The notes beneath the pieces were generated by a model, which saw only the letters and a list, made by a program, of their open reading frames with translations, had not been told where the DNA came from and did not search any database. Below are positions 1 to 64,000 of a stretch of 64,000 nucleotides of DNA, piece after piece; position 1 is the stretch's first letter, and every line of letters starts with the position of its first letter. The position numbers and the translations under genes are program-made. This DNA is from an uncultured Bacillota bacterium. Lineage in GTDB: Bacteria > Bacillota_I > Bacilli_A > RFN20 > CAG-826. The stretch spans positions 1 to 64,000 of the forward strand of contig CASFDV010000004.1 of NCBI GenBank assembly GCA_949293555.1. The letters run 5' to 3'.

Positions 1-332
1 TTTCTTTAGCAAGCAAATCCTACTAGGGCCCTGCTTTTCATGCAGTCCTTGGAGCGGGGACTCCGCTCCAGCGTTTACACAAGATTCTGGTTACTCCCTG
101 TGGTTTTCATGGATATGTGCAAGTTTTTGTCTTTACCATTCAAGGAAGCTCGACGGAATTCACTGGTGTTTCAAAATGAAAAGTAAATGTATTTTATGAG
201 TCTCTAGGGCCTTGCCTCCTGCCCCAAGGCCAGCAAATGCCTTTTGACCGATCTCGAGATGCCGTTCGGCCTCCCTTAAGAACAAAGAGCCTCTGAAAAC
301 CTTTCCAATCCCCTTCCCTTTCTCGGAAATCG
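1..332. other. Intergenic, no gene recognised
   Basis: I see no convincing coding frame. A short hairpin (GGAGCGG near 52, CCGCTCC near 64) is present, but it has no adjacent T-run in either direction. The stretch is more AT-rich than the genes beside it. Its left neighbour lies outside the window. Confidence 0.5.
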
Positions 333-359
333 GAAAAAGGCCCCCGCTAAGGGAGCCTT
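333..359 (-). terminator. Rho-independent terminator of the surface-protein pair
   Basis: Read on the minus strand, AAGGCTCCC and GGGGGCCTT form a 9-bp stem with a five-base loop, followed by a T-run. It lies 21 bases after the stop of the 372-residue secreted protein and probably ends the two-gene transcript. Confidence 0.8.
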
Positions 360-379
360 CGGAAGACGTTTGCCTCTCT

Positions 380-1498
380 TTAGGAAAGAAGCGCCTCGTC
401 CGCGGCGATGAGGTCATCGATCCCGGGGATCTCGGTCGTCCCGATGTCCTTCACGGTCATCGTCGCGCGATAGTCGACGGAGAGGTCGTAGGTGACCCAC
501 ACGTCAGGGAAGACGATCTCCAGGACCATCCCCTCCTCGTCGTAGGAAATCTCCCCGTAGGAGGAAAGGTACACCCCGCTTTCGAGGAACTGGCCCGCAT
601 AGAATCCCTCGACCGTGTCCAGGACGCACATCGGGAAGGAGTAGTCGTTCCCATAGGAAGATTCGGAGGCGATGTCGTTCCCGTCCTTCTTCGCGTCGTA
701 GAGGAGCGTTCCCTCCTCGCTCAGCTCGAGGTTGCTGTCCTCGATCTTGAACTCGTCCTCCACCATGTAGCGGAGGTCGTTCGTGTATAGCTCCTTGTAG
801 TCGCCGATCCCCGTGTAGTACGAGTAGTAGTCCGGCGCGCCCTTCACGGGAACCCCGTTCACCATGTCGTAGTCATAGACGATCCCGTCCGGGGAGTTAT
901 AGCTCCCGCCCTCGTAGACGAGCCCGCTATCGGTCGCCCCGTACTGGATGTAGTAGGCATCCTCGGTGTACTTGGCGAGGTTCCCTTTCGTGACAAGGTC
1001 CTCGTAGGCGACCTGGACGTCGGTCGGATAGTCCGTGAAGGCGAGGAGGTCGGCAAGGGAGAGGATATTGCCCGTGTCATCCAGGAAGGCTCCCTTGAGC
1101 TCGACCGTGTAGTTCGCCCCCGTCGCCCAGAGGTAGACGAGGTCCTGGAGTTCGACCGCGCTAGGCGTATGGACTTCATAAAGGGCCTGGGACTTATAGG
1201 AAGGGTCCTCGTCCGAGGTCGCGGTCACGAGGATCCAGCCGTCCGTGTCCCCGACGGTGAGGACGCCATCCTCCGTGATCGAGGCGTCCCCTGTCACCGA
1301 CCAGGTGTAGTCCTCTTCCGTCCCGTCCAGGGAAAGGGCCGCCTCCTGGCCTTGGAAGAGAGGTCCCTCCGGGCCAACGACGTCCCCGAGGTCGGGGAAG
1401 GAGGGGGCGAGGGCGAGGACCGCCTTAATTCCCGTAAGGGGCAGGGCGGAAAGAAGAAGCAATGAGCCCATGATGGCGGGCGCGCATTTCTTGCTCAT
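380..1498 (-). CDS. Secreted protein with N-terminal Ig-like (BIG2-type) segment
   Basis: A 372-residue protein. It starts with a signal-peptide-like segment (basic MSKK, then a hydrophobic stretch at about residues 9-31) and has no lipobox. Residues of roughly 35-105 read like a bacterial Ig-like domain, with the pattern WSVTGDASITEDGVLTVGD followed by VTATS. The rest is rich in Tyr, Asp, Glu and Gly with no family I recognise. The ATG follows the TGA of the upstream lipoprotein gene by one base, and its Shine-Dalgarno AAGGAGG lies inside that gene, so the two are co-transcribed and probably translationally coupled. I infer a cell-surface or extracellular partner of the lipoprotein. The function is unknown. 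Confidence 0.75.
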   Translation of the reverse strand: MSKKCAPAIMGSLLLLSALPLTGIKAVLALAPSFPDLGDVVGPEGPLFQGQEAALSLDGTEEDYTWSVTGDASITEDGVLTVGDTDGWILVTATSDEDPSYKSQALYEVHTPSAVELQDLVYLWATGANYTVELKGAFLDDTGNILSLADLLAFTDYPTDVQVAYEDLVTKGNLAKYTEDAYYIQYGATDSGLVYEGGSYNSPDGIVYDYDMVNGVPVKGAPDYYSYYTGIGDYKELYTNDLRYMVEDEFKIEDSNLELSEEGTLLYDAKKDGNDIASESSYGNDYSFPMCVLDTVEGFYAGQFLESGVYLSSYGEISYDEEGMVLEIVFPDVWVTYDLSVDYRATMTVKDIGTTEIPGIDDLIAADEALLS

Positions 1499-1499
1499 A

Positions 1500-4481
1500 T
1501 CAGAGAGCCTCCTTGGTCAAGACGATCTCGTATTCCTCGGAGAAGTAGCCGCCGTCCACGACGCGGACGAAGGAAAGTCCTCCGAAGGACTCCCCTTCCC
1601 CGAGCAGGACGGACATCGTCTCCGGGCAAAGGGAGAGGTCTCCATCGCCAGCCTCAGTGACCTCGCCGAGGGAAAGGACAAGGCCCGAAAGAGTCGCCTT
1701 CCCGGAGTAGCTGAGGTCGATCTGGGTGACCTCAGGCTCAGCGCCCCAGCCAGAGGGGTCCTCGTAGGTCTCCGTCCCCTTGAGGGTGAGGGTAAAGTCG
1801 GCGACCCCCTCGGCGAACTCGCCGAAGGTGATCTCATAGGCGATATCAAAGGTAATCCCGGAGCCCCAGTCGCTCTCGCTGAAGGTGCCCTTCAAGGTCG
1901 CTCCGGAAAGCTCGGAGGACATGTCAGGGACGGCCTTGATCTCGATCGTGTGGGAGACGCTCTTGGAGGGATCCGCGTTCGCGGTCGCGGTGATCGTGAC
2001 CGTGCCCGGGACGTTTCCGGCCTTCAGGAACCAGCCGTCGCTATAGCCCCAGTCGTCGGTCTTCTCGTAGAGGGAGGCCTCCGTCGTCCCCTTGTCGATG
2101 GAATAGGTCACGCCCGTGTCGGCGATCCCTTCCGTCGGGGTGATCCTCGCGTCGATCTCGACCTCCTCCCCGACGTAGAGGGAGGAAGGAAGCTCGTCGT
2201 ACCAATAGACGGACTCGACCGGGCGGTCAACGACGCGGATCTTAATCGCGACGGGCTCCGCATCCTTCGTCTTGACCGTGATAGTCCCTTCCCCGGACTG
2301 GTAGGAGCGGAAGTAGTAGCCATCCGTCCCGTAGGACTCCGACACGGTGAAGCTCAGATCCTCGGACTCAAGGGAGAACTCCGGGACGTCGATCCCGGGA
2401 AGCGCGGTCCCGGGCTCGCCGTCCTCGAGGAAGAGGTAGATGGTCTCCGAGTTATACACCTCGTAGTAGCCATCCTCCCCGATGGCGATCCGCGAGCCTT
2501 CCAGGTCCTCGTCGTCCCGGAAGAGGCCGACGGAGAAGGAGTCGTAGAAGCAATCGTCGATGGAGAAGAGTCCGCTTTCGTCCACGCCCCGCTCGCCGCT
2601 TTCGGTGGACGCCGTCGCCCCTTCATAGGAATAGGGGGTGTCTTCAGTAATCGCCTCCGCCGTGGAGACGTCCTCGTAGTCGTAGCGGGAGTAGCTGGCC
2701 TCGTAGAGGCGCCCGTCGGTGTAGAAGTGAAGCTCCACGTCGATCACCGTGTAGCTCTCCCAGATGGAGTCGTCCCCGAACTCGAGGTGGATGGAGTAGC
2801 CGTCCCAGGTCTTCTCGACCTCCGCGGACTCGACGTACTCGTCCTGCTGGTAGTCCGTGTAGTCGAATATCGCGAGGGCCTTCTCCATGATGTAGCCGGA
2901 GACGCCTTCGTAGGACTCGCGCATGCCGTAGTCGCCTTCGATCTCGATCGCGCCCCAGGCGTTGACCTTCCTCTCGTATTCCTCGCGCGAGGAAGAGGGG
3001 ACCGCCTCGGGATCGTCGATCACCGAGAGGGCGCCCGTCCCGTCCTTATGGAGGGTGTAGTAGGTGTTATCGAGGATGCCGCGGTAGAAGTACTCGATCG
3101 CGCCGCCGTCGCTTCTCGCCGTGGTGATGGAGTGGCCGTCCTCGTAGGACTCGAAGGAGTAAGCGGTGCCGCTCGCCTTCTCCTCATCGGCGCCCTTGCT
3201 TTCGATGCGGATCTCCGAGCGGGGGCTGACCTCCGGCTCGACCTCGATCGCCGTCCTCATCGCGGAGTACACCTCGCGGAGCAGCGACTCGCTCTCGCTG
3301 ATGGGAACGATGGAGATCGTATCGTAGACCGAGTCGTTCCCTTCGACGGAGGCGGTGACCGTCACCCCCGACCCATAGGGGGCCAGGACGGTGAGGAGGC
3401 CGTTCTCGTCGACGGTAACGTACTCCTGGTCATAGGAGGGGACTTCCCAGCGGACAGGGGCGAAGGACCCTTCCGGCTCGTAGGAGACGGAAAGCTGGTA
3501 GCTCTCCCCCACCACCGCGAGGTAGCGATCGTAATAGGTGTAGTCCTCGTCGAGGACGAGTTCTTCCGCGGGAAGGATGCTGATCGCTTCCGCGGAGGGG
3601 ACGACCTCGACATGGACGAGGTTCATGCCCTCGATCGCGGGGAAGAGATACTCTCCGTCTGCCCCCTCGAGGGCGGTCCCGTTGAGGGTGACTCCCTTCA
3701 CCGTGAAGCCGGGGTCCGGAACGATGGAAAGGGCGATCTCCGTCCCTGCGGGGACGTACTCCCCTTCGTGAGCGATGGTCACTTCCGCGTGCTCGCCGCC
3801 GGAGAGGCGGATGAGCCCCTCCCCCGGACGGGCGATGGAGAAGGCGCCGCCGATGTAGTTCTTGCCCTTGACGACCTCGAACTCGTAGGTGCCCGTCGCG
3901 GGATCGAAGGGGACCTCCTCGCCGTTCAGGGTCAGGGAGGAAAGCTCATAGGTCTCGTCGACCGGGGTAGAGATGACCTTGATCTTCGTCCCCACTATCT
4001 GCCTGCGGTTGTCCCTTTCGATCAGGGTGTCCCCCGCATAGGCGGCAATCGTCCCGTTGGGGTCCTCGGAGGTCACGACGACGGAGCCGTACTCCGCGAC
4101 CGGGTCCTTCGCCTTGAAGGTCGCCCCGGCGACGTTCGGCCCTGCCTGGATGAGGAAGGTGTCGGAGGGAAGAGGCTCCCCGTTCAGGGTGTAGCCCTCG
4201 ACCTCGTAGCCTTCCTCCGGCTCCGCGAGGATCCTCACCTCCGTCCCCACCGGGAGCGCCCCGGTGCGGGAAAGGTGGACCTTCCCGTGAAGAATCCCCT
4301 CCGCGACGGACGGGGCATAGAGCTCCTCCGCCTGGGAAGAGCCGGTCGAAGAGCCGCTTTGGACGGACGAGCCCTCGGAGACGGATGCCGAGCCGCTATA
4401 AACAGGGGGGGTGCATCCGGCGAGCGCTAGCGCCGCGCCCAAGGCGAGAAGCGTCGCCTTGAATCTTTTCTTGGTGGCCAT
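1500..4481 (-). CDS. Large multi-domain surface lipoprotein with Ig-like and Flg_new-type repeats
   Basis: A 993-residue protein. The signal peptide ends in the lipobox LAGC (Cys23), followed by a Ser/Gly-rich linker, so it should be lipid-anchored on the outer face of the membrane. Residues of about 65-295 hold three tandem copies of a small beta repeat of the InlB/Flg_new kind (pattern: VPAGTEIALSIVPDPGF, then VTLNG). Two BIG2-like Ig domains follow, one near 305-395 and one near 710-810 (VESVYWYDELPSSLYVGEEV). A Tyr/Glu-rich domain of unknown type lies between them. AAGGAGG precedes the ATG at good spacing. It is the first gene of a two-gene unit with the secreted protein downstream. The architecture suggests adhesion or ligand binding; the ligand is unknown. 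Confidence 0.8.
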   Translation of the reverse strand: MATKKRFKATLLALGAALALAGCTPPVYSGSASVSEGSSVQSGSSTGSSQAEELYAPSVAEGILHGKVHLSRTGALPVGTEVRILAEPEEGYEVEGYTLNGEPLPSDTFLIQAGPNVAGATFKAKDPVAEYGSVVVTSEDPNGTIAAYAGDTLIERDNRRQIVGTKIKVISTPVDETYELSSLTLNGEEVPFDPATGTYEFEVVKGKNYIGGAFSIARPGEGLIRLSGGEHAEVTIAHEGEYVPAGTEIALSIVPDPGFTVKGVTLNGTALEGADGEYLFPAIEGMNLVHVEVVPSAEAISILPAEELVLDEDYTYYDRYLAVVGESYQLSVSYEPEGSFAPVRWEVPSYDQEYVTVDENGLLTVLAPYGSGVTVTASVEGNDSVYDTISIVPISESESLLREVYSAMRTAIEVEPEVSPRSEIRIESKGADEEKASGTAYSFESYEDGHSITTARSDGGAIEYFYRGILDNTYYTLHKDGTGALSVIDDPEAVPSSSREEYERKVNAWGAIEIEGDYGMRESYEGVSGYIMEKALAIFDYTDYQQDEYVESAEVEKTWDGYSIHLEFGDDSIWESYTVIDVELHFYTDGRLYEASYSRYDYEDVSTAEAITEDTPYSYEGATASTESGERGVDESGLFSIDDCFYDSFSVGLFRDDEDLEGSRIAIGEDGYYEVYNSETIYLFLEDGEPGTALPGIDVPEFSLESEDLSFTVSESYGTDGYYFRSYQSGEGTITVKTKDAEPVAIKIRVVDRPVESVYWYDELPSSLYVGEEVEIDARITPTEGIADTGVTYSIDKGTTEASLYEKTDDWGYSDGWFLKAGNVPGTVTITATANADPSKSVSHTIEIKAVPDMSSELSGATLKGTFSESDWGSGITFDIAYEITFGEFAEGVADFTLTLKGTETYEDPSGWGAEPEVTQIDLSYSGKATLSGLVLSLGEVTEAGDGDLSLCPETMSVLLGEGESFGGLSFVRVVDGGYFSEEYEIVLTKEAL

Positions 4482-4560
4482 AGTCGCCTCCTTGCAACCG
4501 CTTTACTTTACATGGGTTGCCTGCCAAGGCAATAAGGAGCGCATGTAAAAGAAATATCTG

Positions 4561-4586
4561 AAAAAGCCTCCCCTCTCGGGAAGGCT
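4561..4586 (-). terminator. tmRNA terminator
   Basis: On the minus strand, AGCCTTCCC and GGGGAGGCT pair around a GAGA loop and are followed by five T. It sits 11 bases downstream of the tmRNA CCA end. Confidence 0.85.
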
Positions 4587-4597
4587 CTCCGCGCGAG

Positions 4598-5002
4598 TGG
4601 TGGAGTCGAGGGGATTCGAACCCCTGTCCGAAGGATTCCAGGCGACGACTTCTACAGTTTAGGTCCTGCAGGTGTCGCCCCCGGTAAGGCAGAACCATTT
4701 CCCGGGGAGCCCAGGCCCTGAGGGTTTTCGTAGCCCGCCCCGGGCCGGAGGCAGGCTCTTATCGCCCCTGATGACGCCCTGCCCTCCCCCGGGACGCGAG
4801 GGGAGGAGGACGAGCCGGCCCTCCTTCATCATGAGGAGGGAATCCGTGGATTACCTAGTTAGGCCGCGGCGTAGGAGACGCGGGCAGAGCCCTGCCTCCA
4901 AACAGGATAGCTGTTGGCAGTTATCTTTGTGTCGACGTTAGGGCTCGTCACGCCACTGCGATCGAAGTCCGGATGATCCCCCGTCAAAGCCAGAACGACC
5001 CC
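4598..5002 (-). ncRNA. ssrA: Transfer-messenger RNA (tmRNA)
   Basis: The 3' end on the minus strand has a T-arm (GGTTCGAATCCC) followed by CGACTCCACCA with an encoded CCA. The 5' end GGGGTCG pairs with CGACTCC to rebuild the seven-bp acceptor stem. The text after it (TTTGACGGGGG) is the usual tmRNA 5' region. The length is 405 bases in one piece, not permuted. An internal tag frame ends in TAA at 4859-4861. The RNA rescues ribosomes stalled on broken mRNA together with SmpB, which is not in the window, and marks the peptide for proteolysis. Confidence 0.96.
4859..4918 (-). other. tmRNA tag-peptide reading frame
   Basis: The frame in phase with the terminal TAA starts at a GCC resume codon preceded by AAAGATAACT. 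It encodes ANSYPVWRQGSARVSYAAA (19 residues) and then TAA. The end resembles other tags in being Ala-rich and hydrophobic, but it is SYAAA rather than the common ALAA. The resume codon is inferred from position and context; the stop is certain. Confidence 0.7.
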
Positions 5003-5293
5003 ATGGGGCGTATCTCCATCGCGCCGGAAATACGTAGATATGATACGCCATCCATATCGCGGAAACTGCAAATTCTCGCTTTTCGCCGTAATGGGAAATG
5101 TTCAGGAAAAGGGACTAAAACGTTCGACAAAATCTTTTGGTTCCTATCTTTTCCAAGCAAAAGGGGGGGTGAAATTAGTCTACGAAACGTAGGCTTCGCA
5201 TCGGTTGATTGAATTTGCAAGAAATCAATAATCGCGCCCGTAAGCGGGGCGTTCGCATCGAAGCTCCGCGCTTGGGATTTCAGGAGGTAACGC
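5003..5293. promoter_or_regulatory. Divergent control region between tmRNA and the SipW-type operon
   Basis: No gene is seen. Two inverted repeats stand out before the plus-strand operon: CTACG-AAA-CGTAG at 5180-5192 and TTGATT (5205-5210) with AATCAA (5223-5228). The stretch from 5080 to 5230 is clearly more AT-rich than its surroundings and should hold the operon promoter, but I could not fix a confident -35/-10 pair. AGGAGG lies just upstream of the ATG at 5294. Confidence 0.4.
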
Positions 5294-5965
5294 ATGCACA
5301 AGAAATTCCTCACCTTCGCGCTTCCCGTCCTCGGGGCCGCGGCCATCGTCGGATCCGGCTTCTCCGCCTGGACGTTCACCAGCGACGCCCACGCCGCGGA
5401 CGGCATCACTGGCGACATCAGCGTCACCCCGCTCGTCGAGGGGATGAGCGTCGCGCTGAACGCCTCGACCTTCACCCTCACCCTCGACCAGGGCGGCGTC
5501 GGCAACACCAACGTTTCCGAGGGCATCACCTACAGCATCTCCTACGACACCGGGAACACCCTCACCGCCACCCTCACCTGGAAGGACTACGAGAAGCTTC
5601 TCGAGACCAACGACGTCACCATCAAATACTGGGTCGTTCTCGAGACCGAGGACGCCGCCGGCTCCAGCCTTGAAAACGCCGCCACCAACCTCACCAACTG
5701 GATCACCTGGAACGGCAGCTACAATGGAACGAGCAGCGCCGGGACCATCTCCAACAACGGCGGCAGCTACGCCACCAGCACCAGCGGCACCGACACCTAC
5801 GGCACCTGGACCATCGAGATCGGCTCGCTCGACAACATCATCTACACCACCAACAAGCCCGCCGGCGAGAGCGGACCCGCCTCCCACTCGGCCATGATGG
5901 CCGACCTCGACGGCAAGACCTTCAACCTCAACGTCTACTTCGACGCCGTGATCACCGCGAAGTAG
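5294..5965 (+). CDS. Secreted TasA/camelysin-like protein with SipW-type signal peptide
   Basis: A 223-residue protein. Its N-terminus has a short basic start (MHKK), a hydrophobic core and the signature GSGFSAWTF near residues 20-28, the kind of signal peptide cut by SipW in Bacillus (TasA, CalY). The mature part is very rich in Thr, Asn, Ser and Gly, with a beta-rich look and no cysteine. The size is close to that of TasA/CalY, but I cannot claim direct homology beyond the signal region. CAGGAGGTAACGC gives a strong Shine-Dalgarno. Codon use is extremely GC-ending, suggesting high expression. It is the first of four genes ending in a Ser/His signal peptidase. I infer a major extracellular or fibre subunit. 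Confidence 0.75.
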   Translation: MHKKFLTFALPVLGAAAIVGSGFSAWTFTSDAHAADGITGDISVTPLVEGMSVALNASTFTLTLDQGGVGNTNVSEGITYSISYDTGNTLTATLTWKDYEKLLETNDVTIKYWVVLETEDAAGSSLENAATNLTNWITWNGSYNGTSSAGTISNNGGSYATSTSGTDTYGTWTIEIGSLDNIIYTTNKPAGESGPASHSAMMADLDGKTFNLNVYFDAVITAK

Positions 5966-6002
5966 AGCGCCTAGCCTCTCTTCCTCCGACAACCGTCAGC
6001 CG

Positions 6003-6034
6003 AGCGACGGGGTGGGCTCTCCCGTCCCGTCGCT
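6003..6034 (+). repeat. Intercistronic hairpin
   Basis: AGCGACGGG (6003-6011) and CCCGTCGCT (6026-6034) form a perfect 9-bp stem without a following T-run. Lying between the first and second genes of the secretion operon, it may stabilise the upstream message or lower read-through. That would favour the first gene. Confidence 0.6.
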
Positions 6035-6058
6035 TGCTCATTCCAGGAGGGATGCGTT

Positions 6059-6727
6059 TTGCCCAAACTCTCGAGAATCGTCGCGTCCGTCGTGGTTCCC
6101 CTTTTGTCCTTCGGGGCGGTCGTGGGCACCGGGTTTTCGACGTGGACCTTCGATAGCGGCAGTCCTTCCCTCGGGCTAGGCGGTTCCATCAAGGTACGCG
6201 CCCGCGCGGAAATCGGCGAGCTCATCGTCAACGACATCCCTCATGTCGTCTACGGCTCGAACGGGTCCTCGGCCTCGATCCAGCTCTACGAGCACTACCG
6301 CCTCCTCATGAACGGGGAGGACGAGATGAGGCTCGAGTTCGCCCCAAGGAGCATCGACCTTACCTTCAAGGGCTATGCGATCGACGAGACGCTCTCCTAC
6401 GAGCTCAGCTGGTCGATGGAAGGCTTCCAGGCCGGCGAAGGCGGGGAAGCCGCGGAGGCGGAGTTCCTCAAGAGGATCCAGCTCCAGGAAAGCGAGGAGA
6501 CGGTCTCCTCCCTCTCCTTTTCCGCGACGAAGGCGATCATCCCCTCGGCCATCCTGGACGAGGGCAAGGAGAGCGTCATCACCTTTTCTCCCGTCTTCGA
6601 ATGGAAGGACGGGCAGGAGCCGACCAGCACCTACGAGTACTGGGCGCTGAGCGACCTCCTGAACGCGAGCCAGTTCTCGCTGACCGCGACGATCCGCTAC
6701 GCGGGGGAGGACTACCCCGATGCGTAG
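6059..6727 (+). CDS. Second secreted protein with SipW-type signal peptide
   Basis: A 222-residue protein starting with TTG. AGGAGG at 6045-6050 is well placed for that codon, and the ATG at 6052 is out of frame. Residues 5-30 form a hydrophobic segment ending in GTGFSTWTF, nearly the same signature as in the gene before it. The mature region is more acidic and Glu-rich than the first protein, with beta-like stretches, and is not obviously a paralogue of it. Its end overlaps the next gene by eight bases, so translation is probably coupled. I infer a minor component or assembly factor of the same extracellular structure, by analogy with TapA in Bacillus. The analogy is positional only. Confidence 0.7.
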   Translation: MPKLSRIVASVVVPLLSFGAVVGTGFSTWTFDSGSPSLGLGGSIKVRARAEIGELIVNDIPHVVYGSNGSSASIQLYEHYRLLMNGEDEMRLEFAPRSIDLTFKGYAIDETLSYELSWSMEGFQAGEGGEAAEAEFLKRIQLQESEETVSSLSFSATKAIIPSAILDEGKESVITFSPVFEWKDGQEPTSTYEYWALSDLLNASQFSLTATIRYAGEDYPDA

Positions 6728-9143
6728 GCACCTCTTCTCCCTCTTCGGAGGGATCGCGCTCCTGGCGACCCTCATCCCCGCGGGATCCGCCGCGTGGATG
6801 TTCGCCTACGACGAGGCCTCTGACAAGGCGGACGTCCTCGTCCAGGGCGACCCCATCCGCGACAACCACGTCCTCGGGGACGACAACGACCCCGATTACG
6901 CGGGGCAGACGTTCTACGACGTCTACTTCGCCGCCCAGGTGACGCCTGCGACAGACCAGATTTCAGATAAAAACGCAGGCAATCAGATCCTTTCCCATAA
7001 GCAGTCCTCGTTCTCGACGGATCGCCCTTGTTACGGAGGCGTAGACGCTGCCTCGGGCGAGAGTAAGCTCGGGCGATTCGAAAACCCTTCCGCCTCCGCT
7101 GGCGAAGGAACCGAATACTACCGGGTCTTCGCCGGGCGGACGTCCATCACCCATAACGAGCTCGAGGCCGTGAACCAAGCGTTCAAATCCGAAGTCATCG
7201 ACAGGACCACGTCTTCCGACGGAAGCACCTTCCCCCTCTCCCTCATCGGGTGGTCGCCGATGCTCGTCTGCAACTTCGCCGTAGCGGAAAGAAGCGTCTC
7301 ATCAGTGCAGGGCGCCCACGCCCACTGGCCGGAGCTTGATACCCTGAAGCTCAACACATATGGCGGTTCCAGTCACAATGGCTATATCCGCGTGGACGGC
7401 TACTATCCTAACGACTCCAGCCTCGTCCTTTTCTCCGCGAATAACCTTCTGGAAAACTACAGCGATTACGGCTATCTGAAAGATCTCGACGGGAACGGAA
7501 GGGCTGACATCGTCCTCTACCCCATCCTCAGCACCGGGAAGAACAACCACGCGGCCGACGTCGGGGAAACCCTGACAGACGCGATCGGCGTGGACCTCTT
7601 CCCTGGGAAAGATTCCAGCGGGAATGAAGTCGACATGGGCGGCCAGGGATCGAACGCGACCTACGACCCCCAGCTGAGCGCAAAGGTTGAAAAACATATC
7701 ACAGGCGGGACGAGGATCGAGGTGTTCCGCTACGAGAACGTGCTCTTTGAAGAAAATAGCGGATCTTCCCTTGGGTTTACCCTGGACCCGAACCGGTCAA
7801 ACAAAAACGGCTACGGCGTTGGTGCAGGGTGGCCGGGCACCGACGAAGGGGGGAGATGGGACGGTGATACGGAAACTCAAAAAACAGACGGACAAACAAA
7901 CGGAACCAGCAATGTTGATTCTGACGCTAGTACCAGGTTCTACATCACCAACCTTAGCCCAACAAACGACGACGACCCCTCGTCCATCTCAATCAAGAAC
8001 GTAAGCGCTGCTTCGGATAGCATCACCGCGATCAGCGGCCGTTACAACATCTATTTCGTGGATTTGGTAAACGACGACCAATGGATCGGCGAACTAAATG
8101 ACCAAGGTCCTTGGGGTGATGACTGGCTCACTTCATATACAGCAACAAACGGACTCGCGGGCAACGAAGATGGTATTGCCTCGGCGTTCTCGAATTATGG
8201 AATTACTCCCTATCAGATCCGGCTGATTCAACACACGAAGTTGGTGACTTCTCCAAGAAGAACCGACGAATATCACTGGAATGTGACATGGGACTATGAC
8301 TACTATGCCCAGACCCGTGCCCTCGCGATTGTCTTGGAGAGGGTGTACGAACCGCGCCTCGTCCTTGGGGATACAGGGTCGGCTAGCTTCAGCAACGGCA
8401 AGGCGTTCACCCAGGTCGCCGGCCCGACCCGGCACACTTACACCCTGATGAACGTGAACCTAGACGGAAATGCGGAATATTCCCTAGGGCCGGAATACGA
8501 AAACCTAAGGGTGACGAACGACATCTTCGCCATCATGCTCGCCAACCAAGAGGACTTCAGGACCTACAGGATGGAAGTCGGAGGGCAGGCAGGCCCCACG
8601 GGAAATGGCTACGACTACAGCGAATTCTCCGGGTCAAGCTTCTTCGAGACCACCGACGAATATGGGGTCGGGCTAGTCAGGCCCAAGGACGGCTTCGAAG
8701 GGTCCTACGATCTTCTCGTCACAGTCGAAATGACCGAGAGCTGGAACGGGACCGGGACCAACGCTCCTCAGACGGTAACGATCTACGGAAGGCGGAGGGC
8801 GGTCTACTACGTGAACGTCAGCACGTCCATCGCCATCGAGAACGCCCCCACTCACGCCTCCGGAAGCCTCGAGGGGTTCGTGGACACCAGCATCTACGAC
8901 TACCGCTTCGAGGCCTTCCAGCAAAGCGAGGCCCTGACACCGGAGACGAAGTTCGTCTCCATGGACGGCTCCGAGACGAAGACGTTCGCCGAGATCCTCC
9001 AGGAGGTCTACGGCTCCGGGGCCTACCTCCAGGACATCGCCACCGGAAGGATCTTCACCCCGATGGAGTTCTACGAGGGCTCGGGGGCGACCTACGAGCC
9101 CCAGGGCAGCATGGCCCTCTACCTATGGAAGCCAGGAAACTAA
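6720..9143 (+). CDS. Large secreted protein with SipW-type signal peptide
   Basis: An 807-residue protein. A hydrophobic N-terminus (about residues 5-25) ends in AGSAAWMF, matching the pattern of the two upstream gene products, followed by an acidic stretch. The long mature part has many Asp, Asn, Tyr, Gly and Ser residues and reads as a beta-rich extracellular protein. I recognise no catalytic motif and no C-terminal anchor (no LPXTG, no final membrane helix). The central third has markedly lower GC and more mixed codons than both ends. It overlaps the upstream gene by eight bases and is followed 22 bases later by the signal peptidase. It could be a tip or adhesin subunit; this is inferred from context. 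Confidence 0.7.
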   Translation: MRRHLFSLFGGIALLATLIPAGSAAWMFAYDEASDKADVLVQGDPIRDNHVLGDDNDPDYAGQTFYDVYFAAQVTPATDQISDKNAGNQILSHKQSSFSTDRPCYGGVDAASGESKLGRFENPSASAGEGTEYYRVFAGRTSITHNELEAVNQAFKSEVIDRTTSSDGSTFPLSLIGWSPMLVCNFAVAERSVSSVQGAHAHWPELDTLKLNTYGGSSHNGYIRVDGYYPNDSSLVLFSANNLLENYSDYGYLKDLDGNGRADIVLYPILSTGKNNHAADVGETLTDAIGVDLFPGKDSSGNEVDMGGQGSNATYDPQLSAKVEKHITGGTRIEVFRYENVLFEENSGSSLGFTLDPNRSNKNGYGVGAGWPGTDEGGRWDGDTETQKTDGQTNGTSNVDSDASTRFYITNLSPTNDDDPSSISIKNVSAASDSITAISGRYNIYFVDLVNDDQWIGELNDQGPWGDDWLTSYTATNGLAGNEDGIASAFSNYGITPYQIRLIQHTKLVTSPRRTDEYHWNVTWDYDYYAQTRALAIVLERVYEPRLVLGDTGSASFSNGKAFTQVAGPTRHTYTLMNVNLDGNAEYSLGPEYENLRVTNDIFAIMLANQEDFRTYRMEVGGQAGPTGNGYDYSEFSGSSFFETTDEYGVGLVRPKDGFEGSYDLLVTVEMTESWNGTGTNAPQTVTIYGRRRAVYYVNVSTSIAIENAPTHASGSLEGFVDTSIYDYRFEAFQQSEALTPETKFVSMDGSETKTFAEILQEVYGSGAYLQDIATGRIFTPMEFYEGSGATYEPQGSMALYLWKPGN

Positions 9144-9165
9144 AGGGAACAGGAGGAAGACAAGG

Positions 9166-10158
9166 ATGCTCACACTCGCGATGAACCGCATCGAAGCGAC
9201 CTCGATGGTCGTCTCCATCGTCGTCATCTTCTTCCTGACCCTCGCCTTCGGGATCCTCTTCTACCTGTATTACCGCTACTACAGGAAATGCGTGGACGGC
9301 TCCCTCGAGGACTCCTACATCAAGAAGGAAGTCATCAAGGAGAACCCCCGCTACTTCAGGCACGTGGACGAGGTCGTCCAGGACGAGAACATGACCCTTG
9401 AGGAGAAGTACGAGGCGATCCCTGCCCTCGAGGAGCACGTCAAGGGCGTCATGAAGCGCAAGAACGGCCTCAAGATCCTCGCCAACACGGTCCTCGTGAT
9501 CGTCTACCTCCTCTGCCTCTCCGTCCTTGCCTTCGCCGCCTATTCCCGCGCCTCGGGCGAGACCTTCCTCTTCGGGGACACGACCTGCCTCATCATCCGC
9601 ACCGGGTCGATGGAGGAAGACAACAAGAGCAACTCCTACCTCGTCGAGAACAACCTGACCGAGGACATCCCCGCGATGGCCCTGGTCGGGCTCGACAAGG
9701 TGTCTTCCCCTGAGGACATGGAGCTATACGGCATCTACGCCTTCCAGGGCGAGGACAGGATCCTCGTCCACCGCCTCATCTCCATCCAGGAGACTGAGGA
9801 GGGCGATCTCTACACCTTCCGCGGGGACGCGAACTCCGCGAGCCTCGTCGAGGAGGTGGACGTCCCCTTTGAGAAGATCGTCGGGGTATATAACGGCTTC
9901 CAGAACGTCGGCCTCGGCATGACGATCGGCTACCTCCAGAGCGACATCGGCATCATCGCGGTCTGCTTCGGGCTCGTGCTGGTGGGATGCTACGACATCT
10001 TCGAGATCTCGCTTGGGAAAAGGATCGAGGCGAGGAAGAAGGTCCTCTACCCCATCATCGACGGGGAGACGAAGCACCACGTCATGGAAGGGCACCGCCA
10101 GCTGGTCAAGCGCCTCCTCGCCGAGGAGAGGGCCCCTCTGGAAGAGCCCAGGGAATAA
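9166..10158 (+). CDS. SipW-type (ER-like, Ser/His) signal peptidase I with extra membrane segment
   Basis: A 330-residue signal peptidase of the S26B kind. The serine box is RTGSME (Ser148). The base is a histidine in ILVHRLISI (His202) where the common bacterial enzyme has lysine, and the third box is GDANSA (220-225). The Ser/His arrangement is typical of SipW and the eukaryotic and archaeal enzymes. Unlike the roughly 190-residue Bacillus SipW, it has an additional N-terminal membrane helix (about 13-37), a charged cytoplasmic stretch (40-100), a second helix (103-126) and a C-terminal helix (about 256-275) with a basic tail. It is the last gene of the operon. The three preceding proteins with GSGFSAWTF-like signals are its probable substrates. 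Confidence 0.88.
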   Translation: MLTLAMNRIEATSMVVSIVVIFFLTLAFGILFYLYYRYYRKCVDGSLEDSYIKKEVIKENPRYFRHVDEVVQDENMTLEEKYEAIPALEEHVKGVMKRKNGLKILANTVLVIVYLLCLSVLAFAAYSRASGETFLFGDTTCLIIRTGSMEEDNKSNSYLVENNLTEDIPAMALVGLDKVSSPEDMELYGIYAFQGEDRILVHRLISIQETEEGDLYTFRGDANSASLVEEVDVPFEKIVGVYNGFQNVGLGMTIGYLQSDIGIIAVCFGLVLVGCYDIFEISLGKRIEARKKVLYPIIDGETKHHVMEGHRQLVKRLLAEERAPLEEPRE

Positions 10159-10177
10159 GGGAGCCCCCTGTTCCCCC

Positions 10178-10197
10178 AGCCCCGCAAGGGGCTTTTT
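10178..10197 (+). terminator. Terminator of the SipW-type operon
   Basis: AGCCCC-GCAA-GGGGCT followed by TTTTT, 20 bases after the signal peptidase stop. It closes the four-gene operon. Confidence 0.85.
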
Positions 10198-10740
10198 CAT
10201 AACGCCCCCCATCTTCACGAACGCCCTTGGAAATCATCCGTGCTTTCCGACTGTTTCACGGGGTTCATATGCAAAAACCCCGATGGCGACTTTCTCCCGC
10301 CAAAACGCCATCCAGCAATCTAGTCAGACGGGCGGCTCCCGTTTCGCGGAGTCGCGCAAAAAAGATAAAGAGGCATTGCTTCGAGCAGGAGAACGGATAG
10401 GCACGAGGCAGCCGCCAGATCCTTTCCGAACCAGAGGGGATAAAGGCCTTGGCGTCGAACAGCGGTCCCCTGGGGTTGCTTCGTATGGAGAGGGACAAGA
10501 AGGCGTTCTGTTTCTAGTTAGTTTCTTTACATAGCGCGCTTGCATGGCCCGCGCTTTGAACGCGTTTCACGGGCTGGAAATAGAAAAGCACCGATAAAAC
10601 CGGACTTCCCCATTTCATGCACATGTCCAATCTCTATCGAAACGGACCCATTTCATGGAGTCCTTCAAAGAAGGTATCGATGTAGGTCCCAAAGACTCCC
10701 GACCCCCCTAGAAGCGGCTCCTTGGATTCCTTGGCAAAGG
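10198..10740. other. Long intergenic region without recognised gene
   Basis: About 540 bases without a frame I would defend. GC is lower than in the genes around it. Visible structure: an inverted repeat GATGGCG (10282-10288) and CGCCATC (10306-10312), and two copies of CCATTTCATG near 10610 and 10648. Short frames on both strands have odd composition and no start signals. It may contain remnants of a decayed gene or an unrecognised RNA. Confidence 0.4.
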
Positions 10741-10764
10741 AAAAGCGCTCCCTCCCGGAAGCGC
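10741..10764 (-). terminator. Terminator of the following minus-strand membrane-protein gene
   Basis: On the minus strand, GCGCTTCC and GGGAGCGC pair around a short loop and are followed by TTTTCCTTT. It is 25 bases beyond the stop of the 389-residue membrane protein. Confidence 0.75.
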
Positions 10765-10788
10765 CTTCCCTTGTCCCCCGTGAGGGGA

Positions 10789-11958
10789 CTAGCCCTGGGC
10801 GATCGGCCCCCGCATCGTCTTGAAGATGGTGTAGATGACGCGGACGGCGAGCACCATCATGAAGATGGTCATCCCCATCACGTAGTTGGAGCCGCCGAAG
10901 ACGAAGCCGAGGATCATCGCGATCACCGCGCAGGTGAAGGACTCGAAGTAGACGGCCTGCTGGGCGTCCCAGAAGTTGAGGGGGCGGTAGGGGTTGTTCT
11001 TCCCTCTCGTGGCAAGGAAGACGATGAGGCCCATGATGAAGATGGTGCCCGTGACGATCGCGGCGATGATGCCGACGTTCGTCCAGCCGGCGTTCCATTT
11101 CGTCGAGGCATAGGCGAGGTCGAGGAAACGCCCCCACGCCTGGCGGGAGGCCTCGCGGTACTCGTAGGAGTCCGGGAGAGGGGCTTCCCCTTCGAAGGTC
11201 GGCGTGAGAAGGCTCACGAGGGTCTTGCCCTTGAACTCCTCGCTGTCCCAGTAGTAGCGGATGCTGGTCTCCGCCTTCTGGCCGTCGGAATCGACGAGGT
11301 TCGGCATGATGGTGAGGATGAAGCCGTCGGAATCAAGGAAGAGGGAGTTCACCGAGTAGGCGTCCTCCCCGTTGGGGTCCTTGCTGTTCTCGTCGGTGAC
11401 GACGAACTCATAGAAGTCGGTGACGGAGGGGTAGAGGCCGTCGTAGTCGTAGTAGACGGCGAAGTCGACGATCGTCTCCTCGACGAGCTCGGGCTTGGAT
11501 CCGACGACCTGGCTCGAGGAGGAGTCGGTCTCCACCGGGAGCTTGGGCACCTCGCGCACGACCGTGTGGTAGTAGGCGCCGAGGTCGTTCGCGCCGTAGG
11601 CCTTCTCCCAGGAGCCGTTCTCGTCGGAGAGGATCCCGTCCTTGTCGATCGAAAGGAGGATCCCCTTCTCCTCCATGTCGCGGACGAAGGCGGCGGTCGG
11701 GGCGACGAGCCCGAGGTCCTGGCCCGTGATGAAGCTCGAGGCGCTGACGTTGCCCATCGCCACCGCGGTCGGGATGATCGCGATGATGATCGAAAGGATC
11801 ACCACGGGGAGAGAGGCCCACCAGGGCTTCCCCCTTGCCAAAAGGCAGGCGCCGTTGCTCCAGAGGGTCTGGAGCCAGTAGCGGAACCCGCTCCAGAGCC
11901 TGGCCCAGAAGGGATGCGCCTTCTTCGGTGCCTTCTTGCCGTTCTTCTTGTTCGCCAT
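10789..11958 (-). CDS. Multi-pass membrane protein with large external domain
   Basis: A 389-residue protein. A basic cytoplasmic N-terminus (MANKKNGKKAPKK) leads to one membrane helix at about 48-68. An acidic external domain of some 220 residues follows, and then three hydrophobic segments between about 290 and 380. The arrangement (one helix, outside domain, helix cluster) resembles the DUF1189 family of Bacilli, but I rate that match as weak. It is transcribed alone, with its own terminator and a gap of about 100 bases to the next gene upstream. No catalytic motif is seen and the function is unknown. Confidence 0.65.
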   Translation of the reverse strand: MANKKNGKKAPKKAHPFWARLWSGFRYWLQTLWSNGACLLARGKPWWASLPVVILSIIIAIIPTAVAMGNVSASSFITGQDLGLVAPTAAFVRDMEEKGILLSIDKDGILSDENGSWEKAYGANDLGAYYHTVVREVPKLPVETDSSSSQVVGSKPELVEETIVDFAVYYDYDGLYPSVTDFYEFVVTDENSKDPNGEDAYSVNSLFLDSDGFILTIMPNLVDSDGQKAETSIRYYWDSEEFKGKTLVSLLTPTFEGEAPLPDSYEYREASRQAWGRFLDLAYASTKWNAGWTNVGIIAAIVTGTIFIMGLIVFLATRGKNNPYRPLNFWDAQQAVYFESFTCAVIAMILGFVFGGSNYVMGMTIFMMVLAVRVIYTIFKTMRGPIAQG

Positions 11959-12065
11959 ATGTCAGTCTTCTTTCCTTGGGAGGCACGCGCGAGCACGCGC
12001 GAAGCCTGCTTTGGAAAAGATACGCTAAAGAAGCGTCCTTTACCAACATTCCCGAATATTCCGCC

Positions 12066-13091
12066 CTACGCCTTGCGGAGAATCCCGTTGAGAGCCTCCT
12101 GGAGGGAGGTGAGCTCGAGATAGGGCCCTTCCTCGTCCTCCCGGAGCTTCAAATAGCAGGAGGCGCGGTCGAGGAGGAGGTAGTAGGACCCGTCTTCCTT
12201 GAGGGTCACTTCCCTGGGAGTCGCCCCATCGAAGGACCAGAGCCCCTTCTCCCCGATGATCGCGACGTGCCCGTCCCCTTCCCAGGTGCCCCACATTTCC
12301 TCAGGGGCGGTCAATAGGTCTCCTTCCTCCTCGCTTTCCGCGGTCTTCTCCATCAGGGCCTGGAAGCCCGTCTCCTCGCAGTAGACGTCGAGGAGGGCCT
12401 CGCTTCCGCTTTCGACGTAGGAAACCTCGTACTGGAGGTCCCCGAAGGAAAGGAGGGCCTCGTAGGAGATGGGGTCGACTTCCCAGAGGATCCCGGAGAT
12501 CCCGTCGAGGCGAGGGGCCCCGTCCCCGAGGACAAGCTCGTGCATCGCAGGATCTTCCGGGGCAAAGAGGTCCACCCCCTCCCATGTCCCTTCCATCCGG
12601 GAAGGGAGGGGAGGCATCGCGTTCCCGTCCTTGTAGAGGCGGACGTTTTCCTTCCCGTCGGAAAGCTCGACGCAGATTTCGCCGCTGATGGGGGAGGAGT
12701 AATAGTTGACGATGAGGGCGCCTTCCCCGAAGTCCACGGTTCCCCGATAGCCGCCCGTTATCGCCTTGAAGGGGGAGACGACCTCTCCTTCCGTCCCATT
12801 GAGAAAGAGGGATTCATCGGTTACGAGGAGCTCGAAGCGGCGGGTCCCGCTCGCGCCGACCCAGGTTCCCTCCATTGCCTCTGGGATCCCTTCCTCAGGG
12901 ACGGAGGCGGAGGAAGAGGAGGACTGGCTCGAGGAAGAGGAAGATTCCGCGCTGGAGGAAGAGGAGGAAAGGGACGAAGGCTCTCCAGACGAGGAGCCGT
13001 CGCCGTTCGAAGATGAGGCGATGGAAGAGGGGTCACCGCAGGAGGCGAGGAGGAGAGACAGGGCGAAAGGGATGGCAAGCTTTAGTTTCAT
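12066..13091 (-). CDS. Lipoprotein with serine-rich linker and three GTW repeats
   Basis: A 341-residue protein. The start chosen is the ATG at 13091, preceded by AGGAGA; the frame stays open upstream but without a signal peptide. The leader ends in the lipobox LASC (Cys18). Residues 22-62 are almost entirely serine with a few Glu and Gly, a flexible wall-spanning spacer. Three repeats of roughly 90 residues follow, each opening with MEGTW or MWGTW and built of short beta strands, reminiscent of lipocalin-like folds. It lies ten bases after the pseudo-dehydrogenase gene and is the last of three minus-strand genes. Probably a surface binding protein; the ligand is unknown. Confidence 0.75.
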   Translation of the reverse strand: MKLKLAIPFALSLLLASCGDPSSIASSSNGDGSSSGEPSSLSSSSSSAESSSSSSQSSSSSASVPEEGIPEAMEGTWVGASGTRRFELLVTDESLFLNGTEGEVVSPFKAITGGYRGTVDFGEGALIVNYYSSPISGEICVELSDGKENVRLYKDGNAMPPLPSRMEGTWEGVDLFAPEDPAMHELVLGDGAPRLDGISGILWEVDPISYEALLSFGDLQYEVSYVESGSEALLDVYCEETGFQALMEKTAESEEEGDLLTAPEEMWGTWEGDGHVAIIGEKGLWSFDGATPREVTLKEDGSYYLLLDRASCYLKLREDEEGPYLELTSLQEALNGILRKA

Positions 13092-13101
13092 TGAGTTTCT
13101 C

Positions 13102-14178
13102 CTATTCCGTAAGGGCGAGCGGGACGGCGCCTTCCAAGGCTTCTTCCTTCTTGAGGAAGACGCGGGAGGAAGGGCATTCCTTCTTAAAGGAACGGCATAG
13201 CGATTCCTCCTCGTCCCAGGCGCGGACCTCGAGCCCCGCCTCCTCGATGCGCTTCGCCAAGGACAAGGCGGACTTCCTGAGGCAGGGCATGTCCTTCCCG
13301 CCCAGATGTAGGAGGGCGAGAGAGGAAAGGTTCCGCCTTCGTGCTTCCTCAAGTGCGTCATGGAAAGCGATATCCATGCGCTTCTTAAGGATTTCTTCCG
13401 TTTTTTCCTCCCCATGAAGGACAAGCGAGGCGAAATGTCCTTCCTCGCCCCTCGGGAAGGGAGCGAGGGAAAGCCCCGTCCGGTTCATCGAAGGAGCGAA
13501 AGGAAGGGTTGAGATGGCGAGATCCCCGTCGAAGCCCAGCTCCTTCCCTTTCTCATGGAGGAAGAGGGCATGCTCGCTTTTCTTCAGGAAGGAGTCCTCA
13601 TAGGCAAGGCGGTATCCTTCCGCGTCCTCGTAGGAATAGATGAGGACGTTCGTCCCCCTCCTTGCATAAGGATGGGCAAGGGACTCCGCGCGCTCGTCCT
13701 TCCCTTCCGAAGTCCCGATCAGGAGGAGGGAGGGGTCCTTCTCCTCCACCACCTCGAAGCCGAGGCGCGAGAAAGAAGGGACGTAGAGCACTCTCGGGCC
13801 GTTCCCCAGGAGGTCCTTGAAGAAACGGACCGTCCCGGGACGGGAAAGGCCGCGGACGATGATCTCGACTTCCCTTCCCGCGACAAGGGAAGGGAACTCC
13901 TCGAGGAAGGGGTCCTTCAGGAAGATCCTCTCGGATAAAACGATGCGGTCGGCGGAGAGAATGTCCTTCCTCCAGTCGGAGGAGAAGGACACGTTCCTCT
14001 TCCGCGTTTCCTTGAGAAGAAGGGGGTCCCTTGTCCCGGGGAAGACGCCTTTCCTGTAAAGAGACTCCCTCTCGGGGTCGGCGACGCCCAGGAGGATCTC
14101 TCCCCCGAAGGCCTTCCGCGCGAAGGCGACGGAGCGGAGGAGGAGCGTCCCTCCCCCCAGGATCAGCGTACGTTCCAT
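13102..14178 (-). CDS. Degenerate UDP-glucose/GDP-mannose dehydrogenase-like protein
   Basis: A 358-residue protein. All three parts of the UDP-sugar dehydrogenase family can be traced: an N-terminal Rossmann start (ILGGGTLLLRS, then YRKGVFPGTRDPLL and FSSDWRKDILSADRIVLS), the middle segment (VLYVPSFSRLGFEVVEEKDP, then LLIGTSEGK), and the C-terminal Rossmann domain (LALLHLGGKDM, then AKRIEEAGLEVRAWDEEE). The catalytic cysteine motif GGSCFPKD is absent: the equivalent stretch reads SLAPFPRGEE. The helix Lys and Asn are also lost (AYEDSFL for KYxxNAF). It is therefore unlikely to oxidise a sugar nucleotide. It could bind a nucleotide or be a structural relic. It sits between a lipoprotein gene and a small gene, with tight spacing. 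Confidence 0.65.
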   Translation of the reverse strand: MERTLILGGGTLLLRSVAFARKAFGGEILLGVADPERESLYRKGVFPGTRDPLLLKETRKRNVSFSSDWRKDILSADRIVLSERIFLKDPFLEEFPSLVAGREVEIIVRGLSRPGTVRFFKDLLGNGPRVLYVPSFSRLGFEVVEEKDPSLLLIGTSEGKDERAESLAHPYARRGTNVLIYSYEDAEGYRLAYEDSFLKKSEHALFLHEKGKELGFDGDLAISTLPFAPSMNRTGLSLAPFPRGEEGHFASLVLHGEEKTEEILKKRMDIAFHDALEEARRRNLSSLALLHLGGKDMPCLRKSALSLAKRIEEAGLEVRAWDEEESLCRSFKKECPSSRVFLKKEEALEGAVPLALTE

Positions 14179-14179
14179 C

Positions 14180-14518
14180 CTAGTCCCCGTAGTCGCTCCC
14201 GCGGCTCTTGTCCTCGACGAAGATGCCGAGGGGGTCGGTGATGTCGGTGATCTCGCGATAGATGAAGCCCTCCTTCGAGAAGAAGGGGGTCTCGTAGTTC
14301 CCCGTGAGGATGAGGCGGTGCTCGCTTCTGAGCTCTTCCTCGATCCTGAGGAGGATCCGCGGGTAGTCCTCCTCTCTCTTTTCCTTCATCCCCTCGAGGG
14401 CGTAAAGGAAGCCGGGCTCGAGGTAGAGAAGGTCCCCCTCCTCGTTCCGGAAGAGGAGGACGAGGGAGTTCTCCCTGTCCTTGAGCGGGGTAAGATGCGG
14501 AAAATCCTTGAAGTCCAT
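14180..14518 (-). CDS. Small conserved-looking protein of unknown function
   Basis: A 112-residue cytoplasmic-type protein, starting MDFKDFPHLTPLKDR. It is rich in Glu, Arg and Leu, with no signal peptide or membrane helix. I do not recognise a family. The ATG at 14518 has no Shine-Dalgarno, but TAAACT lies seven bases before it, like the -10 box of dnaA, so the message may be leaderless. An upstream in-frame ATG at 14539 is possible. It is first in a three-gene minus-strand unit with the pseudo-dehydrogenase and the lipoprotein, one base ahead of the former, and is divergent from the HAD phosphatase. Confidence 0.6.
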   Translation of the reverse strand: MDFKDFPHLTPLKDRENSLVLLFRNEEGDLLYLEPGFLYALEGMKEKREEDYPRILLRIEEELRSEHRLILTGNYETPFFSKEGFIYREITDITDPLGIFVEDKSRGSDYGD

Positions 14519-14560
14519 GCGCGTTAGTTTAATACGCATGCTACCATTTAGGCCGAAACC
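14519..14560. promoter_or_regulatory. Compact divergent promoter
   Basis: Only 42 bases separate the two divergent start codons. TTTAAT (14528-14533) can serve as a plus-strand -10 box and TAAACT/TATTAA as the minus-strand one. Neither start has a Shine-Dalgarno. Any regulator binding here would affect both genes. Confidence 0.45.
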
Positions 14561-15367
14561 ATGATCAAGTACGTCTTCACCGACATCGACGGGACCCTCT
14601 ACTCGCATACCAGGAGGGAGGTCCCCCAAAGCGCGATCCGCGCGATCAGGGCCCTCAAGAAGAAAGGGATCCGCCTCTTCCTTTCCAGCGGCAGGAACTT
14701 CTACCTCATCCGCAAGACGGGGATCCTCGACCTCGTTCACCCGGACGGCCTCGTGATGATGAACGGTGCCGCGGTGGCCATCGGGGACCTTCTCATCTAC
14801 AAGTACCCGATCCCCCAGGACGTCGTCGACGCGATGATCATGTTCTCCTACCGGCTGAAGTTCGGCCTCACCCTCATCGAGGAGAAGGAAGGGCACATCA
14901 ACTTCATCGACGACCGCGTCATCGACGCGCACGCGAAGTACGGGACGCGCTTCCCCCAGCCCCGGAAGTTCCCGATCCCCTACGACAGGACCGTCTACCA
15001 GATGATCGCCTTCTGCGACTCCTTCGACGAGGCCCTCTTCCTTCCCCACCTCCATAACTGCAAGGCGGCGAGATGGGACGAGTTCGCCGTCGACATCATG
15101 CCCATGGACAGCGACAAGGCGAAAGGGATCGCCGCCGCGCTGGAGTACACCGGGGGGAAAAGGGAAGAGACCCTTTCCATCGGGGACGGGATGAACGACC
15201 GGGAGATGCTGGAGTACACGGAGCTATCCGTCGCGATGGGGAACGCCTCCGACGAGGTGAAGAAGATCGCCGGCTACGTCACCGAGGACATCGACGAGGA
15301 CGGCTGGGCCAAGGCCCTCGTCCATTTCGGGATCATCTCCGAGGAAGAGGCCTTCCCGAAGCCCTAG
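14561..15367 (+). CDS. Cof-type HAD-IIB phosphatase
   Basis: A 268-residue hydrolase. HAD motif I is FTDIDGTLY (nucleophile Asp8, acid/base Asp10), motif II is the Ser in LFLSSGRN, and the C-terminal motifs are Lys in DSDKAKG and GDGMNDREML. A large cap of the Cof/YidA type lies between (about residues 85-190). Members remove phosphate from sugar phosphates, flavin mononucleotide or related small molecules; the substrate cannot be told from sequence. It stands alone and ends convergently on rlmH, sharing the four bases CTAG as both stop codons. It has no Shine-Dalgarno and a short leader. Confidence 0.88.
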   Translation: MIKYVFTDIDGTLYSHTRREVPQSAIRAIRALKKKGIRLFLSSGRNFYLIRKTGILDLVHPDGLVMMNGAAVAIGDLLIYKYPIPQDVVDAMIMFSYRLKFGLTLIEEKEGHINFIDDRVIDAHAKYGTRFPQPRKFPIPYDRTVYQMIAFCDSFDEALFLPHLHNCKAARWDEFAVDIMPMDSDKAKGIAAALEYTGGKREETLSIGDGMNDREMLEYTELSVAMGNASDEVKKIAGYVTEDIDEDGWAKALVHFGIISEEEAFPKP

Positions 15368-15843
15368 CGGTGGTAGGGCTCGCCCCGGGCGATCCGGAAG
15401 GCCCGGTAGACCTGCTCGAGAAGGAGCACCCGGCAAAGCTGGTGGGGGAGGGTCATCCTCCCGAAGGAGAGGGACGCGTTCCCTCTTTTCCTAACGTTCT
15501 CCCCGAGCCCGAGCGTCCCTCCGATCGCGAAGTCCACGGTCCCTTCTCCCATCCTGAGGGCGTCCATCAGGAAGGAGGAGAACTCCTCGGAAGTCGGCTC
15601 CTTCCTCCCGAGGTCGAGGAGGATGAGGAAGTCGCGGGGCTTAACCCTCTGGAGGATCCTCTCCCCTTCCTTCTCCTTGATGGCCTTCTGGAGGGAAAGG
15701 GAGGCTCCGGGCGGGACCTTCTCGTCCTCCAGCTCGACGATCTCGACGTCCGCGTAGGAGGAAAGGCGCTTCCGGTATTCCTTCTCCGCCTCCTTCCAGA
15801 AGGGCTCGTGGAGGCGTCCTGCCGCGAGGATGCGGATCCTCAT
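15364..15843 (-). CDS. rlmH: 23S rRNA pseudouridine-1915 N3-methyltransferase
   Basis: A 159-residue SPOUT-class methyltransferase with the expected length and C-terminal knot signature: FAIGGTLGLGENVRKR, MTLPHQLCRVLLLEQ and the terminal YRAFRIARGEPYHR. It methylates pseudouridine 1915 in helix 69 of assembled 70S ribosomes. The ATG at 15843 was chosen because it opens with MRIRILAAGR, the family N-terminus. It overlaps the end of walJ by four bases (ATGA type), the usual Bacillota arrangement. The final stop overlaps that of the convergent HAD gene. Confidence 0.96.
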   Translation of the reverse strand: MRIRILAAGRLHEPFWKEAEKEYRKRLSSYADVEIVELEDEKVPPGASLSLQKAIKEKEGERILQRVKPRDFLILLDLGRKEPTSEEFSSFLMDALRMGEGTVDFAIGGTLGLGENVRKRGNASLSFGRMTLPHQLCRVLLLEQVYRAFRIARGEPYHR

Positions 15844-16604
15844 GGCCAGGGGTCCCCTCCCTCGAGGATCGTCCACTGGGGCAAGACGCGGAGGAGGACG
15901 TCCTCCCTTCCCGCTTCCTCAAGGACCCTCCTGGTGCATTCCCGGGCGATCTCGGGGGTGTTGCACTCCTCGGAAAGATGGGCGAGGAGGACTTCCTTCG
16001 TCCGTTCGCAAAGGACGTTCCTCACGAGGGAGGCGCATTCGTCGTTGGAAAGGTGGCCCTTGTCCCCGCGGATCCTTTTCTTGAGTGCGAGGGGGCGGGA
16101 GGAGCCACTCAGCATCACGGGATCGTGGTTGCTCTCGAGGACGAGGTAGTCGGCCTCCTCCATCCTCTCGTAGTCCTCGATGGGCACGTAGCCCGTGTCT
16201 GTCATGTAGACGAGGGCCCGTCCCCCTCCCTCGACGCGGAACCCGCAGGAGTCGGGGGAATCGTGGGAGGTGGGGAGAGGGGTGACCTTCATGTCCCCGA
16301 ACACCAGGGTTTCAAAAGGGACCAAGGGGAAATGGACGCCCTTGTAGGCGCGGTTCCCCATGTAGACGGGGGGCTTCCCTCCCTTCCCTCTTCCTGCGAC
16401 CAGAGGCAGCGTCCCCACGTGGTCGATGTGCGTGTGGGTAACAAGGATCGCGGAGATATCGCCGACAGAAAGCCCCTTTTTCTCCAGAAAATCGACAAGG
16501 ACCCCTTTGGGGCGTCCCATGTCGATGAGAAGGAGGGTCTCCCCGTCATAGACGAGGAAGGCGTTCCCTTTGCTTCCGGACCCAAGGGAGCAGAAGGAAA
16601 GCAT
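15840..16604 (-). CDS. walJ: Metallo-beta-lactamase-fold hydrolase WalJ (YycJ)
   Basis: A 254-residue protein that opens with LSFCSLGSGSKGNAFLV and carries the metal motif THTHIDHVG, a family variant of HxHxDH. Further ligands fall in PTSHDS, MTDTG and ESNHD. The family is a predicted 5'-3' exonuclease-like hydrolase linked to DNA replication and cell-wall homeostasis; in Bacillus it is in the walRK operon, here the two-component genes are absent. The start overlaps the dnaB stop by one base (TGATG) with GGAGG just upstream. It is co-transcribed with dnaB and rlmH. Confidence 0.92.
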   Translation of the reverse strand: MLSFCSLGSGSKGNAFLVYDGETLLLIDMGRPKGVLVDFLEKKGLSVGDISAILVTHTHIDHVGTLPLVAGRGKGGKPPVYMGNRAYKGVHFPLVPFETLVFGDMKVTPLPTSHDSPDSCGFRVEGGGRALVYMTDTGYVPIEDYERMEEADYLVLESNHDPVMLSGSSRPLALKKRIRGDKGHLSNDECASLVRNVLCERTKEVLLAHLSEECNTPEIARECTRRVLEEAGREDVLLRVLPQWTILEGGDPWP

Positions 16605-18091
16605 CACTCCTCCGGGTCTGCCATCGGCTCGTTCTTCTCGCGGGCGATCGCGCGCCTCGTCTCGTCGTCCGGCATGTCGAAGCGGGAATACGCCTTGCTG
16701 AAGAGGTAGTAGCAGGTCCCGAGCGCGCCGTTCCTGTTCTTCGCGACCCTTACCTCGGTGATGGACATCGAGGCCTTGTCCCCGACCTCCTTCTTGCCTT
16801 GCTCGACGGACTCCTCGAGCCTCTCGCGGTAGTTCTTCTCCCCGTTCTGTGCCCCCTTCCCCTGGGCCTGGTTCTGGTAGTAGTCGCTCCGGTACATGAG
16901 GAGGACGAGGTCGGCGTCGTTCTCGATCGAGCCGGATTCGCGGAGGTTGGCCAGGGTAGGCACTCCCTTGGGGTTCAGGTCGCTCGCTCGGTTGAGCTGC
17001 GCGAGGGCAATCACAGGCACTTTCAGCGAACGGGCGAGCTCCTTGAGGGACATCGAAATCTGCTGGACCTCGAGCGCGCGGCTTTCCTGGTGCTCGGTGG
17101 TGATGAGGTTGAGGTAGTCGATGACGATGAGGGAAAGGTCCTCGTGGGCGCCCTTGAGCTTCCGCGCCTTCGCAAGAAGGTCCCCGAGGCGGATGTTCGG
17201 GGTGTCGTCGAAGTAGATGGGATAGGTGGCGATGTGGTCGATCGCCGAGGCGACCTGGGCCTTCCTCCTCGCGTCGAGGTACATGGGGGCGAGGAGGTCG
17301 TCCCCGGTGACGTGGCTTTCGGACGAGATAATCCTTTTCATGATCTGGTCGGCGGACATTTCCGCGGAGAAGAAGGCGACGGGCTTCCCCGTCTTCCTCG
17401 CCGCGTTCACCGCGAGGTTGATCGCGAAGGCCGTCTTCCCCACGGAGGGACGGGCGGCGATGACGATGAGGTCGCCTTTCTGCCACCCATGGGTGAGGCG
17501 GTTCATGTCGGTGTAGCCGGTGTCCACCCCGGTGATGCCGTTGGCGCTCCGCTGGCCCTCTGCCTCGAGCATCTTCTCCACGGCGCGGGCGACGACCTCG
17601 GCGGTCCGGAACTCCCCGACGGAGCGCTTCCCCGAGATCCTCGTGAGGTCGGCGGTGTAGCGGGCGAGGAACTCCCCGACGTCCTTGAACTCCCCGGCCT
17701 TCCGGTACTCGAGGATCCCGTCCCGCATCTTCATGAGGAAGTCCCGGAGGACCGCCTGGTCGTTGACGATGCGGATGTAGTGCTCGATGTTCTCCGGGGA
17801 CATGGGGACGTCGAGAAGCTGCCGGAGGTAGTCGTTCCCCCCGGCCGACTCGAAGCAGTTCGCGTTGATGAGCTCGTTGGTCACCGTCTGGAGGTCGACG
17901 GGAGAGCGCTTCTCCTCGACGGACTTCATCGCCCGGAAGACGAGGACGTTCCTCTCGTCCCTCCCGGAGAAGGACTGCTCCGAAAGGGCGGCGAGGCCGA
18001 GGGCCGCGGCGTCCTGGTCGATGAGCATCATCCCGAGGACGGCCTGCTCCGCGAAAATGTTCGCCGGCGTCTCAAAGTCCTTGGCGGCCAC
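16604..18091 (-). CDS. dnaB: Replicative DNA helicase DnaB
   Basis: A 495-residue helicase. The N-terminal domain (about 1-150, NIFAEQAVLGMMLID) is followed by the RecA-like motor with Walker A ARPSVGKTAFA, Walker B LIVIDYLNLI, and the sensor region IALAQLNR and LRESGSIENDAD. It unwinds DNA at the fork as a hexamer and binds DnaG primase. The start is GTG at 18091: the rplI stop and this start share one base (TAGTG), and ACGGAGGCG lies at correct spacing. A clearly longer start would run into rplI. Called DnaC in Bacillus nomenclature. Normal length; no intein. Confidence 0.97.
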   Translation of the reverse strand: MAAKDFETPANIFAEQAVLGMMLIDQDAAALGLAALSEQSFSGRDERNVLVFRAMKSVEEKRSPVDLQTVTNELINANCFESAGGNDYLRQLLDVPMSPENIEHYIRIVNDQAVLRDFLMKMRDGILEYRKAGEFKDVGEFLARYTADLTRISGKRSVGEFRTAEVVARAVEKMLEAEGQRSANGITGVDTGYTDMNRLTHGWQKGDLIVIAARPSVGKTAFAINLAVNAARKTGKPVAFFSAEMSADQIMKRIISSESHVTGDDLLAPMYLDARRKAQVASAIDHIATYPIYFDDTPNIRLGDLLAKARKLKGAHEDLSLIVIDYLNLITTEHQESRALEVQQISMSLKELARSLKVPVIALAQLNRASDLNPKGVPTLANLRESGSIENDADLVLLMYRSDYYQNQAQGKGAQNGEKNYRERLEESVEQGKKEVGDKASMSITEVRVAKNRNGALGTCYYLFSKAYSRFDMPDDETRRAIAREKNEPMADPEE

Positions 18092-18552
18092 TACTTCGCC
18101 TCCGTGACGTGGACGTTGACGGTGCCGACGACCTGCCCCTCGGGCCCTTTGTAGAGCTCGATGCGGAGCCTCGTGTAGCCGAAGGCGTTGGCAGGGTACT
18201 TGTCGAGGAACTTCCTCTTGTCGATCTGGATGCCCCACTGGCGGAGGAGCCCTTCCTCGATCTCCTTAGGGGAGATGGAGCCGAACATGCGCCCGTCCTT
18301 CCCCGCCTTCGCGGTGAACTCGACGTTGATGTGCTCGAGGCGGTCGCGGATGGCCTCCGCCTCCTTCTTCAACTCCTTCTGGCGGATGGCCTCCTGCCGT
18401 TCTTCCGCCTTGAGGCGCCCGAGGGCCTCGGGGGAGGAAAGCGCGGCAAGGCCGCGGGGGATGAGGTAGTTCGCCCCGTAGCCGTCGCTGACGGTGACGA
18501 TCTCCCCCTTCTTCCCGACGCCCTTGACGTCCTTCAGCATGATGATGCGCAT
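18091..18552 (-). CDS. rplI: 50S ribosomal protein L9
   Basis: 153 residues, starting MRIIMLKDVKGVGKKGEIV, the signature N-domain of L9. A long charged connecting helix (about 45-80) and the C-terminal rRNA-binding domain (GSISPKEIEEGL) follow. It binds domain V of 23S rRNA at the base of the L1 stalk. AAAGGAGA before the ATG overlaps the stop region of gdpP. The order gdpP-rplI-dnaB is the standard one in Bacillota. Confidence 0.98.
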   Translation of the reverse strand: MRIIMLKDVKGVGKKGEIVTVSDGYGANYLIPRGLAALSSPEALGRLKAEERQEAIRQKELKKEAEAIRDRLEHINVEFTAKAGKDGRMFGSISPKEIEEGLLRQWGIQIDKRKFLDKYPANAFGYTRLRIELYKGPEGQVVGTVNVHVTEAK

Positions 18553-18566
18553 CTTTTCTCCTTTCC

Positions 18567-20621
18567 CTAGGGCTCCGTGGGGGCGCTGACGCCCGCCTGG
18601 GCGGAATCCCAGTACTGCTCGACGACTCCCTTGAGGGCGTCCACGACGCCCTGGACCGTCTGGGCCTTGCATACGTCGTTGGGGAAGCTCGCGGCGGCCA
18701 TCTGGAAGTGGCCTCCTCCCCCGAGCTTCTCCGCGATGAGCTGGACGTTCACCGTCCCGTCGCTCCGGCAGGAGATGTTGACCTTGTCCGGCGCGGTCCT
18801 GCCGATGACGAACGCCGCGTTGATGCTCTTGATCTGCATCGCCCGGTTGGCGACCTTTGCGAGGGTGCTCCTGGGAAGGAGCTGCCGCTCCTCGGCCGCG
18901 CAGTAGACCGCGCCCGTCTCCAGGGTCTGGATCGAGGAGACGATCTTCGTCGTCAGCTCGAACTCCTCGAAGCCATCCTTCAGGAAGTCGTCCGCGCGGG
19001 CGTTGTCCGCCCCGTGGTCCTTGAGGATCTCGGCCGCCTCGAAGGTGCGGGCCCCGGTCGCCTTGCTCTTGAAGTAGTTGGAGTCCAGGAAGATCCCGGC
19101 GAGCATCACCGTCGCATAGGAAGGAGGCAGGGGGATCGGCGGGTTTGCGGTGGCGTAGCGAAGGAGGATGGCGATGAGCTCGGAAGCGGAGGAAGCCGAG
19201 GGATCGACGTGGGAGAGGACGTAGTGGTCGATGTACTTCTCCCCCCTCCTGTGGTGGTCGATGACGATGGTCTTGTTGCTCTTTTCAAGGAGGCGGGGGG
19301 AGATCGTCATATCGGGGTTGCTGACGTCCACGACGATGAGGAGGGAAGTCGACTTCATTTCCCGGACGGCGGCCTCGGGGGAGATCGTCATCTTGTCGAA
19401 CTCTTCCTTGGGGAAAGAGCCGCAGAAGGCGAGGCGCGCCTTCTGTTCGAAGAGCTTGGGCGAGTAGACGATGCGGCAGCGCTTCTTCCCTTCGCTCGCC
19501 CAGTCGGCGATCGCCTTGATGCCGAGGCAGCTGCCGATGGCGTCCATGTCCGCGTCCGCGTGGCCCATGACGAAGATTTCTGTGGAATCCTTGACGAGGG
19601 CGACGATGGAGTCCGCGGTGGAGCGGATCTTGACCTTGCTCGTCGCTTCCTGGGCGACGGACTTGCCGCCGAAGAAGCGGAGCCCCTCGCCGAACTGCGA
19701 GACGACCACCTGGTCGCCTCCCCGGGAAAGGGCGACGTCCAGCGCGTTGCCCGCCATGTCGTTCAGCTTCGCGGTGTCCGGCATGTCGTAGGCGAAGCCG
19801 CAGGAAAGGGTGAGCTTCGTCGGCTGGTCGACGACAAGGGAACGGACCTTCTCGAGCACCGAGAACCCTTCCGCTTCCATCTTGCGGACGGCGGCGGCGT
19901 TCGCCACGCAGAAGTAGCTGTCGTTCCGGATCCTCCGGAGGACGACCCCGTAGGATCGGAAGTAGGAGATAAGTTCGCTCCGGACATCGTTGACGACGTC
20001 GGCCGTCTCGTCCGTCTCCCCGGACACCTCGTTGAGGTTGTCGATGGAGACGATCCCGAGGGCGAGCGCCTGGTCGCGGTTATAGGCGAGGACTTCCTCG
20101 TAGTCGCTGATGTCCCTGAGGATGAACATCCGCGAGCCGGAGAGATAGCAGGTGTCGTAGATCTTCTCGCCGAACTCGACGTGCCTCCTGCTGGTGGAGG
20201 GAGAGGCGGTGAGGGGGACGAGCTCGGGGGCCGAATGGATAAGCTCCGTCCCGACAAGGTCGATCTGCCTTCCCTGGAGGAAGCCGTTCGTCCAGAGGAC
20301 GACGTTGTCCTCGTCGACGATGATGATGCCGACCTGCCCGAAATCGTAGGCTTCCTGGAACTCAGGCCCGATCAAGGTCGCCGCGTTGAAGTCGTCCTTG
20401 CTCCGGAGCTTGTTTAGCCTCGCGAGGGCGAAGAAGAGGAGGAGGCAGTCCACGACGAGGAACACGGCGAGCACCGCGAGGATGTAGATGAAGGAGTGCT
20501 CGACCCCCTGGAACCCATAGAGGTCGAAGTAGTAGAAAATGAGCGCGACCGCGGACGCGCAGATCTCGAATACGAGGAGCACCAGGGTTGCGACCCTATA
20601 TTTCCGGATGGCTTCGATCAT
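18567..20621 (-). CDS. gdpP: Cyclic-di-AMP phosphodiesterase GdpP
   Basis: 684 residues. Two N-terminal membrane helices (about 10-30 and 40-65) are followed by a PAS-like domain and a degenerate GGDEF domain. Next comes the DHH/DHHA1 phosphodiesterase with GHADADMDAIGS (near residue 353), IDHH (near 455) and the late motif GGGGHFQMAA. It cleaves c-di-AMP to pApA and so tunes osmotic balance, potassium transport and wall stress. A perfect TATAAT lies only eight bases before the ATG and no Shine-Dalgarno is present, so the mRNA is probably leaderless. The -35 region is covered by an 18-bp palindrome. It heads the gdpP-rplI-dnaB-walJ-rlmH unit. Confidence 0.95.
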   Translation of the reverse strand: MIEAIRKYRVATLVLLVFEICASAVALIFYYFDLYGFQGVEHSFIYILAVLAVFLVVDCLLLFFALARLNKLRSKDDFNAATLIGPEFQEAYDFGQVGIIIVDEDNVVLWTNGFLQGRQIDLVGTELIHSAPELVPLTASPSTSRRHVEFGEKIYDTCYLSGSRMFILRDISDYEEVLAYNRDQALALGIVSIDNLNEVSGETDETADVVNDVRSELISYFRSYGVVLRRIRNDSYFCVANAAAVRKMEAEGFSVLEKVRSLVVDQPTKLTLSCGFAYDMPDTAKLNDMAGNALDVALSRGGDQVVVSQFGEGLRFFGGKSVAQEATSKVKIRSTADSIVALVKDSTEIFVMGHADADMDAIGSCLGIKAIADWASEGKKRCRIVYSPKLFEQKARLAFCGSFPKEEFDKMTISPEAAVREMKSTSLLIVVDVSNPDMTISPRLLEKSNKTIVIDHHRRGEKYIDHYVLSHVDPSASSASELIAILLRYATANPPIPLPPSYATVMLAGIFLDSNYFKSKATGARTFEAAEILKDHGADNARADDFLKDGFEEFELTTKIVSSIQTLETGAVYCAAEERQLLPRSTLAKVANRAMQIKSINAAFVIGRTAPDKVNISCRSDGTVNVQLIAEKLGGGGHFQMAAASFPNDVCKAQTVQGVVDALKGVVEQYWDSAQAGVSAPTEP

Positions 20622-20658
20622 GCCGCGCCATTATAGACGAAAGGCACCTTAAGGTGCC
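20622..20658 (-). promoter_or_regulatory. gdpP promoter with overlapping 18-bp palindrome
   Basis: On the minus strand TATAAT occupies 20635-20630 and the gdpP ATG begins at 20621. The perfect palindrome AGGCACCTTAAGGTGCCT (20641-20658) fills the spacer and -35 position, where no TTGACA-like box is seen. This is what a repressor or activator operator would look like. The regulator is unknown. Confidence 0.65.
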
Positions 20659-20765
20659 TCCTGGGCGAGCATTTCGCACCTTCGGTGAAGATGAAGGTTG
20701 TCCGGTTTCTTCTCCTTCACTGCCCAAGAAAACAATTTATTTGGAATTTGGCGGATGTTTTGCGG

Positions 20766-21359
20766 TTATTTAAGTTCAAGCTTCTGGTTAACCCTCACGA
20801 GAATGGCCTTGTCGCTATGGACCTTCATCGCCTGGGCGATGTCGAAGTCCGCCCCGACATGCATGTGCATCGGGATGAGGGTGCGGCAGCCGATGATGTC
20901 GGCCGCCTTAGCGGCGTCCTCGGGCCCCATCGTGTAGAAGCCGTCGATCGGAAGGAGGGCGTAGTCGATCTTTTTCTCCTTGAGGGCAGCCATCTCGGGA
21001 ATAAGGTCGGTGTCCCCTGCGTGGTAGATCGTGATTCCGTCGACGGTGATGAGGTAGCCCACCGTCTCTTCCTTCTTGTGGTGGGAGTTATAGGCAGGGA
21101 CCGCCTCGATGTGGTAGCCGAAATAGTCGAAGGACCGGTAGATGCCCCCGTCCAATGCCTGGGCGACGCGGATGAACACCGTCTGGGACTTCCGGACGAT
21201 CTTCTCCACGGCGTTATGGTCGTAATGCTCGTGGGTGACGAGGCAGATGTCCGCGGGAGTCTGGTAGCCGACGCCGGCGTAAGGGTCGATGAAGAGGACA
21301 CTCCCCTCATTTGAGGTGATGCGGAAGGATGCGTGACCTTGGTAGAAAAGCGTAGCCAT
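20766..21359 (-). CDS. UPF0173 family metal-dependent hydrolase
   Basis: 197 residues with the metallo-beta-lactamase fold. Motifs are THEHYDHNAV (HxHxDH), YHAGDTDLIPEM and PMHMHVG, all typical of the UPF0173/UlaG-like group. The start at 21359 has AAAGGAG upstream and gives the family start MATLFYQGHASF. The substrate is not known for this group; relatives include lactonases. It lies 19 bases after the unknown 199-residue gene and is probably co-transcribed with it. No clear terminator follows. Confidence 0.9.
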   Translation of the reverse strand: MATLFYQGHASFRITSNEGSVLFIDPYAGVGYQTPADICLVTHEHYDHNAVEKIVRKSQTVFIRVAQALDGGIYRSFDYFGYHIEAVPAYNSHHKKEETVGYLITVDGITIYHAGDTDLIPEMAALKEKKIDYALLPIDGFYTMGPEDAAKAADIIGCRTLIPMHMHVGADFDIAQAMKVHSDKAILVRVNQKLELK

Positions 21360-21378
21360 CGGGAACTCCTTTCTTCGC

Positions 21379-21978
21379 CTACAAGGCGATGCCCTGCCCG
21401 AAGTATGCATCCCTCCAGGCCTGAGGGAAATAGCGTTCCATGAGAAGCAGGGTCTCCTTGGAGACTCCGGGGTTCTGGACGATCAGGTTCAGCCCGAGGC
21501 GCAGCTCGTGCAGTTGCCTGGGGATCCAGTCAAGGACGCTCAGGAAGAGGGGGACTTCCCCGAAGTTCTCAGGAAGAGGGAGGAACATGGGCCTCGCCAA
21601 CGGCTCGAAGGATCGCGCGAGCAGGTCGCTTTCTTTCTTGGATATTAGAGGCCAGCTATCTCTTTTCATGAGCAAATCGGCTGCCTTTTTGAGGATTTCT
21701 GGATGCTCCAGGGCCTTCAGGGACGGGGAATGCACGATCCATACGGGATGCTCCAGGGCGTGCTCCCCGAACGACCATTCCCGAAATGCGTACCCATAGG
21801 CCACCTTCCCTTCCTTGAGAAGCCTCTTCCGCGACCAGTAGGCCTTGGTCATGAACCCCAATAGCCTTGTCCTCAGGCTGTCCCTGTTCAGGAGGAAGGA
21901 AAGAAGCTTCCCGGAAGCAAGAGGAGCCTCTTTGCCATAGTTTCGTTCCGCTTCTTCGCAAAGGGAGCGCCAGTCCAT
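21379..21978 (-). CDS. Hypothetical cytoplasmic protein
   Basis: 199 residues, starting MDWRSLCEEAERNYG; rich in Leu, Glu, Arg and Trp, predicted mostly helical, with no signal peptide and no family I recognise. The ATG at 21978 was chosen because GATAAT lies six bases before it, giving a leaderless message, and neither it nor the earlier in-frame ATG (22023) has a Shine-Dalgarno. It is divergent from tldD and 19 bases upstream of the UPF0173 gene. Confidence 0.6.
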   Translation of the reverse strand: MDWRSLCEEAERNYGKEAPLASGKLLSFLLNRDSLRTRLLGFMTKAYWSRKRLLKEGKVAYGYAFREWSFGEHALEHPVWIVHSPSLKALEHPEILKKAADLLMKRDSWPLISKKESDLLARSFEPLARPMFLPLPENFGEVPLFLSVLDWIPRQLHELRLGLNLIVQNPGVSKETLLLMERYFPQAWRDAYFGQGIAL

Positions 21979-22068
21979 GTGTGAATTATCCCCATCTATC
22001 GGTTTTTGGTGAAGGTTTCCCATAAAGGTGATACCGTGCGCTCGAATCGCGAATGGAAGGAGGAGCCT

Positions 22069-23472
22069 ATGCTAGCCAAGAAACTGGCAATGCTGACGCT
22101 CAACGAGGCGCTCGCCACAGGCGGGGACTACGCTGAGCTTTATGTCGAAGACACGGCCCGGGAAACGATAAAGGTGGAGACAGGCCGCGTGGAGTCGATT
22201 TCCAAGGCAAGGACGAGAGGGGCGGGGCTCCGCATCCTCAAAGGCCTTCGCTCGGTCTACGGCTACACCGCGGACCTATCCAAGAAGGGTCTTCTCTCCC
22301 TCGCCAGGAAGCTGTCCCTCGCTTACGAAGGAGACCGCCTCTTCGAGGTGAAGTCCTTCGCAAGGAAGAAGGCGCCCTCCGTCTGCCCCGTCATGGACCC
22401 GGTAATCGAAGTTCCCGAAGAGGAACGGGTGCGCTACCTCAGGGACATGGACGAGGAGATGAGGAAGGACGCGCGGATCGTGCGGGCGCGCTCGGAAATC
22501 TACGCGGAAAAGAAGGCCGTCGAAATCTTCGCCGCCGAAGGAGAGGAAGGCTTCCTCCTGAAGAACGGGGAGTGCCATGCCCGGGTCACCGCGGTGGCCA
22601 CGGCCTCGGAAGACGGGAAGATCGAGACCGCGTCCCACTCCCCCGGCACGCACGGGGGCTGGTCCTTCTTCCTCAAAAAGGTTGACAGGATCGCCGTCGC
22701 CAGGAAGGCGCGGGAAGTCGCGATCGCCCTCCTTTCCGCGAAGGAATGCCCCTCCGGGCGCTTCCCGGTGATCATTGCCAACGGCTGGGGCGGGGTCATC
22801 TTCCACGAGGCCTGCGGACACAGCCTGGAGGCCACCGCGACCGCAAAGGGACTTTCCGTCTTCTCCGACTCGATCGGGAAGGTCATCGCCTCCCCGCTCG
22901 TCACCGCCTATGACGACGGGACCATCCGGAACGCCTGGGGCAGCAACAACGCGGACTCGGAAGGGAACCCGACGAAGAAGAACCTGCTCATCAAGGACGG
23001 GGTCTGCACCGGCTTCCTCGTGGACAAGTTCAACGGAAGGCGCCTCCGCATGGAGCCCAACGGCTGCTCAAGGAGGGAAAGCTACTGCTACGAGCCGACC
23101 TCGAGGATGAGCAACACCTACATCGCTCCGGGGAAGGACAAGCCCGAGGACATCGTCAAGGACACGGAGCTCGGACTTTACGTCGCTAACTTCGGCGGAG
23201 GCTCCGTCGACACGACGACCGGGGAATTCAACTTCGCCGCCTCGGAGGCCTATATCGTCCGGCACGGGAAGATCGCCGAGATGGTGAAGGGCTGCATCCT
23301 CATCGGATCGGGGAAGGAAGTGCTCATGAACATCGACCGGGTCGGGAACGACCTTGACCTCGGGTGCGGCTACTGCGGATCCGTGTCGGGCTCCGTTCCC
23401 GTCACCGTGGGTCAGCCGACGATCCGCGTGAAGGAAATCACCGTCGGCGGACGGGGAGGGAAACTGGAATGA
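22069..23472 (+). CDS. tldD: Metalloprotease TldD
   Basis: 467 residues of the TldD/PmbA (U62) family. The zinc motif HEACGH (His246, Glu247, His251) is intact, with the downstream conserved NGR, CSRRE and GGGSVDTTTGEFNF segments. TldD forms a heterodimer with TldE (PmbA) that degrades unfolded or peptide substrates and in some bacteria matures modified peptides. GGAAGGAGGAGCCT before the ATG at 22069 is a strong ribosome site, so the longer frame from 22006 is not used. It overlaps tldE by four bases (ATGA). Confidence 0.95.
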   Translation: MLAKKLAMLTLNEALATGGDYAELYVEDTARETIKVETGRVESISKARTRGAGLRILKGLRSVYGYTADLSKKGLLSLARKLSLAYEGDRLFEVKSFARKKAPSVCPVMDPVIEVPEEERVRYLRDMDEEMRKDARIVRARSEIYAEKKAVEIFAAEGEEGFLLKNGECHARVTAVATASEDGKIETASHSPGTHGGWSFFLKKVDRIAVARKAREVAIALLSAKECPSGRFPVIIANGWGGVIFHEACGHSLEATATAKGLSVFSDSIGKVIASPLVTAYDDGTIRNAWGSNNADSEGNPTKKNLLIKDGVCTGFLVDKFNGRRLRMEPNGCSRRESYCYEPTSRMSNTYIAPGKDKPEDIVKDTELGLYVANFGGGSVDTTTGEFNFAASEAYIVRHGKIAEMVKGCILIGSGKEVLMNIDRVGNDLDLGCGYCGSVSGSVPVTVGQPTIRVKEITVGGRGGKLE

Positions 23473-24788
23473 AGTACGATCGCTTCTTTGAATTCGCGAA
23501 GGAGGCGGGGCTGGAGGAAGCCCAGCTCTACGTCGGTCGCTCGGAGTCTTTCGAGTTCGCCTTGTTCCACAAGGAACTCGACTCCTATAGCGTCTCGACC
23601 TCGGTCTCCCTCTGGGCTTCCGGCGTGAAGGACGGCCATATCGCCTTCTGCACCTCTGAGAAGGATGACGAGGAAGGCTACCGCGAGATGGTGGACGCGA
23701 TCGTCCGTTCCACCGCCCTTCTTGAAAAGCCGGACGAAGTCGGCCTCTTCGCGGGGAGCGAGCGCTACGTGTCCAAGAAAGTCAGGAACCCCGCCCTGGC
23801 GAAAACCGCGCCTGAGGAGAAGATCGCCCTGGCGAAGAAACTGGAGGACCTTCTCTTCCACGAAGAGGGCGTGGCGGAAGTCGCCGAGGTGTTCTATTCC
23901 GAAAGCGACGACACGGTCCTCTTCATGAACTCCCACGGGCTCAGGCTCAGAAGCGCCGGGAACAGCTTCATCATCGGCGGCTACGTGACCGGCAAGGACG
24001 GGGAGAAGACGATCGACACAGGCGATTCCTTCTTCGGGGACGACCTGAAGGCGTTCGACCCGGCGGAGCTCGCCAGGAAGATCGGGGACGACCTCCGGAA
24101 GCGCATGGGCGCCTCCAGCATGAAGAGCGGCGTCTATCCGACCATCATCCAGAACAAGGTGCTCCCTTCCTTCATCCGCGCGTTCGTCGGCGCGCTGAGC
24201 GCAGAGTCCGTCCAGAAGAAGACAAGCCCTCTTGCCGGGAAGCTGGGCGAGAGAATCCTCTCTTCCAAGGTCACCATCGAGGAAAGGCCCTTGGACAAGA
24301 CGGTGTTCTTCTCCGGGTTCGACGACGAGGGGGTCGCCAAGGAGAACCGCAAGCTCATAGAAAGGGGCACCCTCCTTACCTACCTCCATAACCGAGAGAC
24401 GGCGAAGAAGGACGGGGTGACGACCACGGGGAACGCCGCCTATGGCGGAGGCTCCATCGGCATCGGCGCTGGATTGATCAGGCTCAGGAAGGGGAAAGGC
24501 ACCCTGGATGACCTTGCCGCGAAGGTCTCGCATGGCGTCTACATCACCAGCATCGCCGGGCTTGGGACAGGCCTCAACCCTTATAACGGGGACTTCTCCT
24601 GCCAGGCCCAGGGATTCGAGATCGTGGACGGGAAGATCGGCCGTCCCCTGACCCTCATCACCTTGAGCGGAAACTTCTTCAAGATGCTGAAGGACTGCGT
24701 CGCCCTCGACGCGAACATGGTCCTCACCACAAGGAAGGTGGAGTGCCCGGACATCCTCGTCAAGGGCATGTCGATCGCCGGGGAATAG
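23469..24788 (+). CDS. pmbA: TldE/PmbA, non-catalytic partner of TldD
   Basis: 439 residues, homologous to TldD but without the HExxxH motif, as expected for the TldE/PmbA subunit that completes the active chamber. Conserved segments include the start MKYDRFFEFAKEAGLEEAQL, DAIVRST, and the C-terminal GIYITSIAG-like YITSIAGLGTGLNPYNGDF. The start ATG shares bases with the tldD TGA, so the two are translationally coupled and made in equal amounts. A terminator follows within ten bases. Confidence 0.93.
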   Translation: MKYDRFFEFAKEAGLEEAQLYVGRSESFEFALFHKELDSYSVSTSVSLWASGVKDGHIAFCTSEKDDEEGYREMVDAIVRSTALLEKPDEVGLFAGSERYVSKKVRNPALAKTAPEEKIALAKKLEDLLFHEEGVAEVAEVFYSESDDTVLFMNSHGLRLRSAGNSFIIGGYVTGKDGEKTIDTGDSFFGDDLKAFDPAELARKIGDDLRKRMGASSMKSGVYPTIIQNKVLPSFIRAFVGALSAESVQKKTSPLAGKLGERILSSKVTIEERPLDKTVFFSGFDDEGVAKENRKLIERGTLLTYLHNRETAKKDGVTTTGNAAYGGGSIGIGAGLIRLRKGKGTLDDLAAKVSHGVYITSIAGLGTGLNPYNGDFSCQAQGFEIVDGKIGRPLTLITLSGNFFKMLKDCVALDANMVLTTRKVECPDILVKGMSIAGE

Positions 24789-24795
24789 CTTTCGG

Positions 24796-24821
24796 AACCC
24801 GTCCGCGCGGACGGGTTTTCT
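24796..24821 (+). terminator. tldD-tldE terminator
   Basis: AACCCGTCCG and CGGACGGGTT pair almost without a loop and run into TTTTCTTT, eight bases after the stop of the TldE gene. Confidence 0.85.
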
Positions 24822-24834
24822 TTATGCCGAAATA

Positions 24835-24872
24835 TTGTTTTATACCTAGTTTTTGGTTATACATATACATCG
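24835..24872 (+). promoter_or_regulatory. Promoter of the AbiEi-like gene
   Basis: TTGTTT (24835-24840), a 17-base spacer and TATACA (24858-24863). The ATG follows nine bases later with no Shine-Dalgarno, so transcription should begin at or just before the start codon. TATACAT is repeated in tandem, six bases apart. Confidence 0.65.
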
Positions 24873-25481
24873 ATGAAATCAAAGGACAATAAGAGGACGA
24901 GAGGGAACGATCTAACTAGGAGATCGCTTGTATCCACGGATGAAATTCCTTTGTCTGGCGCCGATCGAGCGGCCTATGTCCGCCGCCTTGTCCTCGACGG
25001 CGAACTCGTTCCTGTCGCCTACGGCCTCTACAGGGGGAAGGACGCCCCGGAACCCTCCTTCCGCGATGTCGTGGAGTTCCGTTACCTTGGGGACAGCAAG
25101 CGCCCGACCGGGTTCTGGACAGGACCTTCTTTCCGTGAAGCCCTCCACGGACGGGACCCCTCTTTGCTGAGGGAGCCGGAGGTCATCTCGGAAAAGTCCA
25201 CATCAGGGAGGAAGAGAACGCTCCTGATGGGGCATAGGCTCACTCTAAGGAAACCTTGGGCGCCTCTTGAGAAAAGGACGTTGGCCGCAAACGCGCTTCT
25301 CTCCTATCTCGTCCTCGGGGACATGGAGGAACTCATGGAAGAGGTTCCCCTTCTCCGCAACTACATCCGTCGCAACCAGATCGGGACGGAGGAAGTCTCC
25401 TCGCTCTCGCCATTCTTTCCCGCCAAGGGGTCCAAGAGGCTTGTGGAGCTCGGTCTCCACAAGGTCCTTTGGCGGGGCTAG
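24873..25481 (+). CDS. AbiEi/DUF6088-like putative antitoxin or regulator
   Basis: 202 residues, basic, cytoplasmic. Residues of about 25-55 form a winged-helix-like segment with the pattern AAYVRRLVLDGELVPVAYGL followed by YRG, which resembles the DNA-binding domain of AbiEi/DUF6088 antitoxins. The second half (YLGDSKRPTGFWTG onward) also resembles the rest of that family, but I am only moderately sure. No toxin gene of the AbiEii nucleotidyltransferase type is adjacent. It is monocistronic between a terminator and a bidirectional terminator, probably with a leaderless mRNA. Confidence 0.55.
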   Translation: MKSKDNKRTRGNDLTRRSLVSTDEIPLSGADRAAYVRRLVLDGELVPVAYGLYRGKDAPEPSFRDVVEFRYLGDSKRPTGFWTGPSFREALHGRDPSLLREPEVISEKSTSGRKRTLLMGHRLTLRKPWAPLEKRTLAANALLSYLVLGDMEELMEEVPLLRNYIRRNQIGTEEVSSLSPFFPAKGSKRLVELGLHKVLWRG

Positions 25482-25491
25482 GGCAAAGGAA

Positions 25492-25515
25492 AGGCCGCCC
25501 CGAGGCGGCCTCTTC
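25492..25515. terminator. Bidirectional terminator
   Basis: AGGCCGCC (25492-25499) pairs with GGCGGCCT (25504-25511). It serves the AbiEi-like gene on the plus strand and the convergent membrane protein on the minus strand, where it is followed by TTTCCTTT. Confidence 0.75.
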
Positions 25516-25532
25516 ACGCGTTATGGGAAGCT

Positions 25533-26786
25533 TTATTCCTTGGGGCCTTCCTCTCCTCCGGAGGGCTTCTCTTCTTCCCTGGAAGGGGCTTCTCCGGCAA
25601 GGGGCGCCTTTTCTTCCGTAGAGGAGACTTCTTCCTCGCCGATGTTATAGGCGCTCAAATCCCAGTCGGGGTGGGCCTTGTGGATCATCCTGAGCCCATC
25701 GACGATGAGATTCTCCTCCAGGGCGCGCTTGCCCTCGGGGCTCTTGCGGATCGCGCGGTCGCTTTCGTCCAGCGCGCGGATGGTCTCCTGGTAGGAGCCG
25801 TCGATCAGTCCTGAGATGAGAAGATGGGCGCGAACCGCGGGGGCGCTTCCGAGAAGGGAGGCGTGCTTCTTGTCCTCGATGGACATTTCCTTGTAGGCGA
25901 GGCGTCCCTTCTCTTCCTCGCCCGCAAGAAGAAGGAGGGAGACCCGCTGGCAGCTTGCCTCGTGGACAAGGCGTCCGGAAAGGGTTTCCTGGCTCCGGAC
26001 GGCCTTCTCGGCGATCGAGGCGGCCTCAACGAGCTTTCCTTCCGCGAGGCGGCGGTAGAGGATGATGTCGTTCACCCCGTAGGTGAAGTCCGTCACGCTG
26101 TCGTAGACCTCCATCTCCTCGGCCTTCTCGCCGACGAGCATCTGATAGTTCCCGAGAAGGAGCTTGTTGTAGGCGACGCGGTTCGTCTCGTTGGTGAGGA
26201 CCGTCAGGAGATAGCCGTCGTTCTTGCTGTCGAGGGGCGCCGGGAAGATGTCATAGAGATAAAGCATCCCGCCGACGGTAAGCGCGGCGATCGCGAAAAT
26301 CTCCCACCAGACGAGGCCGGTGTTGCCGGAATTGCGGCCGACCTCGCAAAGGACGATCCAGACGACAAGCGCGACGACCTCGACGAAGAAGAGGACGAGC
26401 GGCATGTAGACGACCGCCTGGGGCTTGCTCTTCTCGACGTCCTTCGGGTAAAGGATCGTCTCCCCGGTGAGGCCGTCGTAGGAGTGGAAGGAGAAGGAGA
26501 CGCCCTTCCCTTCCTTCTTCTTCTGGAAGTTGAAGAAGAGGACGTTCACAGAATGGACGCCGTACTTCCCGATCGCCGCCCCCAGAAGATGCCCGGCCTC
26601 GATGAGGAAGGCGTTCAGGATGAGGGAGGCGATGACGGCGAGGACGAGAAGCAGGATGGGGTTCATGATCTGGTCGGCGTCGTTCGCTCCCTGGATCATG
26701 GGCTGGATGACGCCGAAGCCGATCCCCAGCACAAGGGCGAGCATCGCCGCGTAGGCGATCCACCCGAACATTTCGTTTTTCTTCAT
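25533..26786 (-). CDS. Membrane protein resembling a degenerate M50 (site-2 protease-like) peptidase
   Basis: 417 residues. Four or five hydrophobic segments lie in the first 190 residues (about 8-30, 42-66, 125-150, 165-190), then an acidic cytoplasmic region of helical, TPR-like character (200-375) and a Glu/Ser-rich tail. The second helix carries LIEAGHLLGAAIGKYG, which looks like the zinc motif of intramembrane M50 proteases (HExGH) with the first His replaced by Ile. Zinc hydrolysis is therefore doubtful. GGAGG precedes the ATG. A TATAAT box at 26870-26875 on the minus strand suggests its own promoter. Confidence 0.65.
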   Translation of the reverse strand: MKKNEMFGWIAYAAMLALVLGIGFGVIQPMIQGANDADQIMNPILLLVLAVIASLILNAFLIEAGHLLGAAIGKYGVHSVNVLFFNFQKKKEGKGVSFSFHSYDGLTGETILYPKDVEKSKPQAVVYMPLVLFFVEVVALVVWIVLCEVGRNSGNTGLVWWEIFAIAALTVGGMLYLYDIFPAPLDSKNDGYLLTVLTNETNRVAYNKLLLGNYQMLVGEKAEEMEVYDSVTDFTYGVNDIILYRRLAEGKLVEAASIAEKAVRSQETLSGRLVHEASCQRVSLLLLAGEEEKGRLAYKEMSIEDKKHASLLGSAPAVRAHLLISGLIDGSYQETIRALDESDRAIRKSPEGKRALEENLIVDGLRMIHKAHPDWDLSAYNIGEEEVSSTEEKAPLAGEAPSREEEKPSGGEEGPKE

Positions 26787-26890
26787 CTTTCCTCCTAGGC
26801 CGGAAGGCCGTGCCGGTGTTGGCCACCGTGCGTGCGCCTGGGCGCGTCCTCCCTATTGGAAGCGGATTGATTATAAAGCAAAGGAGCCGC
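26787..26890 (-). promoter_or_regulatory. Promoter and long leader of the M50-like gene
   Basis: TATAAT at 26875-26870 (minus strand) would give a leader of about 80 bases containing two GC-rich inverted repeats (GCGCCCAGGCGC and GGCCTTCCGGCC). AGGAGG lies before the start codon. It is one of the few long leaders in the window. Confidence 0.5.
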
Positions 26891-27448
26891 TCAGCGTCCG
26901 CCTTCCTCCTCCGCCATCCTGACCATCGCCGGGTAGATCATCTCCTGCGTGAGCTGGGCGAACCTCCTCATCTTCCTCTCGAAGCGGGTTACGGTGATGT
27001 CCGTGTCGCGGAAGACGTGGCTGAACTCGTTCTCGATGAAGGAGCCCATCCTTCTGGCAAGGAGCCTTGCCGCCCCTTTCCCAAGGGATCCGCCTTCGGC
27101 AGTGGAGGCGACCTCGAGGAGCCTTGTCATGGACTTGGAAAGGATGAAGCTGTCGACGATGTCATGGGCGCTCGAGGAATAGGCTGCCTTGAGGAAGGCG
27201 AAGTTCGACTTTGCGTAGCCGACAAGCGCGAGTATGAGTTCCTTCACGCTCCTGGCCTTATCCATGTCCTTGACCTTCTCCCCAAGGAAAATCTCGTCCA
27301 AAAGGTCATAAATATTCCGATAATGGTAATAGAAGGTCTGGCGATGCACCCCGCAGGCCTCGCAGATCGAGGTGACGTTGATCTCGTCGAGGGGAGTCGT
27401 CTCCATCATCTTCTGGAGCGTCTCCCGGAACTTCGACGAGGCTTTCAT
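26891..27448 (-). CDS. TetR-family transcriptional regulator (DhaS-like)
   Basis: 185 residues. The helix-turn-helix is INVTSICEACGVHRQTFYYH followed by YRNIYDLLDEIF, typical of TetR proteins of the DhaS-like group. The remaining residues (about 60-185) form the ligand-binding and dimer domain, with no recognisable ligand motif. It overlaps the end of psuG by four bases and is the last gene of the P-type ATPase, psuG, regulator unit. It may control that operon or the promoter of the M50-like gene just downstream; neither is shown by the sequence. Confidence 0.9.
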   Translation of the reverse strand: MKASSKFRETLQKMMETTPLDEINVTSICEACGVHRQTFYYHYRNIYDLLDEIFLGEKVKDMDKARSVKELILALVGYAKSNFAFLKAAYSSSAHDIVDSFILSKSMTRLLEVASTAEGGSLGKGAARLLARRMGSFIENEFSHVFRDTDITVTRFERKMRRFAQLTQEMIYPAMVRMAEEEGGR

Positions 27449-28359
27449 TCCCCCTCCTCCTTTAGCATGGAAAGCGCCACGGCGATCTTCGCCCCGAGGC
27501 GGGCGTTATTCACCGCGAGGGCGACGTTCGCCTCAAGGCTTTCCCCGCCGGAGAGCTCGACGATCTTCGCCAGCAGATAGGGTGTCGAGGCCTTCCCGTG
27601 GATTCCTTCTTTCTCCGCTTCCTCCAACGCCTGCTCGATGACCGGGTCGATCTTCTCCCGGGGAAGGGCGAGCTCCGGCGGGCAGGGGTTGGAGACGAGG
27701 ATCGCGCCTTTTATGGAAAGACCCCTTCGCGCAAGGACGATGCGGGCGATCTCTTCCGGAGTCCTGGCGACGTAGTCGACCGGCAGGCCGGAGTCCTGGC
27801 TATAGAAATCGGCAAGATGCGGCGCCTGATAGGAAAGGACGGTGACGCCTTCCGTCTCCAGCACCTCCAAAGTCTTGGGAAGGTCGAGGATCGCCTTCAC
27901 GCCGCTGGAGACGACGGTGATGTCATTTTCCCCTAACTCGGGGAGGTCCCGGGAGATGTCGAAAGTGTCCTCCGCCCCTCTATGAACGCCGCCGATCCCG
28001 CCGGTGGCGAACACCTCGATGCCGGCCTTCGCGGCAAGGATGATGGTCGCGCTCACCGTCGTGGCGCCCCATTTCCCCAAACCTACGGCTATGGGGAGGT
28101 CGCGTCGCGAGAGCTTCATCACGTCTTTCCTTGTCGCAATTGCGAGTAGCTCATCTTCCGAAAGGCCGACGACGGGCTCCCCGTCGACGACGGCGATCGT
28201 CGCGGGCACGGCCCCTTCCTCCCGCACGGCGCTTTCCAGGGCCTTCGCGGTCTCAAGGTTCCGGGGATAGGGCATCCCATGGGCGATGATGGTGCTTTCC
28301 AGGGCGACGACGGGCTTACGGCGGACGATGGCTTCCGCGACTTCCTTGGATACCCTCAT
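27445..28359 (-). CDS. psuG: Pseudouridine-5'-phosphate glycosidase
   Basis: 304 residues, family length. Key segments are VALESTIIAHGMPYPRNLET, VGLGKWGATTVSATI, FATGGIGGVHRGAEDTFDIS and LVSNPCPPE, all conserved in PsuG. The enzyme splits pseudouridine 5'-phosphate into uracil and ribose 5-phosphate in pseudouridine salvage. The usual partner kinase PsuK is not adjacent. It overlaps both neighbours by four bases (P-type ATPase upstream, TetR downstream), so all three are translated as one tightly coupled unit. Confidence 0.95.
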   Translation of the reverse strand: MRVSKEVAEAIVRRKPVVALESTIIAHGMPYPRNLETAKALESAVREEGAVPATIAVVDGEPVVGLSEDELLAIATRKDVMKLSRRDLPIAVGLGKWGATTVSATIILAAKAGIEVFATGGIGGVHRGAEDTFDISRDLPELGENDITVVSSGVKAILDLPKTLEVLETEGVTVLSYQAPHLADFYSQDSGLPVDYVARTPEEIARIVLARRGLSIKGAILVSNPCPPELALPREKIDPVIEQALEEAEKEGIHGKASTPYLLAKIVELSGGESLEANVALAVNNARLGAKIAVALSMLKEEGE

Positions 28360-30812
28360 GCCTTCTGCCCCTTTCTTTTATTCCAGCGATCGATGAAAGG
28401 CGCAAGAACGAGATAAAGCGTCCCGAGGGCGACGGAAAGCCCGGCGACGAGGCCCCAATGGGCAGGAGCAATGCCGTCGATCCGGAGATCGAAGATGCCC
28501 CATCCAAGGCCTACGTCGAGCCCGAAGGCGAGGACGGCGAGGGCAAGGATCCCGAAGAACACGATGGCGCGGTAGAGGTCAAGGGGCAGGCATACCTTGA
28601 AGAAGACGAAGTAGGCGATGATGGAGAAGGTGATGGCGGCGACGTAGCGCGCAGTCTCTAGGTCAAGGAAGCCGGGGTTCGCGAAGTGGATGATGTATAT
28701 GATCAGGACGGCGAGGATGGAGGCGCATCCGGCCGGGACAGCCCGGAAGATGATGTTTCTCACGAAGGAGCCCTCGAGCCTGTCGTTCGTCGGCTGGAGG
28801 GCGAGGAAGAAGCCTCCGGCCCCGATCGCGCCCAGCTCCCAGACGTACATGTTCGTCGTTGTGAAGGGGTAGTCGGGCCCGCCGAACCAGGAGGCGATGA
28901 GGAAGAAGAGGGACAGGACCATCGCGAAGGTCGTCTTGCTCAGGAACAAGGAGGCGGTCCTTTGGAGGTTGTTGATGACGCGGCGCCCTTCCGCGACCAC
29001 GTCGGGAAGCTTTGAGAAGTCGTTCTCAAGGGAGACGATGTGCGAGGCGTTCCTCGCGGCGCTGCTGCCGCTCGCCATCGCGATGGAGCAATCCGCTTTC
29101 TTGAGGGCGATGATGTCGTTCACCCCGTCGCCCGTCATCGCTACCTTGTGTCCCATCGCCTGGAGGGCTTCCACGAGCATCGCCTTCTGCTCCGGCTTCA
29201 CTCTGCCGAAAACAGAATATTTGTCTGCGATCTGCGGGATTTCTTCATCCTTCACATCTTCCATGGAAACATAGTTCCCAGCGTTGGGAACTCCGCATTC
29301 CTCCGCGATACGGGAGACCGTCATGGCGTTATCGCCGGAAATTACCTTCACCTGGACACCGTTGGAGACGAACCATGCGATGTTGGCCTTGGCATCTTCC
29401 TTCACGTGGTCGCTCAAGACGGCGAGGGCGATCATCTCAAGCTTCGTCGGAAGGGAGCCCGGGGCGAATTCTTCCTTGGAATGGTAGAGCCCGATCGTCC
29501 GCAGCCCTTCCTTGGCAAGGGAAAGGGACCTTGCTTTCAGTTCTTCCCCGACCTTCGCCTCGACGATGTCGGGAGCGCCCATGACGAACGTCCCGATGCC
29601 CGGGAAGCTGGCGGCGCTCCACTTGCGGCTTGAGTCGAAGGGAATCGCCGCCTTGAAGGAGTAGGAGTTCCCGTCCCCGGCATATTTCCGGAGGGCTCTC
29701 GCGGTCCCGTTATCGTCCCCCGTCGCCTCGAACAAGGAACGAAGGAGACGCTTGATCTCTTCTCTCGTGGCCTTCGTCCCAAGATAGACGTCCTTCACCT
29801 CCAGGGCCCCGTCCGTAAGGGTACCGGTCTTGTCGAAGCAAAGCACGTCCACGCGAGCCAGCATCTCGATGCAGTAGAGTTCCTGGACGTTCATCTTCTT
29901 CTGGGAAAGGTTGATGACGCCGACGGTGAGGGTGAGGGAGGTGAGGAGGTAGAGCCCGGCGGGGATCATCGCGGTGAGCGAGCCGGAGAAGCGGACCGCG
30001 AAGTCCTGGTAGGAGGGATAGTCGATGCCGTTCCCGTCCGTATAGGAAAGGATCACCCAGGTGACCGCGGTGACGACGCCGATGAAGATGGCGATGAGGC
30101 CGCAGACGAGGAAGAGCTTCATGTAAGTCCCTTTCAGCTCGCTGTCGGGTCTCTTGAACTGCCCGGCAGCCTCGCGGAGCCCCTCGATGTAGTTCGCCGC
30201 GCCCACGCGGTTCACCCGGCAGTAAACCTTGCCTGCGCGGACATAGGAGCCGGAAAGGAGTTGGTCTCCCGCCCTTTTCGGAACGGCATCGCTTTCGCCG
30301 GTAAGGAGGGATTCGTCCATGTCGCAGCGGCCGTTCACCACCACGCAGTCGGAAGGGACCTGGTCTCCGGGGGAAAGGATGATGATGTCCGAAAGGACAA
30401 GCTCGGAAGGAAGGAGGGAGACTTCCTTCCCGCCCCTCATCGCCGTGGCCCTTGGGTCGGTGAGAAGCCTCATCTTGTCGACGAGCCTGCGGGCGTGGAT
30501 GTCCGCGAGAAGCCCGAGGAAGATGTTGCAAAGGATCGGGGCGAGGAAGAACAAGTAGGTGATCTTCGCCTGGGCGACGAGGAGCATGGCCGCGATGCCG
30601 AAAAAGACGAGGTTGAAGAAGGAAAAGACGTTCTCGCGGACGATCTGCCAGTAGGTCTTCGTGACCTTCTTGGCCGTCTTGTTCATCAGCCCTTCCCTCT
30701 CGCGAGAGGCGATTTGGGCCTCGCTCAGGCCTATGGTGAAATCCGGGTCGAATTCCTCGGCCTCAAGAATCTTCTTTTCGATTTCTTCCTTGCGGAGGCT
30801 TCGTCTGGCCAT
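28356..30812 (-). CDS. Cation-transporting P-type ATPase (CtpE/HAD-IC-like)
   Basis: 818 residues. Phosphorylation motif DKTGTLTDG (Asp327), the actuator motif LLTGESDAVPK and the hinge TGDGVNDIIALKKADCS are present. Two hydrophobic pairs precede the catalytic loop and six C-terminal helices follow. There is no N-terminal heavy-metal domain, so it is not a copper or zinc exporter. Its layout is nearest to the CtpE/Exp7-like group, for which calcium or other divalent cations have been proposed. The ion here is not certain. TACACT lies six bases before the ATG and no Shine-Dalgarno is seen, so the transcript is probably leaderless. It is first in the operon with psuG and tetR. Confidence 0.9.
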   Translation of the reverse strand: MARRSLRKEEIEKKILEAEEFDPDFTIGLSEAQIASREREGLMNKTAKKVTKTYWQIVRENVFSFFNLVFFGIAAMLLVAQAKITYLFFLAPILCNIFLGLLADIHARRLVDKMRLLTDPRATAMRGGKEVSLLPSELVLSDIIILSPGDQVPSDCVVVNGRCDMDESLLTGESDAVPKRAGDQLLSGSYVRAGKVYCRVNRVGAANYIEGLREAAGQFKRPDSELKGTYMKLFLVCGLIAIFIGVVTAVTWVILSYTDGNGIDYPSYQDFAVRFSGSLTAMIPAGLYLLTSLTLTVGVINLSQKKMNVQELYCIEMLARVDVLCFDKTGTLTDGALEVKDVYLGTKATREEIKRLLRSLFEATGDDNGTARALRKYAGDGNSYSFKAAIPFDSSRKWSAASFPGIGTFVMGAPDIVEAKVGEELKARSLSLAKEGLRTIGLYHSKEEFAPGSLPTKLEMIALAVLSDHVKEDAKANIAWFVSNGVQVKVISGDNAMTVSRIAEECGVPNAGNYVSMEDVKDEEIPQIADKYSVFGRVKPEQKAMLVEALQAMGHKVAMTGDGVNDIIALKKADCSIAMASGSSAARNASHIVSLENDFSKLPDVVAEGRRVINNLQRTASLFLSKTTFAMVLSLFFLIASWFGGPDYPFTTTNMYVWELGAIGAGGFFLALQPTNDRLEGSFVRNIIFRAVPAGCASILAVLIIYIIHFANPGFLDLETARYVAAITFSIIAYFVFFKVCLPLDLYRAIVFFGILALAVLAFGLDVGLGWGIFDLRIDGIAPAHWGLVAGLSVALGTLYLVLAPFIDRWNKRKGQKA

Positions 30813-30829
30813 CGCTTGAGTGTAGCAGA

Positions 30830-33706
30830 TTATTCCGTCCGCAGGGCGACGGCAGGGTCCTTTTTGGAGGCAATTCTGCTAGGAACGAACCCGGATATGA
30901 GCGAGAGCGACGTCGAGATGAGAATCATGAGGATCGCCGCGAGAACGGTGAGGCTCGCGATCGACCCCAGAAGCTGGCCGGGGAACATCGAGGCAAGGAC
31001 GTGGTTGATAGGAATGGACAGGAGGAGTGTGGCCAGGACGCCGAGAACGCCTGCGATAAACCCGATCACAAGGCATTCGGCGAGGAAGAGCCACCCGACG
31101 TCCCGCTTCCTGGCCCCGCATGCGCGGAGTATCCCGATTTCCTTCGTCCTCTCGATCACCGAGACGTAGGTGATGATCGCGGTCATGATGGAACTGACGA
31201 CAAGGGACAGGGAGCCGAAGACCACGAGGACGAGGGAAATGAGGTCGATCAAGGTGCTAAGGGCATCCGTGAAGCTCCCCATTATGTCCGTGTAGTAAAT
31301 CCTCTCGCTCAAGGGCTTTGCCTCGTTGTAGGCCTCGAGACGCTCGATGATCGCCGGCTTCGCCGTGAGCGATTCCGGGAAGATCAGGATGGAGGTGATG
31401 TTGGAGTAGGCGGAGATGTAGGCGAGGAAGTCGATGAGGGAAAGGCCTTCCGCATATGGATCGAGGAAGTCCTTGCCGATGACCTCCCCTAGAAGCCGAA
31501 GGGCCTCAGAAGAAGAAAGGCTCCCTTCCTCTTGGACTCTGGCGAGCGCCTTGGCCACCTCGTCTTCTTTGAAATCCGTGCCGATCGAGCGCGCTTTGCT
31601 CAAAAATCCCGTGTAGGAGGTATAGCGGGCAAGGCCCATCTCTTCGTTAAGGTAGGTGAAGTCGAGCCAGTAGATGTTTTCCGTGACGCTCCCCATGGCG
31701 TTCTGCAGCCTTTGGGAAAGCGCGAGCGCCTCGCTGGCGCTTCCCCCGGAAGAGCCGATCGCGGACGCGATTTCCTGGAATGCTTCCTTGAGGGATTTGT
31801 TGAGTCGTTCCAGCCCGTCCTCCGTCCCGCTTTCGTCGCTCCATGCGCGAGGAACGAACCATGCTGACCTTGCATCCTCCCCGAGCGCCTGTCCTTCAGG
31901 GGAAGAGGCGTCCCCGGCGATGATTTCGGCAAGGCTTGGCAAGTAGCCGATCGAGCAGGGCATCAGGCTGAAATAGGAGTTCTCGCTCGGGCGGATGACC
32001 CCGACGACCTTCAGCTCTATCCCTTTCTTGCTCTCGTACATCGCCTTGAGGTCGCTTGGGGCGGGATGGATCGGGAACTCCCTCTCCACGAGGCTCCCCT
32101 TGGCGAAATCCCCTCCGAGCAATCCGCGGGCGATGTCGAAATCGTCGATCTCATAGACCGTGCCTGTGACCTTCTCGACCTCGCTCAGGTAGACGGAATT
32201 GGGAAACGCCTTGTATGTCTTGCCCGGACTAGATTCGCCGCCGACGATGTCCTCGAAGGAAATCTCCTTGGGCAAGGGATCGTCGCTTCCGAAGAACCCA
32301 AGGCCCCGAAGGGTGTTGATATCCACCCGGTTGTACTGGTCAAGGATCAGGACGAGCTCGTTCGGTTGCTCCGGGAACTTCCCGTAGATGAGGTCGTACA
32401 TGGAGGAAAGCCCCTCCTCGTCCGCGTACACCTCGTGGAAGATGGTCGACGGAAGAGGGGTGATCCCGCTGAACATGTTGCTCCCGAGTCCCGCGGACTG
32501 GTATTGGTTGACCTCGACGAAGGAGCCAGACCCCTCTCCGACGCCTTCTTCCGTGATGAGGTTGAAGTCGAGCCCTTCCCGGTTGAGGAGGACGGACCTG
32601 GCGAGCCCCTCTTCCACAAGAGGCATGAGCACGCCGTCGATATAGTCCCTGTTGTTCAGGTCGTTCGTGTGGCTGACGTAGGTCTGGGTGGAGGTGTCGT
32701 GGACATAGAGCACGTCTTCCTCCGGGAACCGCTCAGGGGTCGGCTCGTCTTCCTTTTCCACAACGCTGTAGTAATTTCGCGTGATGGTCATCGGGACGGC
32801 GGAGGCCACCTCCTCCTCGACGTTCGTCACGAAGTTCCCGAACCCGTTGGAGATTGCAAGGACGAGGGAAACGCCCAGGACACCAAAGGCTGAGGCGACG
32901 ACGGTCAGGGAGGTCCTCCCCTTCTTGGACCAAAGGGCGCCAAGGCTGCTCTTTATCGCAGGAGCAAGGCCCATGGACACTTTCTGTTTTCGCCCTTCTT
33001 CAGGCAATAACTCGTCTTTGATGCAGGATTTGCAAGGATTTGAATCCGACTTGATCTCGCCATCTTCCATCTCGACGACCCGATCCGCGAAGCGTTCCGC
33101 CAAAGCGCGGTTATGAGTAACCAGCACGACGAGCCGCTCTTCCGAGATTTCCTTGAGGAGGTCCATCACCTGGAGGGAGGTCTTGCTGTCGAGAGCCCCC
33201 GTGGGCTCGTCGGCGAGCACTACCGAGGGACGGTTCGCGACGGCCCTGGCGATCGCGACCCTCTGCATCTGCCCGCCGGAAAGCTCCGAAGGCCTCTTCC
33301 TGGCCTCGGAAAGGATCCCCACCTTCCCCAAGGCCTCCATGGCCAAGCGCTCCTTTTCCTTCCCCCTCACGCCCGCAAGGGAAAGGGGGACCGAGACGTT
33401 CTCGAGGACGCTTAGGTGGGGGATGAAGTTGTAGTTCTGGAAGACAAAGCCGATGCGCCCGTTCCGGTACGCGTCCCAGTCCCTGTCCTTGTATCCCTTG
33501 GTGCTTGCCCCATCGACAAGGATCTCGCCTTCGGTGGGGTGATCGAGGCCTCCGATAAGGTTCAGTAGGGTTGTCTTGCCGCATCCGGAAGGGCCAAGGA
33601 CCGCGACGAAGCCTTTATCGGGAAGGACGAGGTCCACGCCTCTCAGGGCAGGGAACTCCACGCCTTTCGTCCGATAGTCCTTCCGAACGCCCTTGAGCTC
33701 GATCAT
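30830..33706 (-). CDS. Fused MacB/FtsX-type ABC transporter (ATPase plus permease)
   Basis: 958 residues. The first 225 residues are an ABC ATPase of the MacB/LolD type: Walker A GPSGCGKTTL, signature LSGGQMQRVAIARA, Walker B VVLADEPTGALD and H-loop VTHN. A membrane helix at about 285-310 opens the FtsX-like permease. A long external domain (about 310-800) and three C-terminal helices with the FtsX motif (ERTKEIGILRACGARKRDV) close it. Such transporters move peptides, antibiotics or wall signals by mechanotransmission. The start ATG at 33706 has only a weak AAGGAAA site, 14 bases after tadA. Confidence 0.92.
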   Translation of the reverse strand: MIELKGVRKDYRTKGVEFPALRGVDLVLPDKGFVAVLGPSGCGKTTLLNLIGGLDHPTEGEILVDGASTKGYKDRDWDAYRNGRIGFVFQNYNFIPHLSVLENVSVPLSLAGVRGKEKERLAMEALGKVGILSEARKRPSELSGGQMQRVAIARAVANRPSVVLADEPTGALDSKTSLQVMDLLKEISEERLVVLVTHNRALAERFADRVVEMEDGEIKSDSNPCKSCIKDELLPEEGRKQKVSMGLAPAIKSSLGALWSKKGRTSLTVVASAFGVLGVSLVLAISNGFGNFVTNVEEEVASAVPMTITRNYYSVVEKEDEPTPERFPEEDVLYVHDTSTQTYVSHTNDLNNRDYIDGVLMPLVEEGLARSVLLNREGLDFNLITEEGVGEGSGSFVEVNQYQSAGLGSNMFSGITPLPSTIFHEVYADEEGLSSMYDLIYGKFPEQPNELVLILDQYNRVDINTLRGLGFFGSDDPLPKEISFEDIVGGESSPGKTYKAFPNSVYLSEVEKVTGTVYEIDDFDIARGLLGGDFAKGSLVEREFPIHPAPSDLKAMYESKKGIELKVVGVIRPSENSYFSLMPCSIGYLPSLAEIIAGDASSPEGQALGEDARSAWFVPRAWSDESGTEDGLERLNKSLKEAFQEIASAIGSSGGSASEALALSQRLQNAMGSVTENIYWLDFTYLNEEMGLARYTSYTGFLSKARSIGTDFKEDEVAKALARVQEEGSLSSSEALRLLGEVIGKDFLDPYAEGLSLIDFLAYISAYSNITSILIFPESLTAKPAIIERLEAYNEAKPLSERIYYTDIMGSFTDALSTLIDLISLVLVVFGSLSLVVSSIMTAIITYVSVIERTKEIGILRACGARKRDVGWLFLAECLVIGFIAGVLGVLATLLLSIPINHVLASMFPGQLLGSIASLTVLAAILMILISTSLSLISGFVPSRIASKKDPAVALRTE

Positions 33707-33720
33707 GAAAGTTTCCTTCG

Positions 33721-34179
33721 TCAGTCCACGCCTTCCCTTTTCCGCTGGAACCAGCCGGAAAGAAGGGCGGAGCATTCTTCGTCAAGGACCCCGAAGTCCA
33801 CGAGCGGGCGCTCATGGAGGGAAGGGGCGTCGTAGACTCGGTAGCGAGACACGATCGCCCCGTCCTTCGGGTCCTTCGCCCCGAAGACAAGCCTTCCGAC
33901 ATGGGACTGGAGGATCGCCCCCGCGCACATGAGGCAGGGCTCGAGGGTCACGTAGAGGGCGGCGCCCGAAAGACGCCAGGAGCCAAGCTCCCGCGCCGCC
34001 TTCCTAAGGACGACGATTTCCGCGTGAGCGGATATGTCGAGCCCCTTCTCCCTTTCGTTATGCCCCAGGGCGACGGGATTCCCGTCCACGGCAAGGACCG
34101 CCCCTACGGGCACCTCCCCTTCCAAGGCGGCCTTCCTGGCCTCTTGGAGGGCGAGTTCCATGAGCTTCCTGTCGTCCAT
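33721..34179 (-). CDS. tadA: tRNA-specific adenosine deaminase
   Basis: 152 residues. Zinc and catalytic motifs HAEIVVLRKA and TLEPCLMCAGAI are intact. It converts A34 to inosine in tRNA-Arg(ACG), which allows wobble reading of CGN codons. The position next to the SRP RNA gene is the classic Bacillota arrangement. No clear Shine-Dalgarno precedes the ATG at 34179. The gene ends 14 bases before the ABC transporter start. Confidence 0.95.
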   Translation of the reverse strand: MDDRKLMELALQEARKAALEGEVPVGAVLAVDGNPVALGHNEREKGLDISAHAEIVVLRKAARELGSWRLSGAALYVTLEPCLMCAGAILQSHVGRLVFGAKDPKDGAIVSRYRVYDAPSLHERPLVDFGVLDEECSALLSGWFQRKREGVD

Positions 34180-34211
34180 GGAGGAATTTTCCTACCAAGG
34201 CGAAAAGAAAA

Positions 34212-34289
34212 CCACCGCGCAAGGCATCCGGCCTTAAGGCTGCTCGGTTCCCCGCCTGACCTGGTTCGGCCCTCCGCCCTCGCGGTGGC
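34212..34289 (-). ncRNA. ffs: Signal recognition particle RNA (4.5S-type)
   Basis: The minus strand contains GAACCAGGTCAGG, then GGGAACCGAGCAGCC, the conserved domain IV core with its tetraloop region that binds Ffh. The ends pair: CCACCGCG with CGCGGTGG. A perfect TATAAT sits just upstream and a T-rich run follows the 3' end. At about 78 bases it is the short form without an Alu domain, unlike the 270-base RNA of Bacillus. Confidence 0.92.
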
Positions 34290-34295
34290 GTTCGG

Positions 34296-34301
34296 ATTAT
34301 A
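34296..34301 (-). promoter_or_regulatory. -10 box of the SRP RNA gene
   Basis: TATAAT read on the minus strand, seven bases before the paired 5' end of the RNA, consistent with the predicted start. The -35 lies in the serS end and is not well conserved. Confidence 0.6.
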
Positions 34302-34306
34302 GCGGA

Positions 34307-35590
34307 TTACTTCCTCGGGAGAATCCTTTCCTGCCCGCCCATGTAGGGACGGAGCGCCTCGGGGATGAGGATGGAGCCGTCTTCCTGCTGGCACTGCTCG
34401 AGAAGGGCGGGGAACACCCGCGAGGTGGCAAGGCCCGACCCGTTCAGCGTGTGGCAGAAATGGATCTTGCCCTCGGCGTCCCGGTAGCGGACCATCCCGC
34501 GCCTGGCCTGGTAGTCCCGCGCGTTGGAGACGCTGCTGACTTCCTTGTAGATTCCCATCGAGGGGATCCACACCTCGATGTCGTAGGTCCTTGCCATCGA
34601 GTGGGAGCAGTCCCCGGCGGCGAGCTTGTCCAGGCGGTAGCAAAGCCCAAGCCCCTGGAGGAGCTCCTCGGCCTTCCTCACCATCTCGTCGAAGGCGACG
34701 TCGCTCTTGTCGTCCTCCGTGTACTGGACCATCTCGACCTTGTTGAACTGGTAGCCGCGGATCATGCCGCGCTCCTCGGTGCGGTAGCTTCCGGCCTCCT
34801 TCCGGTAGCAGGGGGTGTAGGCGAAGTACTTCCTCGGCAAGTCGTCGAGGGAAAGGATCTCGTTCCGATGGAGGTTGACGAGGGCCGTCTCCGCGGTCGG
34901 GAGGAGGAACTTCCGGGGCTCCATGCCTTCCATGTAGAACACCTCGTCCTTGAACTTGGGGAACTGGCCCGAGGTATAGCCGCTCTCGACGTTCAGGAGA
35001 TGGGGCGGAAGGATGAAGGTGTAGCCGTCCCGGAGGTGGGCGGCGATGAAGTAGTTGAGAAGCGCCCACTCGAGCCTCGCCCCGTCCCCGACGTATATCC
35101 ATGTCCCGGAGCCCGAGATCTTCGCCGCCCTGCGGTAGTCGATGATCCCGAGGTTCTCCGCAAGGGTCACGTGGTCCTTAGGCTGGAAGGGGAAGGAAGG
35201 TTTCTCGCCCCACTCGCGGACCGGCTGGTTGTTCTCCTTCCCGCCGGAAAGGAGGTCGGGGTCGGGAAGGTTCGGCAGGACCTCGATCGCCTTCTGGATC
35301 CCTTCCTCGACTTCCTTCAGCTCGGCTTCTCTGTCCTTGTTCTCCTGGGCAAGGCGCTTAACCTCGCGGAAGATGGGCGAGGGGTCCTCGCCCGCCTTCT
35401 TCATCGCCGGGACCTTGGCTGTCAGGCGGTTCTGCTCCGCCTTGCTCGCCTCGACGGCGTGCAGGAGCTCCCTCCTCCGGCGGAACATCCCGAGCACCGG
35501 CTCGGGATCGAAGTCCCACCCTTTCTTAAGGAGCGCGTCCCTGACGTAGCCAGGCTTCTCTTCGATCAGCTTCCAATCGATCATGGTCAT
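34307..35590 (-). CDS. serS: Seryl-tRNA synthetase
   Basis: 427 residues. An N-terminal helical arm that binds the tRNA-Ser long variable arm (about 1-110) precedes the class II catalytic core. Motif 2 is PCYRKEAGSYRTEERGMIRG and the later conserved stretch is EVSSVSNARDYQARR. It charges tRNA-Ser and tRNA-Sec with serine. The start overlaps the glycosyltransferase stop by four bases. No T-box leader is seen. Confidence 0.98.
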   Translation of the reverse strand: MTMIDWKLIEEKPGYVRDALLKKGWDFDPEPVLGMFRRRRELLHAVEASKAEQNRLTAKVPAMKKAGEDPSPIFREVKRLAQENKDREAELKEVEEGIQKAIEVLPNLPDPDLLSGGKENNQPVREWGEKPSFPFQPKDHVTLAENLGIIDYRRAAKISGSGTWIYVGDGARLEWALLNYFIAAHLRDGYTFILPPHLLNVESGYTSGQFPKFKDEVFYMEGMEPRKFLLPTAETALVNLHRNEILSLDDLPRKYFAYTPCYRKEAGSYRTEERGMIRGYQFNKVEMVQYTEDDKSDVAFDEMVRKAEELLQGLGLCYRLDKLAAGDCSHSMARTYDIEVWIPSMGIYKEVSSVSNARDYQARRGMVRYRDAEGKIHFCHTLNGSGLATSRVFPALLEQCQQEDGSILIPEALRPYMGGQERILPRK

Positions 35591-36594
35591 TCCTCCCCGG
35601 CGATCTGCCGGTAGCGCATGAGGAGCCGCTTCCCTAGGTCAAGGAGCGACTCCACGCGGGCGAGCCGGTAAGCCAGCTCGACAAGGGAATCATAGTCCCC
35701 GGCAAGGCGCGATTCGACCGCCTTGATGAGCGCGGGCGGGGTCTCCGCGAGAATCGCGTTCTCACCCGGGCGGAACTGGGTCCCGTAGCCCGGGTCCTTA
35801 TAAAGGAAGATCGGGGTCTTGGACGCCATCGCCTCAAGAGCGAGGATCCGCGGGGCCTCGCCCATGAAAAGGGCGAAGGAGGCGGAGCGAAGGAGGCTCC
35901 GGAAGACGTCGTCCTCGAGGATCGCCTCGAAGCGCATGTTCTTCGGACCCCTTCGGGAAATGCGCCTCCTCCTCGAGCTCATGAAAGCCCGATGCTTCTC
36001 GTATCCGATGAAAATCAGACGAAACGACAGGAGATTGCTGGCGATTTCTTCTAGAGTCTTGAATATCTTGCCGTTCTCGTAGTCGCCGAAGACGACGGCG
36101 ACCTTCTCTCCGTCCCGGATGTTGAAGTATTGGCGGAACACGTCCCTTTCCACAGGGTCGAGACCCTCGAAGCGGGACACGTTCACGCCCGGGGAAAGGA
36201 TCTCGATCTTCGAAGAGGGGATCCCGGAGTCGACGAGGACGCCCTTCTCCTTGAGCCCGGGGACGAAGACGGCGTCCGCATGGCGGAGCATCCGCAGCGC
36301 CCGGGGCTTGACCGGACGGAAGCCGTCCTCCTCCTTGTCGCCAAGATAGGAGGCGGAAGGCTCCCCCTCCGCGTAAAGGGCGCTCACGACGACCTTCGCG
36401 CCGTACTCCCGCGCCTTCTCGAGGAAGGGGCCGTCCTCCGGCGAGATCAAATGGACGATGGAGGGACTGGCGTCGAGGCTGTCGACGAGCTGCGCATCGG
36501 TGCTCTCGAGGGCGCCCTTTACGTTCTTCCTGAGACGCACGGCGAGGTAGGGGGGCTCCCCCTTCCCCGCCTGGTAGCGAACCAGCGCCTTCAC
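35587..36594 (-). CDS. GT-B fold (GT4-like) glycosyltransferase
   Basis: 335 residues without a membrane helix. The linker has ILSPGVNVSRFEGLD, the usual hinge of GT4 enzymes, and the donor site contains EAPRILALEAMASKTPIFLY, matching the Ex7E motif (E-x7-E) that holds the nucleotide sugar. The acceptor domain is short, so the enzyme is below the typical 370-400 residues. A lipid or surface polymer acceptor is likely, but the sugar cannot be assigned. It begins three bases after gyrA and overlaps serS, so it lies inside the core transcription unit. Confidence 0.75.
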   Translation of the reverse strand: MKALVRYQAGKGEPPYLAVRLRKNVKGALESTDAQLVDSLDASPSIVHLISPEDGPFLEKAREYGAKVVVSALYAEGEPSASYLGDKEEDGFRPVKPRALRMLRHADAVFVPGLKEKGVLVDSGIPSSKIEILSPGVNVSRFEGLDPVERDVFRQYFNIRDGEKVAVVFGDYENGKIFKTLEEIASNLLSFRLIFIGYEKHRAFMSSRRRRISRRGPKNMRFEAILEDDVFRSLLRSASFALFMGEAPRILALEAMASKTPIFLYKDPGYGTQFRPGENAILAETPPALIKAVESRLAGDYDSLVELAYRLARVESLLDLGKRLLMRYRQIAGEE

Positions 36595-36597
36595 GCG

Positions 36598-39255
36598 CTA
36601 CTCCACCTCGTCCGGGGTCGGGTTATGGACAGGGGCCTCCGGCGCCTCTTCCTCAGGGGCGAGGGAGGGGTTCACCTCGTCCTCGGCCTCCTCCCCTTCC
36701 TCGTCAAGGGGCTTCTCCTGGTGAGGGAGGATCGCGATCGAGGCGACCTTCTGCCTGCCCTCGAGACGGATGATGATGACGCCCTGGGTGTTCCGCCCGC
36801 AAACCTTGACCTGGTCGAGAGGCGTGCGGATGACGATGCCGCTGGTGGTGATGACCATGAGGTCCTCGTCCCCCTTGACGGCCCTCATCGCGGCAAGCTC
36901 GCCGTTCTTCGCGCTCATCTTGAGGGAAAGCACGCCCTTGGAGCCGCGGCTCGTCAGGCGGTAGCCGTCGTAGTGGTGGGTGTTCCCGTCCTCGTCGGTG
37001 ACGGTGGTGTCCTTCGCGTAGCTGATCTTGCCGAAGCCGCGGGTGGTCAGGACGAGGATCTTGTCGCCCTCGAGCGAGGTTGTGAGGTCGATGGCCTGCT
37101 CCTCGCCCTCGAGGCGGATGCCGCGGACGCCGCTGGCGGTCCTGCTCATCGGGCGGATCTCATCCTCGCGGAAGGAGCAGACGCGGCCGGAGGAGGAGGC
37201 GATCGAGACGATCGCGCTGCCGTCGGTGCGCTTCACCCCGAGGAGGGAATCCCCTTCGCGGAGGACGAGCGCCCGCTTTCCGTTCACGTTGATGTTGCTG
37301 AACTCCGAGATCGGCGTCCTCTTGGCAAGGCCCCTCGTCGTGCAGAAGAGGAGGTATTCGCCCTCCGGGTAGTCGTCGCAGGGCACGATCGAGACGACCT
37401 GCTCGCCCTCCTCGAGGCGGAGGAGGTTGACCGCGGGGATGCCCTTCGAGTCGCGGGCGCCGTCCGGAAGCATGTAGCCGCGGATCCGGTACACCTTCCC
37501 GAGGCTCGAGAAGAAGAGGAGGTCGGTGTGGGTGCGGGCGTGGATGACGATGTTGGCGACGTCGCCGGCCACCATGCGGATGCCGGTCACGCCCCTCCCG
37601 CCCCGGTTCTGGGTGCGGAAGGTGTCGTCGTCCATCCTCTTCACGTAGCCGTTCTTCGTCAGGATGATGACGATTTCCTTTTCGGGAATGAGGGATTCCG
37701 AGTCGATCGAGGCGGCTTCGTCGCTGATCTCGGTGAGGCGACGGTCGCCGTACTTCCGCTTGATCTCGAGAAGCTCCTGGATCATGAGGTCGATGATGTT
37801 CGCCTGGTCGCTGAGGAGCCGGCGGTACTCGGCGATGTTCCTCATGAGCTCGTCCAGCTCCTGGTGGAGCTTCCCTTGCTCGAGGCCCTGGAGGCGGCGG
37901 AGGGTCATCGCGAGGATGGCCTGGCACTGGTCGTCGGAAAGGGAGAAGCGTGCCTTGAGCTTCGCGGTGCTCTCCTCGTCGCTCTGGGAGCTGCGGATGA
38001 GGGCGATGACCTCGTCGATGTTGTCGTGGGCGAGGATGAGGCCCTCGAGGATGTGGCTCCTCCTGAGGTCGCGGTTGAGGCGGAACCTGGTCCTCCTGGT
38101 CAGCACCTCGACCTGGAAGTCGATGTAGTTCTGGAGCATCTCCTTCATGCCGAGGGTCTTCGGCTCGCCGTTGACGAGGCAGAGGTTGATGACACCGAAG
38201 TTGACCTGGAGCTGGGAGTGCTTGAGGAGGTTGTTGCAGACGACCTCGGGGACGAAGCCGTGCTTGACGTCTATGACGACGCGGATCCCCTCCTTGTTGC
38301 TCTCGTCGCGGAGGTCGCTGATGCCGTCGACGACCTTGTCGCGGACGAGCTGGGCGATGCCCTCCACCATCGTGGCCTTGTTCACCTGGTAGGGGATCTC
38401 GGTGACGATGATGCGGGAGCGCCCGCCGGAAAGCTCCTCGATCTTGTAGCGCGAGCGGATGGAGACGGTGCCCACGCCCGTCTGGAAGTAGTCGCGGATC
38501 CCTCCGCGCCCGAGGATGACCCCTCCGGTCGGGAAGTCGGGGCCGTGGAGGTGGCGCGCCATGATGTCGAGGACGTCCATCCCGGGGTCCTTGGCAAGGG
38601 CGCAGATCGCGTCGATCGTCTCCGAAAGGTTGTGGGAGGGCATGTTGGTGGCCATGCCGACCGCGATTCCTTCCGAGCCGTTCACAATGAGGTTGGGGAA
38701 GCGCGAGGGAAGCACGGTCGGCTCCTTCTCGGTGCCGTCGTAGTTGTCCGCCCAGTCGACCGTCTCCTCGTCGAGCCCGTCGACCATCTCGACGGCGAGC
38801 TTCGCCATCCTGGCCTCGGTGTAACGCATGGCGGCGGCCTCGTCCCCGTCGATGGAGCCGAAGTTCCCGTGCCCGTCCACAAGGGGGTAGCGGAGCGAGA
38901 ACTCCTGGGCAAGGCGCACGAGCGTCATGTAGATCGCCGAGTCGCCATGCGGGTGGAAGCGGCCCATGACGTCGCCGACGACCTTCGCGGACTTCTTGTA
39001 GGGCTTCCCGGGCGTCATGCCCATCAGCTGCATCCCGTAGATGACGCGGCGCTGGACGGGCTTGAGGCCGTCGCGGACGTCCGGGATCGCGCGGGCGGTG
39101 ATGACCGACATCGAGTAGGCGAGGAAGGCGGAACGCACCTCGTTGACGATCTCGCGGTCGGTGAGCCCGGACTCGATGCCCGCCCTGGGCGCCTCCTCTT
39201 GCTCGTTCCCGGAGGGGGAACCCTGCAGATCGGGCTTCTTTTCTTCGTTATCCAT
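36598..39255 (-). CDS. gyrA: DNA gyrase subunit A
   Basis: 885 residues. The breakage-reunion domain has the QRRVIYGM start and the catalytic tyrosine in AMRYTEARM; the quinolone-resistance region reads HPHGDSAIY. The C-terminal half has six beta-pinwheel blades, including the gyrase box QNRGGRG, which marks GyrA rather than ParC. It introduces negative supercoils with GyrB. An acidic, Pro-rich tail follows. AGGAGG lies before the ATG, 12 bases after gyrB. Confidence 0.97.
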   Translation of the reverse strand: MDNEEKKPDLQGSPSGNEQEEAPRAGIESGLTDREIVNEVRSAFLAYSMSVITARAIPDVRDGLKPVQRRVIYGMQLMGMTPGKPYKKSAKVVGDVMGRFHPHGDSAIYMTLVRLAQEFSLRYPLVDGHGNFGSIDGDEAAAMRYTEARMAKLAVEMVDGLDEETVDWADNYDGTEKEPTVLPSRFPNLIVNGSEGIAVGMATNMPSHNLSETIDAICALAKDPGMDVLDIMARHLHGPDFPTGGVILGRGGIRDYFQTGVGTVSIRSRYKIEELSGGRSRIIVTEIPYQVNKATMVEGIAQLVRDKVVDGISDLRDESNKEGIRVVIDVKHGFVPEVVCNNLLKHSQLQVNFGVINLCLVNGEPKTLGMKEMLQNYIDFQVEVLTRRTRFRLNRDLRRSHILEGLILAHDNIDEVIALIRSSQSDEESTAKLKARFSLSDDQCQAILAMTLRRLQGLEQGKLHQELDELMRNIAEYRRLLSDQANIIDLMIQELLEIKRKYGDRRLTEISDEAASIDSESLIPEKEIVIILTKNGYVKRMDDDTFRTQNRGGRGVTGIRMVAGDVANIVIHARTHTDLLFFSSLGKVYRIRGYMLPDGARDSKGIPAVNLLRLEEGEQVVSIVPCDDYPEGEYLLFCTTRGLAKRTPISEFSNINVNGKRALVLREGDSLLGVKRTDGSAIVSIASSSGRVCSFREDEIRPMSRTASGVRGIRLEGEEQAIDLTTSLEGDKILVLTTRGFGKISYAKDTTVTDEDGNTHHYDGYRLTSRGSKGVLSLKMSAKNGELAAMRAVKGDEDLMVITTSGIVIRTPLDQVKVCGRNTQGVIIIRLEGRQKVASIAILPHQEKPLDEEGEEAEDEVNPSLAPEEEAPEAPVHNPTPDEVE

Positions 39256-39267
39256 GGATTGCTCCTC

Positions 39268-41307
39268 CTAGTAGTCGAGATTCTCCGCGAAACGGGCGTT
39301 CTCGCTGATGAACTTCTTGCGGGGCAGCACCTCGTCGCCCATGAGGTCGGTGAACACCTTCTCCGCCTCGACGGCGTCCTCGAGGGTGATGCGGATCATC
39401 TTGCGCACCTTGGGGTCCATCGTGGTTTCCCAAAGCTGCTGGGCGTCCATCTCGCCAAGTCCCTTGTAGCGCTGGAAGGGGTAGCCCTCGCGGAGCTGGA
39501 GCGCGCGCTTCAGCTTTTCCAGCTCGGCGTCGTTATAGGCGTAGTAGGCGCTCCCCTTGTAGTCGATCTTGTATAGCGGCGGCTGGGCGATATAGACGTA
39601 TCCGCCCTCGATGAGGGGCCGCATGAAGCGGTAGAAGAAGGTCAGGAGCAGGATGCGGATGTGGTCGCCGTCGACGTCCGCGTCCGTCATGATGACGATC
39701 TTGTGGTAGCGGATCTTCGAGACGTCGAAGTTCTCGCGGATGCCGCCCCCGATGGCGAGGATCATGTTGCCGATCTCGGCGTTCTTGAAGATCCGCTCCT
39801 CGCGGGCCTTCTCGACGTTGAGGATCTTTCCCCTCAAGGGGAGGACGGCCTGGGTCTCGCGGTCGCGCCCGTTCTTGGCGGAGCCGCCGGCGGAGTTCCC
39901 CTCGACGATGTAGAGCTCGCAGACCTCCGGGTCCTTGCTCGAGCAGTCGGCGAGCTTCCCGGGGAGGGAGCTGATGCCGAGGGCACCCTTCCTGGCGGTC
40001 TCGCGGGCCTTCTGGGCGGCGATCCTGCCCTTTGCGGCGAGCTTCGCCTTCTCGACGATCGCGCGGGCGGAGGCGGGGTGCTCCATGAGGAACTGCATGA
40101 GCTGCTCGCCCACGATCGCGGAGACGATCTTGCGGACCTCGCTGTTCCCGAGCTTCGTCTTCGTCTGCCCCTCGTACTGGGGGTTGGGGTGCTTGGCGGA
40201 GATGACGCAGGTGAGGCCTTCGCGGCAGTCGTCGGTGGCGAGGTTCGGGTCCTTCTCGCCCAGGAGCTTCGCCTTGCGGGCATATTCGTTGATCACCCGG
40301 TTGAGGGCGAGGTTGAACCCCTCGACGTGCGTCCCGCCTTCCTTCGTGGAGATGTTGTTGCAGAAGGAATAGATTCCGTCGGAGTTGTAGTAGTCCGTCC
40401 ACTGGAGGGCGACCTCGCAGTAGATGCGGAGCTTCTCGCCGGAAACAAGGGTGACCTCCTCGGCCCCCTGGCAGTAGATGACCTCGGGGGCGATCGGCGT
40501 CTTCCCGGAATTGATGAAGGCGACGTACTCGCGGATGCCGCCCTCGTAGCGGAACGTCTCCCCGACCGGCTCCTCCCCGCGGAGGTCGCGCAGGGAGATC
40601 TCGACCCCGCCGTTGAGGAAGGCCATCTGGCGGAGGTGGTTCCGGATGGTGTCGTAGTTGTAGACGGTCGTCTCGGTGAAGATCTGGGCGTCGGGCTTGA
40701 AGGTGACCTTGGTCCCGTGCTCCTCCTCCCCGACATCCCCGACCCGGCTCAAGGGAGCGACGATGTTCCCGCCGTTCTCAAAACGGACGCGGTAGAGTCC
40801 GCCTGCCTTCTTGACCTCGACCTCGCACCACTCGGAAAGGGCGTTCACGACCGACGCGCCCACGCCGTGGAGGCCGCCGGACACCTTGTAGCCGCCCCCT
40901 TCGCCGAACTTGCCGCCGGCGTGGAGGATGGTGAAGGCGGTCTCGACGCCGGAAAGCCCGGAGTCCTGGACGACGTCGACGGGGATGCCGCGCCCGTCGT
41001 CAGTGACGGTGACGGACCCGTCGGCGTTGAGCGTCACGGAAATGTGGCCGCAGTAGCCGGCCAGCGCCTCGTCGATGGCGTTGTCGACGATCTCCCACAC
41101 GAGGTGGTGGAGGCCCGGGGCCGCCGTGGTGGCGATGTACATGCCCGGGCGCGTCCTGACGGCCTCCAGGCCCTTTAGGACCTGGATGTTCGCCGCGGTG
41201 TAGTCCGCGTCGGCCTTCTCGACCGCCCTTTCGTTCGCGGGAACCTCGACGGCGCCGTAGGTGATGCCGTCCTCTTCCCGGACTTCCTTCTTCTCTTCGT
41301 CCTGCAT
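39268..41307 (-). CDS. gyrB: DNA gyrase subunit B
   Basis: 679 residues from the second ATG. GGAGG lies only one base before the first ATG (41313) but seven bases before the second (41307), so I chose the second. GHKL ATPase motifs are EIVDNAIDEALAG, DDGRGIP and GGLHGVGASVVNA. The Toprim motifs are EGNSAGGSAKNGRD and MTDADVDGDHIR. The gene starts within the recF stop region, with tight coupling. An N-terminal acidic extension of about 30 residues precedes the usual start. Confidence 0.97.
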   Translation of the reverse strand: MQDEEKKEVREEDGITYGAVEVPANERAVEKADADYTAANIQVLKGLEAVRTRPGMYIATTAAPGLHHLVWEIVDNAIDEALAGYCGHISVTLNADGSVTVTDDGRGIPVDVVQDSGLSGVETAFTILHAGGKFGEGGGYKVSGGLHGVGASVVNALSEWCEVEVKKAGGLYRVRFENGGNIVAPLSRVGDVGEEEHGTKVTFKPDAQIFTETTVYNYDTIRNHLRQMAFLNGGVEISLRDLRGEEPVGETFRYEGGIREYVAFINSGKTPIAPEVIYCQGAEEVTLVSGEKLRIYCEVALQWTDYYNSDGIYSFCNNISTKEGGTHVEGFNLALNRVINEYARKAKLLGEKDPNLATDDCREGLTCVISAKHPNPQYEGQTKTKLGNSEVRKIVSAIVGEQLMQFLMEHPASARAIVEKAKLAAKGRIAAQKARETARKGALGISSLPGKLADCSSKDPEVCELYIVEGNSAGGSAKNGRDRETQAVLPLRGKILNVEKAREERIFKNAEIGNMILAIGGGIRENFDVSKIRYHKIVIMTDADVDGDHIRILLLTFFYRFMRPLIEGGYVYIAQPPLYKIDYKGSAYYAYNDAELEKLKRALQLREGYPFQRYKGLGEMDAQQLWETTMDPKVRKMIRITLEDAVEAEKVFTDLMGDEVLPRKKFISENARFAENLDY

Positions 41308-41309
41308 GC

Positions 41310-42368
41310 TCATTCCTCCGAGTCATTCGTTCCGATATGGATGTGGCGCGCTCCCGCAACATGCGAGGTCGTACCGGTGATGAAGCTTTGCCCGAGCCTA
41401 GGGAGGAGGGCGACGAGGCGCCTCCTTCTCTCCTGGTCCAGCTCCCCGAAGACGTCGTCCAATAGTACGACGGGCCTCGCCGCCCCCTTCGGGATCAGGG
41501 CGGGGGCCAGGCGGAGGGCGAGGGCGAGGGCCCTGCTTTCCCCCTGGGAGGCATAGGAGGCCGCCTCGCGGCCGTCCAGGCTGACGAGGAGGTCGTCCCT
41601 CTGGGGCCCGGACTGCGTGCTCCCGAGCGCGAGGTCCCTCTCCTTCTGCGAGAGGTGGAGCGCCAGGGCCCTTCTCGCGAAGCCTTCCCCGGGCTCAAGG
41701 AAGCGCTTCAGGCGGACCTTGGGGTCGCGCCCTTGGCCGAGGAGCGCCTCCGAGAGCTTCCCGAACGCCTTCTCAAGGCGCCGGAGGAAGCGGTCCCGCA
41801 GATCCTCGACCCTTTCCTCTTCCGCGACCAGACGCTCCGTCAGCGTCTCCAGGAGCGGCCCCCATTTGCCTTTTTTGAGGGCGCGGTTCCGTTCCTCCAG
41901 GAGGTGGCGGAAGCGCCCGTAGGCAAGGAGGTAGTCGCCAGAGAGGCGGGAGAGCGACTCGTCGAGGAAGGCCCTCCTCCCCGAAGGGGGTCCCCGGAAG
42001 AGGGAGACGTCCTCGGGCGTGAAGCGGACGGCGGAGAAGGCGCCCCTCAGGTCCGAGAGCCGCGCGAGCGGCTTTCCGTCCAGGAGCACGGCGCGCCCTC
42101 CGTCGCGGAAGGAGACCTCGATCCTGCGGAGGACGCCGTCCTCCTCGACCTCGCCCCGGACGTAGGCCTCGCTTTCGCCTTCCTGGACGACCTCCTCGAC
42201 GTCGGAGGTCCGCCAGCTGCGGCCGAGGGAGAGGAAGTCAATCGCCTCGAGGACGTTCGTCTTCCCGGCCCCGTTCGGGCCGACGAGCTCGTTCGCCCCG
42301 AGGGAGGGGGCGAGAAGGAGCTTGCGATGGTTGCGGAAGCGGAGGAGCGTGAGGGAGCGAAGGATCAT
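41310..42368 (-). CDS. recF: DNA replication and repair protein RecF
   Basis: 352 residues of the SMC-like ABC ATPase family. Walker A is GPNGAGKTNVLEAI, the signature is near SQGESRALALALRLA, and Walker B is PVVLLDDVFGELD. RecF loads RecA at gaps with RecO and RecR. The start overlaps the S4-domain gene by four bases. Order dnaN-S4-recF-gyrB is standard. Confidence 0.96.
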   Translation of the reverse strand: MILRSLTLLRFRNHRKLLLAPSLGANELVGPNGAGKTNVLEAIDFLSLGRSWRTSDVEEVVQEGESEAYVRGEVEEDGVLRRIEVSFRDGGRAVLLDGKPLARLSDLRGAFSAVRFTPEDVSLFRGPPSGRRAFLDESLSRLSGDYLLAYGRFRHLLEERNRALKKGKWGPLLETLTERLVAEEERVEDLRDRFLRRLEKAFGKLSEALLGQGRDPKVRLKRFLEPGEGFARRALALHLSQKERDLALGSTQSGPQRDDLLVSLDGREAASYASQGESRALALALRLAPALIPKGAARPVVLLDDVFGELDQERRRRLVALLPRLGQSFITGTTSHVAGARHIHIGTNDSEE

Positions 42369-42607
42369 TCCCCTTCCTCGGGAACCAGGCGCAGGAGGCG
42401 CCCTCCGGCAAGGAGGGTGTCCCCGGGGAAGAGCTTCCTGCCCCTCCGGGTTTCCGCCTCGCCGTTCACGAGCGCCTTCCCCTCGGCAAGGAAGGGCTTG
42501 GCCATCGCCCCCTCGTCGATGAGGCCCGCGTACTTCAGCAGCTGCCCCAGGGTGATGTAGGGGGTGCGGATGGCGATCGTCTCTTCTTTTGGCTCCACGT
42601 GAGGCAT
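42365..42607 (-). CDS. S4-domain RNA-binding protein (YaaA/RlbA family)
   Basis: 80 residues with a single S4-like fold: ITLGQLLKYAGLIDEGAMAK, LVNGEAETRRGRKL and GD. The small protein always found between dnaN and recF in Bacillota; related proteins act in ribosome assembly. Normal members are about 70 residues. The ATG lacks a Shine-Dalgarno; TACTAT is eight bases upstream within an inverted repeat, so the transcript from that point would be leaderless. It overlaps recF by four bases. Confidence 0.92.
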   Translation of the reverse strand: MPHVEPKEETIAIRTPYITLGQLLKYAGLIDEGAMAKPFLAEGKALVNGEAETRRGRKLFPGDTLLAGGRLLRLVPEEGE

Positions 42608-42608
42608 T

Positions 42609-42625
42609 TTACTACATAGTAGTAA
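42609..42625 (-). promoter_or_regulatory. Inverted repeat at the S4 gene start
   Basis: TTACTAC-ATA-GTAGTAA, a perfect seven-base inverted repeat that ends one base before the ATG and contains the likely -10 box. It could be an operator or simply part of a symmetric promoter. Confidence 0.45.
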
Positions 42626-42635
42626 ATCCTGGTAA

Positions 42636-42661
42636 TGGAAAAGGCGCCTTCCCGGCGCCTT
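42636..42661 (-). terminator. dnaN terminator
   Basis: On the minus strand AAGGCGCC and GGCGCCTT pair around GGGA-type loop bases and are followed by TTTTCC. It sits between dnaN and the S4 gene, so the latter needs its own promoter. Confidence 0.8.
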
Positions 42662-42674
42662 CCTCCAGCCTTCC

Positions 42675-43811
42675 CTATGCCCGCCCGTCCGTGCTCCTCG
42701 GGCTCAGGAGCTCGACGATCGATGGATCGTCCGGGTTATGAATCAGGAATGGGTCTTTCTCGCCGCCGAAGGCGAAGGTGACGTCCTCCGAGCCAAGCGC
42801 CCGGATGGCGGCGATCACGGAATCCCCGCTGAGGCCGATGTCCAGGGCGGGCCCCGAATAGGAGCAGTCCCTGAGCGTTTCCGTGGCCTCCCCGTTCGCG
42901 TCCGAGTAGGAGGTCACCTTCACGACCTCGCCGTCCGCGGAGAGGGTGATCTTCTTGGTCTTCTCCGTCGCGGCGATGGCCAGGACCCTTTCTACCGCCG
43001 CGATGAACTGGCGGGAGGAGACCACGAGGGTCCGGAGGAAACGGTCGGGGATGCGCACCTGCGGGAAGCGGCCGCTGATGAGCCTCGTGGTGGCGACGAT
43101 GTCCCGGCAGGAGAAGACCGCCCTTTCCTCGCTGGCGGAGAAGGTCACCTCCCCCTTGTCCTCGAAGAGGCGGGCGATCTCGCGGAAGGAGTCCGCCGGG
43201 ATCGTGCAGTTGATAGCGAGATCCGGGTCGCAGGGGACCTTCTTCTGCGAGAGCCTGGCGCGGTCCGTCCCGGTCGCGGTGAGCGTCCCGTCCGCCCCGA
43301 GGATGTTGACCCCGCCGATGACCGGCATGCCCACGCGGGGGTTCGGGTCCGTCGCGAAGACGGTCTGGTCGCAAAGCTCGGCGAGGTCGGGCCCGGAAAT
43401 CTTGAACGTCTGGGCCGCGTGCTCGAAGTCGATGTCGGGGAACTCGTCCGCGTCGCGGCAGCTGGGGCTGAAGTCGCTGTTGTCGCCGCAAAGGAGCTTG
43501 GCGAACGAGCGATCCACCACGTCGATGGTGATCTCGCTCCCGTCAAGGCGGCGGACAATTTCGTTCAGCACTCGCGCGTTAAAGAGGGCTGCGCCGGGCG
43601 CGGCATCCCTGACGACGACTTCGTCCCCCTCCGCGAAGGGGACGGACGTCCAGATGGATATGCCCCCGTTGCTAGCCGTCACCTCGACGGCGGATTCTGT
43701 CACGGCGATCTTGTAATAAAGCAGGAAGGCGTTCGTCGCCACTCCCGGGATCGCCCTGCCAGCGATGGCGAGGGCCTTGGCGAATCTGGCTGTCGGCATT
43801 GTGAAGCGCAT
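42675..43811 (-). CDS. dnaN: DNA polymerase III beta subunit (sliding clamp)
   Basis: 378 residues, the usual length, with the threefold clamp repeat. It starts MRFTMPTARFAKALAIAGRA; SGRFPQVRIPD and the C-terminal LIHNPDDPSIVELLSPRS can be read. It holds the polymerase on DNA and recruits many partners. GGAGG precedes the ATG at 43811. It follows dnaA after 149 bases that contain DnaA boxes. Confidence 0.97.
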   Translation of the reverse strand: MRFTMPTARFAKALAIAGRAIPGVATNAFLLYYKIAVTESAVEVTASNGGISIWTSVPFAEGDEVVVRDAAPGAALFNARVLNEIVRRLDGSEITIDVVDRSFAKLLCGDNSDFSPSCRDADEFPDIDFEHAAQTFKISGPDLAELCDQTVFATDPNPRVGMPVIGGVNILGADGTLTATGTDRARLSQKKVPCDPDLAINCTIPADSFREIARLFEDKGEVTFSASEERAVFSCRDIVATTRLISGRFPQVRIPDRFLRTLVVSSRQFIAAVERVLAIAATEKTKKITLSADGEVVKVTSYSDANGEATETLRDCSYSGPALDIGLSGDSVIAAIRALGSEDVTFAFGGEKDPFLIHNPDDPSIVELLSPRSTDGRA

Positions 43812-43960
43812 ATTCGACCTCCAATCATCAATCAATCTATAAGTCTATTTCTTATAACAACAATAAGGGGCTGTGGATATGTGGATAAGTCCGCAAGAAA
43901 CCCTTACGAACTGGACGTTGTATATTTTGCGGGCACTAGCGATTTCGTAAGTCACCATCG
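43812..43960. other. Downstream part of the origin (dnaA-dnaN spacer) with probable unwinding element
   Basis: Holds a perfect DnaA box TGTGGATAA (43880-43888) and an adjoining near-match TGTGGATAT (43872-43880). Read toward dnaN, these are followed by a GCCCC cluster and then a long AT-rich tract (43820-43867) with trinucleotide-like repeats TTATTGTTGTTATAA. This is the layout of box, GC cluster and DnaA-trio described for Bacillus oriC. The dnaN promoter must also lie here. Confidence 0.75.
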
Positions 43961-45313
43961 TCACTTCAGCTTCGATTCAATGCGTTTCACGACACGCTGC
44001 AGCTCCTTATCGGAGGCCAGGGACTTTTCCACTTTTTCTACACCGTTCATCACAGTCGTGTGGTCTCGCCCGCCGAACGCGGCCCCGATCTTGGCGAAGG
44101 GGGCGTCCAGGAGGTCGCGGCAGATGTACATCGCGATGTGCCTGGCCAGGGCGATCTGGGCGGTGCGGATCTTGCCGGTCAGCTGCGCGGCGGTAAGGCC
44201 GTAGGTGGTGGCGACGGCCGCGATGACCTTCTCAACGGTGAGCTCGGCGAGGTCCCCCTCGACCTCGGCAAGCGGGTTCACGGCCTCGACGGCGGTCTTG
44301 AGGTCGATCCGCTTTCCTGGCGCGAGGTTCACCGCGTAGAAAAGAAGCCTTGCGAAAGCGCCCTCGAGCTCGCGGATGTTTTTGCCGAACTTATCTGCGA
44401 AATACGCGATGACCGAGGGGTCGAAGTCCTCGAGCCGCAAACCGTTCGACTCAATCTTCAGCTTGAGAATTTCCTCGCAAACCTCGCGTTCCGGAGCGGA
44501 AATCGTCAGCGGAAGCCCCGAGACGAACCGGGTCTTGAGCCTGTCGGAAAGCCCTGCGAGGCGATAAGGGTGCTGGTCGCAGGTGAGGACGATCTGCTTC
44601 GAGGAGGCGATGAGGTCGTTGAAGATGGTGAAGAAGGTCTCTTCCGTGTTCGGCTTGTTGGCGAGGAACTGGACGTCGTCGACGAGGAGGACGTCCACGT
44701 TATCGCGGAACCAACCCACGAAGGACTCCGTCTTGTCGCTCCTCACGAAGCGGGTGTATTCCTCGATGAAATCGTGCGAAGAGATGTATATGGCCCGGGT
44801 GTTCGGGGAATTCTCGCGAACGCTGTTCCCGACGGCTTGGAGGAGGTGCGTTTTCCCCAATCCCGAATCCCCGTAGATGAGGATGGGGTTGGAGAACGCT
44901 CCCGGATTCTTCGCCGCGAGGACCGACGCCTGGTAGGCCTCCCGGTTGCTCGCCCCAACCACGAAGTTGCGGAACGTGAAGTTGGAATTCAGCTTCGCGT
45001 TCGCGAAAAACAACGATTTGGATGGGGAAGCGCTGGCATTTGCGCTTAGTTGCCTTGGGATAAAGCAGACGGTGTAGTCGCTCTGCGTCACCTCCTGAAC
45101 CGCCTGGTCGGCGATGTCCTTGAACGGGGCGGCCGAAAGCGTGGCCACCGCGACGGAGGAGTTGGCGACAACGTAGATAGTCTTCCCTTCTACGCGGTCG
45201 ACGAGGCTGTCGGCGAAGAACGGATCGAAATAGATCGGGTCCTGGAGGCGCGACTTGATCAGCTCGAGGGCGCGCGACCAGAGCTCTCCGATTTGCGTGC
45301 CTGTGGTTCCCAT
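43961..45313 (-). CDS. dnaA: Chromosomal replication initiator DnaA
   Basis: 450 residues. AAA+ motifs Walker A GDSGLGKTHLLQA and Walker B VDVLLVDDVQFL, sensor regions, and the C-terminal DNA-binding domain with GGRDHTTVMNGVEKV. The start is the ATG giving MGTTGTQIGELWSRAL, which matches the normal N-terminus; TAAACT lies ten bases before it and there is no Shine-Dalgarno, so the message is probably leaderless. DnaA boxes cover the promoter, suggesting autoregulation. Confidence 0.98.
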   Translation of the reverse strand: MGTTGTQIGELWSRALELIKSRLQDPIYFDPFFADSLVDRVEGKTIYVVANSSVAVATLSAAPFKDIADQAVQEVTQSDYTVCFIPRQLSANASASPSKSLFFANAKLNSNFTFRNFVVGASNREAYQASVLAAKNPGAFSNPILIYGDSGLGKTHLLQAVGNSVRENSPNTRAIYISSHDFIEEYTRFVRSDKTESFVGWFRDNVDVLLVDDVQFLANKPNTEETFFTIFNDLIASSKQIVLTCDQHPYRLAGLSDRLKTRFVSGLPLTISAPEREVCEEILKLKIESNGLRLEDFDPSVIAYFADKFGKNIRELEGAFARLLFYAVNLAPGKRIDLKTAVEAVNPLAEVEGDLAELTVEKVIAAVATTYGLTAAQLTGKIRTAQIALARHIAMYICRDLLDAPFAKIGAAFGGRDHTTVMNGVEKVEKSLASDKELQRVVKRIESKLK

Positions 45314-45699
45314 ATCGCGCTGGAGTTTACCACCAAGGAGACTTATGCACCACGTACTATGTGGATAACTCAAAGTTTTCCACATACTTAACATCAAACT
45401 ATCTAAGCGCTCATCGGAAGAAAAACGTTTTCCACAATATTTCTATGTGGAAAACTCGTTCGTTACAAAATTGTGGATAACGCGATTGTGGACAACCTTT
45501 GTTTCCACGGATCTTTCCACATTCGGGCATGGCGGTTTTTGTTTCGTGAAACCGAACGTTCCTCAGGCTCTCCACATTTTCCACATAGGCTTATCCACCG
45601 TATTGTGGATTTGTGGACAACGCGCCCATGGGCCTGCTCCGCTTGCGCGCGTACGCTTGAACGCACGCGATTTTGTTTGAGAAGGGAGCGCCGGCTCTC
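45314..45699. other. oriC: Replication origin, upstream DnaA-box cluster
   Basis: An AT-rich spacer between divergent dnaA and rpmH. Exact DnaA boxes TGTGGATAA lie at 45360-45368 and 45472-45480. One-mismatch boxes are at 45376-45384, 45428-45436, 45446-45454, 45487-45495, 45577-45585, 45591-45599 and 45612-45620, on both strands. Strand change of the flanking genes also occurs here. Together with the cluster downstream of dnaA it forms a bipartite origin. Confidence 0.93.
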
Positions 45700-45705
45700 T
45701 ATAAT
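45677..45705 (+). promoter_or_regulatory. rpmH promoter
   Basis: TTGAGA (45677-45682), a 17-base spacer and a perfect TATAAT (45700-45705). It is the strongest sigma-A-type promoter I can see in the window and drives rpmH with a leader of about 30 bases that includes CGGAGGA. Confidence 0.85.
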
Positions 45706-45741
45706 CGCTCCCGCTACTAAGCCAACTCGGAGGAACATCAC

Positions 45742-45876
45742 ATGAAGAAAACGTACCAGCCTTCCAAGATCAAGCACGCCTACGTCGCCGGCTTCCGCGC
45801 CAGGATGGCGACCCACAACGGGCGGAAGGTCCTTGCCCGCCGCCGCGCCAAGGGCCGCGCGAAGATCTGCGCCTAG
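45742..45876 (+). CDS. rpmH: 50S ribosomal protein L34
   Basis: 44 residues: starts [20 protein letters not shown] and contains the family segment [19 protein letters not shown]. It is almost entirely basic, as expected. AGGAGGA-like Shine-Dalgarno (CGGAGGAACATCAC) precedes the ATG. It lies beside oriC and before rnpA as in nearly all Bacillota. Confidence 0.97.
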
Positions 45877-45895
45877 GCCCGCGTCGCGGGCTTTT
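45877..45895 (+). terminator. Hairpin with T-run between rpmH and rnpA
   Basis: GCCCGC-GTC-GCGGGC followed by TTTT immediately after the rpmH stop. Since rnpA has no separate promoter that I can see, this probably acts as a partial terminator that makes L34 mRNA more abundant than rnpA mRNA. Confidence 0.65.
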
Positions 45896-45915
45896 CTCTA
45901 GACTCGGAGAGAACG

Positions 45916-46260
45916 GTGAGGCGTGAGTTCCGGATCCTGAAGCACGAGGAGTTCCTCGACATCCAGCGGAAGGGGCGGCGCGCCAAAGCGGGCGCGATCG
46001 TCCTCTTCTGGAGGGAAAACCGGGCCGGGAAATCCCGCATTGGGATCCAGGTCACCAAGCGCTGCGGGAACGCCGTCCGGAGAAACCGGATCAAAAGGCA
46101 GATCCGCTCGATCCTCGCCTCCTCCCACGACTTCCGGAAGCCCTTCGACATCATCATCGCTGCCAGGCCGGAGTTCGACACCTCCTCTTTCCAGAAAGAG
46201 AAGGAATCGCTCCTCGCCCTATTGGCGGAACTGGAGAAGACAAGTGAAGAAAAGCACTAA
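45916..46260 (+). CDS. rnpA: Ribonuclease P protein component
   Basis: 114 residues from a GTG start. The N-terminus RREFRILKHEEFLDIQ and the RNR motif NAVRRNRIKRQIRSIL are diagnostic. It helps the RNase P RNA cut 5' leaders from tRNA precursors. A weak GGAGAG lies before the start. Its end overlaps the yidC start by 17 bases. Confidence 0.96.
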   Translation: MRREFRILKHEEFLDIQRKGRRAKAGAIVLFWRENRAGKSRIGIQVTKRCGNAVRRNRIKRQIRSILASSHDFRKPFDIIIAARPEFDTSSFQKEKESLLALLAELEKTSEEKH

Positions 46261-47836
46261 AGCGAAAATCCTCGGCGGGATGGCCCTTCTTGTCGGAGGG
46301 CTGATGCTTTCCGGCTGCACGGCGAGCTTCTGCTCGAACCTCGACCGCGCCAACATGGCCTACCCTTACGAGCAGGGCGTCACCGTCTACGTCGACAAGG
46401 ACGATGTCCCCGCCGACTACGCCGAGCTCGCCTGGGCGGTCTATGGGGACGAGGGGAACGACACCCTCTACGCCTACATACCCGTCGACCAGAACGGGAA
46501 CTACACCGCGAAGAACGCGACCCTGGTGAACGGCCTCGTCGCCTCGATGGAGGCGCAGCGGTTCATCCCCCCGAGCTACGAATACTTCAAGGCCATCGAC
46601 CAGCTCGTGCTGGATGCCGCGGTGGACGCCGCGATCGATAACGGAGAAGCCGTGGACAAGGCGACCCTGACCGCCGAAGACGTCAACCCTTGGTCCGCGC
46701 CGGACGTGCTCGGGACGGAGGAAGGAATCGAAGTGAACGAGGACAGCCTCCTCCGCCGCTACGGCTTCCTGAAGTTCTACGGCTACGACGAGGAGGGGAA
46801 CGGAAACCTCTGGATCAACTACGACAAGTGGAACGACGAGCTCGCGATTTCGCTTGGGGCGGAGAACGCCCCGAGCTTCGATTGGGTCACGGCCTATAAG
46901 AACCAGATCAACAGCGCCATCTCCACGAACATTTCCTGCATCACGAACATCGAAGGCTCCTTCGGCCACTACGGCCCGCAGCAGAACTGGGAAGTCTCGA
47001 TGGAGATCAAGGACTGGGGCTACGCCTGGAGCAAGGGCTTCCTCGAGGGCCTCATCGTCTATCCGGTCGCCTGGCTCCTCGACACCCTTTCCGTGTCCTT
47101 TGAGCCCGCCCTCACCGGCTTCGGGCAGATCTGGGCGCTCATCCTGGTGACCATCATCGTCCGCCTCGTCGTCCTCGGGCTCACGTTCAAGACCACGATG
47201 GACCAGCAGAAGATGCAGGCCCTCCAGCCCCAGATGGCAAAAATCCAGGCGAAATACCCGAACAGCAACACGAACCAGGCGGAGAAGCTCCGCATGGGCC
47301 AGGAGCAGATGGCCCTTTATAAGAGGAACCACGTCTCGCCTTGGTCGATGATTCTCGCCCTCGTCTTCCAGTTCCCCATCTTCATCGCCGTCTGGGGCGC
47401 CCTCCAGGGCTCCGCGGCCCTTGGCACGGGCGAGTTCCTGAACCTCTCGCTTTCCGAAACGGTGAGCACCGCCCTCCTCGACTTCAATGGAGCCTGGTAC
47501 TACAACTCGAACGGCTGGTGGACCATGGTGGTCATCTTCGTGATCATGGTGGCCCTCCAGGTGCTTTCCTTCCTCTTGCCCCAGTGGATCAACAAGAGGC
47601 GCACGAAGAACATGACCAAGACCGGGACGAACCCAGCCGCCGAGAAGACGCAAAAGACCATGAAGTGGGTGAGCATCGGCATGCTTGTGTTCACCATTCT
47701 CATCTCCTTCAGTTTGCCGAGCGCCATGACGGTCTACTGGGCGATCGGCTCGCTCATGAGCATCGTGCAGACGCTCTTCACCCAGCTCTATCTCTCCAAG
47801 CACTTCATGAAGAAGGCGGAGAAGAAAGGAAGGTAG
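46244..47836 (+). CDS. yidC: Membrane protein insertase YidC/Oxa1 with large external N-terminal domain
   Basis: 530 residues from a GTG at 46244 with GGAGA upstream. A lipoprotein signal ends in LSGC (Cys25), as in SpoIIIJ. About 235 residues of acidic external sequence follow, far more than in Bacillus YidC (about 260 residues in all). The Oxa1 core begins near residue 265, with the conserved arginine in TIIVRLVVLGLTF and QKMQALQPQMAKIQAKY. Four or five core helices and a basic tail KKAEKKGR close it. It inserts membrane proteins with or without Sec. Confidence 0.93.
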   Translation: MKKSTKAKILGGMALLVGGLMLSGCTASFCSNLDRANMAYPYEQGVTVYVDKDDVPADYAELAWAVYGDEGNDTLYAYIPVDQNGNYTAKNATLVNGLVASMEAQRFIPPSYEYFKAIDQLVLDAAVDAAIDNGEAVDKATLTAEDVNPWSAPDVLGTEEGIEVNEDSLLRRYGFLKFYGYDEEGNGNLWINYDKWNDELAISLGAENAPSFDWVTAYKNQINSAISTNISCITNIEGSFGHYGPQQNWEVSMEIKDWGYAWSKGFLEGLIVYPVAWLLDTLSVSFEPALTGFGQIWALILVTIIVRLVVLGLTFKTTMDQQKMQALQPQMAKIQAKYPNSNTNQAEKLRMGQEQMALYKRNHVSPWSMILALVFQFPIFIAVWGALQGSAALGTGEFLNLSLSETVSTALLDFNGAWYYNSNGWWTMVVIFVIMVALQVLSFLLPQWINKRRTKNMTKTGTNPAAEKTQKTMKWVSIGMLVFTILISFSLPSAMTVYWAIGSLMSIVQTLFTQLYLSKHFMKKAEKKGR

Positions 47837-47839
47837 CCT

Positions 47840-48439
47840 ATGAAGCAGTACACAGCGAAAACGCTTGAGAAGGCCATCGAACAGGCCTCCCTCGAGCTTG
47901 GCGTCGAGCCGGACAAGCTCGAGTACACCCTCGTCGAGGAGAAGAAGGGCCTTTTCTCCAAGTCGGTGACGATCTGCGTCGCCTCCATCGAGGACGCTCT
48001 CGAATACGCGCAGGAATACCTCCGCAAGGCCATCGCGGGCCTCGGGGTCGAGGTGACCGCGGACGGCTACATCGACGAGGACATCATCCACATCACCCTC
48101 GATAGCGGCCGGAACCCCATCCTCATCGGCAAGGGAGGGAAGACCCTCCAGGCGCTCAACGAGCTCGCGAGACTCGCCGTGAGCGCCCATTTCCGCCACC
48201 GCTACCGCATCCTCCTTGATGTCGGCGGCTACAAGGAGGACCGCTACGACCGCGTCGCCCGTATCGCCCGGCGCGAGGCGCGGAACGTCCAGCGTTCCCA
48301 TGTCGACTGCAAGCTGGAGCCCATGACCCCCGACGAAAGGCGCATCGTCCATAACGAGCTGAACGGCCTCGAGCACATCCAGACCGAGAGCGAAGGCATC
48401 GGGGACGAGCGGGCCGTCATCATCAAGTACGTCGACTAG
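47840..48439 (+). CDS. khpB: RNA-binding protein Jag/KhpB
   Basis: 199 residues. Jag_N domain (about 1-55, KTLEKAIEQASLELG), a KH domain with the loop LIGKGGKTLQALNELARLA, and an R3H domain (DERRIVHNEL) at the C-terminus. The protein binds RNA with KhpA and influences cell elongation in cocci. It is three bases after yidC, the standard neighbour. A strong terminator follows. Confidence 0.95.
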   Translation: MKQYTAKTLEKAIEQASLELGVEPDKLEYTLVEEKKGLFSKSVTICVASIEDALEYAQEYLRKAIAGLGVEVTADGYIDEDIIHITLDSGRNPILIGKGGKTLQALNELARLAVSAHFRHRYRILLDVGGYKEDRYDRVARIARREARNVQRSHVDCKLEPMTPDERRIVHNELNGLEHIQTESEGIGDERAVIIKYVD

Positions 48440-48443
48440 ACGC

Positions 48444-48467
48444 GCGGAGCCTTAGGCTCCGCTTTTT
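48444..48467 (+). terminator. rpmH-rnpA-yidC-jag terminator
   Basis: GCGGAGCC-TTA-GGCTCCGC followed by TTTTT, five bases after the jag stop. Confidence 0.9.
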
Positions 48468-48491
48468 CCAAAAGAAAGCCGGCTTTGCGGA

Positions 48492-48497
48492 TATAAT
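48492..48497 (+). promoter_or_regulatory. -10 box of the DUF2188 fusion gene
   Basis: Perfect TATAAT 17 bases before the ATG at 48515. The leader would be about ten bases and has no Shine-Dalgarno. Confidence 0.6.
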
Positions 48498-48514
48498 GCC
48501 GGCGGGATATTTCT

Positions 48515-49651
48515 ATGAAACGCCTCTGTCACATCGCTTCCCTCATCCTGAACCTCCTGCTCGGGGTCATGGTGGCGGTCATCGCGCTCAACGCCTTCTT
48601 CGGGTGGTGGGTGCCTCTCCGCCAGAGCCTGCCCTCCGGGGCGATGGCCTTCAGCGACTTCACCCTGGACGCAGCGCTGCTCTTCATGGTCAGCGCGTTC
48701 ATCACTTTCGCCTTCGATATCGTCGCCCTCACCCGCGGGGCATATGAGATCCCGCACTGGGTCCGGTCGCTGAAGCTCGTGGCCGTCGCGACCCTTGTGG
48801 CTTCCCTTCTTTTCTCCCTTGTCTACATTTACCCCCTGTCAGGCGAATCCAAGCAGGACCCCAACGAGCTCATCAACATCGTCGACACACTTTGGATCCG
48901 TATCTTGCTTCCAACTGTCGCGCTCGTCTCCTTCATGACCGTGGAGCACGAGACGAGGCTGAACCTCTTCGAGTCCTTGCTCGCGATCGTCCCGTCGGCC
49001 GTCTACTTCGCCTCCCTGCTGCCGCTGATTTATGCCTCTGCGATCGGGGATCCGTATCCGATCCTCGAGGCGGAGGAGCCCACGAACCTCATGCCCGTCA
49101 TATATGGCCTGGTCATCATCCTGGGGGTGTTCCTTGTCGCGCTCCTCATCATCCCCATCCGAAACCGGATCGACCGCGCTTGGTCCAGAGGCGTGACGAT
49201 CGCTTCCGCCGAATCCGCCCAGCTTTCCAGCGCCGTGAAGCGCGCCGAGGCGGCCGGGCAGGAAAGCGCAGCCCCCGCTCCCGCCGAGGAGCCGGAGCCT
49301 TCTCCTGACGACTCCGTCATGGATAAACCTGCCGAAGAAGGGGACGGCGGTGTTCAAGTGAGCTACGCCGACGAGGACAGCGAGGAAGAAGAGGAGCGCA
49401 AGGAACGCCAGGAGGCGGAGGAACTGAGGAAGAAGGGGCCCGGCTTCTATAACGGAAGAGCGCGCGTCTATCACATCAGCCGCCAGAAGGACGGGGTCCG
49501 CTGGCAGGTGCGCCTCGCAACCGGAAAGAGGGCCATCCGCCTTTTCCCGACGCAGAAGGAGGCACTCGCCTTCGCGAAGGAGCTTTGCCTCAGGAACGGC
49601 GGAAGCATTCGCATACACTCCCTCAAGGGGAGAATGAGAAAGGAGAAGTGA
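48515..49651 (+). CDS. Six-helix membrane protein fused to a DUF2188 domain
   Basis: 378 residues. Six hydrophobic segments occupy residues 5-215 (the first two are 5-30 and 48-70). A long Glu/Ala/Ser-rich linker spans about 230-310. The last 60 residues (VYHISRQKDGVRWQVRLATG, then RLFPTQKEALAFAKEL) match DUF2188, a short beta-alpha domain usually found alone. The domain's function is unknown. The stop is directly followed by the GTG of mnmE, so expression of the two is linked. No Shine-Dalgarno. Confidence 0.8.
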   Translation: MKRLCHIASLILNLLLGVMVAVIALNAFFGWWVPLRQSLPSGAMAFSDFTLDAALLFMVSAFITFAFDIVALTRGAYEIPHWVRSLKLVAVATLVASLLFSLVYIYPLSGESKQDPNELINIVDTLWIRILLPTVALVSFMTVEHETRLNLFESLLAIVPSAVYFASLLPLIYASAIGDPYPILEAEEPTNLMPVIYGLVIILGVFLVALLIIPIRNRIDRAWSRGVTIASAESAQLSSAVKRAEAAGQESAAPAPAEEPEPSPDDSVMDKPAEEGDGGVQVSYADEDSEEEEERKERQEAEELRKKGPGFYNGRARVYHISRQKDGVRWQVRLATGKRAIRLFPTQKEALAFAKELCLRNGGSIRIHSLKGRMRKEK

Positions 49652-50974
49652 GTGGACCGGGAGGCCATCGTCGCCCTGGCGACCCCGCCCCTCCGCAGCG
49701 CACTTCTTGTCGTCCGTTCCAGCGGAGCGGGAGTCCTTTCGGTTCTCGCGGATTTGATGGGCCGCCCCTCCGTCCTTTCCATCCAAGAGAGAACAAGCCT
49801 CGTCGGGCTTCTTCGCGATAGCGAGGGAAGGCCGTTGGATCAGGTCGTCGCCCTCGCCTACCCCTCCGGGAAATCATCCACGGGCGAGGAAGTTGTGGAA
49901 ATCATCGCCCACGGGAATCCCTTGATCGGGGAAAGGATCATCAAGGCCTTCCTAGCCAAGGGCGCCAGGATGGCGAAGCCCGGGGAATTCACCCTGCGCG
50001 CGTTCCTGAACGGAAAGATGGACCTTGTCGAGGCGGAGGCCGTGAACGCGCTCATCGGGTCTGCGAGCGAGGAAGGCGCCTCTTTGTCCCTCGTGGCCTT
50101 GGAAGGATCTTCTTCAAAGGAGCTGGAAACTGCCCTAGAGGCGATCGCGTCTTTGCTAGCGTCCATCGAGACCAGCATAGACTTTCCTGAATTCGAAGAT
50201 TTGGAGAAGGATTTGCATTCAAAAATCCTTCGTGAGACACCGCTCGTCATTAAAAAGCTCGAAGACCTTGTTTCTCAGGGGAAGGCCGCCACGACCGTCA
50301 TCAAAGGCGTGGATGTCGCGATCGTAGGCCTCCCGAACGTAGGGAAGTCCTCGCTTCTAAACGCCCTGCTTGGCGAAGAGAGGGCAATCGTCACGGATAT
50401 ACCCGGAACGACAAGGGACGTTGTGACTGGGGAGATCGTTCATAAAGGCGTTCCCATCCGTTTCCTGGATACAGCGGGCGTCCGGTCTTCCGACGACCCG
50501 GTAGAGCAAAAAGGGATCGAGAAGGGGGAAGAGGCAATACGGAAGGCGGACGTCGTCCTTGTCGTCTCGGATATCCGCGACGGCGAAGAGCCCGCGCTTC
50601 CTGAAGGGATTCGTTCCCCGATCATCCACGTGCGGAACAAGGCCGACCTAGCCCATAAGGATTCTGGCGGCGTATCCGCCTCCGCGATCAATGGGGAGGT
50701 CGCCGGCGTGCTAGACGCGATCGTTTCCGCGCTTTCCCTGGACAAGGTGAGGCTGAACTCCCCCGCGTTGGTGAGCGAACGCCAGCTGGACCTGGTTTCT
50801 CGCGCATCCCGCTCGTTGAAGGAGGCCGTTCGCCTTTCTGGGGAGAGGGCCCCGCTCTCCCTTGTCGCCCTTCCTGTCCAAGAGGCGCATGCCCTTCTGA
50901 AAGAAGTCCTGGGCGCTTCCTCGTCCTCCGACATAGAGGACGAGATCTTTTCTCGCTTTTGCGTGGGAAAATAA
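49652..50974 (+). CDS. mnmE: tRNA modification GTPase MnmE (TrmE)
   Basis: 440 residues from GTG. The N-terminal formyl-tetrahydrofolate binding domain, helical domain and inserted G domain (GLPNVGKSSLLNALL, DIPGTTRDV, NKAD) are complete, and the chain ends with the essential FCVGK. With MnmG it makes the cmnm5 modification of wobble uridine 34. mnmG, normally next, is not adjacent here. AAAGGAGAAG precedes the start; the stop of the DUF2188 gene abuts it. Confidence 0.97.
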   Translation: MDREAIVALATPPLRSALLVVRSSGAGVLSVLADLMGRPSVLSIQERTSLVGLLRDSEGRPLDQVVALAYPSGKSSTGEEVVEIIAHGNPLIGERIIKAFLAKGARMAKPGEFTLRAFLNGKMDLVEAEAVNALIGSASEEGASLSLVALEGSSSKELETALEAIASLLASIETSIDFPEFEDLEKDLHSKILRETPLVIKKLEDLVSQGKAATTVIKGVDVAIVGLPNVGKSSLLNALLGEERAIVTDIPGTTRDVVTGEIVHKGVPIRFLDTAGVRSSDDPVEQKGIEKGEEAIRKADVVLVVSDIRDGEEPALPEGIRSPIIHVRNKADLAHKDSGGVSASAINGEVAGVLDAIVSALSLDKVRLNSPALVSERQLDLVSRASRSLKEAVRLSGERAPLSLVALPVQEAHALLKEVLGASSSSDIEDEIFSRFCVGK

Positions 50975-50977
50975 GCC

Positions 50978-51757
50978 ATGGTATTCATCGACACCCATAC
51001 CCATCTGAATGACCCGGACCTCTATGAAGAGAGGGATGCCCTCATGGGTAAGGCAAGGGAAGAGGGGGTTGGTCTTCTTTTGGTTGCCTCCTACGACCTT
51101 CTTAGCGCGAAACGGGCGTTGCTCCTTGCGGAGGAATATCCCGAATGTCGACCGGCGATCGGCCTCCATCCGGAGAATCTCGAAGATTCATCTCCCGGGG
51201 ATTGGGAAGACATCAAGGCGCTGGCTTCGAGAAACGATGTCCTGGCGATCGGCGAAACCGGTCTTGATTACCACTGGGTCAAGGACGAGGGGCTGAGGGC
51301 AAGGCAAAGGAAGCTGTTCATCGAGCATATTGAGCTGGCCGATACGCTTGGCCTGCCCCTGACCATCCACTCAAGGGACGCGGCGGAAGATACGCTCAAG
51401 ATACTTCAGGAACATACTCCGAAGCACGGGGCCGTGATGCATTGCTACGGCTATAGCGCCCAAATGGTGCCTGCCTTCGCCAGGCTCGGGATGTACTTCG
51501 GCTTCGGCGGGGTGCTGACCTTCAAGAACGCGAGGGTCGCGAAGGAAGCCCTGCTTGCCTGTCCTAAGGAAAGAATCCTTTTCGAAACGGATGCGCCCTA
51601 CCTCTCGCCCGAGCCATACCGAGGGAAAAGAAACGAGCCGGCATACGTGAAATGGGTATACCGGAAGGCTTCCGAGCTCTTGTCTCTTCCTATGGAAGAG
51701 GTCGCAGGGATCGCGAGGGAGAATATGGAAAGAATCTTTCACGTGAAACATCTATGA
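50978..51757 (+). CDS. tatD: TatD-family metal-dependent DNase
   Basis: 259 residues, TIM-barrel amidohydrolase fold. Metal ligands are in FIDTHTHLND, the Glu in IGETGLDYH, and the His in TIHSRDAAEDT, with ETDAPYLSPEPYRG late. The family has 3'-5' exonuclease or general DNase activity, with proposed roles in repair. It starts three bases after mnmE and overlaps rnmV by four bases. The last codons hold a parS-like sequence. Confidence 0.95.
   Translation: MVFIDTHTHLNDPDLYEERDALMGKAREEGVGLLLVASYDLLSAKRALLLAEEYPECRPAIGLHPENLEDSSPGDWEDIKALASRNDVLAIGETGLDYHWVKDEGLRARQRKLFIEHIELADTLGLPLTIHSRDAAEDTLKILQEHTPKHGAVMHCYGYSAQMVPAFARLGMYFGFGGVLTFKNARVAKEALLACPKERILFETDAPYLSPEPYRGKRNEPAYVKWVYRKASELLSLPMEEVAGIARENMERIFHVKHL
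51735..51750. promoter_or_regulatory. parS-like centromere site 1
   Basis: TCTTTCACGTGAAACA differs at a single position from the Bacillus parS core TGTTTCACGTGAAACA. It is inside the tatD end about 6 kb from oriC, where ParB (Spo0J) sites normally cluster. Confidence 0.8.
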
Positions 51758-52290
51758 GCGACCTCAGGCCCGTGATCGTAGTCGAAGGAAAGACGGATGT
51801 GCAGTTTCTCTCCTCCTTTGTCAAAGCGGACTTTGTGGAAGTTAACGGTTCTGCCATTTCACGTGAAACGATTTCCTATATTTCCGCCTTGTCAAAGAAG
51901 CGCAAGGTAATTGTCCTCACGGACCCCGACGGGCCCGGAATGAGAATCCGCAAGGTCCTCGACGAGGCCATCCCGGGACTCGCGCACGCCTTCGTCCCCA
52001 AGGAAAAGTGCATCAGAGGAAAGAAGGTGGGAATTGCCGAAAGCGACAAGGAAAGCGTCCTCATCGCCTTGGGGAACATCGTGCCCGGGGAAGTTGCTCC
52101 TTCTAGCGATCTCGATGAGGCCGCCTTGTTTCGTCTCGGCCTCATCGGAGGTACTGATAGCGCGAGGCTCCGCAAGGAACTTGGGGAAAGGCTTCATATC
52201 GGGGAGGCCAACGGGCGCTCCTTTCTCAAAAGATGCAAGGCGCTTGGCCTGACGGAAGATGACCTTAGGAGGGCGCTGGATGGACGCTGA
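51754..52290 (+). CDS. rnmV: Ribonuclease M5
   Basis: 178 residues. A Toprim domain with VIVVEGKTDVQFL and VLTDPDGPGMRIR, followed by the M5 C-terminal domain. It trims both sides of 5S rRNA precursor bound to L18. The ATG shares bases with the tatD stop (ATGA). Always paired with ksgA in Bacillota. Confidence 0.96.
   Translation: MSDLRPVIVVEGKTDVQFLSSFVKADFVEVNGSAISRETISYISALSKKRKVIVLTDPDGPGMRIRKVLDEAIPGLAHAFVPKEKCIRGKKVGIAESDKESVLIALGNIVPGEVAPSSDLDEAALFRLGLIGGTDSARLRKELGERLHIGEANGRSFLKRCKALGLTEDDLRRALDGR
51855..51870. promoter_or_regulatory. parS-like centromere site 2
   Basis: CATTTCACGTGAAACG keeps the 12-base palindromic core TTTCACGTGAAA and matches 13 of 16 positions of the Bacillus site. 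It lies 105 bases beyond the first site. Confidence 0.65.
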
Positions 52291-53080
52291 CAAGTATTTC
52301 GAGAACGTTCGTTCATATATGCTCCTGGCGAAAAAAGAGGTTGGGCAGAACTTCCTTGTCGATCCTCGCATCGCCAAGGCGATCGTGGACGCTCTAGAGG
52401 TGGGGCCGGGCGACAGAATCCTCGAGATCGGGCCGGGTGCCGGTTCGCTTTCATATTTCCTTGCCCAGGGCGAAGGCGATTGCACCCTTCTGGACATTGA
52501 TGAGGCGTTGATCGCGAAGCTTGAGAAGGATTTCGGGGGCAACGACGGCATTCATCCAGTCAAAGGGAACGCCTTGGAGGCGGACTTCGGCGATTACGAC
52601 CGCCTCATCGGAAATCTTCCCTACTACATCACCACCTCGCTTTTGGAAAAGGCCGCCGTGGAGGCCCGAGCGGGATGCCGTGCGGTGTTCATGATCCAGA
52701 AGGAGGTTTTTCGGAGAGTCCTTGCCAAGCCGGGCGAGGAAGGGTTCGGGCCTTTGTCCATCCTTCTCTCCCTCTCGGCGGACATTGAGAGGCTGATACT
52801 TGTTTCTCCTAGCGCCTTCGTTCCGGCTCCGCATGTGGAAAGCCTTGTGTTTTCCATGTCTTTTTCTAGAAAAATCAATTTCGATAGAGCTTCTTTCCTT
52901 GCGTTTGCGAAAAAGCTCTTCCTCCATAGACGAAAGAGGATCTTCTTTGACCTGAGCGCGTTGGTCGACAAGGAAAAGGCCTTCCGGATGCTTGAGGAAG
53001 CCGGCATTGCCCTGGGAGAACGCGCGGAGAACGTCCCTCCTTCCCGATTCCTGCGCCTGTTTGAGGAAATGAAGCGGTGA
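52280..53080 (+). CDS. ksgA: 16S rRNA dimethyladenosine transferase
   Basis: 266 residues. SAM-binding EIGPGAGSLSYFLA and the catalytic NLPYYITT are intact. It dimethylates A1518 and A1519 in helix 45 late in 30S assembly. The start ATG at 52280, with GGAGGG six bases before it, lies inside the rnmV end (11-base overlap). Confidence 0.97.
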   Translation: MDADKYFENVRSYMLLAKKEVGQNFLVDPRIAKAIVDALEVGPGDRILEIGPGAGSLSYFLAQGEGDCTLLDIDEALIAKLEKDFGGNDGIHPVKGNALEADFGDYDRLIGNLPYYITTSLLEKAAVEARAGCRAVFMIQKEVFRRVLAKPGEEGFGPLSILLSLSADIERLILVSPSAFVPAPHVESLVFSMSFSRKINFDRASFLAFAKKLFLHRRKRIFFDLSALVDKEKAFRMLEEAGIALGERAENVPPSRFLRLFEEMKR

Positions 53081-53127
53081 GCAAGGGGGCTTCGTGCGCT
53101 ACAATCGGGATAGTCGGAGGAGAAAGG

Positions 53128-53985
53128 ATGGAACGCTTCGAGCCAAAGGCCAAGATCAACGTCGCCCTTAGGGTCGTGGGCCGCCGTGAGGACGGCTATC
53201 ACGATGTGGAGATGGTCAACCTTCCTCTCGCCATGTCGGATACGCTTGAAATCAGCCTTGCCGAAGGGGAGGAGGATGTCCTTTCCGTGAGCGACGACAG
53301 GCTCTCGGATCCTTCCAAGAACCTTGTCACGAAGGCCTTCCGTGCCTTCCGGGAGAGAACCGGCAGCAAGTTATATTTCCATGCCATCCTTCAGAAGAGA
53401 ATCCCCGTCGAGGCGGGCTTGGGGGGAGGCTCATCTGACTGCGCTTCCGCGCTCATCGCCGCTTATCGCTTCGCTGGCATCCATGACCCGGAAGGAATCC
53501 GCGAGCTTGCCCTTTCGATGGGGGCGGACGTCCCTTACTTCCTGAACCCCGTCCCGGCCTATGTCACCGGGATTGGCGAGGTTGCGGAGCCAATCGAAGG
53601 CATCCCGGCCTTCCATGTCCTTGTTGCGAAGCCTGCGCAAGGCTTGAGCACCAAGGTCGTCTACTGCGCTTCGGACGGAATGAGACGTCTTCCAATTGAC
53701 TGCAAGGGATTGATAAACGCCTTAAGGACTAAAAATCTGGTAGAAGCATCGGGATTTGCGGGAAACGACTTGCAAGAAGCTGCCTGCTCCCTGCTTCCAA
53801 AGGTGTGCGAGCTGACCAAGATCATGAGCGGATTCGGCTTCCCCTTCATCCAGATGAGCGGGTCGGGGACCTCCGTGTTCGCGATCGACGAAGACGTCGA
53901 CCGCCTCGAGGCGGCCAGGAAAAAGCTTAGGGAGGACGGCTATATGGCGAGAATCACCACCACGATGCCGAGCCCGGTTCGATAA
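53128..53985 (+). CDS. ispE: 4-diphosphocytidyl-2-C-methyl-D-erythritol kinase
   Basis: 285 residues of the GHMP kinase family: PKAKINVALRVVGRREDGYH, the ATP loop PVEAGLGGGSSDCASAL, and a C-terminal MSGSGTSVF. Fourth step of the MEP isoprenoid pathway, so the organism makes IPP through MEP. CGGAGGAGAAAGG precedes the ATG, with TACAAT at 53100-53105 as a possible local -10 box. Neighbours ksgA and glmU as in Bacillus. Confidence 0.97.
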   Translation: MERFEPKAKINVALRVVGRREDGYHDVEMVNLPLAMSDTLEISLAEGEEDVLSVSDDRLSDPSKNLVTKAFRAFRERTGSKLYFHAILQKRIPVEAGLGGGSSDCASALIAAYRFAGIHDPEGIRELALSMGADVPYFLNPVPAYVTGIGEVAEPIEGIPAFHVLVAKPAQGLSTKVVYCASDGMRRLPIDCKGLINALRTKNLVEASGFAGNDLQEAACSLLPKVCELTKIMSGFGFPFIQMSGSGTSVFAIDEDVDRLEAARKKLREDGYMARITTTMPSPVR

Positions 53986-53993
53986 GGAGTCAT

Positions 53994-55373
53994 ATGGATA
54001 GATATGCGATCATCCTTGCCGCTGGCAAGGGAAGCCGGATGAAGAGCCGGCGTGAGGACATCAGCAAGGTTTCCTTCCCTGTGCTGGGGAGGCCTCTGGT
54101 CAAATGGATCATCGAGGCCCTCAAGCCTCTCGGGGCCAAGCGGCTCATCGCGATCATCGGGTTCGGCGGCGCTACTTCGGAGCCGATCGTGAAAGAAGAC
54201 TGCGAAGTCGTGTGGCAAAAGGAGCAGAAGGGCGCGGGGCATGCCGTCATGCAGGTCGCCCCGCTTCTTGAAGGGAAGGAAGGGCAGACCATCATCTGCT
54301 GCGGCGACACTCCCCTCATCACGACGGAGCTCTACCAAGGCCTCTTCGACGCCCACGAGAAAGCCGGTAACTTCCTGACCATCATGACTTCCGTCCTGGA
54401 CGAGCCCCATGGCTATGGAAGGATCGTCCGCGACGCCGCCGGGAACGTCATCCAGATTCGCGAGCAGAAAGATTGCGACGACGAGGCCGAGAAGATCCGC
54501 GAGGTGAACGCCGGCGTTTATGTCTTCGACAACAAGGAGCTTTTCGAAGCGCTGCATCACATCACAACGAACAACGCGGCCGGAGAATACTACCTGACCG
54601 ATGTCATCGAGCTGTTCGCGAAGAAGGGGCTGAAGGTCGGGACTTTCGAGGTCGCTGACATCGACGAGACGATGGGCGTGAACGACCGCCATCAACTATC
54701 GATCGCCGAGGCGAACTTGAAGGCCAGGATCAACCGGGAGCACATGCTTCGCGGGGTCACCATCGAAGACAGCGCTACGACCTTTATCGGCCCGGATGTC
54801 ACCATAGGGGCGGACACGATCATCCGTCCCGGGTGCTACATCATGGGCAAGACAGTGATTGGCGAAGGGAACCTCATCGGTCCGAACACCTATATCGAAG
54901 ACAGCGTCATCGGTTCTGAGAACGAAGTCCTCGCCTCCTGGCTGACGGATACCGTAATCGGGGATCACAACCACATCGGGCCATATTTCCATGCCCGGAA
55001 CGGGACGGTGATTGCCAGCCGAACCGCCCTAGGCAACTTCTGTGAGTTCAAGAACGCGACCGTTGCCGACGGGGCCAAGGCGCATCACCTCTCCTACATC
55101 GGCGACGCTTCGATCGGCAAGGGTGCCAACATCGGCTGCGGGGTCATCACCGCGAACTACGACGGAACGAAGAAGCACCACACGGAGATTGACGAAGGCG
55201 CCTTCGTCGGTTGCGACAGCGTTCTTGTTGCCCCTGTCGCCATCGGGAAGGATGCTCTGGTCGCTGCCGGAAGCGTTGTGACCGACGACGTGCCCGAAGG
55301 AGCCACCGCTTTCGCGAGAAGCAAGCAGACGAACAAGCCGGGCACCGCTAAGAAACTACTCAAAAGAGAGTGA
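53994..55373 (+). CDS. glmU: Bifunctional GlmU (UDP-GlcNAc pyrophosphorylase and GlcN-1-P acetyltransferase)
   Basis: 459 residues. The N-terminal nucleotidyltransferase has ILAAGKGSRMKS and the C-terminal half is a left-handed beta helix of hexapeptide repeats with the acetyltransferase region around NYDGTKKHHTEI. It makes UDP-GlcNAc for peptidoglycan and wall polymers. AAGGAGTCAT precedes the ATG. The stop TGA touches the first relB operator, and a terminator follows between the two operators. Confidence 0.97.
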   Translation: MDRYAIILAAGKGSRMKSRREDISKVSFPVLGRPLVKWIIEALKPLGAKRLIAIIGFGGATSEPIVKEDCEVVWQKEQKGAGHAVMQVAPLLEGKEGQTIICCGDTPLITTELYQGLFDAHEKAGNFLTIMTSVLDEPHGYGRIVRDAAGNVIQIREQKDCDDEAEKIREVNAGVYVFDNKELFEALHHITTNNAAGEYYLTDVIELFAKKGLKVGTFEVADIDETMGVNDRHQLSIAEANLKARINREHMLRGVTIEDSATTFIGPDVTIGADTIIRPGCYIMGKTVIGEGNLIGPNTYIEDSVIGSENEVLASWLTDTVIGDHNHIGPYFHARNGTVIASRTALGNFCEFKNATVADGAKAHHLSYIGDASIGKGANIGCGVITANYDGTKKHHTEIDEGAFVGCDSVLVAPVAIGKDALVAAGSVVTDDVPEGATAFARSKQTNKPGTAKKLLKRE

Positions 55374-55394
55374 TGTAACGCAAACAGCGTTACA
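55374..55394. promoter_or_regulatory. RelB-type operator 1
   Basis: TGTAACGC-AAACA-GCGTTACA: perfect 8-base inverted repeat with a 5-base spacer, starting at the base after the glmU stop. The arms are identical to those of a second copy 85 bases downstream. Confidence 0.7.
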
Positions 55395-55404
55395 CATAAA
55401 TCAT

Positions 55405-55439
55405 GATGGCACCGAATAAATACATGGTGCCATCTTTTT
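55405..55439 (+). terminator. glmU terminator
   Basis: GATGGCACC and GGTGCCATC form a 9-bp stem followed by TTTTT. It lies between the two operator copies, so relB needs its own promoter. Confidence 0.88.
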
Positions 55440-55451
55440 CTAATTTCAACG

Positions 55452-55487
55452 TTGTTTATGTAACGCTTCTAGCGTTACACTTTGGAT
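55452..55487 (+). promoter_or_regulatory. relB promoter with operator 2
   Basis: TTGTTT (55452-55457) and TACACT (55476-55481) are 18 bases apart. The second TGTAACGC-TTCTA-GCGTTACA (55459-55479) fills the space between them, an ideal repressor position. The ATG follows six bases after the -10 box without a Shine-Dalgarno. Confidence 0.7.
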
Positions 55488-55757
55488 ATGACGAAGACAA
55501 CTTTGAATCTTAGGGTGGATCCCAGGGTCAAAAGAGACGCCGAGAAGGTGTTCTCCAAGCTTGGGATAACCATGACGTTTGCGGTGACAGAGTTTCTTAA
55601 GGCGGCCGCTAGGGAGGGACGGCTTCCTTTCTCCCTTGAGCTCGGGACTTCCGTTGGGAAGAAACCTGTGCCGCCGAAGACGAAGGTGGGGAAGCCTTCT
55701 GCCCGCGAAGAAAAGAAACCCTCCCTTACTCTGAAAAAAGCCCTGGAATATCTTTGA
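55488..55757 (+). CDS. RelB/DinJ-family antitoxin (orphan)
   Basis: 89 residues. The first 50 form the ribbon-helix-helix domain of RelB/DinJ antitoxins: TKTTLNLRVDPRVKRDAEKV, then FSKLGITMTFAVTEFL. The tail is basic and Pro/Lys-rich, with a final helix LTLKKALEYL that could bind a partner. No RelE/YafQ toxin gene follows; the next gene, three bases later, encodes a macrodomain protein. The two identical operators upstream indicate autorepression. A TTG six bases earlier is an alternative start. Confidence 0.85.
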   Translation: MTKTTLNLRVDPRVKRDAEKVFSKLGITMTFAVTEFLKAAAREGRLPFSLELGTSVGKKPVPPKTKVGKPSAREEKKPSLTLKKALEYL

Positions 55758-55760
55758 TAT

Positions 55761-56543
55761 ATGGAAGATGGCGCCCGTATCGAGAGAATGATCGAAATCC
55801 TTTTGGCCGATCACCCGGAGCATTCCTTTCTTGTCCGCCAATGCGGGAAGGGGTACGGAGAAAGGAGAAGCCTTCTCCGTGGTTTGATGGCGCTACGTCC
55901 CCCCGGCCCCCTATCCGAAGAGTTCTATCGCCTAGAAGGCGCTCTCCTTGACGAAGAAAGGGAAGCTTCCGGTTTGATCGACGTGCTATCCCTTCCCGCC
56001 TCCGCCCTTCCGAAGATCACCCATTTCCACGGGAACATGCTCCGTCTTGTCGCCGACGCCTATGTGAACGAGGCGAACGTCGAGCTCCAGGGCTGCTTCG
56101 TCCCTGGGCATCGCTCTCTCGACAGCAGGATCCACTCCGCCGCGGGACTTGAGCTCCGGAACGCCTGCAAGGCTCTTTTTGACAAGGACAAGCCCATCGG
56201 GCCTGGCTATGCCGGGATGACCAAGGGGTATCACCTTGCCGCCCCTTACGTGATCCATGCCGTCGGGCCTTCCATCAGGGGGAGGGTACGCGACATCGAC
56301 CTCAACGCCCTGCGGAAGACCTATCGGAAGACGATGTCCCTGGCAAGGAAGGCCGGTCTTCGTTCCATCGCCTTCCCGTGCCTATCTGCCGGAGAGAGGG
56401 GTTTCCCGAGGAAAGAGGCCTGCGGCATCGCCGTGGACGTCGTCCTGGAGGAAATTGCCGCCTGGAAGGACGCCCCGATCGTCTGCTTCGTCACCGAGAA
56501 GGACGAGGACCGGGCGCTTTACGAGGAAAGGCTCGGGATCTAG
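55761..56543 (+). CDS. Macrodomain protein, zinc-type ADP-ribose hydrolase family
   Basis: 260 residues. An N-terminal helical extension (1-85) and a macrodomain (86-260), as in the zinc-containing bacterial macrodomains that reverse protein ADP-ribosylation. The site reads VNEAN, then GCFVPGHRSLDSRIHSAAG. Two zinc ligands, Cys112 and His117, are present, but the third position, normally Cys, is Ser119. GYxxxxxYVIHAVGP and CLSAGERGFP are conserved. No sirtuin or lipoate genes lie beside it, as they do in the staphylococcal system. It follows the RelB gene by three bases with no Shine-Dalgarno. Confidence 0.85.
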   Translation: MEDGARIERMIEILLADHPEHSFLVRQCGKGYGERRSLLRGLMALRPPGPLSEEFYRLEGALLDEEREASGLIDVLSLPASALPKITHFHGNMLRLVADAYVNEANVELQGCFVPGHRSLDSRIHSAAGLELRNACKALFDKDKPIGPGYAGMTKGYHLAAPYVIHAVGPSIRGRVRDIDLNALRKTYRKTMSLARKAGLRSIAFPCLSAGERGFPRKEACGIAVDVVLEEIAAWKDAPIVCFVTEKDEDRALYEERLGI

Positions 56544-56545
56544 CG

Positions 56546-56728
56546 ATGTTCTTCTGGAAGAACGCGAGGAAGGCCCGTCCTTCGCCCCTTGAGGAGGTCG
56601 AGAAGGAACGCCTTCTTGGGAACAAAGGCAAGGCCGCCGCCCTTCTCGAGAGCTACCGTCGCTCGGGAGACATCGGGGAAGCTGCCTACCAAAGGGAGAA
56701 GGAGCTTCTCCTGAAGGAACTGGTCTAG
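56546..56728 (+). CDS. Small SHOCT-like protein
   Basis: 60 residues, starting MFFWKNARKARPSPLEEVEK. The last 30 (LLESYRRSGDIGEAAYQREK and on) have the pattern of a SHOCT domain: two short helices around a Gly-Asp-Ile turn. It begins two bases after the macrodomain stop and ends just before a terminator, so it is the third gene of the relB transcript. The function is unknown. Confidence 0.65.
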   Translation: MFFWKNARKARPSPLEEVEKERLLGNKGKAAALLESYRRSGDIGEAAYQREKELLLKELV

Positions 56729-56737
56729 GAACAAGAA

Positions 56738-56768
56738 AGGCCCCTCCAAATGGAGGGGCCTCCTTTTC
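56738..56768. terminator. Bidirectional terminator
   Basis: AGGCCCCTCC and GGAGGGGCCT with a short AAAT loop, followed by CCTTTTC on the plus strand and TTTCTTG on the minus strand. It separates the relB unit from the convergent ppdK. Confidence 0.85.
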
Positions 56769-56783
56769 GTCCTTTGGGACGGG

Positions 56784-59438
56784 CTACTTCTTCGCGGCCC
56801 TCTTCTTGAGGATGTTGGCCTGGGCCGCCGCGAGGCGGGCGAGGGGCACCCGGAAGGGAGAGCAGGAGACGTAGTCGAGCCCGACGCCGTCGTAGAAGGC
56901 GATGGAGGCGGGGTCGCCGCCGGTCTCGCCGCAGACGCCAACGACGAGCTCCGGGCGGGTCGCGCGGCCGCGCTCGAAGGCGATCTTCACGAGCTCGCCG
57001 ACGCCGTCGACGTCGACGGTCTGGAACGGGTCGAACTCGTAGATCTTGTGCTCGTAGTAGAAGGGCAGGAACTGGCCGGCGTCATCGCGGGAGAAGCCCA
57101 TGGTGAGCTGGGTCAGGTCGTTGGTGCCGTAGGAGAAGAACTCGGCCTCCTTGGCGATGTCCCCGGCCCTGAGGCAGGCCCGCGGAATCTCGATCATGGT
57201 GCCGATCTTGTAGGAGAGCCTGTGGCCCGCCTTCGCCATCTCGTCCTCGACGGCCTTGACGACGACGTTCTTCGCCCACTGGAACTCCTTGAGCTCGCCA
57301 GCGAGCGGGATCATGATCTCCGGCTCGATGTCGTGCCCGAGCTCCTTGCTCGCCTTGAGGGCGGCCTGGATGATCGCGGTCGCCTGCATGCGGTAGATCT
57401 CCGGGTAGGCGACGCAGAGGCGGCACCCGCGGAAGCCCATCATCGGGTTGGCTTGGTGGAGCTGGTTGATCTTGTCCTTGACCTTCTCGACGGTGACGCC
57501 GAGCGCCTTGGCGATGCCGGCGATCTTCTCTTCCTCGTGGATCTCGGGGAGGAACTCGTGGAGAGGCGGGTCGAGGAGACGGATGCAGACATGGCTGTCG
57601 GGGTTGGCCATGTACATGGCGTAGAAGTCGCTCACCTGGTAGGGGCGGAGCCTCTCGAGGGCGGCCTCGCGCTGCTCGGCGGTGTCGCTGAGGATCATGC
57701 TCCTCATGTTGAGGATGCGGTCGTCGGCGAAGAACATGCGCTCGGTGCGGCAGAGCCCGATGCCCTCGGCGCCGAACTTCCTGGCGTTCTGGGCGTCGAG
57801 CGGGGTGTTGCAGTTGGCGCGGATCTTGAGCCTGCGGTACTTGTCCGCCCAGGCCATCATGCGGCCGAAGTAGCCGCCGAGGTCGGCCTCGGTCATGGCG
57901 ATCGCGCCTTCGTAGACGTTGCCGGTGTTGCCGTCGACGGAGAGGACGTCCTTCTCGGTGTACACCTTGTCGCCGATCGTGAGGGTCTTCTTCTCCTCGT
58001 TGATGATGGCGGCGGTGCAGCCGACGGTGCAGCACTTGCCCATCGAGCGGGCGACGACGGCCGCGTGGGAGGTCATGCCGCCGCGGGAGGTGATGATCGC
58101 CTCGGCGTTGACCATGCCGATGATGTCCTCGGGGGAGGTCTCGGCGCGGGCGAGGATGACCTTGCGCCCGGCGTCATGCTCGGCCTTGGCTTCCTCGGCG
58201 GTGAAGACGAGGTGGCCGGTGCCGGCGCCCGGGGAGGCCGGGAGGCCGGTGAGGACCGGCGTGTGCTTCTTGAGGTCGGCCGCGTCGAAGGTCGGGTGGA
58301 GCAGGTCGTTCAGCATCTTCGGCTCGACGCGGAGGGTGGCCTCCTCCTCGTCGATGAGGCCCTCGTCGACGAGGTCGCAGGCGACCTTGAGGGCGGCGCG
58401 GGCGGTGCGCTTGCCGTTCCTGGTCTGCAGGAAGTAGAGCTTGCCCTTCTCGATGGTGTACTCCATGTCCTGCATGTCCTTGAAGTACCGCTCCATGTTC
58501 TTGATGGCCTCGACGAACTGCTTGTAGACGTCGGGCATCCTTCTCTCGAGCTCATCGATGTGGAGCGGGGTGCGGACCCCGGCGACCACGTCCTCGCCCT
58601 GGGCGTTGGGGAGGAACTCCGCGTAGATCTTGTTCTCGCCGGTGGAGGGGTTGCGGGAGAAGGCGACGCCGGTGCCGCAGTCCTCGCCCATGTTGCCGAA
58701 CACCATGGTCTGGACGTTGACGGCGGTGCCCCAGCTGTAGGGGATGCCGTTCATCTGGCGGTAGACGTTGGCGCGCTCGTTGTCCCAGCTGCGGAAGACG
58801 GCGGCGACCGCCTCCTTGAGCTGCTCGTAGGGGTCGGTCGGGAACTCCTCGTGGAAGACGTTCCTGTAGTACTCCTTGTACTTGGCGACCAGGCCCTTCA
58901 GTTCTTCGGCGGTCACCTCGGTGTCGAGCTTATAGCCGCGGGTTTCCTTGATTTCATCGAGCATCTTGTCCATCTCGGTGCGCGGATGGCCCTTGGCGAT
59001 GTTCGTGAACATGAGGATGAAGCGGCGATAGGAGTCGTAGGCGAAGCGCTCGTTGCCGGTGGCCTTCACCATCGCCTCGCAGGTCTCGTCGTTGAGGCCG
59101 AGGTTGAGGATGGTGTCCATCATGCCAGGCATCGAGACGCGGGCGCCGGAGCGGACGGAGACGAGCAGGGGCATTCCCTTTCCGCCGAACTCCTTGCCCG
59201 AGGCCTTCTCGATTTCATGGACGTGCCTGACGACGTCCTCCCAAACGACGTCCGGGATCTTCTTGCCCGAGGCGTAGTAGAGGTTGCAGGCTTCGGTGGA
59301 GATGGTGAAGCCGGCAGGGATGTTCATCCCGGCGGCGGTCATCTCGGCAAGGCCTGCGCCCTTTCCTCCGAGGATGTCCTTTCCGAGCCGGAGCTCGTGG
59401 GCCTCCTTGAAGGAGAAGACATACTTCTTGTCTGCCAT
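56784..59438 (-). CDS. ppdK: Pyruvate, phosphate dikinase
   Basis: 884 residues, full length. It has the N-terminal ATP-grasp domain (LGGKGAGLAEMTAAG), the phosphohistidine swivel GGMTSHAAVVARSMGKCC, and the C-terminal TIM-barrel PEP site ending GVCGETGGDPASIAFY. It interconverts pyruvate, ATP and Pi with PEP, AMP and PPi, and in fermenters often works toward pyruvate in PPi-dependent glycolysis. CAGGAGGAATCA precedes the ATG at 59438. TATATT upstream may be the -10 box. No PPDK regulatory protein is adjacent. Codon use suggests high expression. Confidence 0.97.
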   Translation of the reverse strand: MADKKYVFSFKEAHELRLGKDILGGKGAGLAEMTAAGMNIPAGFTISTEACNLYYASGKKIPDVVWEDVVRHVHEIEKASGKEFGGKGMPLLVSVRSGARVSMPGMMDTILNLGLNDETCEAMVKATGNERFAYDSYRRFILMFTNIAKGHPRTEMDKMLDEIKETRGYKLDTEVTAEELKGLVAKYKEYYRNVFHEEFPTDPYEQLKEAVAAVFRSWDNERANVYRQMNGIPYSWGTAVNVQTMVFGNMGEDCGTGVAFSRNPSTGENKIYAEFLPNAQGEDVVAGVRTPLHIDELERRMPDVYKQFVEAIKNMERYFKDMQDMEYTIEKGKLYFLQTRNGKRTARAALKVACDLVDEGLIDEEEATLRVEPKMLNDLLHPTFDAADLKKHTPVLTGLPASPGAGTGHLVFTAEEAKAEHDAGRKVILARAETSPEDIIGMVNAEAIITSRGGMTSHAAVVARSMGKCCTVGCTAAIINEEKKTLTIGDKVYTEKDVLSVDGNTGNVYEGAIAMTEADLGGYFGRMMAWADKYRRLKIRANCNTPLDAQNARKFGAEGIGLCRTERMFFADDRILNMRSMILSDTAEQREAALERLRPYQVSDFYAMYMANPDSHVCIRLLDPPLHEFLPEIHEEEKIAGIAKALGVTVEKVKDKINQLHQANPMMGFRGCRLCVAYPEIYRMQATAIIQAALKASKELGHDIEPEIMIPLAGELKEFQWAKNVVVKAVEDEMAKAGHRLSYKIGTMIEIPRACLRAGDIAKEAEFFSYGTNDLTQLTMGFSRDDAGQFLPFYYEHKIYEFDPFQTVDVDGVGELVKIAFERGRATRPELVVGVCGETGGDPASIAFYDGVGLDYVSCSPFRVPLARLAAAQANILKKRAAKK

Positions 59439-59603
59439 TGATTCCTCCTGAGACAATTCGCGGGCCATTGGCCCAACAGACTAAATATAGCATGCGCGCC
59501 CACGTGTTTCGCGTGTGATTCGATGGACGCTCCTTTTTGATGGGCATTTCCGATTGCCACGTCCCGCGCCTCGGGCTAAATTGCCTAAAGGAAGGAGAAC
59601 TGG

Positions 59604-61193
59604 ATGGCCTCTGACTCACTCTTCCTTACGATCGACTGGGGGACCCAGAGCGTCCGCGTCGGCCTTTTCGACAAGGAGGGGCGGCAGGTCGCGATGGAGA
59701 AGGAGACCTACGACCCTCCTTACTTCAGCCTTCATCCGAACTACGCCGAGCAGGAGGCGGGCCGCTACTTCGAGTACTTCGCGATGGCCTCGCGCCGCCT
59801 TGCCGAGAAGAACGGGCCGCTTTTCGACCGGGTCGTCGGGGCGACGGTCAGCTGCTTCCGCGACACCGCGGTGCTCCTGGACAAGGACAGGAGGCCTCTC
59901 CGTCCCTCGATCCTCTGGCTCGACCAGCGGATGGCCGACTGCCGGAAGAAGCTTCCCTTTCTCTCGCGCCTTGCCTTCGGGCTCGTCGGGATGAGCGACA
60001 CCGCCAACTACAATCGGGCGCGCTCGGCGAGCAACTGGATCCAGGAGCACGAGCCCGATGTCTGGGCGAGGGCGGACAAGTACGTGAACATCTCCACCTA
60101 CATGGTCTACCTCCTCACGGGGAACCTCCGCGATTCCGCGAGCGCCTTCGCGGGGCACTACCCCATCGACATGAAGCGCCAGCGCTGGTACAAGGACCCC
60201 GAGCATCACCTGAAAGGCCAGATCTTCGGGCTCAGGGCGGACCAGCTTCCGGAACTCGTCCCCTCAGGCTCGGTCTTTGGAAATATCACTCACGAAGCAA
60301 GCGTTTTGACAGGGATTCCGGAAGGGCTCCCCCTTTATGCAGCCGGGAGCGACAAGTCCTGCGAGACCTTGGGGCTTGGCGTAATCGACGAGACGGTCGC
60401 GGCGATTTCCTACGGGACAGCCTCGACGGTGGAGACGACGCTGGACCGCTACGTCGTTTCCGAGCGCTTCCTTCCCGGCTACCCGAGCGCAGTCCCCGGC
60501 TACTACAACATGGACATCCAGGTGTACCGGGGCTACTGGATGATCAACTGGTTCCTCAAGGAATTCGGGGGGACGGTCCGCGCGGGGGACATGCTGGAGG
60601 CGCCATCCGCCGCCGACTTCGACAAGAAGCTGCCGCAGGTCCCTCCTGGATCCGACGGGCTTGTCCTCCAGCCCTATTGGGGGCCACCCCTTTCCCGCCC
60701 CCTTGCCAAGGGCGCGATCATCGGCTTCAGCGACTCCATCACCCAGGAGCACTTCTACCGGGCGATCGTCGAGGGCATCGCGTATGCCCTCAGGGAAGGT
60801 CTTGAGAAGTTCGAAAGAAGGCTCCGCAAGAGGATTCCTGCCCTCAGGGTTTCCGGGGGAGGCTCCCGGAGCGACGAGATCTGCCAGATCACCGCGGACA
60901 TCCTCGGGAAGCCGGTGACCAGGGTCCAGACGTACGAGTCATCCTCGCTTGGCGCCGCCATCGCGGGCTTCCTCGCCGCCGGGGAGTTCCACGGCCTCCG
61001 GGAGGCGGTGAACTCGATGGTGGAGACCCGCGATTCCTTCTTCCCGAACCCAAGGGCAAAGGAACGCTACGACTACCTTTACGAGCACGCCTACCTTCGC
61101 CTCTATCCTTGCCTGAAGGGGATTTACAAGGACATCAAGGACTTCAACCTCAGGGAGGAAAGGGAACGCCTCCGCGAGGAAGAAAACGAATAG
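59604..61193 (+). CDS. FGGY-family carbohydrate kinase
   Basis: 529 residues. The first ATPase domain opens with LFLTIDWGTQSVRVGLFDKE, the second contains GTAS and the FGGY signature region VSGGGSRSDEICQITADIL. It phosphorylates a sugar or polyol at the expense of ATP. The sequence resembles the xylulokinase branch, but the true substrate cannot be read. No transport or isomerase genes are nearby. AAGGAAGGAG precedes the ATG. Confidence 0.88.
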   Translation: MASDSLFLTIDWGTQSVRVGLFDKEGRQVAMEKETYDPPYFSLHPNYAEQEAGRYFEYFAMASRRLAEKNGPLFDRVVGATVSCFRDTAVLLDKDRRPLRPSILWLDQRMADCRKKLPFLSRLAFGLVGMSDTANYNRARSASNWIQEHEPDVWARADKYVNISTYMVYLLTGNLRDSASAFAGHYPIDMKRQRWYKDPEHHLKGQIFGLRADQLPELVPSGSVFGNITHEASVLTGIPEGLPLYAAGSDKSCETLGLGVIDETVAAISYGTASTVETTLDRYVVSERFLPGYPSAVPGYYNMDIQVYRGYWMINWFLKEFGGTVRAGDMLEAPSAADFDKKLPQVPPGSDGLVLQPYWGPPLSRPLAKGAIIGFSDSITQEHFYRAIVEGIAYALREGLEKFERRLRKRIPALRVSGGGSRSDEICQITADILGKPVTRVQTYESSSLGAAIAGFLAAGEFHGLREAVNSMVETRDSFFPNPRAKERYDYLYEHAYLRLYPCLKGIYKDIKDFNLREERERLREEENE

Positions 61194-61194
61194 G

Positions 61195-61222
61195 AAAAAC
61201 GCCGGGAGACCGGCGTTTTCTT
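61195..61222. terminator. Bidirectional terminator
   Basis: AAAACGCCGG-GAGA-CCGGCGTTTT, serving the FGGY kinase on the plus strand and the DUF368 gene on the minus strand. Confidence 0.85.
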
Positions 61223-61233
61223 GATAAGAATGG

Positions 61234-62196
61234 CTATTCTGCTGGTATTTCCGCGTTTTGCTTTGCTTCTTGCTGGCGCTTGATCACGAGCCTTGAGACG
61301 AAGTAGAAGCCAACCGCCGCTAGGACGAGGAGCGCCGCCCCGAGGCCGTACTCCCAGCCCGGCGTCACTTCATAAAGCCACGTGTAGCCTCCGTCCGCGA
61401 GGTCGACGACGTCCTGGTTGAGGTACATCGCGGGGATGCTCCCGAGGATGAAGCCAAGGACCGCCTCGAAGGTGACTTTCCTGTGCCTTGTGATGAGGTC
61501 GTTCATCACCTTGCTGGAGGCGATCGCCCCCAGGAAGATGCCGAGGAGCAGGCACAGGGTGATCCCGATTCCCGAGGGGATCCGGTCCGTGTTGTGGAAC
61601 ATCGAGTTGTCGCCGATGAAGATCCCCATGGTCGGCTGGTAGAGGCCGAATATATGGAGGATCATCGCCCCGGATATGCCCGGGACGATGCAGGCGGCCA
61701 TCGCGATGAAGCCGACGAGAATGACGACGGGGTATATCCACCATTCCCCGGCGACGAAATAGCTTTCAAGATCGAAGTGCCAGAAGATCTTCGAGAGAAG
61801 GGAGAACACCCCGATGAGCGCGGCGAGGAGGAAGCCCCCTACGAGGAGGAGCCAGTCCTTCGTCCTCATTTCCTTGAACGAGACCTCCCTCGTGATGATG
61901 GGGAGGGTGCCGAGGAGAAGGCCGGTGAAGAGGCATGAGATCGCGAAGGGGGCGTAGTCATAGCCGTAGGTCACGGCGATGAGGAGGACGATCGCGGCGA
62001 TGACTGCTCCGAGGCAGATGGGGATGAGGGTCATCGCGGCGTTCCAGAAGTCCTTCCTAAGGCGGGAGATGTTGCCGACGAGCTTCTCGTAGATGCCGAC
62101 GACGATCGCCATCGTGCCGGCGGAGACGCCCGGAATCATGCCAAGGCCGAACGAGGTGCCCCTGGCGAAGTCAGAGAACCATTCTTTCGCAGTCAT
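61234..62196 (-). CDS. DUF368 polyprenyl-phosphate transporter (PopT-like)
   Basis: 320 residues with about eight to nine membrane helices. The family motifs RGTSFGLGMIPGVSAGTMAI and CIVPGISGAMIL form the internal repeat. DUF368 proteins have been shown to recycle undecaprenyl phosphate across the membrane for wall synthesis. The start ATG at 62196 was chosen because it gives the family N-terminus MTAKEWFSDFARG; TATATA lies nine bases before it with no Shine-Dalgarno, so it is probably leaderless. Divergent from the flavodoxin gene. Confidence 0.9.
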   Translation of the reverse strand: MTAKEWFSDFARGTSFGLGMIPGVSAGTMAIVVGIYEKLVGNISRLRKDFWNAAMTLIPICLGAVIAAIVLLIAVTYGYDYAPFAISCLFTGLLLGTLPIITREVSFKEMRTKDWLLLVGGFLLAALIGVFSLLSKIFWHFDLESYFVAGEWWIYPVVILVGFIAMAACIVPGISGAMILHIFGLYQPTMGIFIGDNSMFHNTDRIPSGIGITLCLLLGIFLGAIASSKVMNDLITRHRKVTFEAVLGFILGSIPAMYLNQDVVDLADGGYTWLYEVTPGWEYGLGAALLVLAAVGFYFVSRLVIKRQQEAKQNAEIPAE

Positions 62197-62258
62197 GGTG
62201 GACACTATATAGAAGTATCCGCGGACAAGCACTCCGGGGTGTTAGAATCCTCGCGCCT

Positions 62259-62813
62259 ATGAAGACACTCATTCTCTATTGCACGAACCAGGGGAACACG
62301 GAGCGCTACGCCCGGGACATCGCCTCAGCCGTCGGAGGGGACGTCCTCAAGATGAGCCGCTGGAACCTCAGGAAGGCCAAGGACTACGACTGCGTCGTGT
62401 TCGGCGGCTGGGTCCGCGGGGGCATCATCCAGGGTCTGGACGACTTTCTTGCCGAATACGACTCGCTCGAGGGCAAGGAAGTCCTCATCTATTCGGTTGG
62501 CATCTCCGTTCCGACGAAGCAGGGCAGGGCGGACATGATCAGCAGGAACCTCCTGGACATGTACCACGTTCGCTACTACCAGTTCCGCGGGTCCTTTGAC
62601 TTCAAGAAGCTCCGCTTCCCCCAGAACATCCTCATGAAGCGCTCCGTCGAGATGAGCATCAAGGACCCTTCGATCTCTCCGGAAAGCGATCCCTGTTCCC
62701 TGCGGGCCCTTCTGGAGAACCCGATCGAGTTCTACGACCAGGAGAAGGTGGACCGGGTGGTCTCGGTCATCCGCACGCTTGAGAAAGAACGGGAGGCCGC
62801 CTCCGAGGCATGA
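62259..62813 (+). CDS. Flavodoxin-domain protein
   Basis: 184 residues. The FMN phosphate loop LYCTNQGNTERYARDIA and the second FMN loop region VFGGWVRGGIIQGLDDFL are present, as in flavodoxin_5/HemG-like proteins. It would shuttle electrons or reduce a quinone or protoporphyrinogen; no heme genes are near. The ATG has no Shine-Dalgarno; TAGAAT lies ten bases before. It overlaps pth by four bases (ATGA). Confidence 0.82.
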   Translation: MKTLILYCTNQGNTERYARDIASAVGGDVLKMSRWNLRKAKDYDCVVFGGWVRGGIIQGLDDFLAEYDSLEGKEVLIYSVGISVPTKQGRADMISRNLLDMYHVRYYQFRGSFDFKKLRFPQNILMKRSVEMSIKDPSISPESDPCSLRALLENPIEFYDQEKVDRVVSVIRTLEKEREAASEA

Positions 62814-63379
62814 TCCTTTTCGTCGGCCTCGGGAATCCCGGGAAGGAATACGAGGGGACGAGGCACAACCTCGGCTTCGATGCGATTGACGCTTTCGCGA
62901 GGAAGGCGGGCGTTTCCTTCGATAGGACGGGGTTCAAGGGGGAGTACGGGATTCTGAGGGATCCCGTGTTCCGCGATTCCGTCCTCGTCCTTAAGCCGAC
63001 GACGTTCATGAACCTGAGCGGCGAGTCCGTCCAGGCCTGCGCATCTTTCTACCGGATTCCTCCCGAAGAGATCTACGTCGCCTACGACGAGATGGCGATC
63101 CCGGAAGGGACGATCCGGATCAGGCCCGCCGGCTCCTCGGGAGGCCATAAGGGGATCGGTTCCATCATTCAGCTGATGGGGACGGAGAAGATCGCAAGGA
63201 TTCGCCTCGGGATCGGGGAGCCCCCGTTCCATAACCCTGTGGACTATGTCCTGGGGAAGCCCGGCCCTGAGGCAAGGAAGAAGATCGACCTTGCGGTGGA
63301 GAAGGCCGCGGACGCCTTCCTCCTCATCGCCACCAAGGGATTGGAAACGGCGATGAGCCGCATCAACCAGAGGGGTTAA
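62810..63379 (+). CDS. pth: Peptidyl-tRNA hydrolase
   Basis: 189 residues. GLGNPGKEYEGTRHNLGFDA with the catalytic His, KPTTFMNLSGESV and the RIRPAGSSGGHKG motif are all intact. It releases tRNA from dropped-off peptidyl-tRNA. Placed between a flavodoxin and mfd; pth-mfd is the usual pair in Bacillota. Confidence 0.97.
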   Translation: MILFVGLGNPGKEYEGTRHNLGFDAIDAFARKAGVSFDRTGFKGEYGILRDPVFRDSVLVLKPTTFMNLSGESVQACASFYRIPPEEIYVAYDEMAIPEGTIRIRPAGSSGGHKGIGSIIQLMGTEKIARIRLGIGEPPFHNPVDYVLGKPGPEARKKIDLAVEKAADAFLLIATKGLETAMSRINQRG

Positions 63380-63382
63380 GGA

Positions 63383-64000
63383 ATGACGCGCGATGTTTTC
63401 GATGCGATCGGCGACCTTCCGATCGGAGACATTTTCAACTCCAAACGGCGGCTTGTCCTCAATTCCCCCATCGGAACCGCGGTGCTTTTCGCGTTTTTGG
63501 AAAAGCGTGGAAATCCTGCAAGGCGCGCGATCATCGCGCCGAATCAGTACCAGGCCCAGAAAATCTACGAGGCCCTTCTGTCCTTTCTTCCAGAGGAAAA
63601 GGTACTTTTCTTCCCTTCCGACGAGCTTCTTCGGGCGGAGGCCGTCTCTTCCTCCAAGGAACTGATGGCCCAGAGGCTCTATGCGATGAACGCGTCCCTC
63701 CAGGCCAAGTCCGGGGTGCTCGTCACGCATCCTTCCGCGCTCCTGCGCTTCCTCATGAGCCCGGAGACGTTCCTTTCCTCAAGGCTCTTGCTCCGGAAAG
63801 GGGATCGCTATGACCTTTCCTCCCTTAGGGATTCCCTGGCGAGGATGGGTTATCGGAAGGTGAACAAGATCGACCAGAGCCTTCAGTTCGCCCTCCGAGG
63901 CGATGTCCTCGACATCTTCTCCGTGAACGAGAGGAAGCCCCTTCGCTTCGAGTTCTTCGACGACGAGCTGGAATCGATCCGCGAGTTCGACATCGAGACC
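63383..64000 (+). CDS. mfd: Transcription-repair coupling factor Mfd (5' part only)
   Basis: 206 residues are visible before the window ends. The UvrB-like N-terminal module is clear: PNQYQAQKIYEALLSFLP, FFPSDELLRAEAVSSSKEL, MAQRL and LRGDVLDIFSVNERKPLRFE. The translocase motor lies outside the window. Mfd removes stalled RNA polymerase and recruits UvrA. The ATG at 63383 follows the pth stop by three bases, with AAGG at hand. Confidence 0.95.
   Translation, partial: MTRDVFDAIGDLPIGDIFNSKRRLVLNSPIGTAVLFAFLEKRGNPARRAIIAPNQYQAQKIYEALLSFLPEEKVLFFPSDELLRAEAVSSSKELMAQRLYAMNASLQAKSGVLVTHPSALLRFLMSPETFLSSRLLLRKGDRYDLSSLRDSLARMGYRKVNKIDQSLQFALRGDVLDIFSVNERKPLRFEFFDDELESIREFDIET

Follow-up and report, generated by a model that had tools for sequence, protein, structure and literature searches.

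Four co-directional genes on the + strand fill positions 5294-10158 of the window, the 64,000-nucleotide stretch analysed here, which belongs to contig 4 of a 1.34-Mb genome (97% complete, 6 contigs, GC ~60%). P1 (5294..5965) encodes a small leader-bearing protein of 223 aa, predicted to fold as an Ig-like β-sandwich, and P2 (6059..6727), read from a TTG start behind an AGGAGGG box, encodes its 222-aa paralogue. P3 (6720..9143) encodes a multidomain, predicted β-rich protein of 807 aa from an unnamed family with members of ~700-1000 aa, and the last gene (9166..10158) encodes a SipW-type (ER-type) signal peptidase of 330 aa. P2 and P3 overlap by 8 bp, and a gap of 22 bp separates P3 from the peptidase gene. 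A terminator-like stem followed by TTTTTC (10178..10193, +), a consensus match only, would mark the operon end; a promoter scan returned one weak site, no more than in shuffled sequences. The open reading frames, the leader motifs GSGFSAWTF, GTGFSTWTF and AGSAAWMF, and the Ser148/His202 peptidase described in the initial annotation are all present as claimed. Upstream and divergent from the operon, positions 1500-4481 (-) encode a 993-aa lipoprotein-like protein with InlB B-repeat-like (Flg_new_2) and Big_2 domains. Elsewhere in the window, the genes at ~34300-45400 (-) look by eye like a dnaA-dnaN-recF-gyrB-gyrA-serS cluster, which would place the window near the replication origin.

Each of the three client proteins carries a SipW-type motif at the end of its leader: GFSAWTF in P1 (5357..5377, +), with the predicted cut GFS^AW, GFSTWTF in P2 (6131..6151, +), and GSAAWMF in P3 (6783..6803, +). 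The DNA pattern for GxxxWxF matches the genome 17 times, compared with 9 for a reversed control pattern, and only the P1, P2, and P3 genes of the 1.34-Mb genome have it closing an N-terminal hydrophobic leader. A leader rule, x-x-small^x-aromatic-x-[FYWLM], is followed by 49/51 P1, 37/37 P2, and 34/35 P3 homologues gathered, and offers a simple way to find more SipW clients. The P1 leader consensus is G-[FY]-[SA]^[AT]-W-x-F. We infer the cut position in P1-P3 from sequence; as placed, it puts an aromatic residue at the P2 and P2' positions of the leader, as in TasA (T-W-A^A-F). The model of the SipW-cognate signal peptide, TIGR04088, has no match in the genome at E <= 1 and detects its B. subtilis control, and the P1-P3 leader is best classed as a variant of the SipW-cognate type, G-[FY]-[SA]-[AT]-W-x-F. 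The aromatic P2/P2' residues in TasA have been reported to hinder E. coli LepB (PMC10269814). Poor cutting of the P1-P3 leaders by a general signal peptidase is expected because aromatic residues flank the site, and cleavage by that enzyme appears unlikely judging from the leaders.

The peptidase places Ser148 in GS148M (9607-9609), His202 in VH202R (9769-9771), and Asp221 in GD221AN (9826-9828). These three residues are invariant across 22 aligned peptidases and form a Ser-His-Asp site, not Ser-Lys. The peptidase profile shows similarity to the ER-type family (SEC11C, 2.4e-7; SEC11A, 6.7e-7). NF046067, the Bacillus SipW model, aligns from residue 103 onward with 42.6 bits and E 4.6e-11, below its curated cut-off of 190 bits, which marks the protein as a divergent SipW-type enzyme and not a Bacillus SipW equivalog. 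Hydrophobic segments span residues 14-32, 104-122, and 261-279. Residues 1-102, comprising the extra segment 14-32 and a charged stretch, are conserved in relatives of the same type; together with the start of the NF046067 alignment at 103, this bears out the extra N-terminal part that had been noticed on first reading. Among named records, the nearest are "uncultured Firmicutes bacterium" bin.70 (peptidase 97% identical) and "uncultured Bacilli bacterium" E20 bin183 (89%).

The locus had been called self-contained, a description that calls for some caution: elsewhere, the genome encodes two further SipW-like peptidases (C1:203559 and C2:415569, each adjoining its own leader-bearing clients) and one general signal peptidase I. 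The second SipW-type locus (L034, G000:C1:195000-212000, at 2785-11176) combines a SipW with an N-terminal extension and two clients (FSAWIL, GATWIIG) with an AAA ATPase-like protein, an ABC transporter, and further genes, a layout similar to that in G007 (L053). The third enzyme (L035, G000:C2:408000-424000, at 6578-8169) has 214 aa, is without the N-terminal extension, and lies beside a client whose leader is GTSFALYK. In low- and mid-GC relatives, SipW carries a C-terminal tail of 150-700 residues (L085:10187-12541, L086:4627-7668, L089:10601-13294, L038:10298-12256, and L040:9712-11232). A conserved stretch of ~100 residues in the tail is common to L038, L040, L042, and L049; five tails tested gave no Pfam match over the cut-off.

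Among 61 genomes searched, full-length relatives of the peptidase occur in 12/37 of those from the genus, and several further families of the order have them as well. Searched independently with the P3 profile, 37/279 genomes of the order contain P3, and within the genus P3 and SipW of the locus type occupy exactly the same 12/37 genomes. Where genomes were chosen only for the peptidase, 18/19 carry P3 at the locus, the exception being G053 (L051); P3 in L032 and L093 was missed by the gene caller, yet is present. In a phylum-wide sample of 392 genomes, P3 was confined to the order. The four-gene set, the conservation of which the initial annotation had left to a survey of relatives, recurs in dozens of genomes of the order with GC contents of 24-61%: about a dozen relatives keep the window's order, P1-P2-P3-SipW, and others have the genes rearranged (P2-P3-SipW-P1 x N; P1-SipW-P2-P3). 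In a peptidase tree, biased because loci were added for having P3, the P3-linked enzymes separate from both other types encoded in that genome, on a branch with 93/95 support that the program marks as open.

With leaders removed, P1 and P2 align along their mature regions (hhalign 97.5-98%, E 7e-12 to 7e-14), and both families keep an LDQGG-like motif and a KPT motif, identifying the two proteins as paralogues. The earlier description of three unrelated clients is wrong, since P1 and P2 are homologous and only P3 is a separate family. The AlphaFold2 model of P1, built from 31 sequences, is a β-sandwich with a mean pLDDT of 72.6 (80-90 in the core) and a poorly placed, low-confidence N-terminal strand at residues 30-37. 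Foldseek returned nothing significant for this model. By VIA-align, the best match is the Ig-like AGS-C domain (Z 7.2), followed by T4 gp9, MATH domains, and nanobodies; Ig-like domains score Z 5-7 and sortase-type pilin domains about 4-4.5. TasA is not among the best 50 fold matches listed for P1, which proves nothing. Profile searches of P1 and P2 against all PDB sequences gave nothing credible. Relatives carry 1-5 P1-type copies per locus.

Between P1 and P2, a hairpin is predicted at 5998..6055 (+), with a folding energy of -41.1 kcal/mol (z -2.6); its outer stem takes up the P2 ribosome-binding site. The same arrangement occurs in two close relatives (z -2.8, -4.8), and a strong hairpin at this position is also present in L089 (z -4.8); most AT-rich relatives are without one. 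Pairing of the P2 ribosome-binding site would leave P1 more abundant than P2 and P3, as a major subunit should be, and it is possible that the hairpin lowers P2 and P3 relative to P1.

P3 shares only its leader with P1 and P2 in profile comparison. Behind this leader, at residue 44 of the window protein, lies a D-x-I-R-x-N motif, with the family form D-x-[IV]-x-x-N. A pattern count finds this form in 25/27 P3 proteins, two of these 25 hits (L046 and L085) being off-register; in the alignment, most members carry the motif or a close variant. The P3 profile retrieved nothing credible from all PDB sequences, and scans of P1-P3 against Pfam, NCBIfam, and PHROGs assigned no family. P3 is accordingly classed as a separate conserved family without a sequence match or a clear fold match. 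In one relative, a 1057-aa protein with the leader end AAAWYF (L047, 66-3239, -), encoded a few kb downstream of the SipW locus, is possibly a further large client.

A TasA/CalY identity, which the initial annotation had proposed to check by profile, was not borne out: PF12389 (TasA/CalY, camelysin) matches neither the window proteins nor 31 P1 and 27 P3 relatives, and nothing in the whole genome, while its B. subtilis control is detected. Nor did the mature proteins fall into unrelated families with other roles; they match nothing at all, including the NCBIfam models of SipW clients. The P1 profile aligns with TasA only through the leader (E 9e-5), and leaderless P1 reaches E 0.2 over 20 columns by hhalign; the TasA query was compared with 8aur and agrees at every residue of the mature chain. 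A TasA search of plasmids and 392 same-phylum genomes gave 0 matches and is uninformative, since these sets hold no positive control. With no PF12389 match in its mature proteins, the locus resembles the TasA system in layout, TasA-family membership finds no support from sequence, and the Ig-like β-sandwich modelled for P1 has no specific fold match.

Like the B. subtilis tapA-sipW-tasA operon, the locus combines a dedicated ER-type signal peptidase with co-encoded small β-sandwich clients that carry aromatic residues around the leader cut, and its leader aligns with that of TasA. It differs in its mature P1 and P2, which have no detectable TasA homology, in the lack of a sortase in the genome, in the additional 700-1000-aa client P3, and in the ~100-residue N-terminal extension of the peptidase. 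The B. cereus sipW-calY/tasA-capP locus (PMC13082335) likewise encodes two paralogous small subunits and a third protein, all SipW clients and sortase-independent; its CapP contains a DUF4047 domain and QKKV/AEE repeats, whereas P3 has no Pfam match and is predicted to be β-rich. The C. perfringens sipW-bsaABCRSD operon (PMC7395162) also unites SipW with several secreted proteins, of which BsaA polymerises without sortase, and has a predicted terminator after its major-subunit gene, to which the hairpin downstream of P1 can be compared; unlike the locus here, it has its own two-component system. Archaeal bundling pili, which are TasA-related (cited in PMC9674648 and PMC10151520), share the working principle of a donor-strand fibre built from β-sandwich subunits. 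Searches of the open-licence literature yielded no description of such a locus from these bacteria.

We consider it reasonably probable that the genes form an operon for a surface fibre that works in the SipW/TasA manner, independently of sortase and probably by donor-strand assembly, with P1 as the major subunit, P2 as a minor or initiator subunit, and P3 as a tip, base, or adhesin. The fibre is our best guess by analogy with SipW-TasA/TapA, CalY/CapP, and BsaA; SipW processing, the fibre itself, and the subunit roles are what we infer from co-occurrence, homology, and the TasA/TapA/BsaA/CalY-CapP literature. Sec would export P1, P2, and P3, and the SipW of the locus would remove their leaders, expected to be poor substrates for the general signal peptidase. 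Freed P1 would polymerise, probably by giving its new N-terminal strand to the next subunit, as TasA does, and the low-confidence strand 30-37 in the P1 model is suggestive of such donor-strand assembly. P2, in low amount, would start or cap the polymer like TapA or a second camelysin, and P3, the largest client, would sit at the tip or base and contact a target or the cell surface. To our knowledge, SipW substrates elsewhere need not all polymerise. The SipW-dependent proteins TasA (PMC9674648), TapA (PMC10151520), BsaA (PMC7395162), and TasA-CalY-CapP (PMC13082335) all belong to fibre systems. Points against a fibre are the lack of detectable sequence homology to TasA/CalY, the lack of a clear fold match to any pilin or TasA, and the fact that no characterised fibre system considered has a P3 counterpart.

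The cell envelope bears on where such a polymer would sit and on an alternative to it. Sortase (PF04203) was not found in the genome, with three positive controls detected, and the C-termini of P1-P3 contain neither LPXTG nor a hydrophobic anchor. MraY (TIGR00445) was likewise not found, its positive controls being detected; this one marker suggests a peptidoglycan-deficient host cell and, as a single missing wall marker, does not prove wall loss. A survey predicts peptidoglycan-deficient families among related uncultured orders, including some families of the uncultured order RFN20, and RFN20 to be without sortases (PMC10868615). Since neither sortase nor MraY was found, sortase anchoring to a wall is not expected for a fibre, which may be carried by a peptidoglycan-deficient cell. 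The same two absences, the survey, and a P1 copy number that can be high would also fit a non-fibrous, S-layer-like coat or sheet of P1 and P2, with P3 as spacer or anchor, that replaces wall functions in such a cell. We regard this coat as unlikely: the studied SipW client systems (TasA, TapA, BsaA, CalY-CapP) make fibres, and an essential coat would sit poorly with a presence as patchy as 37/279 genomes of the order.

The P3 fold raises a further alternative, a cell-surface glycan-binding complex that forms no polymer, in which P3 would be a carbohydrate-binding adhesin with a SusE/X25-like domain and P1 and P2 its small partners. Structure prediction of the 807-residue protein, suggested in the initial annotation, yielded a multidomain, β-rich model (27 sequences; pLDDT 68, pTM 0.68) but no clear fold match. 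Among its best fold matches, residues 543-693 resemble starch-related SusE (Z 8.0, rmsd 2.9, 102 aligned), which is not above background, as the fold-search tool itself gives a Z near 8 as the usual best for models without clear matches; the same residues match X25-2 of Sca5 at Z 4.8. The glycan-binding complex has no sequence support, its SusE/X25-like domain covers only a fifth of P3, and we hold it to be improbable. It is very improbable that the SipW-type enzyme only duplicates the general signal peptidase and that the leader motif carries no special meaning, for although the LepB-type signal peptidase I at G000:C2:265720 could in principle cut the leaders, the genome thereby already has a separate general enzyme, the motif is confined to three genes beside the SipW, and P3 and SipW co-occur strictly.

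Returning to the SipW-processed fibre, the initial annotation had set P3 and the peptidase extension outside the Bacillus system, and neither was matched in any known system considered. They leave, as a tentative and somewhat doubtful possibility, that the locus builds a surface organelle of a class of its own in sortase-free, peptidoglycan-deficient Bacilli: a fibre or coat processed by SipW, with P3 as a new family of giant subunits, attached by means other than a wall anchor and put together at a site that includes the extended peptidase. On present evidence, the locus is real and conserved: a variant, as yet unnamed, of the SipW-type fibre systems that brings one new protein family (P3) and a possibly unusual cellular setting, and is not categorically new. 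It brings to light a conserved large-subunit family and an extension of the peptidase that the studied systems considered do not have. If the fibre reading is true, SipW-type fibres would extend from walled Bacillus and Clostridium to small-genome, probably wall-less, sortase-free uncultured Bacilli, and the fibre would be a prime candidate for the adhesion of these cells to hosts, food particles, or each other.
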